Assembly: GCA_950295325.1 (NCBI GenBank) | Contig: OX485809.1 | Span: forward strand, 22,134,001 to 22,198,000 | Length of the DNA stretch: 64,000 bases | Source: Polytrichum commune | Taxonomy: Eukaryota; Streptophyta; Polytrichopsida; Polytrichales; Polytrichaceae | Reading direction: 5' to 3' | Part shown: positions 1-64,000 of the stretch, one piece after another | How positions within the stretch are numbered: position 1 is the first letter of the stretch | How the letters are laid out: the number at the start of each line of letters is the position of its first letter | The notes under the pieces: generated by a model | What the model was told of the DNA's origin: nothing | The model's database searches: none | The model's input: the letters and a program-made list of their open reading frames with translations, nothing else | Position numbers and translations under genes: made by a program

Positions 1-221
1 GAAGTTAGAGCTAGGGGCACTGTCGGATCCGATAGACCCCTAGGGGCAGATATGGGCACCTCGCTTTTGATTTTCGGGAGGTTAGAGGTGAGAGCTAGGG
101 GCAGAAATGCGAGGTTATTATCTGATTTTTGATGGCTTTCTAGGGTGGTTGGATGGTCCTTAGTGAGGTTAGAAGTTAGAGCTAGGGGCACTGTCGGATC
201 CGACAGACCCCTAGGAGCAGA
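1..221. repeat. 170-bp satellite array, left part
   Basis: About 1.3 units of a tandem repeat that continues at 15314. Each unit carries the palindrome CTGTCGGATCCGACAG (perfect at 191-206, one mismatch at 20-35; spacing 171 bp). The unit also contains the phrases gttagagctaggggca and cagatatgggcacctcg. The array runs off the left edge of the window. It is interrupted at 221/222 by a CACTA transposon. Confidence 0.9.
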
Positions 222-233
222 CACTAGAAGAAT
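222..233 (+). repeat. CACTA-1 left terminal inverted repeat
   Basis: CACTAGAAGAAT, perfectly inverted at 15302-15313. The preceding AGA (219-221) is the target duplication. Confidence 0.95.
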
Positions 234-1376
234 CCTTGTCCATTCCGACCATGGTATCAATGACTACTTGTCCTAAACCACTTGTTAAACGACTACGGCG
301 CATATCTGGTTCACCTGTGGTGACGTGTCTAGCATGATTGTCATTTTGAAGTCATTCAACTGACTCAACGACGAACTCTGTTGAAGACCTCACAACATAG
401 TCATTTTCTGTCCACCGTATATCATCCACTCCATCCACTCGTGTATGACGTGGATATGGGATCATGACCTAGTTATTCATAAGTCATTCTTTTGTAATCA
501 TTCACCGACGAGGATGCACTATAACTTTGTATTAACATTCTTATATGACGTGGCATTTAGGGCTATAGAATGATGTGGAAAATAGGGAAATTTCATAGGA
601 GCAACAATGACAGTAATAATGACGTGTCATATTAATGACTACCTTGGTAACGTCAATGACTTGGGGTGTGCAGTAAGTTGAGGTGGCATACACCCCTGCA
701 CTCTATACCCAATACTAGTTGTTTCCGTCTCGTTTTCATGTTATTCTTGTACATGTGGCATGGAATTTGTGCATACTATGACAAGTCATTATTAAACATG
801 CTACCAGATTGCAAAATACTTTTATTTTAACTGTGGTTTAATCCCTTCCTTCTATGCCAACGACCTCCAAATGGCACGAAACTTTTTGAGAGTGATACTA
901 GTAAAAATATGAATGTGCTATAATTAAATAATATTTAACATGTCTAATTAATTGGGCTAGTCTTGAAATAGGATTCTGGGTCGTATTAATTAAAGTTTAG
1001 GGAGGACTTATGGAGGGTGTGAATATTATTTGTAGCATTTGAGATCCTGTTTGTCATAATCGTTCATACATACATGACTATTGTGTACCTCATCAATAAC
1101 CTTGCCACGTCAACAATGAGCGTAAACATTGCATCTACACAACAATTTGCTATCCCAACCGAAGTGAAAATTTAGTCATTATTCAGTGCTTGTACATTCT
1201 TATATGCCATGTCACGCAATCAAGGTTAGCATTAGCAATAGTGTTGTCGGAATGACGTCATAGTTTGGACATATTGGACTCATAGTGTAGTCATACTTGC
1301 CTACTGTAAATTCTAAGTCATTGTTGAGAATTAGAATACAGAAACTATATTTTTTCATACAAAATATAATGTCAAC
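234..1376. other. CACTA-1 left subterminal region
   Basis: No gene is seen. This 1.1 kb has many scattered copies of short motifs such as agtcatt, atgact and gacgtgg in both orientations. That pattern is typical of the subterminal repeats to which CACTA accessory proteins bind. It also holds the 3' flank of the transposase gene, whose stop codon is at 1377-1379 on the minus strand. Confidence 0.6.
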
Positions 1377-4300
1377 TTAAAACTTGGCGACTGCCAACAA
1401 ATTATCTTTGTCTGATAATTCAATGGCCCCTACTAGAAAGACAATTCTTGGAGGTGGGGGGACATGCTCTAGAGCACTCATGCCTTGATATTCTAAGCTA
1501 GTTGTTATGAAAACATCGGACGTGTCTTGTTCTTCCCTCCTTGACCGTGCTTCCTTTCGCAATACTACCTTCCACCCGGGTTTTCTGAAATCATTGGAGA
1601 AAAATACTTGTGTAGCTTGACTTGGGAAAATGAACGGGTCCAACATCTTGGGTACTTTGTGCCGAGAATTCACCACCATAAACCCGGCATCGTCCCGTAC
1701 ATAAGTTGGATTCCCACGATTATCTTCTCTTTTCAACCACTCGCACCGAAAAAGAATTACCGGAGTTCGCAATGGACCATAATCCAACTTCAATATATCT
1801 TGGAGCACTCCCACATAGTTTAGGGATACTTCAGATTGAGAGTCAACAGTGGGTACTTCAAATATAGAAGCAATTCCACTGTCGTATGTTTGCAACAATG
1901 CTGATTGTGAATCTTCCACTCGAAAGTGGTTCCCAAATGCACGCATCCTCGTGTACCGTGTTGCTTTTTGGGATGGCCTGCTACACAACAAAATCCTGTC
2001 CATGTCGTCCCCGTTGTTGGGATCGTGTGGATGGATGTGCACTGCTTTTTTAACCCAAACATCAAATGGTTCGATGTTGCCATTTGCATCATGTGCATCC
2101 CTCCATTGCCTGAACACAACATGGATACATTAGTATGTGACTCACAGGTGTCATATACTTGTCATATTACAGTCATTGAACCTCCAATAATGAATGAGGA
2201 TGATGATGAAGTCCTGCTACAGTCATGATTCACTGAAAAATAACTACACAGCGACTATTGAATAGTCTGCTCACCGATGCCAGGGTTCCAAGAGTGATAT
2301 GTTTGTTAAAACATATTGATGAGCAAGTTCTCTCAATGGAGGAGTCATGACATAACTTGAGTCTGACCCCTCCAGAACCTCCTCTGCATCTCCGTATTCT
2401 TCATCTGCGTCCCACACTCGTCGGTCGACAACCTCAAACCTCTGCAGGTATTCGGTGATGAACCCAAGGCATTCATCCTTCACATATCCCTCTGCCATGG
2501 AGGCCTCTGGTCTTGCCATGTTCCGCACATAGTGTTTCAATGTTTTCATGTACCTCTCAACAAGGTACATCCATCTTGTAGAAACAGGTCCACACAAATC
2601 CAGTTCCTCCACAAGGTGATACACCAAGTGAGTCATAATATCAAAAAACGACGGAGGGAAATGCATCTCTAAGAGTGCCATGCTCCGAGCAACGTCAAGT
2701 CGAAGCCCCTGAAACTCAATGGGATTCCACACTTTGCTACAAATTCTCCGAAATACCTTCGACATCCTCATCACTGCCATTCTTGGTCCTGGTGACAACA
2801 AACCCCTTAAGCCTAACGGTAAGATTTGATGCATGAGTACATGGTAATCATGCGACTTCAGTCCCCCAAAGTTCTTCTTCCGTATGTATTGAGCCATGTT
2901 GGATATGTGGCCTGAAGGTGCTTTCAGAGACTCAATAGTGTTGGCAAATATGTCAAACTCCTCGCTAGTCAGTACATAAGGGGCTGCAGGTTTTAACATT
3001 TTTCCAGTTTTTTTTGGGTTGTTGGTTAGCCAAAGGTGTTTCCTGATTCCCCTACATTGCAGATCGCGTCTAACTTTCACAGTGTCCTTATGCCCCGTAA
3101 CAGTCTTCAGTATGTTCTTCGACAGATTTTGTTCGCAATGCATAACATCTAGTGTGTATCGAATAAGGAGGTCCTGGTTCAGATAAACACCACAAACATT
3201 TAAGTTTAAGAGATTGAAATTGCAGTCAAAACATACACTCCTCAGTTGTAGTTGAAGTTTTGTCATTCTGTTGACAACGTGCACAAAAAGGTAGTCGTTT
3301 CTTAGTCGTTTAAGGGTCCAGCTGGACATAAATACAGTCACTCCACAGTCATTTTCAAGATCCTAACATTACATCATTGCAGAGTACAGCGTAAACATCA
3401 ATGGATGCAGGTGGACTCTGAACCGGGAACATTCTGCGACAATATGGATTCAAGTGCGTCTCTGGGCTTGCATTGCAATACTTGCTGGTTTAAGGTGCAG
3501 ATAATTAAAAAAAAAATGCGTCAGGCAATACCTTCCAATATGGCAAATCGTTCAGAATGCTTCTCCTCTTCACTCCATGTATTTTTGATGGATCTCCGTC
3601 ACTGCCTTCTCTGTTCGCCTTTCTGAGCCAATCCTGGTATTGCAAACCCCTTAGTTCTTGCTTTTCTGCTGTGACGACTCTAGGAGGTCCTCGTTCTTCC
3701 GCGCGGCCGTTAAAGTGATCCTTCATTCTACTAGATCTCCATGGGTCATCAGGTGGAAGCCATCTTCTTGTGTCCGTGTAAGTCTGTTTCCCAAGCTCAA
3801 TGGAATGTTCCCCCCTAAAATCTGGCCCACAAACTGGGCATGCAACAAAGCCTTGGTGTGCAATGCCTGCTACTGTTCCATACCCTGGAAAATCATGGAT
3901 TGTCCACAAAAGTATTGCCCTCAAATTGAAAGTCCGAAACCCAACCTCTTTCGAGATGTCATAAGCTAACACCCCTCTCCATAACTGTTGCAATTCTTCA
4001 ACTAGAGGGGCCAAATACACGTCAAAAAATTGGCCAGTAACAGATTGTTTTCCAGGAATAAGCAGGGCTAGCATGATAAAAAATTTCTTGGTTGTCAACC
4101 ACGGTGGAATGTTATAGTTAAGCAACATCACTGGCCATGTTGACCAAGTGGAGCGTTGAAGCTTGAAAGGATTAACACCATCAGCTGCAAGTCCCATGTG
4201 TACATTTCGGGAGTCCTGTCCAAATGTGGCATCCACATTGTCATGCACATGGTTCCATGCCTTGGAATCACATGGATGTCTAACCATCCCATCCGAGCTC

Positions 4301-5304
4301 CTGTTTTTTGAATGCCATGTCATGAGTTCCGATATGACTGGTGTTCGAAACATGCGTTTTAGTCTAGGAATCAAGGGGAAATGTCTAAGGACTTTCCAAG
4401 GTCTTTTATGTTGGCCCTCATCTTTATACCGTGGAGCATTGCACTTAGGACAACGGACAGCATTTTCAAGAGGTCCTCTATACAACACACAACCGCCCAC
4501 ACATGCGTGAATAGTCTTGTAATTTAGCCCCAACCGTCGAATCAATGATTTTGCCGCATGGTAATTCTTGGGTAGTCTGTTCTCCCCAGGAAGAAGGTGT
4601 AGGCGGAAAAGAGCGAATACTTGATCGGCGAATTTGTTGCTGACTCCATGGATTGTGCACAATGTCATGATCAAAATCGTGGCAGCTAAAACTGAGGACT
4701 TAGCTCCATCGTATAGTTCCTGGATTGCCTCCTCCAAATCATGTGGTGCATCCTCTTTGTCATCCTCATTGCCTAGGTCTCCCATGGGTTCCTCATCGTC
4801 TGAATCACCCGAGTCACATGCACCCTCTTGTAGGCCATCAACCACAGTAAATGCGTCCATTACGATGTCCTCCATTGTTTCTTCCAGAGGACGTTGTGGC
4901 TGGTCATTTTCCTGGAATACATCCTCCACCATTGAACGCACTTCGATGCCAGCGTCCATTCTCCCATCTTCATGTGTCATGCGCGGTGTTTTCAGCTCTT
5001 CCTCCCATTCCTCATCAGACGAATCCCTGTCACCTGGGCCTCTCCATAGTCTAAAAGTGGGTTCTCTGCCATATTGGATGAGGTGCTCCTTCACCTTTTC
5101 CAGTGAGCACTGCACACGGCCCTTGCACTTGGAGCATGGACAACGTATGCGTTTCAGGTTGTAGAATATTGCCCTCTGCTGCTCCCTCTTCCATAGCCTA
5201 TCGTCTCGCAATTGTTGCCTCCTCTTGTCGCTAACAGGTAGTCTCCTTTGCTCCATTCTAAGTTCCAGAGCACATACATAATTTCCATTGCCAGCCATCA
5301 ACAC
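1377..5304 (-). CDS. TNP2-type CACTA transposase, three exons, apparently intact
   Basis: Spliced model complement(join(1377..2109, 2275..3173, 3532..5304)) gives 1134 residues with no internal stop. Both introns are GT-AG, of 358 and 165 bp, and the joins restore conserved sequence: ..LPYWK/DLLIRYTLDVMH and ..EPWHR/QWRDAHD. Domains in order: a Cys-rich N-terminus (CPCSKC at residues 55-60, like the transposase-associated domain), an acidic linker, a CPKC finger at ~285, Transposase_21 with HMGLAADGVNPF at 369-380, a DUF4218-like region in exon 2 and a DUF4216-like region in exon 3. This is the full architecture of plant TNP2/TnpD proteins, which are thought to cut at the CACTA ends. The ATG at 5302-5304 is the first in frame. 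A short upstream exon cannot be excluded. Confidence 0.93.
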
Positions 5305-7084
5305 TGAGTGTTAGGCATGTGTACGTGATTGAAAATTGACCAAATGCATGATAGTCCAAATTCATACCTACCTAAGTGCACTGAAGGTTTCACTTATTAC
5401 ACAGGTAGGAGGATTCCGCATGTGTTTACAGTGCTCTGTGTGTGGAGTGTTTACAGTGACCCGTATGTGTTCTCACATCCTAAATAAGGGCCACAGAAAT
5501 AATGTAGTTGCAATATACTCCTTCCTCTCTTGACATATAGTTGTTGTTTACTCTTTTTGTGTCCCACGTGGACAACCATAAAGTAATTCCTAAGTCATTT
5601 TAGGATTTATGCGTGAACAAAATATAGTCATTCACTGAATTTAAAAATCATTCACTGTTTGTTTGAAGCATCACTATGAAGTTAACCTTACACACTACCC
5701 CCAACAAATACAATAAAGAAATGTGGTCTTTTCATAAAGGAGCTTGAAGAGGTGCTAATGGGTTACTAAGTTGCCTTGAACCCAAGGGCCACTTAGTGGT
5801 CTCATGGGACAATAGGAGTTAGATTGTTTGAATGTCTAGCTCCAAACCTATTTCAGACATGCATGTTACCATTAGTGAGCAACTAGGACGGTTGTTCCCT
5901 TCCCTTACGCACTTTTAAGGGAACAGGTTGAAGACAAGATAAGGGCCGCGACCAACCAATGAATCTGGAGAATTGGATGCTAGTTTCAATTACAACCGGT
6001 TCAGTTTGAGAAATAACCATTTGAAGTTCAAGACTTCAAGAAAACTACTGAGGACTTTTAGAGGAATCTATAGAAGACACCTCGAATTAGTAAAGAAAGC
6101 CCGAAAGATGTGAAAAGATATTCAATTGGACTTAGAAATGCCCATGTTGAATACAATATTAAATGTTTCCTTTGTTTGTAAGGAAGAGCCCACTGAAGCC
6201 TTAAAAGGCATAGGGTCTCAATATACAGCCATATACACGATATACACATGTCTACGCAAGTTCAAATTTCAGAATTTATTTATATTGTGCAAGAAAATAT
6301 TCAACAACACTAGGATGTTCTAGGGGGGCCGCCGAACCAAAACTCAAGATTCAGGAACTTATACCTGGGATGCTAATACTTTGTGAACTTCAACATGAAG
6401 TTCAATAAATGAACAATCAACCCAACATGTTGTATAACTCGCATTATCTAATTTGGTCTTCACCAACCATTTTGGTCCTTTTATTTTTATATACTTTGAT
6501 ATGATTCTCACAAAAGTTGTCCTTTAAGTCAAATTTAACAAGATGTGCACTGCATATAATATGGAAATTTCATACTTGTGGCTACTCTCTTTCTAAAAAT
6601 AAGAGGCTAAAGAGTGTTTACAGTGCTCTATATGTGTTCTCACATCCTAATTAAGTTTCAGAGTAATAATGTAGTTGCAATATACTCCTTCCTCTCTTCA
6701 CATATAGTTGTTGTTTACTCTTTTTGTGTCCCACGTGTACAACCATAAAGTAATCCCTAAGTCATTTTAGGGTTTAGGGTGCCCAAAATATAGTCATTCC
6801 ACAGTCATTTTTTGGAACACGTGGACATGAATATAGTAATTCCTAAGTCTTTTTCGTATATGCTAGGCTTTTTGGTGCCGTTGAAATCTACCCTAATCCC
6901 TAATGCTACAACATCGTTTAGGTATGCCTCAGATTGAAACGGGATAAACTACGACTCTGAACCCCTGACCACTCGGCGATCAAATAAGCAAGTATTGTGT
7001 ATGTAGGAGGTTTAGGAAAGTGGGGTCTTAGGCACAGAAGCGTGAGATGGTAGTGGAGAGGAGAGTGGGGAGGTAAAAAACGGG
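5305..7084. other. CACTA-1 central intergenic region with a duplicated block
   Basis: Lies between the divergent transposase and tnpA-like genes and so should contain both promoters. A block of about 210 bp at ~5420-5660 recurs in direct orientation at ~6612-6830, sharing ttgttgtttactctttttgt and ccctaagtcattttag-type phrases. Between them is ~950 bp of AT-rich sequence resembling the dispersed repeat at 62.6-62.8 kb (shared wording around gttcaagac and ttagaggaa). This looks like a later insertion or duplication inside the element. No coding sequence is recognised. Confidence 0.55.
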
Positions 7085-7290
7085 AGAAATCCGAGGTGAA
7101 AATCTTGCTAGTACCGAGGTTAAAATCAAGTGAGTGCCGAGGTGATCACTCGTGTGAGTGCCGTGGGTAAAACTTGTGTGAGTGCCGAGGGTAAAATCGT
7201 GTGAGTGCAGAGGGTAAAACTTGTGTGGTAGATTGAGGTGAAAATTGTGTGAGTGCCGAGGGTAAAATCGTGTGAGTGCTGCGGTAAAAA
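7085..7290. repeat. G-rich minisatellite upstream of tnpA-like gene
   Basis: Imperfect tandem copies of a ~23-bp unit of the form gtgtgagtgccgagggtaaaa, about eight copies. It sits just before the first tnpA-like exon. A comparable G-rich repeat lies in the same relative place in the second CACTA element (25.88-26.2 kb). Confidence 0.8.
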
Positions 7291-7355
7291 GGTTGCGAGG
7301 GCCCAGGTTTAGGATTGAGGGTAGTGAAAGGTGGGGTTTGCATTCACAGATCTCC

Positions 7356-10300
7356 ATGGATGGTAGCACAAATCTTCCTGAGCACAGCTTAAATTCTGTG
7401 CAATCCCCTTTAAAGCCTAAGCACAATGAAGCTGCAAAAAAGGGAGAGTGTAGTCATACCTTTGGCGTAGATGTAGATGAGGCCGCACTCAAGGGAGAAT
7501 ACGAGCTTGCCCGCGACAAGCGTGTAGCCGCACTACAGCAGTTCTTGAAGCCTGTGCAGACTGCAGCCACAGCACTGTAAGTCCTGTAGCAGTTTTTTTG
7601 TATTTCTTGACGTATGCAGGTTGAGCAAGTTTACTATTGCGACAGAGCGGGATTAGTAGCACTAGGGCGAGGTTACTTTTTGGGCAGAGACGAGGTTACT
7701 TTTTGGGCAGAGTCGGCCATCACTTGTAGTATAATCACTTCACACATACAGTAAATACCTGCTCACATCTTCATACATCAGCTGCTATCTGCCAACACCC
7801 TCTGAGCTTAGGATTTAGGTTTATTCATTTGACTAATACTCACTAATGTGGCATTGTGAAGGCATCCTGCATAACCAGGCTCACTGATGGTAAAATCTTC
7901 TATCTCCCTCTGAGGTTTGCCATTGCCGCTATACACTGAGTATTCCTTCCTCTTGCATCCGTAACCCCTGTTCTCTTGGACGCTTGCAGTAACTAGGTTA
8001 GGTATTCAAATTTCCGCCATCAGTTTCGTGGAGTACATAGAAGCACTGTGGTCATGCCAGCACTACCTTCCAGCTGACATTGTAGGAGTAATTTTTAAGT
8101 GATTTTTTGAGTTTAGATGATGTTGAGTAATTTGGTTGAGCCACGTATGATGGGCTCCATGGTCTCACACGTGGACGGTGGGGATTGCGCGCCATGTAGA
8201 CCAGCGTCCTCGAGGGCTGCGAACCCACGTCACTCTCTAACCCTACCACCTCTCTTCGTGCACTTGCTCGCTGTGACTCTGTCAACTCTGAAGTGCCATG
8301 TGTAGATCCGTGTAGATGCTTTGGATGTGTGTGCACTCAGGAGATTTTGTTGGGGTGGCAGGCGTGACATGGTGAATTCAGAGAACCCAAGAGTACGCCG
8401 CGAACCCGCACCAAACCCCTTCAAGCCCCCGCGCAAGAGCAACAGGGAGTGTGTTCTGAAGAACTCGCAGGTGGGAGCCCACAACGACATGGTAATCATA
8501 GCCGAGGATTCGGACGAGACACTGCCCGAGGACGAGTGGGAACCAGGTAAGTCTCTCACTCGCAGATTGATTGCTTGCGGATTTCAGAACCCTAGGGAAT
8601 CTTTCAACCTACTTGCTTCATTGCTTGTGTCTTGGTTGCATGCAGGTGGGTTGCTTGGTGTTTAGAATTGGCTTTCGAGGTTGTATGTACTCTGATCCAG
8701 AAGGCAATGTGATGTGTGGGTTTTTTAGATCTGGGGTTTTAGTGGAATTTGGATTACTCACTTGAAATAATGCAACTCTGTATGTACTCTGGTCCATAAA
8801 GCAATGGGGTTTTAGATCTGGGCCTTGAAGAATTTGGATTGCTCACTTGAAACTGGTTTAGGGTACATTGAGATGGTGGGTTGGTGTTTAGAATTGACTT
8901 TTCAGCAATGTATGTACTCTGGTCCATAAGGCATAGTGATGTGTGGGTTTTTAGATATGGGGTTTTAGTGGAATTTGGATTACTCACTTGAAACTGGTTT
9001 AGGGTACATTGAGATTGTGGGATGGTGTTTTCCACAGTCATTTCGAGGTTGTATGTACTCTAGTCCATAAAGCAATGGGGTTTTAGATCTGGGCCTTGAA
9101 GAATTTGGATTGCTCACTTGAAACTTGTTTAGGGTACATTGAGATTGTGGGTTGGTGTTTGCCAGAATCTTTCGAGGTTGTATGTACTCTGGTCCATAAA
9201 ACAATGTGATGTGTGGGGATTTTAGATATGGGCTTTGGCAATTTGGATTACTCACTTGAAGCTGGTTTAGGGTACATTGAGAAAAATCATTTTTCAGAAA
9301 GAAAAAAAAGAAGTCATTTTCAAGTAGCCACAAGTATGACTAAGCACATCTACCTGTCTCTTATTCTCAAGAGTGTTAGGAGTGATCAAAACATGAAACC
9401 CCACTTTCTAAAAATCTGGATGAATCTTTGGAGCTAGATGGAGGCTAGTTGGAGTGCAAGAACTAATGCTTCAGCAGTCCAGGCCATGATAGAATTAGTT
9501 CCCCTTATTACTTTTGTCCCATGTTGGAGCTACTAGGACCTTTGGCTCAAGAAAGGGTTACCTTCAGAAATACCTAGGTGAGTCTTCTCGCAAATACTGG
9601 TCTATTGCTTTACATGTATCCCTTTCCCCAATGCCTTGAAAAAAAGATTGAGAAACATCTCTGCCTGCAAATAGATTTCCAAGTCCGAGAGATTTTTATG
9701 TATATTTTTCGAACTTATACCTGTAGATCTTTAAATGATAAAACCACTGGGCTTCCATTTCCATCTCCTTTCCTGCTTCCGTTGCCTCTTCCTCTTCTTC
9801 ATCAGCAGCTGCCTTACTCCCTCCTAATAACTCCCTCAACAGTCATAGGTTGGGGCAATTCCTCGTCTTCCTCTTCAGCAAATTCAATCGTCTCAACTAC
9901 AACAAAATCATGCCAATCAATCAATGCCATTTGCTGACTAGTTGACTTTTCTTTTTCTGATGTAACAGGCGTTGAATTACTTGATACAAGATGAGGGCAA
10001 GCCTCCTCAGATTAGTTCACATGTTGCTTCCATGTTTGCTTAAGTGCTTAATTGCTTGCTTACTTGTTAAGTCAACTCCTTCGTGGGCGTAGTGGTCTAG
10101 GGTTTTATGGTTTTTAAGATACGCCTTGAGACTGAAATATATTAAACTTGCCCCCAACCTTTTTATCCATGCTGCAGACTGCTCTACAGACTCGGAGTCG
10201 CTACATGAAGGCACTCATGTTGTGGCTGGCTCCAGTGCTACAAAGAGAAAACGAGCTAGAAAATTTTTGAAGACTCCAGAGAAAAAGGTACGTGTTAAGG

Positions 10301-13300
10301 CTCTCCTCCCATCTGCAGTAATTTTCCAATCCATTTGGAGTAAGCTTGCAGTAAGTTTGAAGTAAGCTTACAGTAAGTTCACAGTAAGCTTTTAGTATTG
10401 GATTACTATTGTGTTCTGCCACAGTATTTTTTCACTACTTCTACAGTACTTACGCAGTATTGTGTGTCAAGAGCTACCTGCCTAACCATACATGCTTCTT
10501 TCAACCAGTATACACGTCATTGTATACCCTAAACTGTCTATATGTTGTGGTGAGGGTTAGGTTGCAGCAAACCAAGGGGACAACTCCACACCTGGATTAC
10601 CTCAGAGCCAATGGCCTTGGATGCAACCACCGTGGATGCAACAGCCATCTGGGGCCATGGGGCAATCCATGCAACCAGGACCTGGAATGATGCCGCAACA
10701 AGCCCCGTGGATGATGGGACAAGGAATGCCATGGATGATGGGCCATCCATACACTAACCAATGGATTCCTCCGCCAGCACCTCCACACAACATGTTCAAG
10801 ACCAATTTAAGGTAAAGGCGGATAGTGAAGCAAGAGCGACACGGAGAGCCACTAGGAAGGAGGCAGAAACAAATGTGGAATTGCAGCGCTCTGGAGGCCA
10901 GAAACCTCATACACTGAGAGTGAAAGCGGGCGGTGGCATAGATGGCGGATGTGAAGGCAAGAATGCCTTTGATGAGGCGCTCCGCAGCCTGGTTCCTCGC
11001 ATTTTGGATGTAAGCGTGCTAAAGTGGAAGTTCCAGCCTCCAGGCTCTGTGGAGAAGCTGAGGTCTGCCATAGACAATGAATTTGAGTACTTGGGACATA
11101 GTCTTTCAGACCTTGGCTTCAAAACTGCAGTCAAGCGTCAAATGAAAACAGAGAGGGCCAAAATGAAAGGTTGGTTTATGTCTGGCAAAAAACAATGCCA
11201 TGTTTTCATTGAACCTGATCAATGGGCACGATTATGTGAATATTGGTCGGCGCCCGAGACAGAACAAAAGGCGCAGTTGATGGCGAAAGCAAGGCAGCAA
11301 GTGAAGAACATGTCGAATGTTGGGAGGGGAGGAAAGGCTGGAAAAGAGGCTCAATTGGTAAGTAGCCCTAAAACTTGATAGTTTGTAAGTCACTTCACAT
11401 GTTTATTATATCAAATTTGATCTAATGAGGCTAAAGTGCATTTGTATGACAGCGGAAAAAGAGGCAGAGGAGCCCAGGGATTACTGAGATTGCGGAAGAG
11501 TTCCAAGAGTCTGAGCAGACTGGAGTTTGTACATCTGTAAGTATGGAGGCTCTATTCAACTAATCTTATTGTCTTGGGTTTATGTAGCTCAGTTGCAAAG
11601 GTAATATAGTAACTTCAGAGTACTGTGAACTGCCGCAATGAAGTTGGGTGTAGGCTGGGCTTAGTCCTGGGTATATGCTGTAATTTTGCATTCAGTCTGA
11701 TTAAAGTAGTTGTTGGGTCCTTATTGAGTCATAGTTCTGTCATTATGTAGTGAGTTCACAGTTATATTGCTGGGTTTTTGTAGTAATTCCTAAGTCATAG
11801 TTCCAGAAGTTCAAGTAATTCTTCTGAAAGTTTTTACAAGCAGGTTCCAATTGGTTAGTGTCAAGCTCCGCTGCAATTGACTTAATTCCACTTGAGCTGC
11901 TCTTATACTAGATCACATGATAGGTTTATGTCCTAACAGATTGCCAACTCCTTGCAATCAATGGCTGTCATCATGGTGTTTCAATGTAGCCCTAGCAATC
12001 CATGGATGTGTTCACAATGGATTATGTAGCAATCGCAATTGCATATTGTGTGTATGCTGGAACCATGAGGTCATAATGTGGTCATCTTCTACATCCAGTC
12101 TGCTGTGGCTAAACCATAATAATTTTGTACCTCGTTTGTGCACAGCAAGGAGTTTTTGGGAGGATGGCATCACGGATGACAGCAGTTGAGAGCCAGCAAA
12201 ATGAGCTCAAGCAGCAGTTATCCGAAGTTTTGCAGAGTTCACAACAAAACACCCTGGTTCTAAATAACCTTTCGTCCATGTTCTCCATCATGATGGAGAA
12301 ATGGGGTAACCCAGTGACTGTATGCGAGCCCAAGTCGACTACACCCCAAAACACTAACTCCCATATGCCTAGTTCAGATCCCATGTTCAATTCATGCGAT
12401 GGTGGTGCAGGTGACACCGCCCCTAAACCAATTTCCAAGGTGTTGGAATCTGGAGCTCCCAACAATGTGGCTAAGGTGAATGGGGAGGGTGTGATGGGGG
12501 GTGGTAAGAGTCCAGAGGGTGCTAGCGAGGTAGGCGCTAGCAAGGTAGGTGGAACAGAGGCACTTCACACACTTGCAGGTGGACTTTTGGAAGCTGAAGC
12601 AGCCGCGGTTGGGGAGCACACTCCTCGCGAAGGTGGGAATGGGAAGGATGGGCTCGATTTGTGTGCAAAGGGTGCAGGAAGTGGGACCTTGAGAGAGGGA
12701 AGTGGTGACGGTGGGACTGTGGTTGCTTTGGCCGTGGAGGGTGGGATTGCAGGGTCTGGCAATGGAGAAGGTAGGTCCCATCGAAGTGGGAATGGGGACG
12801 TGGCTCCGCCATCGTCACCAGGGAAGAAAGTACCTCCCACTAAACCAAGGAGGAAAAATAAGCACCATTCCCCTAACAGAGTAGGTGGTAGTGGCAGTCA
12901 AGAGGCTCATCCAAATGACCAGGTGAGCAGCGACATCGAGAGAATTGGTGCCCTAAACCCAGTTAAATTATTGATTTTTGATGTCCATGGCACGCTTTTA
13001 GATTGCAATCTATTGTCGGAGCCAAATCCTAACACCTCTATCCGTGTGACTACGCGGTCTTCGACACGACGGATAGTGTTTAGGCCATGGCTTAGTGAAT
13101 TCATAGACAAGTGCTTTAGAAATTTCAGAGTTGCATTTTGGGGTATCAAGAGCACATCAAACATGGAAGATGTTTTGGCATCGATGATGCGGAGGTTTAA
13201 TGGATTGGGTAGCCACAAACCTGTGTTCATATGGTCAGCCAAGGAATGTGAGGAGTATAGTGAGAACATTGGGGTGTCAAAGTGGAAAAAACCATTGGCC

Positions 13301-14213
13301 AAAGTGTGGGCGACGTGGCCAGAATGGAATGAGGGGAATACAATCATCATTGACCACCACCGAGCTATGGTGGACTGCAACCCAGCTGCGAACATCATTA
13401 TCCCGCCCGCATTCTATGTGGAGGACATCACCAAGCTTGCAGATGATAACAATTACCTGAGATTTGGTTTGTGGCCTATTCTCAAAGGCCTACTTGGTAG
13501 TGTTGATGTTCACCAACATGGTAGTGTGTTGCCTAACACCAAGCAGGCAATTGGGGATACTTCGCGAAATGTACAGGCTGGTGGGAGGACAACGAGGAGC
13601 TCGAAGATGAAACTTCCAGACACATCCTTGTCGGGACATCCTCCTTTGTCAGGTTAGGGGAGCTGTGAACTACTGGTTCACACTTTGCAATGTCCCCTTG
13701 CCTATGTTACATTGAACTCACTAATGGGCTTCATATGTTGGATTTGTGCGCAGGCAAATCAAGGGAAGGAGCTTCGAAGAAGGACGGTGAAAGCACTTGA
13801 CAACGCATTGAATGAAGGACCCAATGTGCACCGGGTATATAGCTAAGTACAGTAGCATTTGATTTATAGGTTCCGAAGGTTTAATTTGGTGTTGTTGCAT
13901 AATTTCTATGTCCCTTGACATGTTGCGTGTTGCAGATGTTGGGCTGGGGCAGTTTGCTATTGGCCAAGTTGTGCAGTTATTGAATTTCAAGAGTCCGCGG
14001 CAGATTGTGGCATGCGGAACTGTTAGTGGTGTGTGGGGGGTAGATAAATTTCATTTCAAACCAATTCCCCACTCGTTCTACAAGGTTGATGTTACACAAG
14101 TACAAGTGGGTGATGCCCCTCTCATGCATCCACATCCAGAAGGGGATCAATTAGTTGTGGCTGATGTGATAGGAGGCAGTGCGTTATGGAGCCAGAAGCA
14201 TTTGAAGGCTTAG
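7356..14213 (+). CDS. CACTA-1 tnpA-like protein with Transposase_24-like, FCP1/HAD-like and DUF8039-like domains
   Basis: Multi-exon gene. Supported exons are 7356-7576, 8362-8546, 10178-10287, 10561-~10810, ~10811-11357, 11453-11536, 12146-~13650 and 13936-14213; most joins keep phase at GT-AG sites. Exon 1 holds the motif GEYELARDKRVAALQQFL, common near the start of plant transposon accessory proteins. The exon ending at 11357 resembles Transposase_24 (..EPDQWARLCEYWSAPE..). Next come a coiled coil (TAVESQQNELKQQLSEVLQ) and a Gly/Ser/Lys-rich linker. An FCP1/SCP-like HAD domain follows: LLIFDVHGTLLD at 12971-13006, VAFWGIKS, a Lys-rich motif III and IIIDHH. The C-terminus resembles DUF8039. 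The P/M/Q-rich stretch near 10.6-10.8 kb changes frame before the next exon, so a short intron or a frameshift lies there. The 13754-13834 segment may be an extra exon. Likely role: binding subterminal repeats. Confidence 0.75.
8650..9290. repeat. ~130-140-bp intronic tandem repeat
   Basis: Five imperfect copies within an intron of the tnpA-like gene. The shared phrase tgtatgtactctggtccat starts at about 8682, 8779, 8909, 9050 and 9179. Units also share ttggattactcacttgaaac and ggtttagggtacattgaga. Confidence 0.85.
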
Positions 14214-15301
14214 GAAATTTTGAGCGTAGCAAACATGTTTAGAAGATTGAAGGGTTAGGACACTGAAGGGGCTAGGACTCCCAGTTGATGCGGAATGGAG
14301 CAGTACAGTGTAAAAATGCACATTCCCAAGGCAATTTTGATAAGTTAGGTGGCACTTGTTGTATGTGTGGAACCACACTTATTTTCAATATGACATCGAA
14401 AGTGGATTAATGAATGTATGACTCGAATTTGGACTCATAGTGTAGTCACACATGAAATGCTTGAGTTGTTGTTGTTGTAATTGATTAGTTGACATTTCAA
14501 ATGCAACCAATAATAGATTATAATGAATGACTACTCTATGACCGCAATCAATGACCACTCTATGACAGTATTGAATGTCCACCCCATGTCTACTCTATGT
14601 AGCCACTCTCTCTACTCTATGACTACTTTATGTCTACTCTATGACTACCATATGACTACTGCATGACTATAATCAATGAGTAACATATGACTATAATGAC
14701 TATAATCAAACATATGACTACAATGACTATAATCAATGAGTAACATATGACTATAATGAATGAGTACTATATGACTATAATGAAGTCCACATGGCACTAT
14801 CGGCATATACGTGGCAGTTCATCCAAGCGGGACATGGCCATATCAACACCGATGATGTGGCAGCTCAAATCACGGCATGATCGCCACGCGTATGTTACCT
14901 GGCAAACAAACACATACATTCAACTAGAGAATGACTACGCATTTTAACACGTGGCATTATGCGATTGGAATGGTTTCGCCACATGTAAGTATGAAATTAT
15001 GACACGTGGCACAAACTCACATTGCAAAAGAGAAATGCTACATCCTCGAAGACCCTGCCACATAGATGGTGACGAGGATGCCATGATGTATGCCTAGTCA
15101 GCAGCTGGCCACCACGTCGGAGCCACGGGGCAAAAGAGACTCACGTGTGACCTATTTGGATGAAGCTGACATGGAATCCATGTCATGTCCACAATAACTA
15201 TATGTCCGTTACAACTTGTCCATAATAACTAAAAAAATTATAGTTATTCTTGTCCTTTACGACATGTTTTAGAGTTTTAAATACAGCTGTTGATTGATGA
15301 A
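14214..15301. other. CACTA-1 right subterminal region
   Basis: No gene is seen. 14530-14790 is a dense array of tgactac, tatgact and ctatgac motifs, many in tandem (tatgactataatgaatgag repeated). This is followed by several cacgtgg/gacgtggc motifs to ~15120. It is interpreted as the right-end binding region for element-encoded proteins. Confidence 0.6.
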
Positions 15302-15313
15302 ATTCTTCTAGTG
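15302..15313 (-). repeat. CACTA-1 right terminal inverted repeat
   Basis: ATTCTTCTAGTG, the exact reverse complement of 222-233, followed by the AGA target duplication at 15314-15316. Confidence 0.95.
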
Positions 15314-16269
15314 AGATATGGGCACCTCGCTGTACATTTTCGGGAGGTTCAAGGTGAGAGCTGGGGGCAGAAATGTGAGGTTATTCTCTGATTTTTGGTG
15401 GCTTCCTAGGGTGGCTGGATGGTCCTTAGTGAGGTTAGAAGTTAGAGCTAGGGGCACTGTCGGATCCGACAGACCCCTAGGGACAGATATGAGCACCTCG
15501 GTTTTGATTTTCAGGAGGGTGAAGGTGAGAGCTGGGGCAGAAATGTAAGGTTATTATCTGATTTTTGGTGGCAGCCTAGTGTGGCTGGATGGTCCTTAGT
15601 GAGGTTAGAAGTTAGAGCTAGGGGCACTGTCGGATCCGACAGACCCCTAGGGGCAGATATGGGCACCTAACTTTTGATTTTCAGGAGGTTGGAGGTGAGA
15701 GCTGGGGGCAGAAATGCGAGGTTATTATCTGATTTTTGGTTGTTTCCTAGTGTGGCTGGGTGGTCTTTAGTGAGGTTAGAAGTTAGAGCTAGGGCACTGT
15801 TGGATCCGAAAGACCCCTAGGGGCAGATATGGGCACATCGTTTTTATTTTTCGGGAGGTTAGAGGTGAGAGCTAGGGCAGAAATGCGAGGTTATTATCTG
15901 ATTTTTTATGGCTTCCAAGGGTGGTGGATGGTCCTTAGTGAGGTTAGAAGTTAGAGCTAAGGGCACTGTCGGATCCGACAGACCCCTAGGGGCAGATATG
16001 GGCACCTCGCTTTTGATTTTCAGGAGGTTAGAGGTGAGAGCTGGGGCAGAAATGCGAGGTTATTATCTGATTTTTGATGGCTTCCTAGGGTGGTGGATGG
16101 TCCTTAGTGAGGTTAGAAGTTAGAGCTATGGGCACTGTCGGATCCGACAGACCCCTAGGGGCAGATATGGGCACCTCGCTTTTGATTTTCAGGAGGTTGG
16201 AGGTGAGAGCTGGGGGCAAAAATGTGAGGTTATTATCTGATTTTTGGTGGCTTCCTAGGGTGGCTAGAT
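15314..16269. repeat. 170-bp satellite array, right part
   Basis: Five to six head-to-tail units. The palindrome CTGTCGGATCCGACAG starts at 15457, 15627, 15797 (degenerate), 15966 and 16135, so spacing is 170, 170, 169 and 169 bp. Around it the near-palindrome extends outward to ctagggg...cccctag. Short open frames here simply follow the repeat and are not genes. The array is cut at 16270 by an LTR sequence. Confidence 0.92.
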
Positions 16270-17096
16270 TGTCGCAACCCTTGCTAGTCCCCTTAAAAAT
16301 CTTGCCAATTCGTATTTCTAGCATAGGTTACGAGTACTAACCCTTCGCATACCACCAAGCTAATGGTTAGCTCCTCCTACCCCGGACCATATAGTTCATA
16401 GGAGGGGAACCAACCTTCCTACTTTGCTTTCGGGACTCACCCCTTAATCGGTAACCCATTCCCAAATGTGGACTTCTATCGATGGAAGTCCAATTCCATG
16501 TTGATCATCGCGTTGCCGGAGCAACACTACAACAACCCGAACCATACTAGGCAACTATGGCCTCACAATGGGCCAAAGCCCAATGAGGCCGTGCCGTTCG
16601 GCCTCGGGTGGGTGAGGCCACACCACCTCAGCCATATAAGCCTCTAGGACTCTACGAGGGGCCCCTACCCCACCGTCAACCAACCTCTTGTCTCTCTACC
16701 AAGAGTTGGGGCCAAGTAGACATTTTCCTTTAGCTGCTGGGCTTAGAAGCCCCTAACAGCTTCAGACCACCATAACTTTCTTGTATGATTTTTTATTCCA
16801 ACAACCAACCACTCCATCTTCATCTACGCTTCACGTAGATGCCGATGGATCCCTCACTTGACCCATTCATGCAAGTATTGACGACGTTATGCCTGTTTGA
16901 ACCTTGGCAGTCCCGGGAATGACTCCCAGGCAATGCTCGACCAGGGCGCTGTCCCGCGACAGCGCCCCACTCAAATGGCCATAACTCCTAGCTCACACCT
17001 CCGATTGAGGTGTTCTTCAGCTTTCTAGAATCACCACGCCATGAGCTACGCATAGCTCATGGCCTTAGTCTTGTGCCTCCTAGTCTCCGAGGGTGA
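16270..17096 (+). mobile_element. Truncated LTR of an LTR retrotransposon
   Basis: Starts TGTCGCAACCCTTGC and runs co-linearly and closely similar to the solo LTR at 42900-43860 until about 17096, where similarity stops. The last ~140 bp of the LTR and its terminal CA are missing. It is inserted in the satellite, which resumes at ~17240. No matching target duplication was found, which fits a 3' truncation or rearrangement. 17097-17240 is unassigned sequence ending in a purine-rich patch. Confidence 0.8.
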
Positions 17097-17239
17097 GCGG
17101 TGTCTGTAGGCTGCGAAGTCTGTGTGAGCGGAGCGGCGAACCCATAACCCTTGCTTCAAACCCACTAGGCATCCTTAAAGAAAGAAAAAAGAGAAGGTGA
17201 AGGTGAAGGTGCGTTTCTTCTGCTTTCTTTTTCATCGTC

Positions 17240-18200
17240 CTTAGTAAGGTTAGAGGTGAGCGTTAGGGGCACTGTCGGATCCGACAGACCCCTACTGGCA
17301 GATATGGGCACCTCGCTTTTGATTTTCGGGAGGTTTAGGGTGAGAGCTGGGGGTGGAGGTTTAGGGTGGTTGGATGGTTCTTGTGAGGTTAGAGGTGAGA
17401 GCTAGGGGCATTGTCAGATCCGATAGTCCCCTTGGGGCAGAAATGTGCACCCGAATTTTTTATTTTTGTTGGACTTTTTGGTAGGCCAGATGTTCATTTG
17501 GACAGGTATTAGTTGGGGGTTAATGCACGTTAGTGAGGGTTTAGTCATGTTTAGATGCTCTTAGTGTGGTTCGAATTGATAGCTAGGGGGGGATTTAGAG
17601 GTGCTCTATAATCTGTTTGGCCTTTAAGGGTTTGGGATGCTCTTAATGTGGTTCGATTTGATAGCTAGGAGGGGCACAAACTAGAGGTCAGATTATAGTG
17701 GAGAGAAACAGGGCAGATTTGCTAGCATATTATGTGAATTCTGGTAGATTATGTGGGTGGCCGAAAGCTCCCAATGAGGCTAAGGTTAGAGGTAGGGGTC
17801 TGAAATGTGTTTGTTAGCATCTGAATATTTGTGGCTGGCTTTAGCTTGTGAGGTATGATATGGAAGCCCAGGGGCACTGTCGGATCCGACAGTCTCCTAG
17901 GGGCAGAAATGTGCACCCAAAATTTGATTTTTGTTGGACTTTTTGGTAGGCCAGATGCTCATTCGGGCAGGTATTTAGTAGGGGATTGTGCACGTTAGTG
18001 AGGGTTTAGTCATGTTTAGATGCTCTTAGTGTGGTTCGAATTGATAGCTAGGGGGGATTTAGAGGTCAGATTATATTTGAAAGAAACAGGGCATATTTGC
18101 TAGCATATAATATGATTTCGGGTGGATTTTGGGGGTAGCTGAAAGCTCACAAGAAGGCTAAGGTTAGAGGTAGGTGGATTTTGTGGGTGGCCGAAAGCTC
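17240..18200. repeat. Diverged satellite and ~470-bp higher-order units
   Basis: The palindrome recurs at 17272-17287 and 17877-17892 (perfect) and at 17411-17426 (degenerate). Two long units starting near 17410 and 17877 share tttttggtaggccagatg, cacgttagtgagggtttag and tgctcttagtgtggttcgaa. The unit is therefore larger (~470 bp) than the upstream 170-bp monomers. It lies directly upstream of the ParB/methyltransferase gene and could be its promoter region or just older satellite. Confidence 0.75.
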
Positions 18201-18311
18201 CCAATGAGGCTGAGGTGAGTTTGGTCGTATTATCATGTAAATATTGGGTGGCATTGTTCATCCTATTGGTTCTTATGTTGGCAAGTAATTGATTCTTAGG
18301 AGATTGTTGAG

Positions 18312-21300
18312 ATGGTTGCGGATGGAGAGTCATTGGATGTTGGGGTTCGCATTGGCGCTGGGTCATCCCTTAGTGTAGAGGAGCATATGGAGCAAGGGTC
18401 TCCGTTGTCATGTGCTGAACCTACTAGGCTTACACCTGGTAGTGGCGAACCGCAGACACCCGGGATGACACTCACCGGCTCACCACCAGAATCGGATGTG
18501 GGTGTTCGTGTAATGGAGTATCGGATTCGCCACAATTTTTAAAAAAATAGTTTTTCAGTTATTGAGGGCATGAGGATACAACCGGTCGAAAAGTCCTCTA
18601 TGAGAATCCCCCTCTGCAGGTTGATTCACTTGCCATTGGTTCGGCTGACTCTTCGCACCGACGTTACAAAGCTCATGGCAGCATTTCAATTTGGATACCG
18701 AGCTGGGTCTGCCACTTTTTATGTGTCTACTGCAAATGAGAGTGGAGATAATCGATTCATTTCTGCCAAAGACAAGCGTGAATGGGGAGAGCTATGGAAT
18801 GCAGAAAATGATAAGTTTGAGTCTTTTTTGCGCTCGGATAAGGACTTGATGAGCCTTAGTGGACGCATGTTCTTTGTGTATGATGGTAACCACCGCTTGC
18901 TAGCGTGGAAGGAGTGTATTGAAACAGATCACAAGGACGATGCACTTTGATACGAGAAGCATGGTTGCCCAGAATGTGTCATCTTCGACACAACGGGTGG
19001 GCGTGGAGACCTCCTTAATGCAATGCACGACATAAACAAGTAAGTTTGTTATTTTTTTGAACATTTTTTCCTTCATTTTTTTATTTTCATCTAATGTCAT
19101 TTATCTCAACCGCAACAGGGCTAACCAGACTGCGTACGTTAAGACTAGCCTTGTTCACACTCTACACCGCATCCAAAAATATGGTTCGTATGATCTTAGC
19201 TACTACCAACCATTGTTGACCGAGGAGCAATTCCAAGCGTGCAAGAGCAGAGGCCCCAAGAGCCCTTGGTACCCGTTGACCCAGGATCTTATGGTGTCCT
19301 TCATTTTCAATGTAAGTCACTCCAAATTCATCAAGCTCCTACTTCGCATTCATTACTTTTAGTCATGGTCTAACAATTTAGAATACATGTCCAGCAAGAG
19401 ATAGCCGATGCGGTAGATGAGGCGGCCCAAATCTTCAAGGAGGAAGTGCCTCTAGATGAGCAGTCAGGGAAGGGGTTGAGTGATGTATTGGAGGCTATAA
19501 TTAAGAAGACGTCTGAGGAACTTGGGCACAAGTTCAACAAACAACAGTCGATCGCAAACCCTGCCCTTGGAAAACAGTTCCTACATGAGGTAATTTCCTT
19601 GTCATCCAATTTGGAATTATGCTTTTCGTATTGCTTGCATTCTTTGCAGCATTTTTTCAGTAAACATTCTAAAATTTACTTGGCCTTCTATTTTGATTGC
19701 ATTTTTTTCAGATTACTAGGCATTATAGCGCCCACCATTCTCAAAAGATTGAGATGACATTGGAGAAATTGCAACTCATTGCCACTGCCGTTGTCGAGCC
19801 AGAGTATAAAGTCCGTTGGCTTAAGTGGTGGAACAGTGGAAGTTTCAATCGTGAAGCTATCCGGTTTCCCAAAAGTCCTGCAAGCGAGGACAACTTGAAA
19901 TCTTGGCTCAATAAAGCAGCGTTCTGGGCAGGGGTACGTCTATCCTATTTTCTTTGCTTACCTTTCAATTCTTCATTTTGTGCCAATTCTCATGTTCGCC
20001 TTGAATTCCTTCACAGCTAGAGGATGCTGCGGTCAAGGAGTTACCGGATATACTAAGTGCATTGGGTGGGCTTGACGGAGACGTGGAAGTTGATTCGTTG
20101 CCGGATTACTTGGAGAAGTGGTGAATTTGCCTTTGGGATAAGGCGTTCATTGGTCACTTCTCAGGGTCAGATATCTATGGAAAGGGGACGTGGTGGAAGG
20201 ATGTCAAAGGCGCTGACAACATTGTCAAGCGCTTAATTTTCCGGTAAGTTAGTTGGGCCATCTTTTGTTCTCATTTATATCAAACTAGTTGTTTTCTAAG
20301 TTGCTTATTGGCCTCACTCCTTGGTTGTGAAGGTACATCAAGCACGAGCTTTTCAAGAAGAAGGCTTTGAAGAAGCTTCCTCCATTTCTGGATGCATGGT
20401 CAGATTCCTCTTCGCCCACCTTCATTTTTTCCCCGGCTCAAAAGCGCAACTTCTCCCTCCCGCATCTCCGCGAGTGTTGCTGGTACTTGGAGTGTAAGAG
20501 GACGTGGCAGCCGGATGAGGAGGCGGCCTTGAAGATTCGGCTCTCCGGTGGAGAGCCACCTTCTCAAAGCGATGAGGTTGTTCTTCTAGAGAGTCAGCTT
20601 CCGGAGGCGGATGAGGTTGTTGCGACTCTCGATGAGCCCAACACTCAGAAGTCCAAGAGGAGGAAGCGTGCGACTCAAGACGAGTCTTCACTAAAGAAGC
20701 GCGCGAGGAAGCTGAAGACTGTGGAGGATGATCCCCCTACTTCACCTGAGGCGACAGTTGCATCCACTGCAACTCTTAGTCAAGTTCCTACTCTTTCCAG
20801 GCCGCCTCCTCCGCCCGTTCTTTCATCTGCTAGGCATCCTCCAGTTATTTCAGAATGCATCTTGAATGCCTCTATTCTTCATCAACGTCGTCATTTTCAG
20901 GATGTTTCCAACTTCATTCTTTCTCTTCCACCCTCTATCCGCGGAGAGCTCTAGGCGTTGCGAGGTCAGATGTGGGCATGGCTGATCTTGTCATTGCCGA
21001 CCTCCCGGAGAACCTGCCGGTACCCAATGTCTCCGATCCTTCCTATAGTGTGCCTTCCTGGAATGCATTGGATTCCGATTTTATTGGTGAACTCTTCGAT
21101 TTCGCGGACGAGATCCTGCATGACGATGGAGCTCTCCTCCTCTTTCATCCAGATGACAATGGTGATTTCAGGGAGAGCATTGAAGATCACTTCGCTGCTT
21201 TTGGGTTCACGATCTTCAAGGAGTGGCTGGGAGTCAACCGTCTTCGCCTACATTCAGCTAAGCATAAGGACAATACCACCAACCTCTTCCAAGTTGTACT

Positions 21301-22243
21301 ACTTGTTCGTGCCACCAAAACAATTGAATCTGACCTTGATAAGCGGCCCCGGCACTCGTCATTTCGCCTTCGCGATGCCAATGAGCTCAAGGCTCTTGGC
21401 ATTGAGCTCGACATGGATGATGCGATTATGAATTATACCGCAACTCCTCTCATGGACGGCTCCAAAGCTTGGCGTGGTCCCCGGGAGAAAGATATTTCTT
21501 TCATGTCCTCCTTGATCATGGCCACTACGGACATTGGACAGGTTGTGGTGGACGTTAATGCAGGCGCTGGTATGTCCTAATTCACTTGCCAACATATCCT
21601 AGTTTTCAATTTCTAAGTTTGTTTTTTTTTCCTTTGCTAACCTTTCCTCCGCAACAGGGACTTCTATCCATGCATGCAGGCAGCTTGGGCGCCATATCGT
21701 TGCTCTTGAGGAGGACGAGGACACCTTCAACCGTGTCCTTAAGCCACTTAAGAGTGTTCAGCCTACGGTGAAGGCTCCATCCATTGTTGTTGCTTCCACG
21801 CAGGCTTCACAAGGCACGTAGAAGAGGCCGCCGGCCTTGAAGCGATCGAGGCCAGAGCCCTCACAGTAAGTGAGTATGATGACCTTCTTCGCTTATTTTC
21901 TTTGTCCATTCAGCTTTTACACTTTCCATCCTCTTTCTTACATTTATCGTGTTTTTTTTTCAGACTTGGCGTTGGAGCGGATGTGTTGGGTACTCCCACC
22001 ATGGGATTCACATTGCCTATCTATGCCCATGATATGGCGATGGTACTAGCGGCACAACCTTCTCCTACCGAAGCTAGTTCCCCGTCTCCACGTTATGACC
22101 CCCGTGCCTTAGACTTCTTCGAGCATTCTGCGGAGGTGGATAATGAGTGCCATAGCTTAGATTCCACTTCAGATGAGGGCGGCCATGAGGGTAGTATCTT
22201 TGGAAGTAGGGAATCTAGTAGTGACGACCTCATGGTTGATTGA
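18312..22243 (+). pseudogene. Degenerate ParB-like / N4-N6 amino DNA methyltransferase-like gene
   Basis: Exons ~18312-19039, 19119-19311, 19395-19589, 19712-19933, 20017-20243, 20333-21569, 21658-21865 and 21964-22243 join in phase at GT-AG sites. The N-terminal part has a ParB/Srx-like signature (VYDGNHRLLAW at ~18877-18909, then HGCPECVIFD). A middle Lys/Arg-rich, Pro-rich linker holds likely NLS (KKRARKLK). The C-terminal part reads DLVIADLPENLP (motif IV position), GALLLFHPDD, then VVDVNAGAGTSIHACRQLGR and IVALEEDEDTF (SAM-binding motif). This order, catalytic motif before FxGxG motif, is that of beta-class N4/N6 methyltransferases. Lesions: in-frame stops at 18540 (may be intronic), 18948, 20122, 20952 and 21819, and a frameshift near 20.98 kb. 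The motif-IV position is DLPE, not DPPY. ParB-methylase fusions are known from phages and bacterial mobile elements. This copy looks non-functional. Confidence 0.7.
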
Positions 22244-22611
22244 TTTTGGGTTTGATTGATTTGTTGGTTTGATTTATCGGTATTTGGATTTATAAAGTGT
22301 TGTGTGGATTTCAATATTCCAATTATCTCATTGAATGCATCTTTTCGTTGTTCTCAAATCACGCTTCACTTGGTGGTCGTCATACTCCAAAGAGAATTTA
22401 GTCCACCATCTTCTCACAATCTTAACCGCTAGTCACAAAACAATGTAGCATCCACCCACTCCAATAAAAAGTTGTTGCCTCACACACCTCCTCCTTGTTT
22501 CCTTGAATCATAAGTATTCAATAATATTTGTTGCACACCACCCAACACACTCCAATTCATACTACCCGCATTGCATTCTTCATTTTTGTTCACCATCTAT
22601 AATGTTCACCC

Positions 22612-23024
22612 TCAAATGTTCACCCTCTATAAATGTTAACCCTCGGGAGTGGATCGAACTTTACATGTATAAAGGTGTTAACAGTTAACAATTATAAAAT
22701 TACTTCTTTGAGCAATATACAAATCTTAACATGTCCTAACTATAAGCAATTGTGAAGAGTAATTGTGAGAGAATATCATACACAAAATTGCAAACCCAAT
22801 CAAAACTTTATTCAATATCAAGTTTACAAATCATGGGTGAATTATGAATGTATTTCAGTCGTTAACATTTATAGAGTCAAATTTACAAAGAAGGGAACAC
22901 CGTTTTGTTAACAATTAACAGGTTTAACATTTATAGTGTGCAATATGTAGGGAGTAGAATAAAGTGAACATTTGGAAATGGTTAACACTTATAGGTGTAA
23001 CAGTAATAGAGGGTGGACTGTATG
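22612..23024. mobile_element. Possible MITE / foldback element
   Basis: An AT-rich segment with imperfect inverted ends: gttcaccctctataaatgtt near 22616 against aacagtaatagagggtggac ending near 23020. Internal gttaacatttatag phrases recur in both orientations. No coding sequence. Family not recognised. Confidence 0.4.
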
Positions 23025-23302
23025 TGGAGAATTTTTTTCGCCAACCTCCTTCATGTCACGTTCAAATAGTAAATATTATTTAATTTACCGTAATATAAAA
23101 TATAGTACACCATTTTGGTAATTATAATTGTGACGTCATAGTGATGTAAGCCCTAATTTTGTATTTTATTTTAATATTTCTATGTTTCAAAAATCTATTA
23201 ACTTTATGAATAGGGAAATGTTACTTTATTTCCACGGTAATAGAGTCCATAACTCTCCAAAGTTTCTAAAAATAGTTCAACATTTTTCCCTCAATCCCGC
23301 GG

Positions 23303-23623
23303 TTATAGGTGCAATTTCTCTCTCATTTCATGTCTCAAATTGAGTTCTCCGCTCTTCGGTCTTCGCTCTCCGCTTTCCGCTCGCATACTAACTTTCCCCG
23401 CTCGATCGAGGACTTTCCCTCCTGCACACTCCATGCAGGGGCATGGGTACTTGGATAGCCGCATTGCATCTGCTTGGACCTCTTCTTCTTGCCATAACTG
23501 TAGATGCTTCAAGCTTTCGACCTCCCCTCCTGCCATCCTGTGGTGTGCACGGCATACGCGCTGGGTCAATTTGTGATATGGGAATACCTTACAAGGAGGA
23601 AGTGCTCGTATGCACGCACTCAC
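23303..23623 (-). pseudogene. Orphan first exon of a TNP2-like transposase
   Basis: A ~106-codon open stretch on the minus strand containing KYPCPCMECAGG. This resembles the IRCPCSKCKG region at residues 53-62 of the intact CACTA-1 transposase, and is preceded by a similar charged/Gln-rich segment. Nothing downstream (22.3-23.3 kb) encodes Transposase_21, so the catalytic part has been deleted. Its position upstream of, and divergent from, the tnpA-like gene at 26.86 kb matches the gene order of CACTA-1. Confidence 0.5.
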
Positions 23624-23639
23624 ATATCTATGTGGATTA

Positions 23640-23815
23640 ATACGGTCTAAGGGAAGTCAAATAACCCAAGGCAGTCATATAACACAGGGGAGTCATATAA
23701 GACATGACAGTCATATAACACAGGGGAGTCATATAAGACATGGCAGTCATAGAACACACGGGGGTCATATAACACATGCCAGTCATATAAGACATGACAG
23801 TCATCAGCTCATGAC
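23640..23815. repeat. agtcatat tandem motif array
   Basis: About nine copies of a ~20-bp unit, cagtcatataacacaggg and variants (gacatgacagtcatataa). The same agtcatat core fills the introns and right end of CACTA-2, so this is probably regulatory or subterminal repeat of that element. Confidence 0.75.
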
Positions 23816-23829
23816 TAGAAGGCGTGAAA

Positions 23830-25560
23830 ATACTCTAACCTAAGCCGTGAAGCAACTTGAAGGAATATTATGAAACATCATGAACCCAATCCACTTTGTA
23901 TGAATCTTCTTTTACAACATTCATGAACATGTTTGATAAATCGTGGCATATGATTGTATGATTTAAATAAAAGTATCCTAGTTGAGTTGGTTGAGAAGAC
24001 TCGACTGGTCATAAACTAAGTAGCTTATTCTCTTTGAGTTGGATAAGGGTTGTTTTCAATATGAGATCAAGGGCTGCGAGGAAAGAAAATTAGGATGTCT
24101 CATTGTCCAAAAACCACGACCATCGGATATTCACGTCACTTTTTAAAGCCTTGATCATGGGACATGTTGTAAAGCATACTTAGGGAAATGGCTATGGGCA
24201 CAATTTGGATTTGCTAATCATTTTGCACTAATTGTGTATTTCACATCCTATGAGAAGAGGGTTTAAAGAGAGTTGTGTTTATTCAAGACCCACTTACCTT
24301 AGTGACCACTAATGTGACCTTATGGACCATTGTGCACAATATGTATCTTCTTGGTCATTGAGTGTACACAATTATATATGGGAGCTCACACATAGTGAGC
24401 TAAAGTTTCCTATTTTCAAAGCCGAGCAAACACCAAGCATTACTTTCATTTGATTTAATTATAGTTATGAGAAATGCATAACATTTGTTGATTTCTTAAC
24501 TAAATACGCGGGTTCTCCCAATTGTGTTCATTGTTCAATGTAGAGTAGTTCTTTGAATTTTGAAGATGTATTCCAATCTTTTCTAAACATATGTCTTTAT
24601 GATATTTTCTTTTTGATGATCCTCACTGAACCAATTATCAATCATATCTAGGGGTCCGATTAAAGAAGGGAGCCACTTAAGCCCATCTACCTTACATACT
24701 TAGAAAAGGTGGTACCAAGGGACCATTTCAACATCAACATTTCTTTTCGCTTCTAAATGAAAACTTGTCCTAGAAGTGCAAAGCAGACTCAATGAACACC
24801 GACCTGAAAGATGGGTTTCATTTGTTAACAAAACACTTGAATATTAAGAAGGTACCAAATACAATCTCAAAGGGTGAATAGGTATTATATTAAGCAATAA
24901 TTGACCACTATTATGTCCGTATAATGTCAAGTCATCCAATGTGGATGAAGGGGATTTAGTTTAAAAAAGGTCCCCGTTAAGGTTGAGGGTCGATTTATTC
25001 CAACTAGACTCCATAAGATTAATTTAGGGACTTTGATGTGTAATTTGATGTCAATCACAAGTTATACTACAATTCACTACGTTTCCTCCTTCATAATGGA
25101 TGAGTTTACATTGACACCACGAATCCCTCATCAAGTTCATGCCTTATAAAGTAAATTAGGGAGAAGAGCTAGAATCCCCTTAGAAAAAACGAATATTTGA
25201 CCTACTGGATAATTCTTCATTTGATAGAGATAAATTTATATTGGTATAAAAGATCACATGGATAAGTGTGGACCTATGATATATACCGTAAATATATCGT
25301 AATCGATTCCAGGGGAGTCATATATATACCCCGGTTATAAGTAAGTGTCATGAAGCCCATACTTTTTTTGTAAAAGTAATTTCAAATGTTGAGAATGTAA
25401 AAGTAAAGAGAATGTTGGGCTTTAATTTGGTTGATGGATGAACTCATCCATCCACGACAATATTTGATGACTTTTTCATAGCCCAATAATTGTTACTAAA
25501 AAAAATGTAAAATTTCAACGTTTTACGTGCAAATTAAAGTTGTTGATCTATTTTAGGCCC
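23830..25560. other. AT-rich region without recognisable genes
   Basis: No convincing coding sequence, RNA gene or complete repeat seen. Wording resembles other decayed dispersed repeats in the window (44.0-44.4 kb, 62.6-63.4 kb), so it is likely old transposon material. Confidence 0.4.
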
Positions 25561-25576
25561 AACTCTATTTTTATAA

Positions 25577-25800
25577 TTTATCTCTCTCTCTCTCTCTCTC
25601 TCCCTCCCTCCCTCCCCCTCCCTCCCTCCCTCCCCCTCCCTCCCTCCCTCCCTGTCCCTACCTCGCCCTCCTCGTCCCCTCCCCCACCCGCGCTCCCTCG
25701 GCCGCACTCCCTCATTCGTGCCTCCTACCCTCCCCCGCCCTCCCTCCCTCCCCCGCCCTCCATCCCTCACTCTCCTCCTCCCTCATCTGTTACAACTTTG
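25577..25800. repeat. (CT)n / (CCCT)n pyrimidine-rich tract
   Basis: Starts as pure tctctctc and passes into ccctccct and C-rich variants over about 220 bp. Long open frames on both strands are low-complexity Pro/Ser or Gly/Arg/Glu artefacts. It lies about 1.1 kb upstream of the CACTA-2 tnpA-like start. Confidence 0.9.
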
Positions 25801-25879
25801 ACGATTCAGATTCACTTTATAGCAGATTCAGGTGAGAGGCAGATTCAGGCTCGAAGACATGGTTTAGGGATCGCGAAAT

Positions 25880-26200
25880 TTGATGTGGTTTAGGGTGGCA
25901 GACTCTTTGGATTTGGTGGCAGACTCTTTGGTTTTCGGTGGCAGACTCGAAGGATTCGGCACCTGCCTCGATACATTTGGCAGATTCAGGTGAGGTGGTG
26001 GGTGAGAGGGTTTTGTGAGAGTGTTGGGTGAGGTGGTGGGTGGTGGGTGGTGGGTGCCGAGTGAGAGTGCATGCATAGTTTCGGTGTTGAGTGCTGTGCC
26101 GAGTGGGAGTGCTGGTGGGTTTCGGGAAACAGGGGGATTTCGGGAATACAGGTGGGTTTCGGGAAACAGGTGGGTGATGGGTTTTTTGAGTTTACATAGA
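25880..26200. repeat. G-rich degenerate minisatellite upstream of CACTA-2 tnpA-like gene
   Basis: Imperfect copies of ggtggcagactctttggat (25890-25950), then gtgggtggtgggtg and tgggtttcgggaaacaggtg units to ~26200. Its position corresponds to the minisatellite at 7085-7290 in CACTA-1. Confidence 0.65.
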
Positions 26201-28431
26201 CACACCAGATTCGGTGTCGGAGCTGCTGGGTGGTGGGTGCAGCTTCCTCCACCCCCCGACTTCGGTGCTGGGTGCACCTCGGCACCTCATTTGAATTCTT
26301 TGGTGCATGTAACGTGGCAGCAGGGTTTTCGGAGGCAACTCTTTCTCCTAAACCCTTTTCGGGCATCAGTCCCTCTCTCCACCACTTCCACTCACCCTCC
26401 AAGGTTGTGCACTCTCCCATCTCCAAGGAGAGTAATTTTAGTTTAAATATTTCATAATACTTCAAAAATTTCAAAACTTGTACTTTGAAAGACGACATCT
26501 AAATTGGGAAATGATGAACCCTAATTCGGACACTAATTCGGGTCTCAATGTATTATTCTACATGTCACAAATGAAAGTTATTCTAATCCGGTCACTTATC
26601 TTAGTCAAACACCTAAATATCATGCTAAAACCCCGCACACACAATCGAATACCCGTGGAGAAAGTTGAGCTCACTTATATTCGCAACTCCCTTGGCATTT
26701 GTTGTAGAGGAGCTGGTTGTTCAATCCCTTATCCGCTAACCTGTAGCATCCACAAAAAAATAATGAGGACTGGTAGGGAATACAAAACAAACATCAAAAA
26801 TGTATGCAACCTGTTTGTATTCTAGTGAACACTAATGTGGATTATGGTTTTGCATAATCATGGAGGAAGAAATTCCGGAGTATGAGAGGGTGCGGAAGAA
26901 AAACATCGAGGCCAACAACCAGAAGCTGAGGGAACTCGGTCTGACACCGATTGGGACCTCTCATTTCAAGAGGCCTGAGGACCCCGGGTATGTAACCCCA
27001 AACCCTAATACAACGGACCTGCTACCGCTAGGGTTGCTTATGAAGTTTGAAACTTTTATGAATCTTTGTAGTCATAAACTGTATACAACTTGCTGAAGAC
27101 ATGACTGTTTGCAGTCATAGTTCATAGTATTATGACTCCCTGTAGTCATAGTTCAAAATATTATGACTCCCTGTAGTCATACTTTAAGGTCTGTATGACA
27201 CAGTCCAGCCACATTTTTGTGAGTGTGAGTCTTCCCAGTCCTAAAAATATTGTAACTTCTTCGAACATCCATGTTGTTGTGCATCATATGTGGCTTCTAT
27301 TGGTTGTCTATGATTGTGCATTTATGATCATGTGTATGAACAATGTTTTTGTTTGACATCACATAATGAATGAATAATTCCATACTACCCAACAGTCCAG
27401 AGTTACCAAATTTGAAAGGGAATTGAAACCATAATGCATAGGCTAAATATTTCGGGTGTCATATTGAGGAACAATGTAGTGAGGGCTAACTAAGCTGCCC
27501 ACATGCATGATTGGTTGGTGCCCGTGATGATAATGAAAGTTTGAATCATTGGAACTCAATTATTACTAGCTAGAGCACGTGTATGTGTTTATTACATATT
27601 CCTTTCGTAAGATGAATTCACAAAGGTTCAAACTCAATTTTATGTGTTGACAATGTGTATGTGTTGTGTATGTGTATGTGTTGTGTATGTGTAGGTGTAT
27701 GTGTTGACAATGTGTATGTGTTGTCAACTCTGCAATAGGTTCTAACAATTACAATGGAATCCTGAACTGAGTTCCAATAATAGACATTCAATTTCAATTT
27801 TTATTTTCAACCATCCTCATTACATGTTGTGAACAATTTCATGATTATGACTCCTCCCAGTCATACTAATTTTCACCCACATGACTCATTTGAGTCATGT
27901 TTCAGCATTGGCATGTGTTGGAGTCATAATTTTGTGAGATGTAATGTCCGTCTAATAACCCCCGCTCGTACTGAACAGTGTGGTTCCCGCGACTTCCACC
28001 AAAAATGCCGAAATGAACAATGTACTAGTCAATTTGATAACAAAAATAGCTAATCTGCCTGATGGCATGCAAGTGGAAGTATTTCGCACAATTGCTAGTT
28101 TCCCGGCAATTTCATTGCCGGTTTTGGAGAGAGTGGGGAATGAGGTTGCGCGTGTTTTTTAGAGCAGCCGTGGCGTGCATGTGGGAGAGCCGGGCCCATC
28201 TCTAGAGCAGGGTGGTGGCTGGGGTGTGACCACTCGAGCGAAGGGAAAAAAACAACATCCTGAAACGGACCTCGATGATGACGAGGACGAAGAGGACGAA
28301 GAGGAGACTTATGAGGACGAGCGGCCCAAACCAAGGAGGCGGAAGGTAAAAACATACATCTCCGTAGTTTCTTGCATTTGCTTCCGCATTCAGTGGTTCG
28401 CGTTACATGACTATAGGTAGTCATATGACTT

Positions 28432-28587
28432 TGTCCAGTCATATTATGTAACTTAGTACAGTCATGTAGGGTGACTCCATGCAGTCATATTATGTAACTT
28501 AGTATAGTCATGTAGGGTGACTCCATGCAGTCATATTATGTAACTTAGTACAGTCATGTAGGGTGACTCCATGCAGTCATATAATGT
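28432..28587. repeat. 46-bp tandem repeat in CACTA-2 intron
   Basis: Three near-identical units, each gtagggtgactccatgcagt plus a tail ending acttagtacagtcat, in the intron between 28345 and 28609. Confidence 0.9.
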
Positions 28588-29586
28588 ATTGTACGTCTGG
28601 GTGTGTAGGGAAATGCAAATGAACCCAGGTCATGGCCGTTGCAATCTAGTGGAAAGAAGGGCAAGGCGGTCGATGAGGAGGATATCCTGCTGTCCCAAGA
28701 CATGTAAGATACTCTCCGGGCTTGCGAGATGGACGCCGACGACGCATCGGCGGACAGCGAGGAGGAAGAGGATGGCGCAGGGCATCGTAACGAGCTCCTT
28801 GACGAGTTGGAGCTCCGGGAAGTCAGCATTTTGCGGCGTATGGCTCAAAAAGGAGCCGATCCGACACAACTTCGCGAGAAGGTGCGTTGCCTTGGCTGGA
28901 CGGCAGAGGTTCAAGGCGACGACGGAAACGCGCGGCATCGACAGTCGAAGTTGAAGAACCTTAGGCGGTCCTTGAAGAAGAGTGACGAGCTGCACACTTC
29001 CAGTGGTGGTCAGTGTTTGTGGGTCGACGTCGACGAGGCCGGGTGCCCGACAGGGATACACAGGCCTGACTGGCTGACGCGACTACGCGAGTACTCTCGC
29101 GACCTCGACTGGAGCGTCGACAACTTCAGAGCACACCCACGGCCCTTGTTGTTGGCGATTAAAGACAAGATGGCCGCACAGTTCGAGTACCGTGGTGGAC
29201 TCGGAGACGTGCCTGAAGCTTTTTTTTTCCAGATTTTGCGCCAGCAGATGCGGACTCGCAGGTCGAACATGAAGAAACTCATAGAGAGTTGTGGCCCGCT
29301 CCCACTGTATGTGAAGAAGGCGCATGTCGACAACTTCAAGCGTTTAATTGCCCGGACGGACAAAATCGCAGAAGCTACGCGCATGAAAGCCGCACGGCAG
29401 ACCGTGCAGACCATGTCGTATTCTGGAAGGTCCGAGGGGGAGGTGCGCTATAGACTGGTAAGTGATTTTGTGTGCAAGTCATTCAAACATAAATAGGTGA
29501 CAACCTGCAGTCATACAATTCAATCATATAATGAATGATATCACTTTACATAGTCATACCGTGAGTCATATGGCCATAGATAATCA

Positions 29587-29772
29587 CATGTGACCTGAAT
29601 ATGACTTCACCTAGTCATATTCAGACACATATGACTTCACCTAGTCATATTGTGAGTCATATGACTTCACCTAGTCATATGTTGAATAATATGACTTCAG
29701 ATAGTCATATTCTGAGTCATATGACTTTACCCAGTCATATTCTGAGTCATATGACTTTACCTAGTCATATTT
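29587..29772. repeat. 30-bp tandem repeat in CACTA-2 intron
   Basis: Five to six head-to-tail 30-bp units of the form atgacttcacctagtcatat plus tctgagtcat. Each unit is an interrupted dyad ATGACT-N7-AGTCAT. It fills most of the intron 29458-29819. Confidence 0.92.
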
Positions 29773-30544
29773 AGTATGTTTACGTATTTTTCATGGATCC
29801 ACAGTTGCTCCTTTCACAGGCCGCAGATTTAGAGCGGCCCCCGACGCAGCTGGAGGTGGAGACCGAGCTAGCGACACCCGGGAAATCAGGACGGGGCCGG
29901 TCATCGTCGTCCAGAGGGCCACTCCCAAATGCAAGAGCGGGAGATAGAGCCCTCTTTGTTACGCGGACCGAGCTGCACGACTTCCAGGATAGCATGAAGG
30001 GGGAGATGGAAGATATGAAGGCTATGGTGAAGCAGCTGCTGCTGGAGGTGCAGAAGCGAACGACGGCCACGGACATGGAACCGCTAGCCACGGCGGAAGC
30101 GGGAGTCGACGTGATCCAAGTAACCGCCAAAAATGTTACGTCTGTATACCCTCTAGTACTCGCTTCGAGTACATGTATGGAACACCTTTGCTTCAGCAAT
30201 GTTGTATGTCATGCATGAAGATCGTTCACTAATACACGCCTCATGTGGATCATTAGAACATGCATGCAACTGGGAAGTCGGCGAAATCCGGGCATACTGG
30301 GTCGACTGCGGCATCGGAGCCCCTGCGTAACACCCTAGCAGATATGGGTTGCCAACCCGTCATTCAAAAGAAGAAACCCATAGCCAAGAAGAGGAAGGGC
30401 GAAGCGGAGAAGCTATTGGCGAAACGCGATGCACGGCCTACCCGGCGTGCAATGGCTCGACAGAAAGAGGTTGGCATTCATGTCATATGCACATTATACT
30501 TGTCAGATAGTTATACTTACATGCAAGCTTTATGTCTTTAATTT

Positions 30545-30765
30545 GGCCTCAACATTGGACATTCATATGACTATGTCACATAATATGATTGTAGGCAATC
30601 ATATAATATGACTCTAGGCAGTCATATTATACAACTATAGGCGGTCATACTATATGACTCACTGCAGTCATAAAACATGAGAAGTAGCAGTCATATTAAG
30701 CGACATGAGGTTATCACAAGCAGTCATGTATGACAGGGCCGAGTCATAATCTAACGCTAGAGTGT
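30545..30765. repeat. agtcat/atgact dyads in intron
   Basis: Several atgactctaggcagtcatat-like dyads (ATGACT...AGTCAT) in the intron 30470-30786. Same motif as at 28.4 and 29.6 kb. Confidence 0.75.
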
Positions 30766-31689
30766 TACTGGGTCGTGGCCTTCCAGGTTATGATGGTTGG
30801 AGCGAGTCAGGATCAACTCGTGGACTTGCAGGAGGACGAGGACCATGAGGAGCCTGCGACGAAGAGGCCGGCAAAACGGGCACATAAAAGAGGCAGTCCA
30901 CAAAAGAAGAAGAAGAAGGCTGGCAATGCTCCGAAGATCCAGCCGTTAGCTGCGAAGGTCCCCTCGGTAAGAGTGTCGGACTCCGGGCGTAGGAAAATTA
31001 TAGTATTGAATGTTGTAGGACTTCTTTGCGATATCAGACCTCTGCACGATAGGAGAGAGTGGGGCCCGGATCTAGTGATCCACCACGCAAAGGACCTGAA
31101 TGTAAAAATTAAAAAAAGAACCGACTGCGACAAGTTTTTGTCGATGTTGTTCTCTAATTTTGATGTCGGGATATGGTCCCCCGTAGAGCAGAACGTACTA
31201 GAGGTTGTAGGTGCATTTCTTGCATCGGGAACGACAGCTCAATGGAGCGTTCTGTGGGGGAGGACTTACCCCCTCCAGAACCCAATAAGAGACCTCCGCA
31301 ATCTATTTGATATGATTCCGGACCCCACGCACGGCTCAACACGATGTCTCCAAATCGATTGGGATACAACGGCGACGGTGCGTTCCCCCCCTCAAATGTC
31401 CTAAACTTTCCGCTTTGGGATCCCCTAAACCCCAACGATGACTTCCTCCGCAGAATCTGCGGGCCATTCGAAGCATTGGCCCGCAAGCAATCCGATATTG
31501 AATATTGTTTGGCGTATCTGACCAAGGAGGTCCATCTAGCGTCGGTACTTGCGAACCTGGTAGGTTCATCGACACATGTAAACTGCTCTTGGATATTTTT
31601 TGTTTCTATTTGGTTCTCACTCCAATCGCAAACAAGAAAAATGCTGATAACATATGTCCGCATAGGTATGTCACTCCACGAAGTAATAT

Positions 31690-31945
31690 GAGGACCCTAG
31701 GTGAATATGTAACTTATTGTGGTCATACAATATGACTCTGTCCAGTCATATGACTATGGTCAGTCATAGGAAATATGACTATGTTCATTCATATGACTAT
31801 GGCTAGTCATGGGTTGTATGACTATGGTCAGTTATAGGTCGTAATTATATTACTCATTGTTGTCATATCTGATGACTACGGTGCGTTATATGAGTATGTC
31901 CTGTCATATTATGCAATCATAGCCTAGTGTGAGGTCATATTTTGA
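31690..31945. repeat. agtcat/atgact dyads in last intron
   Basis: At least six copies of tatgactatggtcagtcata-type dyads within the intron 31560-32011 of the CACTA-2 tnpA-like gene. Confidence 0.8.
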
Positions 31946-32392
31946 ATATTGAAGCTCCAGTAACTCCACGCGGATTGTTTTGATTGTTGATAATTACGTT
32001 TTCTGCTGCAGACACAAGTAGAAGAGGACACTCTCGTATTGTCGGAGACGGCTAATACGTTGGTGGAGGACGCACCCTTGCCGTTGGCCACGGGGTCCAA
32101 TGTCAAATTGTTTGACTTGGACGAGGAGAACAAGGCCAAGGCGAACGTAGTGGCGCAAGGCATCATCGTGAGCCTTGTAGGAGGCTCACTCCACGGGCGC
32201 CTCATTGAGGAGGGCAACGTATCAGTTTGCGTGTCCTCAATCGAGCCGGGAGCAGAGTCCGTATTGTTGTACGAGGGCAACAATGACGACGATCCTCCGA
32301 TGCTGCGTCTGGGTGATGCACTGAAGTCCATCACCAAGTGGCCTGTGGAAGCATTGAAGGCTATTCCGCCAGAACCTCAACAAACCACTTAG

Positions 32393-33200
32393 ATTTCGGT
32401 AGTTTACGCATTTAGGGATCATGTAGGAAAGATGAACACATTTGGATATGCTTGGAGACATGGACTATATAATATCGTTCAAGTTATTAAAATTTATCTG
32501 CTCAATTTGTGTGCTCATTTTCTTATTTGGCTCAGTCATGTAGCACATGACTTGAATGTGTCGTCATTGCTTGGAATGTGCCACAAAATGTGACTGACAT
32601 TCAGAATTGCAAGTAATACGAATCTAACTCAATACAGTTACAACAACGCACAAAGAACTACACAATGTGACTTTCCATCTACGTGAATATCACTCCATCA
32701 TGTCACATTGTGCATCACATATTACTAAGAATATGACTACAGAACGTCATATAATAATGTCATCCCCGCAGGAAATGTGACCAACGCCCCAAAAAACATG
32801 ACTACAAGCAGTCAAAAAACTAGCAGTCACATTCCACGTGGCCTGCCACGTCGGCAAAATTATGACACATGCAAGTCATAATACACGTCAGCAGAAAACA
32901 TGACTACATGGAGTCACATGCCACGTCGGTTTGGTATTTTTTCTGCCCGGGCAAGTCAAAAAGGGCACATACTCCAAGGCTAGTCAAGGTATGCCCTACG
33001 TGCAGTGGGGATCGTAGAATCTATCATTTTATACGCCTCCACAACCGTATATATTCATATGACTCATGTCCGAAGCGACTCGTCGGTAATGACTAGACCC
33101 AGTCACCGCGCGCGTCATCCGCATCCGGAGCCTCGTCAGTCATATTTTGGGATTTTATGACTTAAGGCAGTCATAAATTACAGTCACAAAATACCCAATC
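32393..33200. other. CACTA-2 right subterminal region
   Basis: No gene. Scattered atgact, agtcat and cacgt motifs from 32530 to 33190, including gactacaagcagtc and gacttaaggcagtcat dyads, as expected for the subterminal region of a CACTA element. Confidence 0.6.
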
Positions 33201-33210
33201 TGTTGTAGTG
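33201..33210 (-). repeat. CACTA-2 right terminus
   Basis: TGTTGTAGTG. Read inward on the minus strand it begins CACTACAACAGATTGGG, a CACTA-type end. The next three bases are tgt. The matching left end and duplication were not found. Confidence 0.7.
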
Positions 33211-34083
33211 TGTGGATCTGAACTATTGAGCTTACTTCCCCACTAAAAGCAGTGGGGATAATTCTGTGGGTGCATACTATTTACCAACCCAGTGTTCAAC
33301 ATTAGAGGTTAAATTGTTTCTGTTGGATTGAAAATAGTGTGTATTTGGAAAAATGTAAATTGAGGTGAAGGAGGTGGATGTATCACTTGGGAAAGACAAG
33401 TGAAATTAGGTCTAATATGATGGTTACAGACTAATAGAGCTGTGCAAATTGTATTGCAAATGGACAACAAATAAAATGTGCATGAGACAGGGAAAATATC
33501 ACCTCTCCCTGAATGATTTGGTAAAGGATTAGGCTTTTAATGGTACAATTTTGCCACTTCTAAGATAGAGGAAATTGTGACTATAAGAGCAAGTCCAAAG
33601 CAAACAACACTCTAGAATCCTGACACCGTGTTCTCAACATTTGATTTGCGTAAGTAGGGTTTTGGGTTTTCACATGGGCAGTTCTTCAATTGCACTATTT
33701 GCTCAACTAATTCCTTAGGGAATTGGGTACCTATGGATGGGCTTCGTTATATTGTGAAGTGTTGGTTAAGGGCAAGTTTTCATGGCTGTCATTTTGATTG
33801 GGGAGGTTGGTGTCAATTCCGGGTTGATTTCCTTAAAATTCAAAAAGTTATAAAACAAACAGTTGTTGAAAATTACCGACCATAATTCACACAATCTATT
33901 GGGTAAATTGTTTTATTGTTTATAGAACGATGTGTGTCGTCCTATAAACAACATCGGGGCGTCAATGTGTCCACAATGACTATTTTCCAACACTTATACT
34001 AGAAACATGTCGATTTTCTTTTTTTCATGAAGTGTTGGTCCAATAAGCACATGCTTGCTAAAACACTGTACTAAAAACCCTTG
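33211..34083. other. Decayed repeat between two CACTA right ends
   Basis: No coding sequence. Contains a strong hairpin (33916-33951) near its right end and is bounded on the right by a second CACTA-like terminus. It may be the subterminal part of an older CACTA element into which CACTA-2 inserted. Confidence 0.4.
33916..33951. repeat. 15-bp-stem hairpin
   Basis: TTGTTTATAGAACGA (33916-33930), six-base loop, TCGTCCTATAAACAA (33937-33951), with a single mismatch in the stem. It sits ~145 bp inside a CACTA-like right end, consistent with subterminal structure. Confidence 0.8.
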
Positions 34084-34097
34084 TTTCTCTTGTAGTG
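34084..34097 (-). repeat. Second CACTA-like right terminus
   Basis: TTTCTCTTGTAGTG. Inverted this is CACTACAAGAGAAA, very close to the widespread plant CACTA end CACTACAAGAAA. No left partner in the window. Confidence 0.6.
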
Positions 34098-34098
34098 A

Positions 34099-34390
34099 CC
34101 TTGGCTGTAAATCAATGGCCTTCGGCCATCCCAACAGCAAGCTGCCTCAACCTCTAGCCGTGAATCAGTAGCTTCGGCCATCCCAGCAGTAAGCTGCCTC
34201 AACCTCTGGCCGTGAATCAGTAGCTTCGGCCATCCCAGCAGTAAGCTGCCTCAACCTTGGCTGTAGATCAGTAGCTTCGGCTAGCCCAACAGTAAGCTGC
34301 CTCAACCTCTGGCCGTAAATCAGTAGCTTCGGCCATCCCAGCAGTAAGTTGCCTCAACCTTGGCTGTAAATCAGTGGCCTTGGGCAGTCT
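34099..34390. repeat. ~52-bp minisatellite
   Basis: Five to six tandem units with the phrases aatcagtagcttcggccatc and cagtaagctgcctcaacct. Alternating variants begin ggccgtg or ttggctgta. Non-coding. Confidence 0.92.
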
Positions 34391-34540
34391 AATCAAATTC
34401 TTAGTTAATTCCACTAAGCCCCTACCTAATTCCACTAATGTTCCCAAACCCCTACCTAATTTCCCTACTTAATTTCACTAATTCCCCTAAAACCTCCTTA
34501 CCTAATTCACACATTTTTCTAGCTCTAAGAGCTCAAGAAC

Positions 34541-34615
34541 CTCGAGAGGAGAGAGAGAAAGGAAGAGGAGAAGAGAGGAAGAAGAGAGAAGAGGAGAGAA
34601 GAGGAGAGGAAGAGA
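34541..34615. repeat. Purine-rich GA/GGAAGA tract
   Basis: About 75 bp of almost pure purine on the plus strand (gagagagaaagg, gaagagagaagagg). The short open frame across it is low complexity. Confidence 0.85.
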
Positions 34616-34619
34616 GTGC

Positions 34620-35960
34620 ACCCAAACCACAAACCCCTTAACCTTCTTCTACTTAGTAGGACCTTATCCTATCCACTAAACCCTCACCCCCTAAAGCAAC
34701 AAGAACATGTTCTAAATCAAACATTTAAATCCAAGGCCCTTCTCCTTGCTTCATCAAACACTACTCACTTAACCAAAACACTACCTAATGCCACTAAACT
34801 TCTAATTAACCACACAAAATAGGCTTAAGGCCTAAAACATAAATCCATACCAAGCCTCACTCTTTTTATACTTTTGATTGTTTCAATAACACTTCAAATG
34901 CAATTCTAAATAAATTCTAAACATAAAACAAATATGAGCAACCATTTTGGGCTCATACATACTTAGGAAACGTGGTTCTGAAGCCTGAAGGGCTCTCGAA
35001 CTTCCAGTTAGAGAGGTTTTGATGTGCTTCAATGGAGGTGGCAGATTTCATATTGGTTTGATTGTTGTTGTTTGATGTTCCGACCACGTAAAGACCACTC
35101 AAGAATCATAGACTAGCCCGCAAAACTCATTCTCCTAAGTAATTACTTGTAAAATTTGAGCTTCATTTTTCAAGCACATTGCAGAAACAGTTTCAACAAC
35201 TTTGGGTCGATTGAACTCCAGTGAAGCAGAGGCTCTCAAAAGCTTCAAGAATGCCTTGAATTTGAATTGTGTTCTCAAATATATGACTTGAAAAAATCTT
35301 TCTAGACTAGGAATCATGCCAATTGATGTTCAAATATAAATTTCAGAAATTCACAATATGGGAGGTCCAATTCTTGTAAGAAATACCACTCAAACATTAT
35401 AGACCAGCTCCCAAAACTTCATATCCCCCACTATCTTCTAAGAATTGATGTTTCACATTATAGACACTCTACATCAACTGAGTCAAAAACTTCAGATCAA
35501 TCTAGCTCTAGGAAAGCAGAGGATGTGACAGAAGGGTTAAATCAAAACCCCAATTGTAAATCATTTACAATTACAGACCAAAACAATTTGCAAAAAACAA
35601 TATAAAAAAGTGATATGTAAAATAAAACAAACCATATAGAATCAACCTCAAGTCTTGAGCAAACTATGACACAAGGGTTTAAGCGAAACCTTCATTTTGA
35701 ATCACTTAGAATGTAAGTACATTATAAGATGCACAAAAAACTCTGAAACCTACCTTCAAATGTCAACAGATAGTGTAGCACCCAAACAAATTAAAGGATT
35801 AAAGAAAATTAAAGAAATTAAAAAATCCGAAACAATCTACAACTTCTCTATTAGTTTATCTATATGCTTGTCAAGGTTGCTCATGAATCCAAAGGCCACT
35901 AGCATACTCTTCGTCATGTCCTGGCTATTGACCACAAGTTGGGATATGAGTTCAAGAGCT
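34620..35960. other. AT-rich region, no gene recognised
   Basis: No supported coding or RNA gene. Two stretches (about 34960-35330 and 35340-35700) share themes such as ctaatgcaaaacttc and gaagcagagg, suggesting an old duplication of unknown nature. Confidence 0.3.
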
Positions 35961-35965
35961 TTCAC

Positions 35966-36260
35966 TTAATATACCATTTTCCCCGATAGCTTTCTAGCAG
36001 ATGAAGCCGGCTTACTAGTTTCTTTAGATTCCTCTGTCTTAATCTCTTGAGAATCATAACCAATGTCAACATTGTCACTTGAGGATGCCGATATGTGTTT
36101 CATCACAACTCCGTTTTGGTGATACCAAGGTTCCATGGCGTTGTAGAATTTGCAGGTATGACGCATGCCCGTAAATTGAGTTCACTTGCTTATCATCCTT
36201 GTAAGCTTTGAAAATTTCACTAAACTTGCTTTTACAAACCTTGGATGTTTTCTAAAAATT
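35966..36260 (-). pseudogene. Relic of a trihelix/Myb-like DNA-binding domain
   Basis: The minus-strand stretch encodes, in one frame, KTSKVCKSKFSEIFKAYKDD. After a frame change near 36165 it reads RHTCKFYNAMEPWYHQNGVV followed by MKHISAS. Together these resemble the C-terminal helices of plant trihelix-like domains (..C+.KF..IYK.YK.DK..NSI.G..RH.CKFYD..D.W). A Ser/Thr/Glu-rich tail and a stop follow at 35966. An AG acceptor (tttttag) precedes the first part. The frame change and absence of the rest of the domain indicate a fragment, perhaps transposon-derived. Confidence 0.4.
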
Positions 36261-36299
36261 GGGACACAAACACAAGAGCCGTGAGTGGAGCTTGAGCCA

Positions 36300-38850
36300 C
36301 ATGTCCGCACCTGATCCATGGACAAATAGGAATAATCAGATAACTACTCGCATGATAATTACTTTGATAAAATTATAGATAAAAAACAGTTAAAAAATCA
36401 TTTAAAAAAGATCTTGATGTTGTAAAGTCCAACCAGGCACACGTTGACATCGTTTAGTACTTACTTATGAATTTGAGGTTTATTGACATATTTCGTTCAA
36501 AGTATACAATAATCCAGATGAAGTCTTCAACTTAAACTACTTGATTCACAAACTGAAGCGAATCATCTGTAACTAATTGTCCAATCTCCCCTTACAATCA
36601 TGTTAGTCCTCTTGTCAGTCAGTTTAATAATTCCCAATTGCAGACATATCGATCTGCAACATTCGCTATGGATGCAGCAAAACAATCAACAACTACAACA
36701 TATATGCACTCTCAAACAACACCAAATATAACAAAACCTCATAGAACTTGAGGACCCAAGTGTGACACCCTTGTGCATCACTTAAAGAGATCCTGGGTAG
36801 AGAGTTCACTACTAATATAAATTGAAACATCAAAAAATCCATAAGCAGGTGTAGCAGTAGATTGTGATGCAATGTGCTAAACAAGAGTAAAAATAACAAT
36901 CATCTCAGGATTAAGAAGAATCAGAGAGGAGAAACGATTATGAATCTGTTATAAATATGTTCCGAATAAATTGTTCACAACGAATTGTTGTGTAAATAGC
37001 AATTGTGTGTCATTGCAACTCGAGTACCAACCACCACTAACAAACAACACTAAAATATAATAAAGTCACACATAAAGTCACACACCTCGATATGTCCCTC
37101 CTCAGGTGACTATAGAGCCCCGTCAAGCAGCTTGCAAACACACATCCAGATTCTCTCACAAACCACGCCAACCTCGTATACATTGTACGAGGTGTATCGT
37201 CTTTCTCTCATCTAAAATCTTGTATCCGCTGCATCTAGTCCCGACGGAAACCTCCGTATTCCTCTTGTAGATGCAGCTCAAATCCCGCAATGGCTAAAAA
37301 ATTGGCGGAGCCCCCAAAGAGGCTAAAGCCGCCTGGATAGCCTGGGCATAACGAGAGAATAAAAGAATTGGACCTGATGTACTCACCGCAGCGGGAGCAG
37401 AACCCTTATCCTTAGGTTCACCAGGAGAAGCTCACTCTATATCCACCACATATACTACCTCCGGTACCTTTGACTTAACCTCAAGAACGGACATAAAAAT
37501 GGAAGTTATGCCTTCCTTCAATGCGGATACCAACTCAACCCGAGTCTTCCAGTACCGCTCCACATGGCGCAACCCATCTAATGAGCCTCCGTCCACTGCT
37601 CATAATTCTGGAGAGCCTTGTGCTCCAAATGTTGGGGCAGTAACTCGAACGTATACCAGTTATTAAAATTGGTATTGCGTTAACGTTTCTCCCTCATCTA
37701 TGTCCTGAACCAAAATTTCCAATCTTACAGGGAAATGATCCCCGCTCGACCGGAAAATTGGTCCCAGATGCCGTCTCGCGTCTTCTCCTCTATCTCGTCA
37801 AAACATCCCACCCAAAGGACGTGAGACCAAGTAGCAATCCCCCACGCCGAAGTAGGCTGAAAAACCTCGTTGGGTGCTACCACTGGTTCAACGTCCAAGA
37901 GGTCCGAGGATCGACCTTCCGATGATGCCGGAAACGGAGAACGATAATGTTGGCTCCGAGTTGTAACCATAAACCCGCAATGGGTTGGTCATTGGAGCCA
38001 ACAACCTAAAGTAATATGGTATCAAAATAAAGGGTCAAAAGCTGAAAGATAACCTACACTTGTAAACACCACCAAACTTATGGTCTGCTTGTCATCAACC
38101 CAGCCTCACCATAAGGGAATATAAGCACCGCCGACTTGGTGCACACATAAGGGTCCTCTCGATCATTATTCCGACCTCATCCCCACAATACCCTATCACA
38201 ATCTAGGACAACACAAAAATGGAACAATATTGGAACACTCCAGTATTACGGCCCGCCACATGGGAAGTTATCAAAACAAAATACACGGAACAATGCAATA
38301 ACAACACTGTATCCTCTTTCTCAAAACAACACTTAAGCAGAAATTGAAAGCGACCGCAACTAACTGGCACCCGCTTGCAGTTGGTGGTCAAAATGAAGAG
38401 CCCATGTTGCTTAGGAAAAGGAAATGCCACCTATGCACATCTCTCATCTCCCCACTACTACCTAAAAATCCCTCCTTACAACGATGCCGGGAATATGTGT
38501 TCATAAATATAATTCGACCCTACTAATAATTTATTTTAGGCCGAACGGAAATTTCACATGCCACCCAATTTCCAATGGCAACCCCTCGGAAATTTCGTGC
38601 AACACAATCCTTAATCCCAAGTATTTTAATATTTTATAAGAGCTTTGGATTTTTTTTCCTTGTGCTCTTGATTAATGGAAACAAAGTTTCCGCCAAAATC
38701 TGTCTTTCTCAATTCCTAAGAAATTAACCTCTTAGAGTGAAAAGAAAATATAAGAAGTTGAAAGGAAATATAAAATAATTATTTAATTTAATTTAATAAA
38801 AATCCTATTTTTAATTAATTAATACATTAATTAATTTAAAATGATTGTTT
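36300..38850. other. Repeat-rich non-coding region
   Basis: No convincing gene. An 81-codon minus-strand stretch at 37725-37970 begins MVTTRSQHYRSPF and contains WSHVLWVGCFDEIEEKTRDG. It looks like the start of a transposon gag- or accessory-type protein, but nothing coherent follows it in either direction. I leave it as a possible relic only. Confidence 0.3.
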
Positions 38851-38856
38851 ATATAT

Positions 38857-38956
38857 AACCGGTTGGACTTGCAAACACGCGGATCTCAACCGATTACGAC
38901 TAAAATAACCGGTTGGACTCGCAAACACTCGGATCTCAACCGATTACTACAAAAAA
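38857..38956. repeat. 50-bp direct repeat (two copies)
   Basis: Two tandem units beginning aaccggttggact, each containing gcggatctcaaccgatta or close variants. The aaccggtt core recurs at 52.6-52.75, 62.8 and 63.2-63.35 kb. Confidence 0.85.
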
Positions 38957-40050
38957 ATCTCCTCGCTCCCTACTCCAGCTGATGGGGGGGCAAATGGGGT
39001 GATGTCTGCTGCCTTGCAGGCAGACAGCCTAGCAGCAGAGAGAGGAAGGCCGTTTTTTTCTTCTTTTTTTTTTTTTTGAATCACCTTCTTTTTCACTTAC
39101 CGTGAAGAATCCGTTTCAAGAACAATGGCGCGAATGCTTGCTTGCAAGTGACCAAATGGTACAAAATTCAGTGGAAAATTCAAAGATTTCTCACCACAAT
39201 TCAAAGTGATGTGTAAACTTCACAAGCATACATTTTTCTTCTTGTCGATCCGCTAATCCGTGATGTTTGTCGTTCTCCGCTCCACAATTCCGCTATCACT
39301 TAACCTCACATTCTTTCTTGAGTGTTGTAGCTCAAGATTTGAAAAAAAAAATTAAAAAATCATGCATTTTTGCCAAGTGAGAAGGAAGAGAATGAAACAT
39401 TCATAAAAGCTCTGATCTCTCTTCAAATGCACACAATGAGTGAAGCTATCTCTCACTCTACCATATGAGAATCCAAGAGTGTAAGAAAGGGGAGAAGAAC
39501 TCAAGATTTATCGCAAACACATGCAATTTTCACCTCCACAAGCTCTTTCCACACACTCACTCACAAGACTTCACTTGGCAAGAATGCCAAGCCAAGGAGG
39601 AGGCTCCTTACTTAGGAGCCTTCCTCTTCACAACTAAGATTCATCCATCCAAATCTAAATGGATGAATCCCAACGGATAAGGTGCGGCCGTCGACGCCGC
39701 ACACCGTGACATCCCAATAAATAATAAATTTGCAACAGTTAATGCGTGAATTTGTGGCAGTTATTGTTAATACATGAAAATGTCTCAATCTAGGCATTCT
39801 TATAGTGAATGTCTCAGCAATGTCTTGAAGTAGGTATTTGAGACTTCTCTTGTCTAAACTCCTCACAATCCAACTAATGTCTCAAAGTGAGAGATTAATT
39901 CTCAAAAAACTTAGTAGTGAGAGGAAAGACCATGACTGATGGATATAATGTGCAGGAAACCAACGAAACCCATAAAAATACTTTGCTGATATGACACTCC
40001 ACTCACTAAACAACGGCAATACTGATATCATCACCTCCCAATATTTTACT
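38957..40050. other. No gene recognised
   Basis: AT-rich with T-runs (39054-39077) and a 10-11-bp hairpin around 39649-39669 (attcatccat / atggatgaat). No coding sequence supported. Confidence 0.3.
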
Positions 40051-40051
40051 A

Positions 40052-41642
40052 TCACAATCCATTGTTGACGTGGGAGACCACAACATTGTGAGGCAGTTTT
40101 GTGAACTTCAGAAACAACAGCTCAAAATTTCTCAGAATGGCATAAACAGAACACTTCAACATGTGAGAAGGCAAAGATGTCTCTGGTTTTCTTTTTAAAG
40201 GTGGGAGAAGATATGCAAGAAATTCAATTGCTAATATAAGTAGCTGTGATTCCCATACCAGAGTCCACATCCTCAGCACCACATTTTCCATGCTGATGAA
40301 GAGGAGCAGCCCTAGTGAATCCATTAGCAGAGTCCTCATCCACAAGTTGTTCCAAAGCATTTCTTCTTGGAGACCACGATCTATCTGAAGCTGAGGATGA
40401 TGATGTTGCAGACACATCACCGCTCCCTTTTGAGCTACAGCAAGAGGGAGAGTTACTGTATTCCCTTTCCTTCCTTAATAGTTCTAGCTTTGTCGGGGGT
40501 CCTTTCCCTGCCCTCCAGCGATATTCTGCTCAAACTGGGAGAACTCTTGACGCTTGGACAAATTCTCCGCGCCCCTGCCATCCTCTCGGCACCGTTTTTT
40601 GACCGTTCAAAAAATTTCTTCCTCACTCCCCCCTTCAACTCTTTGCAGTCACCAGGATCATTTTTGGAACTTCTTTGGCCTTTGGAAATCGGACCTGTTG
40701 TTGCACCGCCCGAATTCCTTGCACATTTGAGCCTTCTACCCATTCTTTCTTTACCTTGATATCTGGCTTGGAATTAGCGTGTGGTTTCTTTTACACAAAT
40801 TGTGAAGATTTGGCCTTCTGCCAATCTTCAGCCTCAGAAATCTCAATGTCGTCATCACTGTCAAGGTCTATAACAGATGATGAGGGTTTGGAATGTTGTT
40901 TGGAAGCCTCTGCTCTTTGCTGTTGTTTACTGTCAGACTCGTTGGTCTCAAACTTCACGACAGCAGGTGCGAGTTTAGCATGCTCCTTGGGAACTTGTAA
41001 TTTTTGCTGTGTATGACCATCGACGTCATTACTTCCATTCTTCACAACAGCAGGTGGATGTTTAGCATGTTCCTTGGGGGAATCTCTGCTCTATGTAGTG
41101 TCTGCTCATGACTTTCAATCTTCACAGCAGCAGGTGGGAGTTTGCCACGCTCCTTGGGATTCTCTGCGTTTTGTTGTGTATAGCGTAAAGTCTCCTGGAT
41201 GCTCCCAAGTGTTGGGCACAGAATTTGTTCCATGTAGAGACGAGGTATATCCCCTGTGCCCATGACTGGAATGCCATTCTTATAGACTTGAACAAGCATT
41301 CTCAACTTTGGAGTAAGAGTGTAGACGACGACGTGTCCAATTTCAACACTATGTGTCGAATCGGAAAACCACATGGCTTGAAATTTAGAGCGTTATATTA
41401 TTTTATTCTACTTCACATTCTCATCCTTAGTGATATACATTTATAATATGTTGAGCAGAAAAGAAGAATAGTGGTCTTATAATGTAACATCTTGGGTGGG
41501 TTGGAAGATGGTGGTCTCCCAAGACCTTTTGGGAGAATGAAGGTGCTCCACAACGACAATCATATGGTTCATTGTAATTCTTGGGTGCAGCATTGAAATC
41601 CCCACAACAAGATCCACACAACACATTTTCTCCTACTGCCAT
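40052..41642 (-). pseudogene. Unidentified degenerate minus-strand gene
   Basis: Several open segments on the minus strand read like one protein in pieces. 41642 to ~41480 has a Cys-rich start (GENVLCGSCCGDF, YDCRCGAPSFSQKVLGD). 41374-41042 has HSVEIGHVVVYTL and PVMGTGDIPRLYMEQILCPT. An internal repeat of the form TQQ-N-PKE-KLPPAVVK occurs three times (about 41190-40960), the middle copy reached by a frame change at the G5 run 41076-41080. Next is an acidic IDLDSDDDIEI segment, then a Lys/Arg-rich stretch (40743-40453) and a Ser-rich end (ATSSSSASDRSWSPRR). I do not recognise the family; a nuclear or chromatin protein is only a guess from composition. Exon borders were not resolved. Confidence 0.35.
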
Positions 41643-42304
41643 TCATACACCACATAAAACTCTTCCTTATACTCAGATCTAGGTTTGTCTGAGCTTCATG
41701 CTGTACCTACTCACAAACACCAGACGCAAGTATGCATCAGAAACTTCACGTTTGACCTATTCAATATTGCATTCAGAGTCAGCAATCGCATGTTGATGCG
41801 GCGTATCTTAAGAGAGGTCTGATCTGCTGAAAGCCCACACCACCCTACAGTTTAGTAAGCTGCTCAAATTTCTTTTTGCCTTTTCTTTATTTCTGACCAC
41901 GGAATCCGCGATGACGATGCCTTGAAGGTATGCCCTGGTGCTGCAAAGTTTAACACTCACTTCCTAATCGCAACCCTTGCTGCTGTTGGGCCTCGTTCCG
42001 CCCCCAATCGGCACCAAATCGGGCGGTCATGCGGTCGTTGGGAGCGGCAGCGCGAGGCGGGAAGGCGAATGGTGATGCGGGGCCGCCCTGCCTTTGATGA
42101 TGGTGGCTGATGTTGATGTGCGATGTCGGGATGCGCTGGCTATGGCCGCGAGCTATCAGGGAACGTGGGGAACGTAGTACACCGTGGCTGTCTCAGAGGA
42201 CAGCATTTCTGGACGGCATTTCAAGCCACCTCCTTGAAGATTTCTTACATCTTAAGTTGATCCACTTAGCATGCAATTGTCACATGATGTTAGCAATATA
42301 TTTC

Positions 42305-42490
42305 CACATCAGCTGAATCAAAGTGTAGTCGAAAAAACATGTGTTCCTCAATTTCCATAGTCCGAGGCCCACAATGAGGACAACTCTTATCCACCTCACA
42401 TGAAATCCATCCTCCCCTAACATTGACCGCCATTGTCTTATGGAGGACAAACCAAACTAAACTTCTCACAAAGAAAACCCAATAAGACTA
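42305..42490 (-). pseudogene. LINE reverse-transcriptase zf-RVT relic
   Basis: The minus strand reads SYWVFFVRSLVWFVLHKTMA, then CPHCG 29 residues later and MEIEEHMFF. This is the order of the zinc-binding zf-RVT region at the C-terminus of plant non-LTR retrotransposon reverse transcriptases (..RLVWKVLHG.LPV...CPHCG..ETIEHLFF). Stops lie on both sides, so it is a short decayed fragment. Confidence 0.6.
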
Positions 42491-42710
42491 CCATAACCAA
42501 ATAACCAAGAACTTGCGTCTCCACACCGACTCCTTCTTCCAAACTCAAATTGGTTGATACAAAATTGGTATCTGGGTCTCCATGTAATTTGAGGCTACTT
42601 CTAATCTTCAAAGTAAAAACCCACTTGTACCTACCTCTCTACCTACCTAACTCCTTTGATAACACCTATCTTATTCATTCGTCTCTCACCTAATGAACAA
42701 CAACGATTAA

Positions 42711-42743
42711 AACAAACAAACAAACAAACAAACAAACAAACAA
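42711..42743. repeat. (CAAA)n microsatellite
   Basis: About eight copies of caaa in perfect tandem. Confidence 0.95.
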
Positions 42744-42899
42744 AGAAGAATAGGACTCAATGACAGAATCTCTCATTAATGACTTCAAGTCATAAACAAA
42801 CATAGAGTTTGCCTACAAAAGAACCACCGAGAGAGAGAACCAAATGAGTGTCGAGACACTATGAGCTCTTGAAACCCTAGATCTTATAGTGTCGCAACC

Positions 42900-43860
42900 C
42901 TTGCTAGCCCCCCTTGACAATCTTGCCAATTTTCAATTCTAGCAAAGATTACGAGCGCTAACCATTCGCATTCCGCCATGCTAATGGTTAGCTCCTCCTA
43001 CCCCGGACCATATAGCTCATAGGAGGGAACCAACCCTCCTACTTTGCTTTTGGGACTCACCCCTTAATCGGTAACCCATTCCTAGATGTGGACTTCCATC
43101 CATGGAAGTCCAATCCCATGTTGATCATCGCGTTGCCGGAGCAACACTACAACAACCCGAACCATACTAGGCAACTATGGCCTCACATTGGGCCAATGCC
43201 CATGGAGGCCGTGCCGTTCGGCCTCGGGTGGGTGAGGCCACACCACCTCACCCATATAAGCCTCTAGGACTCTACACGGGGCCCCTACCCCACCATCAAC
43301 CAACCTCTTGTCTCTCTACCAAGAGTTGGGGCCAAGTGGACATTTTCCCTTAGCCGCTGGGCCTAGAAGCCCCCACAGCTTCAGACCATCATAACTTCCT
43401 TGTATGATGTCTGATGCTAACACTTGACCACTCCATCTTCATCTACGCTTCACGTAGATGCCGATGCACTCCTCACTTGCCCCATTCAAGCAAGTGGTGA
43501 GGAAGTTATGCCTGTTTGAACCTTTGCAGTCCCGGGAATCACTCCCGGCACTGCTGTACCAGGGCGCTGTCCCGGGACAGCGCCCCACTCAAATGGCCAT
43601 AACTCCTAGCTCACACCTCCGATTAAGGTGTTCTTGAGCATTCTAGAATCACCACGCCATGAGCTATGCATAGCTTATGGCCTTACCCTTGTGCATCCTA
43701 GTCTCCGTGGGTGGGAGGCGTTCCCAACGCCCGGGGCCCTCACCCACACTAGGATCACTTGGGCCCTCTCACCAACGGCGCCACAAGTCCCGGGTGTCAC
43801 TCCGGGGTCCCCCTTGTGCCCATGGTGTTTCGGGCACTCCTCATGGAGAGGTGCGCGACA
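42900..43860 (+). mobile_element. Solo LTR (961 bp)
   Basis: Begins TGTCGCAACCC and ends GGTGCGCGACA, with TG..CA ends and a short inverted TGTCGC/GCGACA. It is flanked by perfect 5-bp duplications TATAG (42895-42899 and 43861-43865), the signature of LTR-retrotransposon integration. Internally it has catataag (TATA-like, 43253-43260). No internal retrotransposon coding region adjoins, so it is a solo LTR left by LTR-LTR recombination. A truncated close relative is at 16270-17096. Confidence 0.93.
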
Positions 43861-43865
43861 TATAG

Positions 43866-44720
43866 TGTCACTACTTTCATAGTATAAAGAAATTTAGTAT
43901 CACCTTCACTAATTTCCCACATGCACTATTAGCCCACCCTCACTAAATGGGTAATCAATGTACCTATAATTGGAAGTATGAGATCTTGAACAAACACTTT
44001 TATCTCTGCACTATTATTATCATAGTGAAGATTCACTTTCTCACTAAATGATCATATATTACCCCCCCCCCCCCCCCCCGTCCCCCCACTATATTGATTG
44101 TTGAGCTTAGAATGACTAACAATTTATGAGCACATGATTCAATCTCTTTTAAATACAAACGTCTCAAATTTGGTATCCATCCTTAAATGCATGCCTAACC
44201 TCACGGCACTCAATTATAATATGTGATTGTTTGAGATGAGCCTATTGAATAAGGCCCACTTACCTTCTCTGACCCTATGGTGGGAAGTTAATTACCACTC
44301 CACATCCAATAATGACATTTGGATCGAGCAAGAATTGTCGCATGAAACTAGCAACTCAAACTCATGGTTTAAGTCCAAATGCAAAAGTTACAGGAGGTCA
44401 AAGTGAAGGTTCTTATTCATTCTAAGTGATCACATAGACCTCCCCAATCATGTTACCAATTGAGCCACCTTACATTGGTGATTGTATCGTGCACATAGTC
44501 CAATCCATAACATTATTCAACCATGTGGGTTCCTCAAACAAAATGGGAATATTTGTTTACTATTCATACATTCAGACTAAACTTGGAAATTTGGGTGGAG
44601 CTATACTCCTAGCACTATGCGTAGGAATTATTATACATCCCAAGAATATTCGCAGGAAACACTATTCATCATGTTATTATTCCTTGAGAAATTCATACAT
44701 TCATAGCATCACTATCATTG
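43866..44720. repeat. Poly-C dispersed repeat, copy 1
   Basis: Contains an 18-base C run followed by a short gap and more C (about 44055-44086), then agaatgactaacaat and tcaatctcttttaaatac. The same order (C run, cttagaatggtcatc, tccaatctcttttgaac) occurs at 63040-63140. No gene. Confidence 0.6.
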
Positions 44721-45074
44721 AAATTGAGCACTTTTAATTGAGTGGTGAATGGCAACATTGTACTTAAGAATGGACAACTAAAAAGATGTCATGTATTACT
44801 ATGATTCATATAATCATACATTCATAGCACCAATATTCATACTATTCACACCAACATTATTCATTATTCGTACTGGCATCAATTTCTTCCAATTTTCTAA
44901 TTTTCTTCCCATGAAGGTAAGACAGTGGAGGCCCATGTTAGATGCTAAATATAGAATGGAACACAATCATGCGGTTGAATAATGTTATGTCTCATTGTAA
45001 TACATGACATCTTTTAGTTGTTCATTTTTAAGTACAATGTTGCCATTCACCACTCAGTTACAAGTGCTCAATTT
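44721..45074. repeat. 78-bp inverted repeat (foldback)
   Basis: The left arm 44721-44799 and right arm 44997-45074 are near-perfect reverse complements (gagtggtgaatggcaacatt against aatgttgccattcaccactc). They are separated by ~197 bp of AT-rich spacer. Resembles a foldback or MITE. No target duplication identified. Confidence 0.9.
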
Positions 45075-46480
45075 AGAAGAATGATCACATAAGACCCACA
45101 CACACCTTCTATAGGTGTGCATTGTAGTTTGAAAGGAGTATATTGGGATCCTACTTTTGGGACAAAGGAACCAAGGACTATGTCGCATTGGATCTTCACA
45201 TTTTATTACGATTTAGTATTATTTAATTATTTAATTTTAAATAGATAAGAAGATAGGTCATATATATAGGACTTATCAAGAAATACATTATTTATTATTA
45301 AATAATAACCAATAATAGATCAATCCTTTATGAAATGAGTAGATAGATCATAGGACTTGTTTGGGCCACATCAATAGCAATTTCATTATTAAAGTGTACA
45401 TTGAAGGCGAATCATTTTCTTTTTTCCATCCTAGCACCTCGGTGTAAGTGTCATGTGTCCACAAGAGCCATGGCTCTTGGGAATCCTTGAATTCTCATTG
45501 GTTGAGAGTGTCATAGACCCCCGCTTTAAGTTTACACGATGATGGTCTTGAACTACAACCCATAACATTTCTAGTGGATGAAAAGCCACCTTTTGATTCA
45601 AAGATGAAAACATGATGAAGAAGTGAGCTCTCGTAGTTTTCTTATTGATCCAAGAAATATGATGAACTAGGTTGATTTGGGAAGCAACGGAATCCCAAAT
45701 GGCAAGTATGGATATTGGGGGTGCAAGATTCTAGGGGAAATTTTTGGGACAATTCTTGGAGGTAGGCATGGCGGAATGTGTAGTGGGAATTTGTGTTTGC
45801 ACTTAGGACTTGCGATCTCCAAAAGACTTTGGACTATAGTCCATGGACTTCCCTATGCTATCATCCAAAAAAGCGGGGTATACACCGTGGTCATTCAAGA
45901 GCCATAGCCTTATAATGCCTTTAGGGCTGGTTCACCCGAGTCCCAAGTCCTAACTCTCAATCACTTGAAGTCTATCCGTGCAATCTCAACCATTGTGAGC
46001 ATGGGAGTTGGGACTTATCACTTCACATGGGGCCTCAAGTCCTTAGTCCCAAGTAAGACATGGATGCCTACATGGCAACATTTTTTGAAGGTGAGGCTTC
46101 AATTTTGTGACAATTCTTGGAGGTTTGCAACTTGCCGCTAACAAGTCCGTGGTTGACTTGACCTGTCGATCTTATTTTTTCGGAGCTTCTCCGCACCATC
46201 GTCACTCAGAAATTTTCCGTCCGAGAATTCGTGGAGGGCAGGGAAGGGAAGGGAAGGGAAGGGAAGGGACAGCTACGTAGACAGAGCTGTTTTGTTGTGA
46301 ATGTAGAGGTTTTTTTTAAGTTTATGTTTTGTTGCGAAATGGACCAAAGAGCAGAGAGAAGTTCTCGGTTGAAGCCCGGAGTTTGTCTTTTAAAGAATCT
46401 TGATGAGCTTAGTAGTGCCTCCGAATGTTTTCAGGAGGTAGTTTAGATAATCATCTTACAAGTAGTAGTGATTTTTTTTT
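45075..46480. other. No gene recognised; (GGGAA)n microsatellite
   Basis: AT-rich to mixed sequence without supported coding regions. A perfect gggaa pentanucleotide repeat occupies about 46237-46268. The 3' part presumably contains upstream sequence of the oxygenase gene. Confidence 0.4.
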
Positions 46481-46492
46481 AGGGAGCTTCTG

Positions 46493-46512
46493 ATATATAT
46501 ATATATATATAT
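46493..46512 (+). promoter_or_regulatory. (AT)n tract, candidate TATA region of the oxygenase gene
   Basis: A 20-bp run of alternating AT about 70-90 bp upstream of the oxygenase ATG at 46581. The position suits a TATA element, but it could equally be a microsatellite. Confidence 0.4.
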
Positions 46513-46580
46513 TCTTCTTGCCATCATTTTCGTTGGCATCATCCTGAAAGCTCAACAACTGCTATACATCTGCTGCGGTC

Positions 46581-49500
46581 ATGCCACCGAATGCGGAGAG
46601 TAGCGGAGAGTCGACGGAGGTGACAAAGATGGTCGAAACCAAGGTGCCCATGGAAATGGTGCAACTGCTAGTGGAGCAAGGGATGACGGAGGTGCCACAG
46701 AAGTGGGTGCAACCCGAAAGTGTGCGCCTTCAACCCACGGCAAAGCTCCCCGAAAATCGCCAAGTTCCATCCATCGACTTGTCAACGCTGGAAGGAGATG
46801 ACAAGGGTGAGGTGAAGGCTGCGATTGCCAAAGTTTCCAAGAGTGGGGATTCTTGCAGGTCGGTTGCTTATATGATGATCCTTTTTATGAATTCATTCCA
46901 ACTCCGGAACTTCCTACTCTGATCTGCATTTTGATCATTTGGCATCGGAAATGAGGGCAAGGATTGAAGTATATCGATCCAAGGTGAACTGCACCGCTTG
47001 GGATTAGATCGATTAACCCACTGATTATTATCATCACTAGTACCATCAAGCCCTGGTGGGTGTGAGTTGTGTGCCTGGGTTCAAGGTTGAGTGCAGAGAA
47101 TGAATGCTCGAACAAGGTCAATATTAGTCTTCTCCGGGCTTCAAGTTTCCAATATGTGTCCTCGGTGACTGTGCCTTCAATAGCGAAACCTCGGACTACT
47201 TAAAAGTCAGCAGAATATGCTTGGAAACTTGAGTGACTAAAGAGTGCAGGATTTCATGACGTCAACCAAATAGCGGACTGCTCAATCTGTGCTCGGTCAT
47301 TGACGCTACCTTCGCAACCGTTTTTGCTTTGAAGCTACTGGTATTTTGATTAAAGCCGCTCTTGGAGAAGACATCACTAGCACTGTCAGGTCTGATGGGG
47401 GTCTAATCCGATCTGATGTACATTATCTATCATCTGCACTCGACAATAGTGGTTTCGACTTTCCAGCGAGGAAATGTAATTTAATTTCTTGCATGCTGCT
47501 AGCTTTTCGTCCATAAGCCAACTTTCTCCCGGATCGTGAGAGTTAAGGATACTACTTTGTGAAATTAAAAGAGCTGGCCCGGGGTGCCCTAAGAGTTAAT
47601 TAAGATATTCATAAGCTGACGCCAAATTTCTCCGTTGGAATACTATGTATGCAGGTGACGAACCATGGGGTGCCACTGGAGCTGATGGATGACATGATGA
47701 GAGTTATACATGAGTTTTTCGCATTGAGCCCTGAAGAAAAGGAAGTGAATGCCATCAAGCCAGGGGACATCACCGGCTACGGCCGCCTGTTTGAGAAAAC
47801 CGGCACCGTCGCCAATTGGGTGGACCGCTGCACCATCTGTAGTTATGGCGAAGAACAAATGCTCGCTGAGCCTTGCATGCCACCCAAGCCTGAACGCGCA
47901 AGGTAATATACCTACCTACACACACGCATACAGAGACAGACGTGGTCGCTGGCATCCTAATTCCGTCGACTAATTCCTTTGTGTACATTGAACCCATCCT
48001 TCTGAAACATCAGGTCTTTGGTAAGTTAGGTTTTGACATTCAGCGCACAAGGTAACCTACATACATATATACATGGTCGCTGGCATTCTTTCATCGACGA
48101 ATTCTTTTGTGTAAATTGAACCATTTTTTCTGAAACATGAGTGTTTTAGTAAGGTTAGTTTCGACATGAATTGCTACGAGTTTGTGTGGCAGGGAAGTGG
48201 TGACCACCTACGGCCGGGCTGTGGTGAAGCTGTGCATCCGAATTCTGGAGGTTTTGTCAGAATCTCTGGGATTAGAGCCACACGTGATCGGGGAGCGGTT
48301 GAATATACGCACGATGGGGCTTTACACTGCATTCAACTACTACCCGAAGTGTCCACAGCCAGAGCTCGTGCTTGGTATCATGCCCCATGGCGATTCCAGC
48401 ATCATCACTGTGTTGCACCAAGATATGATTCCTGGCCTTGAAGTCCTCAAAGATGGTGCCTGGGTGCCGATTTCACCCACCAAGGATGCTCTTGTGATCA
48501 ACATCGGCGACCAGATGCAGGTTTGTCCAACACCTAAATCACCAAGTCGCCATACAGTTACAAAACCTAGATTGATATAGATTAAGCTCTCCAGAATTTG
48601 GCATAGATGCTTCAAAACCAGATCAACTGTTGCATCTCAAAGCTCACTTATATAAACTCATGGGATCTCACGCACTTCAATGGAACAAACCTATTGAAGG
48701 GGAGATTGAATTTCTCTCACCCCAAGCTCTACCTGTTTTTTTGTGTATAATCTCCAATCCAGTTCTGCATCACAAATATTCATTTTGATAGATCTTTTTA
48801 TCACGGCACTCTGTAGTGATTTTGAGTATCAGTAAGCTCTTAGTACTAATCTACACGTCACTGCTATTTAACAAGTTCCAGTGCAATTGAGTTATCCTTT
48901 TAACTCATTGGAACTTTTCGTCGGGAGCTGGTCCCCAATGTTTCTCAATCGGTTGTTTTCTATCCAACATCAATCATTTGTTTCCACCTGTGATGGTGCA
49001 ACCTCGGAGGTAGTGTCTGAATTTAATGTAGAGCAACCTAGGTATTCCAGTTTCATCGAGGGCCAAACTCAGTTTAGCTACTTCTGGGATGCCAAATGAG
49101 CTTGACCCCTGATGATCCGACATTGAATGTTCTTCGTCCAAACGTCCACACCACCTCAAGCATGCACAGGAAACTTACCAAACATGGAAGATGTCGTATG
49201 CAAAACAACCAACTCCCAACCAACAGTCATGTTTGATTTAGAGGATGTGAACTTATTGTCGTTCTCCTCATCGATCTTTTGTTCACATTATCTCTACCCA
49301 AGAACTTGGAAATCGAGTTGAATGTGTGCTGATAATTTGCACAAATGTTTTGTGGATGGTGGCAGATTGTGAGCAATGGGACGTTTAAAAGTGTGATGCA
49401 TCGAGCGATGGCCAACAACACGGTAGGACGGTACAGTTTGCCGAATTTTTTGTTGCCCACAAAGGACACGGTCATTGAACCTCTCAAAGAGCTTGTCTCG

Positions 49501-49614
49501 GAGACCAATCCTCCTGTCTATAGATCTATGATGTTTGAAGAATACACCAAAGGGTTCTTTACCAAGCCCCTCTCAGGCGTTCGCCACATCGACCAGTTCA
49601 AAATCATCAAATAG
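46581..49614 (+). CDS. 2-oxoglutarate/Fe(II)-dependent dioxygenase (SRG1/DOXC type), apparent frameshift in exon 1
   Basis: Exons 46581-46858, 47655-47902, 48193-48520 and 49366-49614, all with GT-AG introns. Exons 2-4 join in phase; with one extra base in exon 1 the product is ~367 residues, the usual length. The N-terminal DIOX_N region has VEQGMTEVPQKWVQPE and VPSIDLSTLEGD. VTNHGVP follows, then the Fe(II) site HGDSS (exon 3) with the distal His in VMHRA and the 2-oxoglutarate-binding RYS (R-x-S) in exon 4. The enzyme is cytosolic and would hydroxylate or desaturate a small molecule; the substrate cannot be told. Oddity: before the exon-1 donor the reading frame should give FQEWGFLQ, but this lies in the +2 frame relative to the ATG. 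A 1-bp deletion is implied near 46832, or a sequence error. Otherwise the gene looks well kept. Confidence 0.85.
47890..48175. repeat. Tandem duplication inside oxygenase intron 2
   Basis: Two ~140-bp copies (about 47896-48040 and 48046-48175) share caaggtaa, tggtcgctggcat, aattc.tttgtgta.attgaacc and ctgaaacat. The duplication begins at the splice donor, so the second copy carries a donor-like caaggtaac as well. Confidence 0.75.
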
Positions 49615-52000
49615 AAAGTTGCCGATTGAACCTATGAAGGTTTTTCCTGCTGTTACTTGAAACCTGTTCCTTTAGTAAAATGCGCAACTTACTTATAGAA
49701 ATTACAACCTGCACAAGGGTAAGTCCTTATATCTGGTGTCAATAATAATGAGCTTGTCAGATTCAAAGCAAGTTAGGCTAATCGAAGACTGGAGGTTGCA
49801 GACCAAGTTATAATAATCAGGTTGTGCAATTTTGCAGTTTTCTGGGCAGCACCGTTCGTTAAGCTCCGATGATCATGCCACAGGAACAGTGAGAATTTGT
49901 AATATACTTCTCAAAATACTGTACAGTCATGCCCATAAGTTTCAATACTATCCTTCAGGAGGTTCTCACATCTCAAATTTCACACATCTTCAGGTCTCGG
50001 TAGACGGACAACATGCTTGTTGGTTTCTGTTGATGTGTATTGGATTCTCTCTCCAGCTCTCACCCTTTCTCCCTTGCATTGGATTATCCTGTGCACCCAC
50101 TTTTTTTTATACGACCACATCTTTTTTCCACATCTTTCAGTTTAGGCTCTTCTCATGCTCATCTCATCTCATTTTGATCAAAATGCTCTAGACATGAGGA
50201 GTTTAAGTTGCATTTAAACAATGCCCTGCACAGACATCCATGTTCATAATTCCAGGCTGTTTAGCTGTTTGACCTCCGAAAGAAATGAAAAGTATTTTAA
50301 GAAGAGTTCTTTGCAGAGAAGAGTTCAGCATCAAGATTACAGTACAAGAGTTGAAGTAGGGCTCCTCTGCTTGGGTGCTCGTCAGCTGTGCGGAACAAAT
50401 GAGGTATGTGGGCCTATAACGGCCACTTCCAACTCCATATACACTCTTGGCTGATGTATGGATCGTTCATTGTGTCATCCAGTTAGCAATCGTGAATGAT
50501 GAAGATGGTCATTGCAAGTGTCAATATAGGAACTGAAACGCAAAATTTATGAGAGGTGAGAGTGAAGTTTCTTCTGTCTCTTTAAGCGTTCACATAAGTC
50601 TTTCCAAATGTGCTAACTAATGTATTGTCCTGCAATGGTGTCTTTATTTTGAGCACATAGTCCAATCTAATCGTAACACATGTCTATTTGTGTCTATTCT
50701 TAATTACAAGCCTTATCATATAAGTTATCACTCAAACACATGCATTTGCATTACACTAATGTCCCCTTCCCACCGATTTTAGCTTAGTTCAGAGTTCATT
50801 CTAAGAACACGGTCTTCATACCATTGACGTTCTCTAATCCTGAGGCTAGTTGGCAAATGATGTGGCATGGTTTAAAAGCGGAGGTTTTAAGCCTCAAGCA
50901 CCAACCCTCCCATCGGTACTTAGAGATGATGCAAGAATGTAAGACCTTTAAAAGTGTCACCTCAGGCCCTTGTGATCTTTTTCACTTTTAGTCTTAGCTA
51001 TGAGACCATGAGAAACTCCATTAACAAAACCTGATTGTAAGACCCCCCTTCTCACCTGACCCTAGCAAATAATGGCTTTATTAAGTAATAATGCTCCAGA
51101 AATGCACAGTTGCTCTGTTTACACAGCGGAGGGTCGATAACTGGATTGTTTGTTAAAAGTGGCCAGAGAGTTAACCTCGTCATTCACACAGCGTGGTGGT
51201 AGTATCCACAATCTCTTGCCACCTAGGCGACGCAGACAATCTCCGTCCACACCTGCTCCTTGCTAATACCCTTGCCGGATTCATAGCATTTGCCCCCAAC
51301 GACAAGTTTTGAGTATGCCGGGGTGTCTCTTTGCACCTGAGCAACGCCCGCAATTGCTCCGAACGAGGGATTCAAGTAAAAAGTCGCTCGTCCTCCCTCT
51401 CCTCGAATTGCTTGTGGTTACATCTGTGAGTATTGCCGAATCCTTAAGCTTGCCGTGGACAGCTAGTTTGAAGTGAAGTGGCTATGCGCCCTACCCAAAT
51501 TCGGGTAGGTTGATTTACCTGGGGTTTGGCTTTAAGGGTGATCTATGTGAATCGATTGCAGTGAGGCTAATCAATATCTAATCAGTAGAAGTAGGACAAC
51601 GTGAAAAACGAACCAAATAACACCCACATACCTGACAGGTTATGTCTCCAGGTTTATGACTGATTATGCTCAAAAATCAACCTGCCCACAGGGGTCCAAC
51701 TTGATATAATGCCGCCCCCTTCAGTGCCGAAATGAAGCTGGCAGCACAGAATAGAAGAAAAGACTTCGAGGACTAGCAGGTACCGAATTCAAGCGATCAA
51801 CAACGGAGCGTCACCCATTTCGTGATTGCAAGCTAAACATCATAGTGAGCTGTAGAAAACTCTTCGAAATCACAGGGTTCCAGACAAACAAGCCACGATT
51901 TCAACCGACCCACAACAGAATTCGATGTTCTCACCCAGGGAAGGGTTGTTTTTCACTACAGTAGAGGCGGGGAGAGAGTGGCTTTAATTAATACCCTCGG
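49615..52000. other. Intergenic region without recognised genes
   Basis: Includes the 3' flank of the oxygenase gene and AT-rich sequence. 50560-50760 resembles the dispersed repeat at 44.0 and 63.0 kb. 51020-51980 is more GC-rich but encodes nothing I recognise on either strand. Confidence 0.35.
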
Positions 52001-52034
52001 TGTCAGGGTCGGCATCCAAGGTGGGTTTTAGCGG

Positions 52035-52320
52035 ATTTGCCTAAATACCCCCGACGAGCGTGGCTCGGAGGCTAGGTTCGGGAGGGGGTGGCAGGGTTGG
52101 CATAAAACATGCCCCCTATTTTTTTAATTGGGTGGGGCCTTATTTGATCTCATAAGGGGCTTCCTAGGGTAATTTGGGGCCACAAGACCCAAATTTAGCA
52201 AAAAAAAACCAAAAAAAGTCACCAAGTGGCTAAAACGGGGAGGGCCAAAAAAATAAACCCCACCGAACCTGGCCTCCGAACCTGACACCTGCAACGCTCG
52301 TCGGGGGTATTTAGGGAGCC
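52035..52320. mobile_element. Foldback / MITE-like inverted repeat
   Basis: The left arm reads cctaaatacccccgacgagc and the right arm gctcgtcgggggtatttagg, exact reverse complements near 52048 and 52315. Similarity then continues inward with gaps (cggaggctaggttcgg against ccgaacctggcctccg). Non-coding. Confidence 0.8.
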
Positions 52321-52529
52321 CCGGTTTTAGCGGGTTTTAGCCCCGCCAGCAAGGACGGCACCTAGGATCGGGGAGGAGTTAGAGCAAGCCCAGTCGTTCC
52401 TGGATCTGCATTCGGGAATGAAAAGTGGCTTCCGTGCAGGATGCAGATGCATACCCTGGACAAACTCCCACTCATCCACCTGCATAACTTTTGAATTTTC
52501 TCTACAATGAATTGTAATTTTCGGAAGTC

Positions 52530-52790
52530 ATGAACTTCAATTGTTTATTTCTCAAATTCATCGTGCATCATTTGTGATGGTTGATTTTTTGAAGTCTCAA
52601 ACCTCAACCGCTTATTTTTCAAACACATCCAATTCATCTGTAATTAGTATTTTTCCTGAAGACCCTAGACCTCAACCGGTTATTTCTCAAACACATCCAA
52701 TTCATCTGTAACTAGTATTTTTCCTGAAGACCCTAAACCTCAACCGGTTATTTCTCAAACACATCCGGTTCATGCAGATTTACCTATCAT
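52530..52790. repeat. 68-bp minisatellite with aaccggtt core
   Basis: Three to four tandem units containing cctcaaccggttatttctca, cacatccaattcatctgtaa and tttttcctgaagaccct. A related single copy is at 63340-63395. Confidence 0.9.
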
Positions 52791-53074
52791 TCACTAGGAA
52801 GGTAAACTATTGACTCATCTCTTTTGAAAAACTACAATAATGTTACTTGTCCTTAGTAATAAAAGGCTCCCTACATATCTCGACGTTATGCAAGGAGTTC
52901 AACAGTTCATGTATTAAAGTTCATCCAATTTGGGATTTGATAGTAGTGAGTGGGCCACTTCCTTGCATATGCATCTCCATTGCGGATGTAAAAGTGCATT
53001 ACAAATACAAATGTAGGGTGAGTGGCCTTGCCCTTAGTGACCAGGTGAAGTTACAAGCTTTGTTGAATTGGTTA

Positions 53075-53452
53075 CTACACTAAATATGATATTTAGTATC
53101 ATATGGAATTTTATGTCATTATGGTAACTTTTCAAATGACACTTCTTATGAATGAGCTTACAAAGACTGTCATGATGATGGATGAGTTCATCCTTTGGCC
53201 AAAACTCTACGTTATCTTGTTAGCAACTTGTGATGAAATTATGTCATGGATAATAGAAATTTGGATGCAAAATCACTTGGTGAGTGCCAGTTATTGCAAC
53301 ACTGTAAATCTATAATCCCAAAAGAAAAATTACAAGGATTGACAAATAATGTTGGGTTAACATTTAGTGTCAGTGACACTATACTGCAGTTTACAATTAG
53401 TATTGAGCAAGACAATTAGAATTGGTGATACTAAATATCATATTTAGTGTAG
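53075..53452. mobile_element. MITE with 27-bp perfect terminal inverted repeats
   Basis: 378 bp. The left end 53075-53101 and right end 53426-53452 are perfect 27-bp inverse copies, beginning CTACACTAAATATG. TA dinucleotides flank both ends (53073-53074 and 53453-53454), which suits a Tc1/mariner (Stowaway-like) TA duplication. Internally non-coding and AT-rich. The CACTA string within the TIR is not at the terminus and the 3-bp flanks do not match, so a CACTA origin is less likely. Confidence 0.85.
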
Positions 53453-53459
53453 TATAAAA

Positions 53460-55178
53460 TGGTCGGTGAAGAAACAAGCTTTGTAAAAGTTGGTTACTAG
53501 TTTAAAATGGTTGCCTTAGGGTCAAGTGAGAAAGGGCCATAAGAAAGATGAGTGGTAAGACATTTGGGGATGGGACAAAAACTATTCAACATTCATTGTA
53601 TGGTACATAAAACGATGAACATGTGTGAAAGCTATCTAACTAAAACCTACTCGAAAATCTCCAAAGCAAGTTCTTGTAGGTGCACCAAGATAGCCAGGTG
53701 CGTTCGCTATAACCAAGAGAGCTTTACCCCGTTTTTAGGAAAGACTTTGGTTATTTGATAAAGTCGGGTGGGAAAGGGGGATAAGGCCCTCATACCCTAG
53801 AAGTCATGGAGGTTGTGAGTTCTGCTTCAAATGCGCAGCATCCCATGTGATTCATTTTGTGATGGATGACAATGTCAAATAAATACCCTTAGTTTCAGTT
53901 CAGGTTCAGAATTAAATGAAATCTGGAAAAAAAATCGCCAACACAACAGTGAGGGGTTGCGATTAGGATAGCCACACACACGTCTTGACTAAAAGAATGA
54001 GAATATTGAGGACATGAGATTGATACCTCAGAGAGGATAGCAATCATTCCTGACATTGCGAGACCAAATGTTGAATGCGTTATGCATCTGAGGATACACT
54101 GTCTGAACATAAAAGATGTGGCAACACATTGCAATGTACAAATGAAGTTCCTTTACAATTTGCAGTAAATTAAGAGCTTTTAACAATCTCTTAGCATAAC
54201 TGGACCTTACACAACTTTCTCTGACATGAATTGGCAAGCAGGAGGGTAGCGACCCACAATGACAACTGTGTGACTTGACCTCAATGCACTTGCAATTGTG
54301 ATTTGCTGAATTGACAATGCATCCAATTCCATTGGTGAAATGATGCCTTGACACACATTCATCGATTCATTGGATTGATGATGTTTGGACAATTTATCAA
54401 TCCATCAATGGAACCGGATGCAACGTTATGTATACAGGTGGTCTTTGGTTTTGCTTCTTAATTGGACACCTGAATTTGATTTGTGTGTGGTTAGGTGAGG
54501 AACAAAGAACAAACACCATTAATACACATGTTGAAATAAGCTTAGACTACGTCTTCGTTTTTTATTAACCACTCCATACTCAATAGTGAACACAATTGGG
54601 AAGGTCTTTGCATTCAATTAAGAAATCAACAAACATGCCCTCTCAATAACCATAACTAATTCAAGGGAGGTCCAACTTTCAATTTGATTGTTGTTAATGT
54701 TTCATCATAGTTTTGCTAATGCAACACAAATGTGAAGTCATAAAGCAATCTATACAAGATGGAAAACAAAAAAAACTAACCGATGAACACCCACATACCT
54801 TGCTGTGCATTGAAGTGTCATGTGTGCATCAATATCACCTGTTCCCATCAGTCACTTGAACTAATAATCACAACAATTCCCATAACATTGTATATGTTTC
54901 ATGAACTGCAAAAGGAATAACATGGTCCAATTTTCCATGTCATCACAGGATCCCACAGTTGGGAATTCCAATGTTCCAAAATACAATATGGTGGCAGCTC
55001 ACTCAGAGGTCCCTCAACAATTAGCTGAAGTTGAATTTAACAACACTCGAAACAGCAACAAAATTAACTTCAACCTCTATCCTGTGATACACTGCACTCA
55101 TTGGAGGAAACATTACTTTACATTACATTTAATTACTGGCACCAAGAATCAAAGTATCAGCAAAGGAAACAGAAAGGA
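53460..55178. other. Intergenic region, no gene recognised
   Basis: No supported coding sequence. The right ~300 bp is the 3' flank of the JmjC gene. Confidence 0.35.
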
Positions 55179-56960
55179 TCAATTCTGAACAGGTGTGCAA
55201 TTGAGACCCAAGTACCGATCCATCACCCGTTTCAAAACTGCGGCTGCAAATGCTTCCTTCCCATCAAGCAAGGATGCCATGGCCTGACGAGGATTATCAA
55301 ACACCCCATAAATACGCTTATAGAATTCTTCCTGTGGAACAAACACGACTTCAGACATACTATCCATTTCTTCAAACCTTCTGGTCAAAATTTCACATGC
55401 AATTGGAGAAATTCTGTGCAAGATCAAAGCTTCTAATGTTCGGGGAAAGTCAATTGACATGACGAGCAGGACAGACTGCAATGATGAAGGTTTCAAAAAA
55501 GAGAACACTTGAGCTATGGAGTCTCCGTCTTCTTCTTCAAATTGTCCTTGCAGGTTTAGGGTTGTGGATGTTGTGGAGTCCGAAACGCTCAGCACTAGCG
55601 TTCTCAGAGCTTGAGTCTCTAAATCTGTAAGTTTTTTTGCAAACTTTTCGTCGTCGCCCAGCAAACTCTCCACAAGACTTCCTGGAATGTCTTTAACATC
55701 TTCATTTGCGCCATGATGACCATTCTCCGGTTTACCGTCTATGTTGCTAATAACCTCCGCTTTTGTTCCAGTTTCTGATCTCCTACGATGTCTTTTGGAC
55801 TTATGCTTTGACCTGACAATACCATCAATTTTGCACTCTTCTGAAACACTTGGAGATGATGATGCATCATCAGCAGGTTTAGTCCTCTGACATTCTTCAT
55901 CTGGCATACTCGGCAAAATCTTGCTGGCTATTTCAACTTGTTTCAAAGTCCTAGCTAGACATTTAGAGGCACATTTCCTATACTCAGTAATAATCTTTTC
56001 TTTTTCGCTATCGACAAGATTGGCGACTACTCGCCGCAGCAGGTAGGCATCCATGTGTGATGATGACCCCAGTTTCGAAGAGATTGCAGACTGCCACCAT
56101 AAGTTGACTGCAATAGTTAAACTCCCGCTGTCTACTTGATGGTACCATCCCTCCGGTAAGAAGAGGGCATCACCAGCATTGAGAATAACAGTTTGACAAT
56201 TCTCACCCGCCGAAACAAATCTTGGATGGTTGCTCAAATCCGGTTTGATAAAATCGACTCCACTGTGGTTTGAAGCTTCCCCATAAACTGGCAATGGGTA
56301 GAGAGAAGGAGCAGACGAGGGAGGCCATAACCTAACCTCTTTGCATCCAGAAATTACACAGAGGAGGTTATGCAATGGGTCGTAGTGTGTACTCGACCTA
56401 GAGCCACTGATACTCATCCAAAGGTTTATGGAAAGCACCGGTGACCAAAGAAACTTAGGAATTTCTATGTCCTTCCTCAGAGCCTTCAATGGTGGACTGT
56501 TTCCAATTTCTTGGCTGTGTATCCCAACTTGAGCCAAATAGAGATTGCCATCAAACATTTCTTCAACCCTAAACCCTGGGCTTTCGGAATAATCATCGTC
56601 ATCATCACCTCTCACCACATTGTTCAGATTGGATTGGATGCCTTTACCATCACCACATACTCCTGCTGAATCTGCCAGACTAAGAAAAGTGTCGAATCGG
56701 ATGGGCACTCTTTCGTGACTCCGAATATCGCCATAGAAATTGGTGCCAGAATTGGTGGCCATTGCCTGAACTATGGCGGGTCCTGCCATAGCCTTAAGAT
56801 GCTGAAGACCACCTTCCGAAGGATCCCAGAGCTTGTAAGCAGGCCAGCTTGTAAGGGCACCAATGAACACCGCAGGTACATTGCCATCTTCAATCTTCAC
56901 AAATTCAGCCTGAGAAGGCAGATTGTCCCATCTCTGTACAAGAAGAGCCTTGTTCTCCAT
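55179..56960 (-). CDS. JmjC-domain 2OG/Fe(II) oxygenase, JMJ31-like, single exon
   Basis: Uninterrupted 593-codon frame. The N-terminal cupin/JmjC region spans about residues 20-290, with VPAVFIGALTSWPA near the start. The first two Fe(II) ligands lie in STHYDPLHNLL (His192, Asp194), a candidate 2OG-binding Lys in GCKEVRLW (207), and the distal His in LPEGWYHQVDSG (His274), followed by LTIAVNLWW. This is the pattern of the cupin_8/JmjC-only proteins related to plant JMJ31 and animal HSPBAP1-like proteins. The long C-terminal half is charged, with a basic KHKSKRHRRR stretch (possible NLS), and ends in a helical region. The substrate (histone or other protein) cannot be told. A diverging J-protein gene starts ~1 kb away, so 56961-57931 may be a shared promoter. 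Confidence 0.88.
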   Translation of the reverse strand: MENKALLVQRWDNLPSQAEFVKIEDGNVPAVFIGALTSWPAYKLWDPSEGGLQHLKAMAGPAIVQAMATNSGTNFYGDIRSHERVPIRFDTFLSLADSAGVCGDGKGIQSNLNNVVRGDDDDDYSESPGFRVEEMFDGNLYLAQVGIHSQEIGNSPPLKALRKDIEIPKFLWSPVLSINLWMSISGSRSSTHYDPLHNLLCVISGCKEVRLWPPSSAPSLYPLPVYGEASNHSGVDFIKPDLSNHPRFVSAGENCQTVILNAGDALFLPEGWYHQVDSGSLTIAVNLWWQSAISSKLGSSSHMDAYLLRRVVANLVDSEKEKIITEYRKCASKCLARTLKQVEIASKILPSMPDEECQRTKPADDASSSPSVSEECKIDGIVRSKHKSKRHRRRSETGTKAEVISNIDGKPENGHHGANEDVKDIPGSLVESLLGDDEKFAKKLTDLETQALRTLVLSVSDSTTSTTLNLQGQFEEEDGDSIAQVFSFLKPSSLQSVLLVMSIDFPRTLEALILHRISPIACEILTRRFEEMDSMSEVVFVPQEEFYKRIYGVFDNPRQAMASLLDGKEAFAAAVLKRVMDRYLGLNCTPVQN

Positions 56961-57560
56961 AAGATTTGATAGAACAGGATACTATCAAATCTGCTGCTCA
57001 GAATTGGATGTGAGGTGAAAACAGCAGGACCATACAATCATCATCTTGCAAGAATCACACAACATCATTGGCCTTACTTATAAATTCTTCAAACTGATGC
57101 TGTACAAACGAATGCGCTCCTGCGGGTCACAATTACAACTGTTGCTCAGAAAGGGATAATGAGATGAACCTCGTGACCTACAAACTCATCTTGCAAGAAT
57201 CGTACAAAGTTACCGACCTGCTTCATAAATTCTTCAAACTTTTGGGTGTGGCGTGATAATCATCATCCTTCTCCCCGCAATACCCAAAAATTAATTCGAT
57301 GCTTAGGCCCAAACTCCTACAGGATAATTATCAAATGTGCTGCCCAGAATTGAATGTGAAGTGAATAAACCGCAAAATTATCTTGCGAGAATACAACATC
57401 AGCCTTACCCATAATCTTCAAACTGGTTTCGTACAAGAAGATCCTTGTTCTCCAAGAATTACAACTGCTGCTCAGAAAAGAGATGAACGTCTTGACCTAC
57501 AAAATTATCCTGCAAGAATACAAAGTTACCGGACCTTCTTCATAAATTCTTCAAACTATT
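56936..57560. repeat. Tandemly duplicated 5' end/upstream region of the JmjC gene
   Basis: Four related blocks start near 56985, 57135, 57335 and 57462, with shared ctgctcagaa, gagatgaac or gtgaggtga, and atcttgcaagaat. The outer ~340-bp repeat includes 57430-57455 (gtacaagaagatccttgttc), which copies the first codons of the JmjC gene (56935-56960). In the copy the ATG is changed to TTG. Confidence 0.75.
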
Positions 57561-57931
57561 TGGTCTCTCCCCAGAAACCCTAAACAGAGCTTTAATGTTT
57601 ATACCCGCTCGGTGTGGTACATGACCTCCCGGTTATGTACAAAACCATGTTTTGTGAAAGCCTTCACCGGTAAACGGAAACCGACTTAACCGGTTATTGT
57701 CTTCACAGCTGAAAGGGTTCTTTGCAATCCCCTTGGGGCACTGGCTATGGCTATGGCTATGGCGGGTGCTTCTCGCAGGTGACGAATTCCCAGGCTATGG
57801 GGGTCACTTGCATCACACCGTCCCCTCCCTCCTCACATCCTCTCCTGTCCTGCCCCACATCTCCTCTGCGGAAGACTGCTCAAATTTCTTCCACTTTGGC
57901 ACTGAATTTTCAACCGAATTGCTGTTTGCGA

Positions 57932-60644
57932 ATGCTCCAATGTCTTTCCTGGAGATCTTCAACACTCCAGGAAAGTTTTTCAGGTTTGGTATTTGGTGAT
58001 AATCTGTTGCAATCGCATTTAGGAGTGGGGCTTGGAAAGTTACAGAGTAGGCTCAGCTGCACGGTCTGGAGCTGCAAATTCAGGAATTGGCAAGCTCGGT
58101 GGATTGCTGACAAAACTCGAGTCCATGATGAGCGGAGGTATGTGAATTCTTGCCCGGTTGACATTGCTCAATTTTCTCTTCTCGGTGTTATGGGTTTACC
58201 ATGTTGACAAAATTCATTCAATTTTCAGTCCTCCCATCACTCACACGTCATACTCGTAGGTCAAATTTGAGTTTCCTTGATGTGAAGCGAAAGAACACAT
58301 AGTTGCATTATCTGTGCCTGATTATGAGTTTCTCCAGGAAACCTTGTCGCAAAAATTGTGCTCTATTAAGTTCTCAAGTATGTTGTTGACCGTGCTTTCT
58401 TCACTTGCTGGTGGTCAAGTTATTTACTTTATTGTGAAGATCTCGTACCCTAAACCGGCAATCACAGTCCTGTGGACTACTTTACTCTCCATCTTTTAGA
58501 TTGATTTAAATCTCTGCTCTAAATATCTTCGAAAATTGACGTCTGAAGATGTCTCATGGCCCCGATGCCTTGCCCATCTTCTTTTTGGCCAACTCTTACA
58601 TTCGGATGGAAAACCAGGTGCTTCTCAACTGGACAGTCGTGAGGATTTGTCGAAATTTAGACCATTTCAACTTGTATTAGTTTCCGGGCTCCCTTTGCCT
58701 TTACTGTGTCTTTATATCCTAGAAGCTAGTGTAATGTTTGTGTTTTTCCAGGTTCAAGAGTCTCCACAGTGGCAGCTTCGCCAAGCGGATTGCATTAAGG
58801 GGGCCAAGAAACCTGGATAGCTACAACCTTAGGGTTAGTTGTGCTGCAGGGAAAGAAGAACATGGAGGCAGAAGAGAGAAGTCCGGAGGGAAGCATGTGG
58901 AGGTGAAGGACCATTACAGAGTTTTAGGTATACGGCGCCAGGCTACAATTCCTGCTATCAAGTCAGCATTTCGGCAGCTCGCACGCCAGGTTCAGAAATC
59001 ATCATCATCATCATCTTTTCACCCTTTCACCCTGGTTGGATTTATGATTTCATCTAAAATTTCGAGAATTTCAGTCCCTCGCTTGCAGATGAATTTATTG
59101 ATACACATCCCACAAGCATCGAGTCAACCACAAGGTCCAAATAGGTGACTAAGGGATTTATGGATCTCTATTCATTTATAATGCACGGATAAGTGCTACC
59201 ACGTAATTTATCAGAAGGGGAGATACTAAACTGTGGTGTGGATGTTGACTCAAAAGGGACATTATTAATGTCACTTTACTCCACAAATGAATAAAATCCA
59301 TCCCTGTTTGAATAGGTCACAAATGTGGACGAAGGAATTCATGAACCTTACATGCTGAATGTATTTTGTTTGTACTAGTTGGAGTTGCACACTCATAACT
59401 GTCGCTACTATGACGTATGTGGAACTATGTGGGTCATGTAGGTCTACCTCTTTGGGCAATCGATTTAGAATGTGAACAGAGGCAGGCTGGTGTGTGCAGT
59501 ATCATCCAGATGTGAACAAGGATGTGGATGCTGTTGATAAGTTTAAGAGTATCCGCCATGCATACGAGGTCAGTACCACCATATTCTACAGCCACTGCTT
59601 CACAACTTTGTGGAGCCAGATCATCTCACAAATTATTCAAGTTACTCGCTATGGTTATTGATAAACTATAGCTGTAGTAAAATGCACCAAGTGATTCATT
59701 CTTTGTTGTGGATCAGTTTGTCCACATCTTTTTCATTCTTGAGTTTCTTATGTTACATCGAGGAAATGTACAGAACAAAGTCTACATATTCCAGAGGCCA
59801 AGTGATATGTCAGTTTCAAGTGCCATAGTTGTGAATTAGTAAGTGCCATAGTAAGTGCAATTACTTTTGTTATCAAAAGAGGCTCATTGCCAATTACAAG
59901 GTTTTGTTGGTTGGCCACCAGGTACTATCTGACGAGACAAGTAGGAGAATTTATGACAACAAGCTGCAAGATCAAGCCAAGTCGGAACGAAGAAATCAAG
60001 TGTACCAAAGGCAAGAGAGACACACTCGAGCTCAGTCTGCTTACACCCGGTCTCGCCACAGACGATTTTCACATGATGAGATTCAGGAACTTGAATTCTC
60101 CAATTTTACCTACAAAAACGAATACGTGTATCAGGAGAATACCTATCATCGTCCTCAAAGCGTTTATACATCAACAGGGCCTAAAAGCAAGAGGGCAAAG
60201 TCAGTCAAAGATGGAAAGGTTAAGAAATCGCAGCCCAACGACAACCCTCGACCACCGCGAGACTGGAAATCTGAATTAAGAAGTGTGAGCAAGGAGGCAA
60301 CCCTATTTCTGTGGATAGTATCTGCTTTGTGGCATGCCCTTGGTGCTCAGGCTGCTCTGGGTCTACTTGTTTGCTCCGTTGCCCTATGGAAAGACTTTGC
60401 AGTTGGGTACCGCGTTGCATCTGGTGTCGCATGGTTATTAGGGGGAGAGAAAGGATTGGCTGTTGTAGTGGCTGTTATAGCAACTACCCGCCTTTTTGGG
60501 AAGGCCTATCATGTCATTGCTGCAATTCTTGTCTTGGCACTCTGGCTAGGAGGCACGAGTATCCTCAAGTCAATTCCATTACCGCCAGGAGCAATACTCG
60601 TGATGGTATATGAATGCATTAAGTTGCAATCTGGTCCATCATAG
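57932..60644 (+). CDS. J-domain (DnaJ-like) membrane protein, likely plastid-targeted
   Basis: Exons 57932-58137, 58752-58989, 59500-59568 and 59922-60644 join in phase at GT-AG sites to ~411 residues. The N-terminus is Ser/Arg/Leu-rich without acids and leads to RVSCAAGK, typical of a chloroplast transit peptide and cleavage region. The J-domain is DHYRVLGIRRQATIPAIKSA, then YHPDVNKD with the HPD motif in exon 3, then ETSRRIYDN. A basic, polar linker follows. The C-terminus has four or so hydrophobic segments (ATLFLWIVSALWHALG, AALGLLVCSVALW, GLAVVVAVIATTRLFG, VIAAILVLALWLGG). It would recruit Hsp70 at a membrane, probably thylakoid or envelope. The start is the first ATG in the frame that yields a transit-like peptide; an upstream in-frame start at 57722 exists. 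Single gene, not an operon. Confidence 0.85.
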
Positions 60645-61500
60645 TTATTCATTTGTTTGTATGCAGGGAGCGGTTTATGTAGCTGGAGAGGATTAAGCAG
60701 GCATACAAATCTTATTAGCTATTTCCTGTGACTCCCTGTGTTTCCATTCAAGAGAGAATTTTTGTCATGGTTGACTTGAACGGAAATTTGAGAACTATGA
60801 AGACATTCTCATATGCACATAGATAGTATTAGGAAGGCCTATCATGTCATTGCTGCAATGCTTGACTTGGCTAGCATTCACTACATGTATTATTGTAGTA
60901 TTCTCAAGTTGACCTCATTACCACCTTGAGCAATACTTGTATATGAGTGCAGTAAGTTGCAATCTGGTTCATCATAGTTATTCCTTCGCTTGTATGGAGG
61001 GAGCAGTTTATGTAGCTGGAGGTTAAAGCAAGCAGCGAAAATCATCTTAGCTTGTTCCTGTTGCTGCTTGCATTTCCATCCGAGAGGGTTTTTCTGTCAT
61101 GGTTGATTTTTTTCATGCAATTCATGTCTTGGTACTCTAGCTAGGAGGCGATAGTATGCTCAAGTCTATCTCATTACCACCAGGAGCAATACTTGTGATG
61201 GTATATGAGTGCATTAAGTTGCAATCTTGTTCATTATAGTTATTCCTTTGCTTGTATGCAGGGAGCAGTTTATGTAGCTGGAGAGCATAAAACAAGCATA
61301 TCAATCTTGTTTAGCATTTTTCTGTCCATTCGAGAAGGATTTTTGTCACGATTAACATCTCACAATTGATAGTTGTGAGATGTCCATCTTACACCTCACA
61401 CTTGGCAACACCAAATTGAAGTCTGAGAATTATGCAAACATTTTCATATGCACATAGAAATGTTGGGGACGACTTATTATGTTGTTGCTGCGATTCTTGA
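60645..61500. repeat. Tandem partial copies of the J-protein gene 3' end
   Basis: The last ~200 bp of coding plus 3' flank is repeated. The phrase gggagc(a/g)gtttatgtagctgga occurs at ~60667, ~60999 and ~61261. Coding phrases such as aaggcctatcatgtcattgc (60502, repeated at 60836) and ccaccaggagcaatacttgt (61177; gene copy at ~60581) recur in decayed form. Copies contain stops and indels and are not translated units. Confidence 0.85.
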
Positions 61501-64000
61501 CTCAGCACTCTTGTCCAAGGCGTTTCACCCAACTTTCCAACTTAGGCCCTATACAAAGACGAACTAAAGCTCTCTGAAGAGAAATTCTTGCAAAGAGGGA
61601 CTAAACCAAACTCCTACTTTAATCCCTCTTTGAGGGGTTCTGCAGATAACTTAACCCTAATACCATTAAGACAAAGCTTCTTATAGATTGCTTGTTGAGC
61701 TTCAATATCTTACGTGGGGTTGCCATGTGTTTGTTTTGTGATCAATGCGGAAACAAGGTCAATCCACATTGCACAAATATGCATTATTTATCCGTTTGCT
61801 TGACCCTAGCCTAAACCCTGTTTGGAAGAGTCCAATGAGGAAGGCTCATCCTCATTATAATCGTCAAAAGTATTGGTAGTAACAATACCACATCCAGGAG
61901 ACCCAAAGAGAGGGCAGAGAGACAAGCTTTGGCCAATTACAAAGGAGGTCATTCTAGGTTTATCCAGTTTGTGCCCATGCTTCAAGGATGCTCTTTTGTA
62001 GTCTTATGGCCACAAGGTACGTGTGCATTTTTCTACAAAAAGTCCTCTCCAAAGGAGGGTCCATTTCATGCATGCCGTAGCAGTGACCCTAGTTTGTGAA
62101 TAAATCGGTCAAATTTTTAAAGTATGAAAACATGTCATCTTTCAGAGCCATGACGATGAGATTTTGAAGAATTAAACCATGAATATAGGAGCAACAAACC
62201 AAGTGCATATTCATGCTCTCTCCACCATCCTTACCAAACATTGTCCATCTGATTTGTTTTACAGTTTGGCTACACTAATCCCTCGATTCAGTGGGGCTCA
62301 CACTATTTGTCATCAACCCACATCGATTGTCTTCAGATCGCTGGGTGGCAACTAGAGACACTTGATGCTACGTGACAAGTCACGAAGACCATTCTAATTA
62401 ACATGGCACACCAAATTTAACGCCATGTTAAATCGTGAATTTGAAGCAATGCAAAAAATTATCCAAATTAAATTTTTGAAATAAGTCAAAGAGATTTTTT
62501 TCATCTCAACATATAAACATTTTTGGAACGAACTAGCCTCACTCCTGCGGTAATAGGGACAAGAAAAAACATATCTTATTTAGGGTGTGTTTGTGAGTAG
62601 TCATGACCTACAAACAGGGTGCACCAACCGCTAGTTTATTATGAGTTGGTTGAGTTTGGAAAACATTTGATGCAAGTTCAAGACTCTAGCTAAATCGCCA
62701 ATCACTTTAGAGGAAACTATGAAATATATCTTAAATTGATTAAGAAATTTACCAAATGAATTCAACACGTTGGACTTGGAAACACTAGAATCTCAACCGG
62801 TTTTGCCCAAAATCTCACCATTCACTGAGTCCAACCCCTAAGGGAGATGGGTCTTAAATAGTTTTTTTTTTCCCCCCAACCAGCCCACTTCTCATATGAT
62901 ATAGAAACACACGTTTAGTAAGCATGGTTAGCAAATTCAAATCAAGGTCGTAACCACTTTCCTCATGATTTTCAGAGCTCATGTGAATATCTTATACGTC
63001 ATCAAAGCGGAAAATTATCGTGCTCATTAAATGGTCATACAAGTAACCCCCCCCCCCTCCTCAATTATGTTGACTATGTAACTTAGAATGGTCATCATAT
63101 CTCGAGCACGCAATCCAATCTCTTTTGAACACATGTCTTTTTTATATCCGTTCTTGGAACAATACCGAACCACATACCAGGTCCCATGAAGTTTTTGGAC
63201 ATAGTCGGTCAAGATCCTAGTGATTCTAAATCCAACCGGTTACATGTTGATAACTTCCGGTTTTGCTTTCATTCATTTCAAGTATATTCTATAGATGCCT
63301 CTTAAATGATCGGTAAATTTCCAAAATATCTCGAAATTTAACCGGTTATTTCTCAAAGTCAACCAGTTCATGTGCAACTAACCGCCGGTTCTTCCCGGAC
63401 ATAGCCACATGCCACGCAAATAGAGGTGTCGTAAACGAAAGAACGCAAACAAGGGATTTCTACCTTAATTATGTGATGCCACTTAGTTGGTCAACACTCT
63501 AGCATGCGCGTGCCTAGGCACATCCAAAAGATAGGGTACATTTCCATTATTTTTATTCCGCCATCAAAGTCTTGTGGGGCAATATTCATGAGCGACGAGG
63601 AGAGAAGGAACCTCACTAGCTAGGCCATGATTGTGGCCTCCACTTGTTCTCATTTGGACAAGTGCTTAAGTTAAAGTTACGTGCCATTGCAATGCTTGTC
63701 AGACGGTTGTGTCCAAAATATTCCTAAACGGTCAATTTATGTTCTAGTCCGGCCGGCATTAAGCTTCGAGACCCCGCTCCCTTGCCTCCACTTGAATGAA
63801 CACAACACAACCCTTGATGTCATCTCTTCATTGGTTACATGGGAAGTGAAATCTCAATCAATGGACACATGTGAGTAAGGTAGATGGGTCTATTTGGTCA
63901 CTTTTTGTTGTTTGCTAGAAGAAAAGGACCTCCGGTCTTTTGTAGACCATAGTGAATAGAGTGTTGTTTCGAAGAACATCCTTGGTCATGCCTAGAAGGA
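61501..64000. other. Decayed repeats, no gene recognised
   Basis: No supported coding region. 62620-62800 resembles 5990-6160 inside CACTA-1. 63040-63140 is copy 2 of the poly-C repeat of 44.05 kb. 63230-63400 contains aaccggtt phrases shared with 38.86 and 52.6 kb. The terminal 500 bp is mixed sequence without visible features. Confidence 0.45.

Follow-up and report, generated by a model that had tools for sequence, protein, structure and literature searches.

VANC is a transposon-encoded protein whose motifs, according to the sections of the report drawn on here, lie in variable tandem repeats within non-coding regions (PMC5735166). For bdelloid rotifers, the portion of the study considered here describes N4-cytosine methylation, a bacterial-type amino-methylation in a eukaryote (PMC8885841). 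A 2025 survey of the ParB-CTPase fold, in its parts used here, names sulfiredoxin as the commonest eukaryotic representative, reports fusions of ParB to N6N4 methyltransferases from phages and describes no plant fusion (PMC12704722). The gene family analysed below is undescribed among the listed matches to a literature query on plant and eukaryotic ParB/methyltransferase genes, as far as the excerpts of those matches go. It differs from the rotifer N4 system, as portrayed in those portions, in that the gene is carried by a transposon, is fused to a ParB-like region and is devoid of a canonical motif IV.

The gene occupies positions 18312-22243 (+) of the window, by which we mean the whole 64,000-nucleotide stretch of Polytrichum commune DNA under study, and is recognised from splicing, translation, homologues and intact copies. 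Its exons (18312-19039, 19119-19311, 19395-19589, 19712-19933, 20017-20243, 20333-21569, 21658-21865 and 21964-22243) are bounded by GT/AG and share one phase, and with these borders the reading frame stays open in five genomic copies, which confirms the eight in-phase exons of the preliminary description. The copy in the window is indeed broken, carrying four in-frame stops (18540, 18948, 20122 and 21819) and, in exon 6, a frame change with a stop right behind it at 20952. The intact relatives that had been predicted do exist: five of the ten genomic copies fetched are open over 1,096 aa, differing from one another by 2-7 bases in 3,291, and the pN/pS values of 0.29-0.87 among them tell us little, resting as they do on those 2-7 differences. 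A distant homologue, L001, is also intact and has the same layout and matching introns at 29% identity over 1,117 aligned columns. Because L001 and the intact copies each read as one continuous protein, the two halves are fused in a single gene, as originally proposed, and we reject the idea that they represent two neighbouring genes. In the protein database, queries of exon size succeeded where the whole protein gave nothing: exons 6-7 retrieved 58 relatives and exons 1-2 retrieved 88, while the full conceptual product had no match at E<=0.001 among the 7,998 candidates scored.

The ParB-like region lies in exon 1 (18543-19039, +; IPLCRL...VYDGNHRLLAW...CVIFDTTG...LNAMHDIN) and was delimited with an alignment of 33 relatives, an AlphaFold2 model of the relative P0087 and weak PHROG and hhalign matches. 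The translation of exon 1 contains the signature VYDGNHRLLAW together with HGCPECVIFD, as first noticed, and DGNHR is nearly invariant across the 33-relative alignment. The assignment of this signature to the ParB/Srx group is weakly supported. The PHROG "ParB-like" family gave weak matches to 13 of the 33 relatives (best E 0.038), and with a trimmed profile hhalign aligned a GxxR box resembling Box II at 4% probability and E 0.01, but a global run gave nothing and an untrimmed profile gave 0.5% probability with the alignment falling elsewhere than the box. No significant match came from Pfam, where ParB_N was not among the matches of the 33 relatives and CB_ParB_C was found for two of them (best E 0.12), from NCBIfam, where none of 27 relatives matched a ParB model, or from phages, where tblastn with this part returned no relative (nine records, best E 5). 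The model of P0087 (m89d1fc642e7f; mean pLDDT 77.9) has, by our reading, a strand-helix order compatible with ParB. On this weak evidence we call the N-terminal half putatively ParB-like and claim nothing stronger. The conserved middle region that follows, from exon 2 to early exon 6 (19119-20954, +; KLQLIATA...RW..WWN...FPKSPAS...AAFWAGLE), is defined by the alignment with L001 and matched no known domain, the only Pfam hit being SPATA19 at a sub-cutoff E of 0.049.

The methyltransferase-fold domain is split between exon 6 (20977-21569, +), where motif IV reads DLPEN, and exon 7 (21658-21865, +), which supplies the remainder of motif I and motif II; the translation contains DLVIADLPEN and VVDVNAGAG|TSIHACR. 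The exon 6 part was placed by Pfam PF01555 and beta-class enzymes in the PDB, and the exon 7 part by translation, Pfam and the PDB alignment. The copy in the window scores 27.9 bits and an intact copy 29.2 bits against N6_N4_Mtase (PF01555), above the curated cutoff of 26.7, whereas L001 falls below it at 20.5. Among 20 relatives of exon 6, pieces that do not include exon 7, one matched this family at E<=1, and profiles built from exon 6 relatives detected methyltransferases weakly, at 11% probability and E 0.0028 in hhalign and with an E of 0.5 for the best methylase in the PDB. The motifs run IV ... X, I, II, both in sequence order and in alignments to PDB entries 5hek and 6pbd, so the beta-class order seen at the outset is borne out. 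The C-terminal half is thus, at the level of sequence, an N6_N4_Mtase homologue, which we do not file as an active enzyme.

The suggestion of a DNA-modification module found no support at motif IV. Among the 58 relatives, motif IV was readable in 37, many of which are close copies; 16 gave no match, and in five the strings lay elsewhere by eye. None of the 37 has the canonical [DNS]PP[YFW], and since the catalytic DPPY/W is missing from every one of them, DNA modification is unsupported. The only NPPY string, in P0056, lies outside motif IV. A DNA methyltransferase working by unusual chemistry, which would methylate the GGATCC/GATC core of the palindromes described below and so mark its own element, would fit the above-cutoff homology, the retention in close copies of G-x-G in motif I and of the acidic residue in motif II, and the persistence in motif IV of D in 35 and P in 33 of the 37 readable relatives. 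Some bacterial beta-class enzymes mark sites of the GGATCC/GATC type, and the perfect palindromes of the array are centred on GGATCC. We nevertheless regard such an activity as quite unlikely, given that all 37 have E, D or K where motif IV should be aromatic and that distant members have a degraded motif I (ASTG, AATG).

Fusions of similar layout are known from phages. In Streptococcus phage Javan159 and phage NatCom_3357, the two fusions tested, ParB comes first and a beta-class methyltransferase second, and both are among the tblastn hits that span the whole methyltransferase half of the window's gene (E 5e-4 and 2e-2). The phage proteins measure 415 and 413 aa and keep TDPPY intact, whereas the family in the window is without DPPY, separates the two parts by several hundred additional residues, has eight exons and is barely connected to them by profiles in its ParB part. 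Such matches over the methyltransferase half speak for a gene of the host, or one captured from bacteria, that was amplified by chance hitch-hiking, but this origin is extremely improbable: all four transposon copies read to both ends carry the gene in an equivalent position, and its full length is conserved in L001. A viral source is unsupported, since none of the 33 and 11 stretches that fitted the search patterns in the collection of viral contigs was confirmed as a relative.

The transposon in question fills positions 1-23399 (+) of the window with its right-hand part, as established by comparing ends with three other copies, and begins 9,080 bases to the left of the window (C7:22124921). 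Reading of the ends placed its 3' terminus, ...CATACTAACTTTCCCC, at 23384-23399 (+) and a 10-bp target duplication, GCTCGATCGA, at 23400-23409. Copies are 15.4-16.4 kb long with imperfect inverted ends (38 of 53 positions in one copy), and all four copies with both ends read are flanked by 10-bp duplications. Exon 6 was found at 40 or more scored places (from 66 candidates) on seven contigs, C1-C7, at 22 of which it is full-length at 98-100%. The surmise that this is a mobile-element gene is therefore upheld by copy number, shared termini and target duplications, and the ParB-like gene belongs, as its second gene and one that does not encode a transposase, to a large DNA transposon with recent activity.

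The other gene of the element is transposase-like, large and oriented divergently to the ParB-like gene. It has a SWIM-like cluster of C and H residues by eye, and we take its NLAESIHNKW and CTC...CKH to resemble MULE/SWIM motifs; no Pfam transposase matched it, with SWIM below cutoff at E 0.14. Target duplications of Mutator-like elements measure about 8-11 bp, a range that includes the 10 bp found here. The element therefore resembles MULEs in its duplications, inverted termini and large transposase-like gene, but differs in its imperfect, purine-rich terminal repeats and in carrying the ParB-methyltransferase gene; we have not filed it as a MULE because Pfam returned no MULE transposase for it. 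A CACTA/EnSpm-type element at 222-15313 (terminal inverted repeat CACTAGAAGAAT, 3-bp duplication AGA) has its own ends, and the host's array resumes beyond it, so we reject it as part of the host element and treat it as a later, nested insertion.

That array, built from tandem units of about 170 bp with palindromes centred on TCGGATCCGA, sits between the transposase-like and ParB-like genes. Self-comparison places its first part, cut by the CACTA insertion, at 1-221, with palindromes at 20 and 191. The second part (15314-16273), found with a tandem repeat finder and a palindrome scan, consists of units each holding CTGTCGGATCCGACAG or a variant, and the third (17234-17932; self-comparison and palindrome scan) ends with a palindrome at 17877-17892, 419 bases upstream of the ATG. 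An 834-nt dispersed repeat lies within the array at 16270-17103 and recurs at 42890-43721 and, in other copies, at the corresponding position, by self- and copy comparison. All eight occurrences of TCGGATCCGA in the 64 kb fall in the window's array, compared with a mean of 0.017 in 60 first-order Markov sequences. The ten fetched stretches hold 6-25 sites each, 148 of them before the transposon's 3' end, with a single one across the 69,214 bases that follow. Upstream of L001 the repeats are different and share this core (TCGGATCCGA at 3 of 3 in 551 bases). A single stretch, L013, was retrieved with a double-palindrome pattern, at about the chance level by our estimate.

Ordinary promoter repeats unrelated to protein binding, their core reflecting coincidence or a host factor site, would also account for this arrangement, a reading helped by the comparison covering two independent families only. 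We find it rather doubtful, as two genes with only 29% identity are each preceded by repeats of one 10-bp palindromic core, and exact matches found between the two upstream regions do not exceed 10 bases (the core being one of two 10-mers). The coincidence may be put at 4^-5, or roughly 1 in 1,000, a figure chosen after seeing the core and resting on two families because array units are not independent. Alternatively, the protein could assist transposition as a co-factor, binding repeated sites to assemble the element for excision rather than regulating its expression, much as TNPA binds repeated sites and assembles En/Spm. A two-gene element with repeated internal sites and recent amplification suits this role, which is nonetheless unlikely: the palindromes lie between the genes and not at the ends (positions 6668-10848 of 16,382 in copy c7a).

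The explanation to which we give roughly an even chance is that the gene encodes an element-specific DNA-binding regulator comparable to VANC. The protein would recognise the TCGGATCCGA palindromes, may load there as a dimer and spread in a nucleotide-dependent manner as ParB does, and would thereby coat or mark the regulatory region common to both genes. Such coating could shield expression of the element from silencing by the host, the role that VANC plays in VANDAL elements. With DPPY/W lost in the relatives read, the methyltransferase domain is most likely a SAM- or DNA-binding module devoid of ordinary catalysis. A more specific version, possible but tentative, would have the transposon assemble a parS-like partition or anti-silencing system, in which the protein clamps onto the palindromic arrays, the methyltransferase fold acts as a non-catalytic reader and the core is kept across families at 29% identity. 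As far as the sections of the VANC report considered here allow the comparison, VANDAL21 and the present element are both transposons with an extra non-transposase gene and both have a short motif in variable tandem arrays of non-coding element DNA, which here is presumably the protein's target (PMC5735166). They differ in that the present protein joins a putative ParB-like part to a methyltransferase fold and the motif is palindromic.

If this interpretation is correct, the moss element embodies a second, apparently unrelated answer to the problem that VANC solves in Arabidopsis, and could point to a novel strategy by which transposons manage their DNA. The family is multi-copy and evidently recent and has a likely palindromic target, which would make the steering of host chromatin by such transposons directly testable. 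The protein and its 10-bp palindrome may also offer a ready-made sequence-specific binding module.

The gene at 18312-22243 (+) belongs to a two-gene transposon that has recently spread, whose second protein is conserved at full length and whose two genes are separated by an array of palindromes. The eight in-phase exons proposed for it in the preliminary description are real and join at GT/AG borders, with exon 7 ending at 21865. This copy is also broken, as had been noted: four in-frame stops (18540, 18948, 20122 and 21819) interrupt it, and exon 6 contains a frame change followed directly by another stop (20952), so that the window copy of the gene is degenerate. The accompanying suggestions that it is a mobile-element gene and that intact relatives exist have both been borne out. 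In the 407.8-Mb, 64-contig genome, where the window occupies C7:22134001-22198000, exon 6 is found at 40 scored places (of 66 candidates) on contigs C1 to C7, which as a copy count is a lower bound. Twenty-two of these places, the window included, match at full length at 98-100%, one matches partially at 99%, and 17 match at 91-94%.

Ten copies were fetched, three of them with 10 kb more of upstream sequence. Homology ends after CATACTAACTTTCCCC in all ten and in the window, and the three extended copies share a 5' start, GGACGAGACTTGTATG. These three elements measure 16,382, 15,775 and 15,365 bp, each flanked by perfect 10-bp duplications, and the window copy, which extends from 9,080 bases left of the window to 23399, has a 10-bp duplication as well. 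The termini are imperfectly inverted, with 38 of 53 positions agreeing in copy c7a. The ParB-methyltransferase gene is open over 1,096 aa in five of the ten copies, and the other five carry one stop (three copies), a frame change (one) or an insertion (one). Because the intact copies differ from one another by 2-7 bases in 3,291, we consider movement of the element to be recent. Its other gene, on the opposite strand (573-4393 in the 16,382-bp copy), appears from its frames to have an intron. The 10-bp duplications fit the Mutator-like pattern, and the motifs of this transposase-like gene look Mutator-like by eye; its Pfam search gave no match beyond SWIM (E 0.14), and since a transposase match is thus lacking, we have not filed the element as a MULE.

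That the two halves form a single gene is supported both by these five open copies and by a distant homologue. Protein-database relatives numbered 58 for an exon 6-7 query and 88 for an exon 1-2 query, none carrying a precomputed Pfam label, and in four exon-6 relatives (P0001, P0010, P0035 and P0040) a single frame runs from the middle region into the methyltransferase. Scanning genome contigs yielded one relative, L001, a 4,691-base contig with introns that splices from seven exons into an open 1,136-aa protein, 29% identical to the window's conceptual protein across 1,117 columns. Its introns match the window's in phase and, by eye, in place, with the window's fifth intron missing. L001 (CADCWO010000058.1) is filed under a cyanobacterial metagenome-assembled genome and has a clear eukaryotic intron-exon structure; we read it as eukaryotic contamination of that public record.

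The identification of the N-terminal half as ParB was weakly supported. In its favor are a DGNHR box that is nearly invariant among relatives and a PHROG family, 'ParB-like partition protein', that was the weak match seen most often (in 13 of 33 relatives, best E 0.038). Against it, Pfam ParB_N matched none of the 33 relatives, a ParB C-terminal family matched two (best E 0.12), NCBIfam gave no significant ParB match in 27 relatives, and a tblastn search of phages gave none either (best E 5 among 9 records). Compared with phage ParB-methyltransferases, the untrimmed profile aligned elsewhere, off the DGNHR box; with low-occupancy columns and later regions removed it aligned on that box (4% probability, E 0.01), and a global run returned nothing. 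In our reading, the order of strands and helices in an AlphaFold2 model of one relative, P0087 (mean pLDDT 77.9, pTM 0.66), is compatible with a ParB fold. We call this half ParB-like, not ParB.

For the C-terminal half, the proposed likeness to N6_N4_Mtase was supported, with a Pfam score of 27.9 bits in the window copy (curated cutoff 26.7) and 29.2 in an intact genomic copy, and with matches to the beta-class PDB enzymes 5hek (E 5.8e-5) and CcrMI, 6pbd (E 3.9e-4). Other results are weaker: the distant homologue L001 scores 20.5 bits, under the cutoff; only one of 20 exon-6 relatives, all lacking exon 7, matches at E<=1; and a profile of these relatives reaches CcrMI at E 0.5 and, though in the right register, aligns with phage ParB-methyltransferases at just 11% probability (E 0.0028). 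Motif IV was readable in 37 of the 58 relatives, many of them close copies (16 gave no match, and in five the strings obtained were judged to fall outside the motif). The canonical [DNS]PP[YFW] occurs in none of the 37; the first position is D in 35, the third P in 33, and the fourth E, D or K in every one, as in the DVPED of L001. The motif I G-x-G is retained in close copies and eroded in distant relatives. Judged from these motifs, the domain would not be expected to use the ordinary catalytic mechanism, and the notion of a DNA-modification module is not supported.

A survey of the ParB fold (PMC12704722) reports that fusions to N6_N4 methyltransferases occur more often in phages and names sulfiredoxin as the commonest form in eukaryotes; its main text does not contain the word 'plant'. 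Searching phages by tblastn with the window's methyltransferase half returned 700 records at E<=10, the best E among 20 listed being 2e-4. The two tested, Javan159 (E 5e-4) and NatCom_3357 (E 2e-2), are ParB-N6_N4 fusions by Pfam, with ParB_N over its cutoff in Javan159 only; an Aeromonas phage match is a shorter, separate methyltransferase. Among the papers listed by searches of an open-licence library, none describes the present ParB-like/methyltransferase-fold family.

The tandem array between the two genes consists of ~170-bp units, most carrying CTGTCGGATCCGACAG or a variant. All eight window occurrences of TCGGATCCGA lie inside it, against a mean of 0.017 in 60 first-order Markov sequences, and the ten fetched 20-kb stretches hold 6 to 25 each, 148 before the element's 3' end and one in the 69,214 bases beyond. 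The window's array is interrupted by a complete CACTA/EnSpm-type insertion with its own ends (222-15313, 15,092 bp; terminal inverted repeat CACTAGAAGAAT, 3-bp duplication AGA), which has long open frames on both strands, such as 3508-5310 (-) and 12113-13654 (+). It is also split by the first copy (16270-17103) of an 834-nt dispersed repeat that recurs at 42890-43721 with 91% identity and in other element copies, such as stretches L035 and L041. Further tandem arrays lie outside the transposon: an 18-base one (AGTCATATAACACATGGC) at 23650-23804, ~250 bases past its 3' end, and several different ones rich in GTCATAT at 28428-32927, around and between open frames (28708-32389), where inverted arms (29686-29723 and 32718-32755) perhaps mark another large element. 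Two probable host genes were seen by eye, a 600-aa JmjC-like frame at 55182-56981 (-) and 2-oxoglutarate-dioxygenase-like exons at 47604-49611 (+).

The 551 bases upstream in L001 contain another repeat, of ~107 bases, with palindromes of up to 30 nt (AAAATGGGTCTCGGATCCGAGACCCATTTT), and all three occurrences of the array's 10-base core; by eye, the units at 1-410 are near-palindromic well beyond the 30-nt core, with GGTGACC/GGTCACC arms on both sides. The exact matches found between the two upstream regions do not exceed 10 bases, and the shared core is one of two such 10-mers. Because the repeats within a single array are not independent of one another, the sharing counts as a coincidence between two families, which we estimate at ~1 in 1,000 (4^-5) for a pattern noticed post hoc.

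A precedent for such an arrangement is offered by the VANDAL elements of Arabidopsis, whose protein VANC is described in PMC5735166 as binding short motifs that have built up, in the form of variable tandem repeats, within non-coding DNA of its own element, and as causing loss of DNA methylation. The likeness we suggest is one of action and implies no kinship with VANC. By this analogy, in the reading that we consider most likely, the ParB-like/methyltransferase-fold protein would bind the palindromes of the array, perhaps acting as a dimeric clamp in the manner of ParB, and once bound may protect or activate expression of the element.
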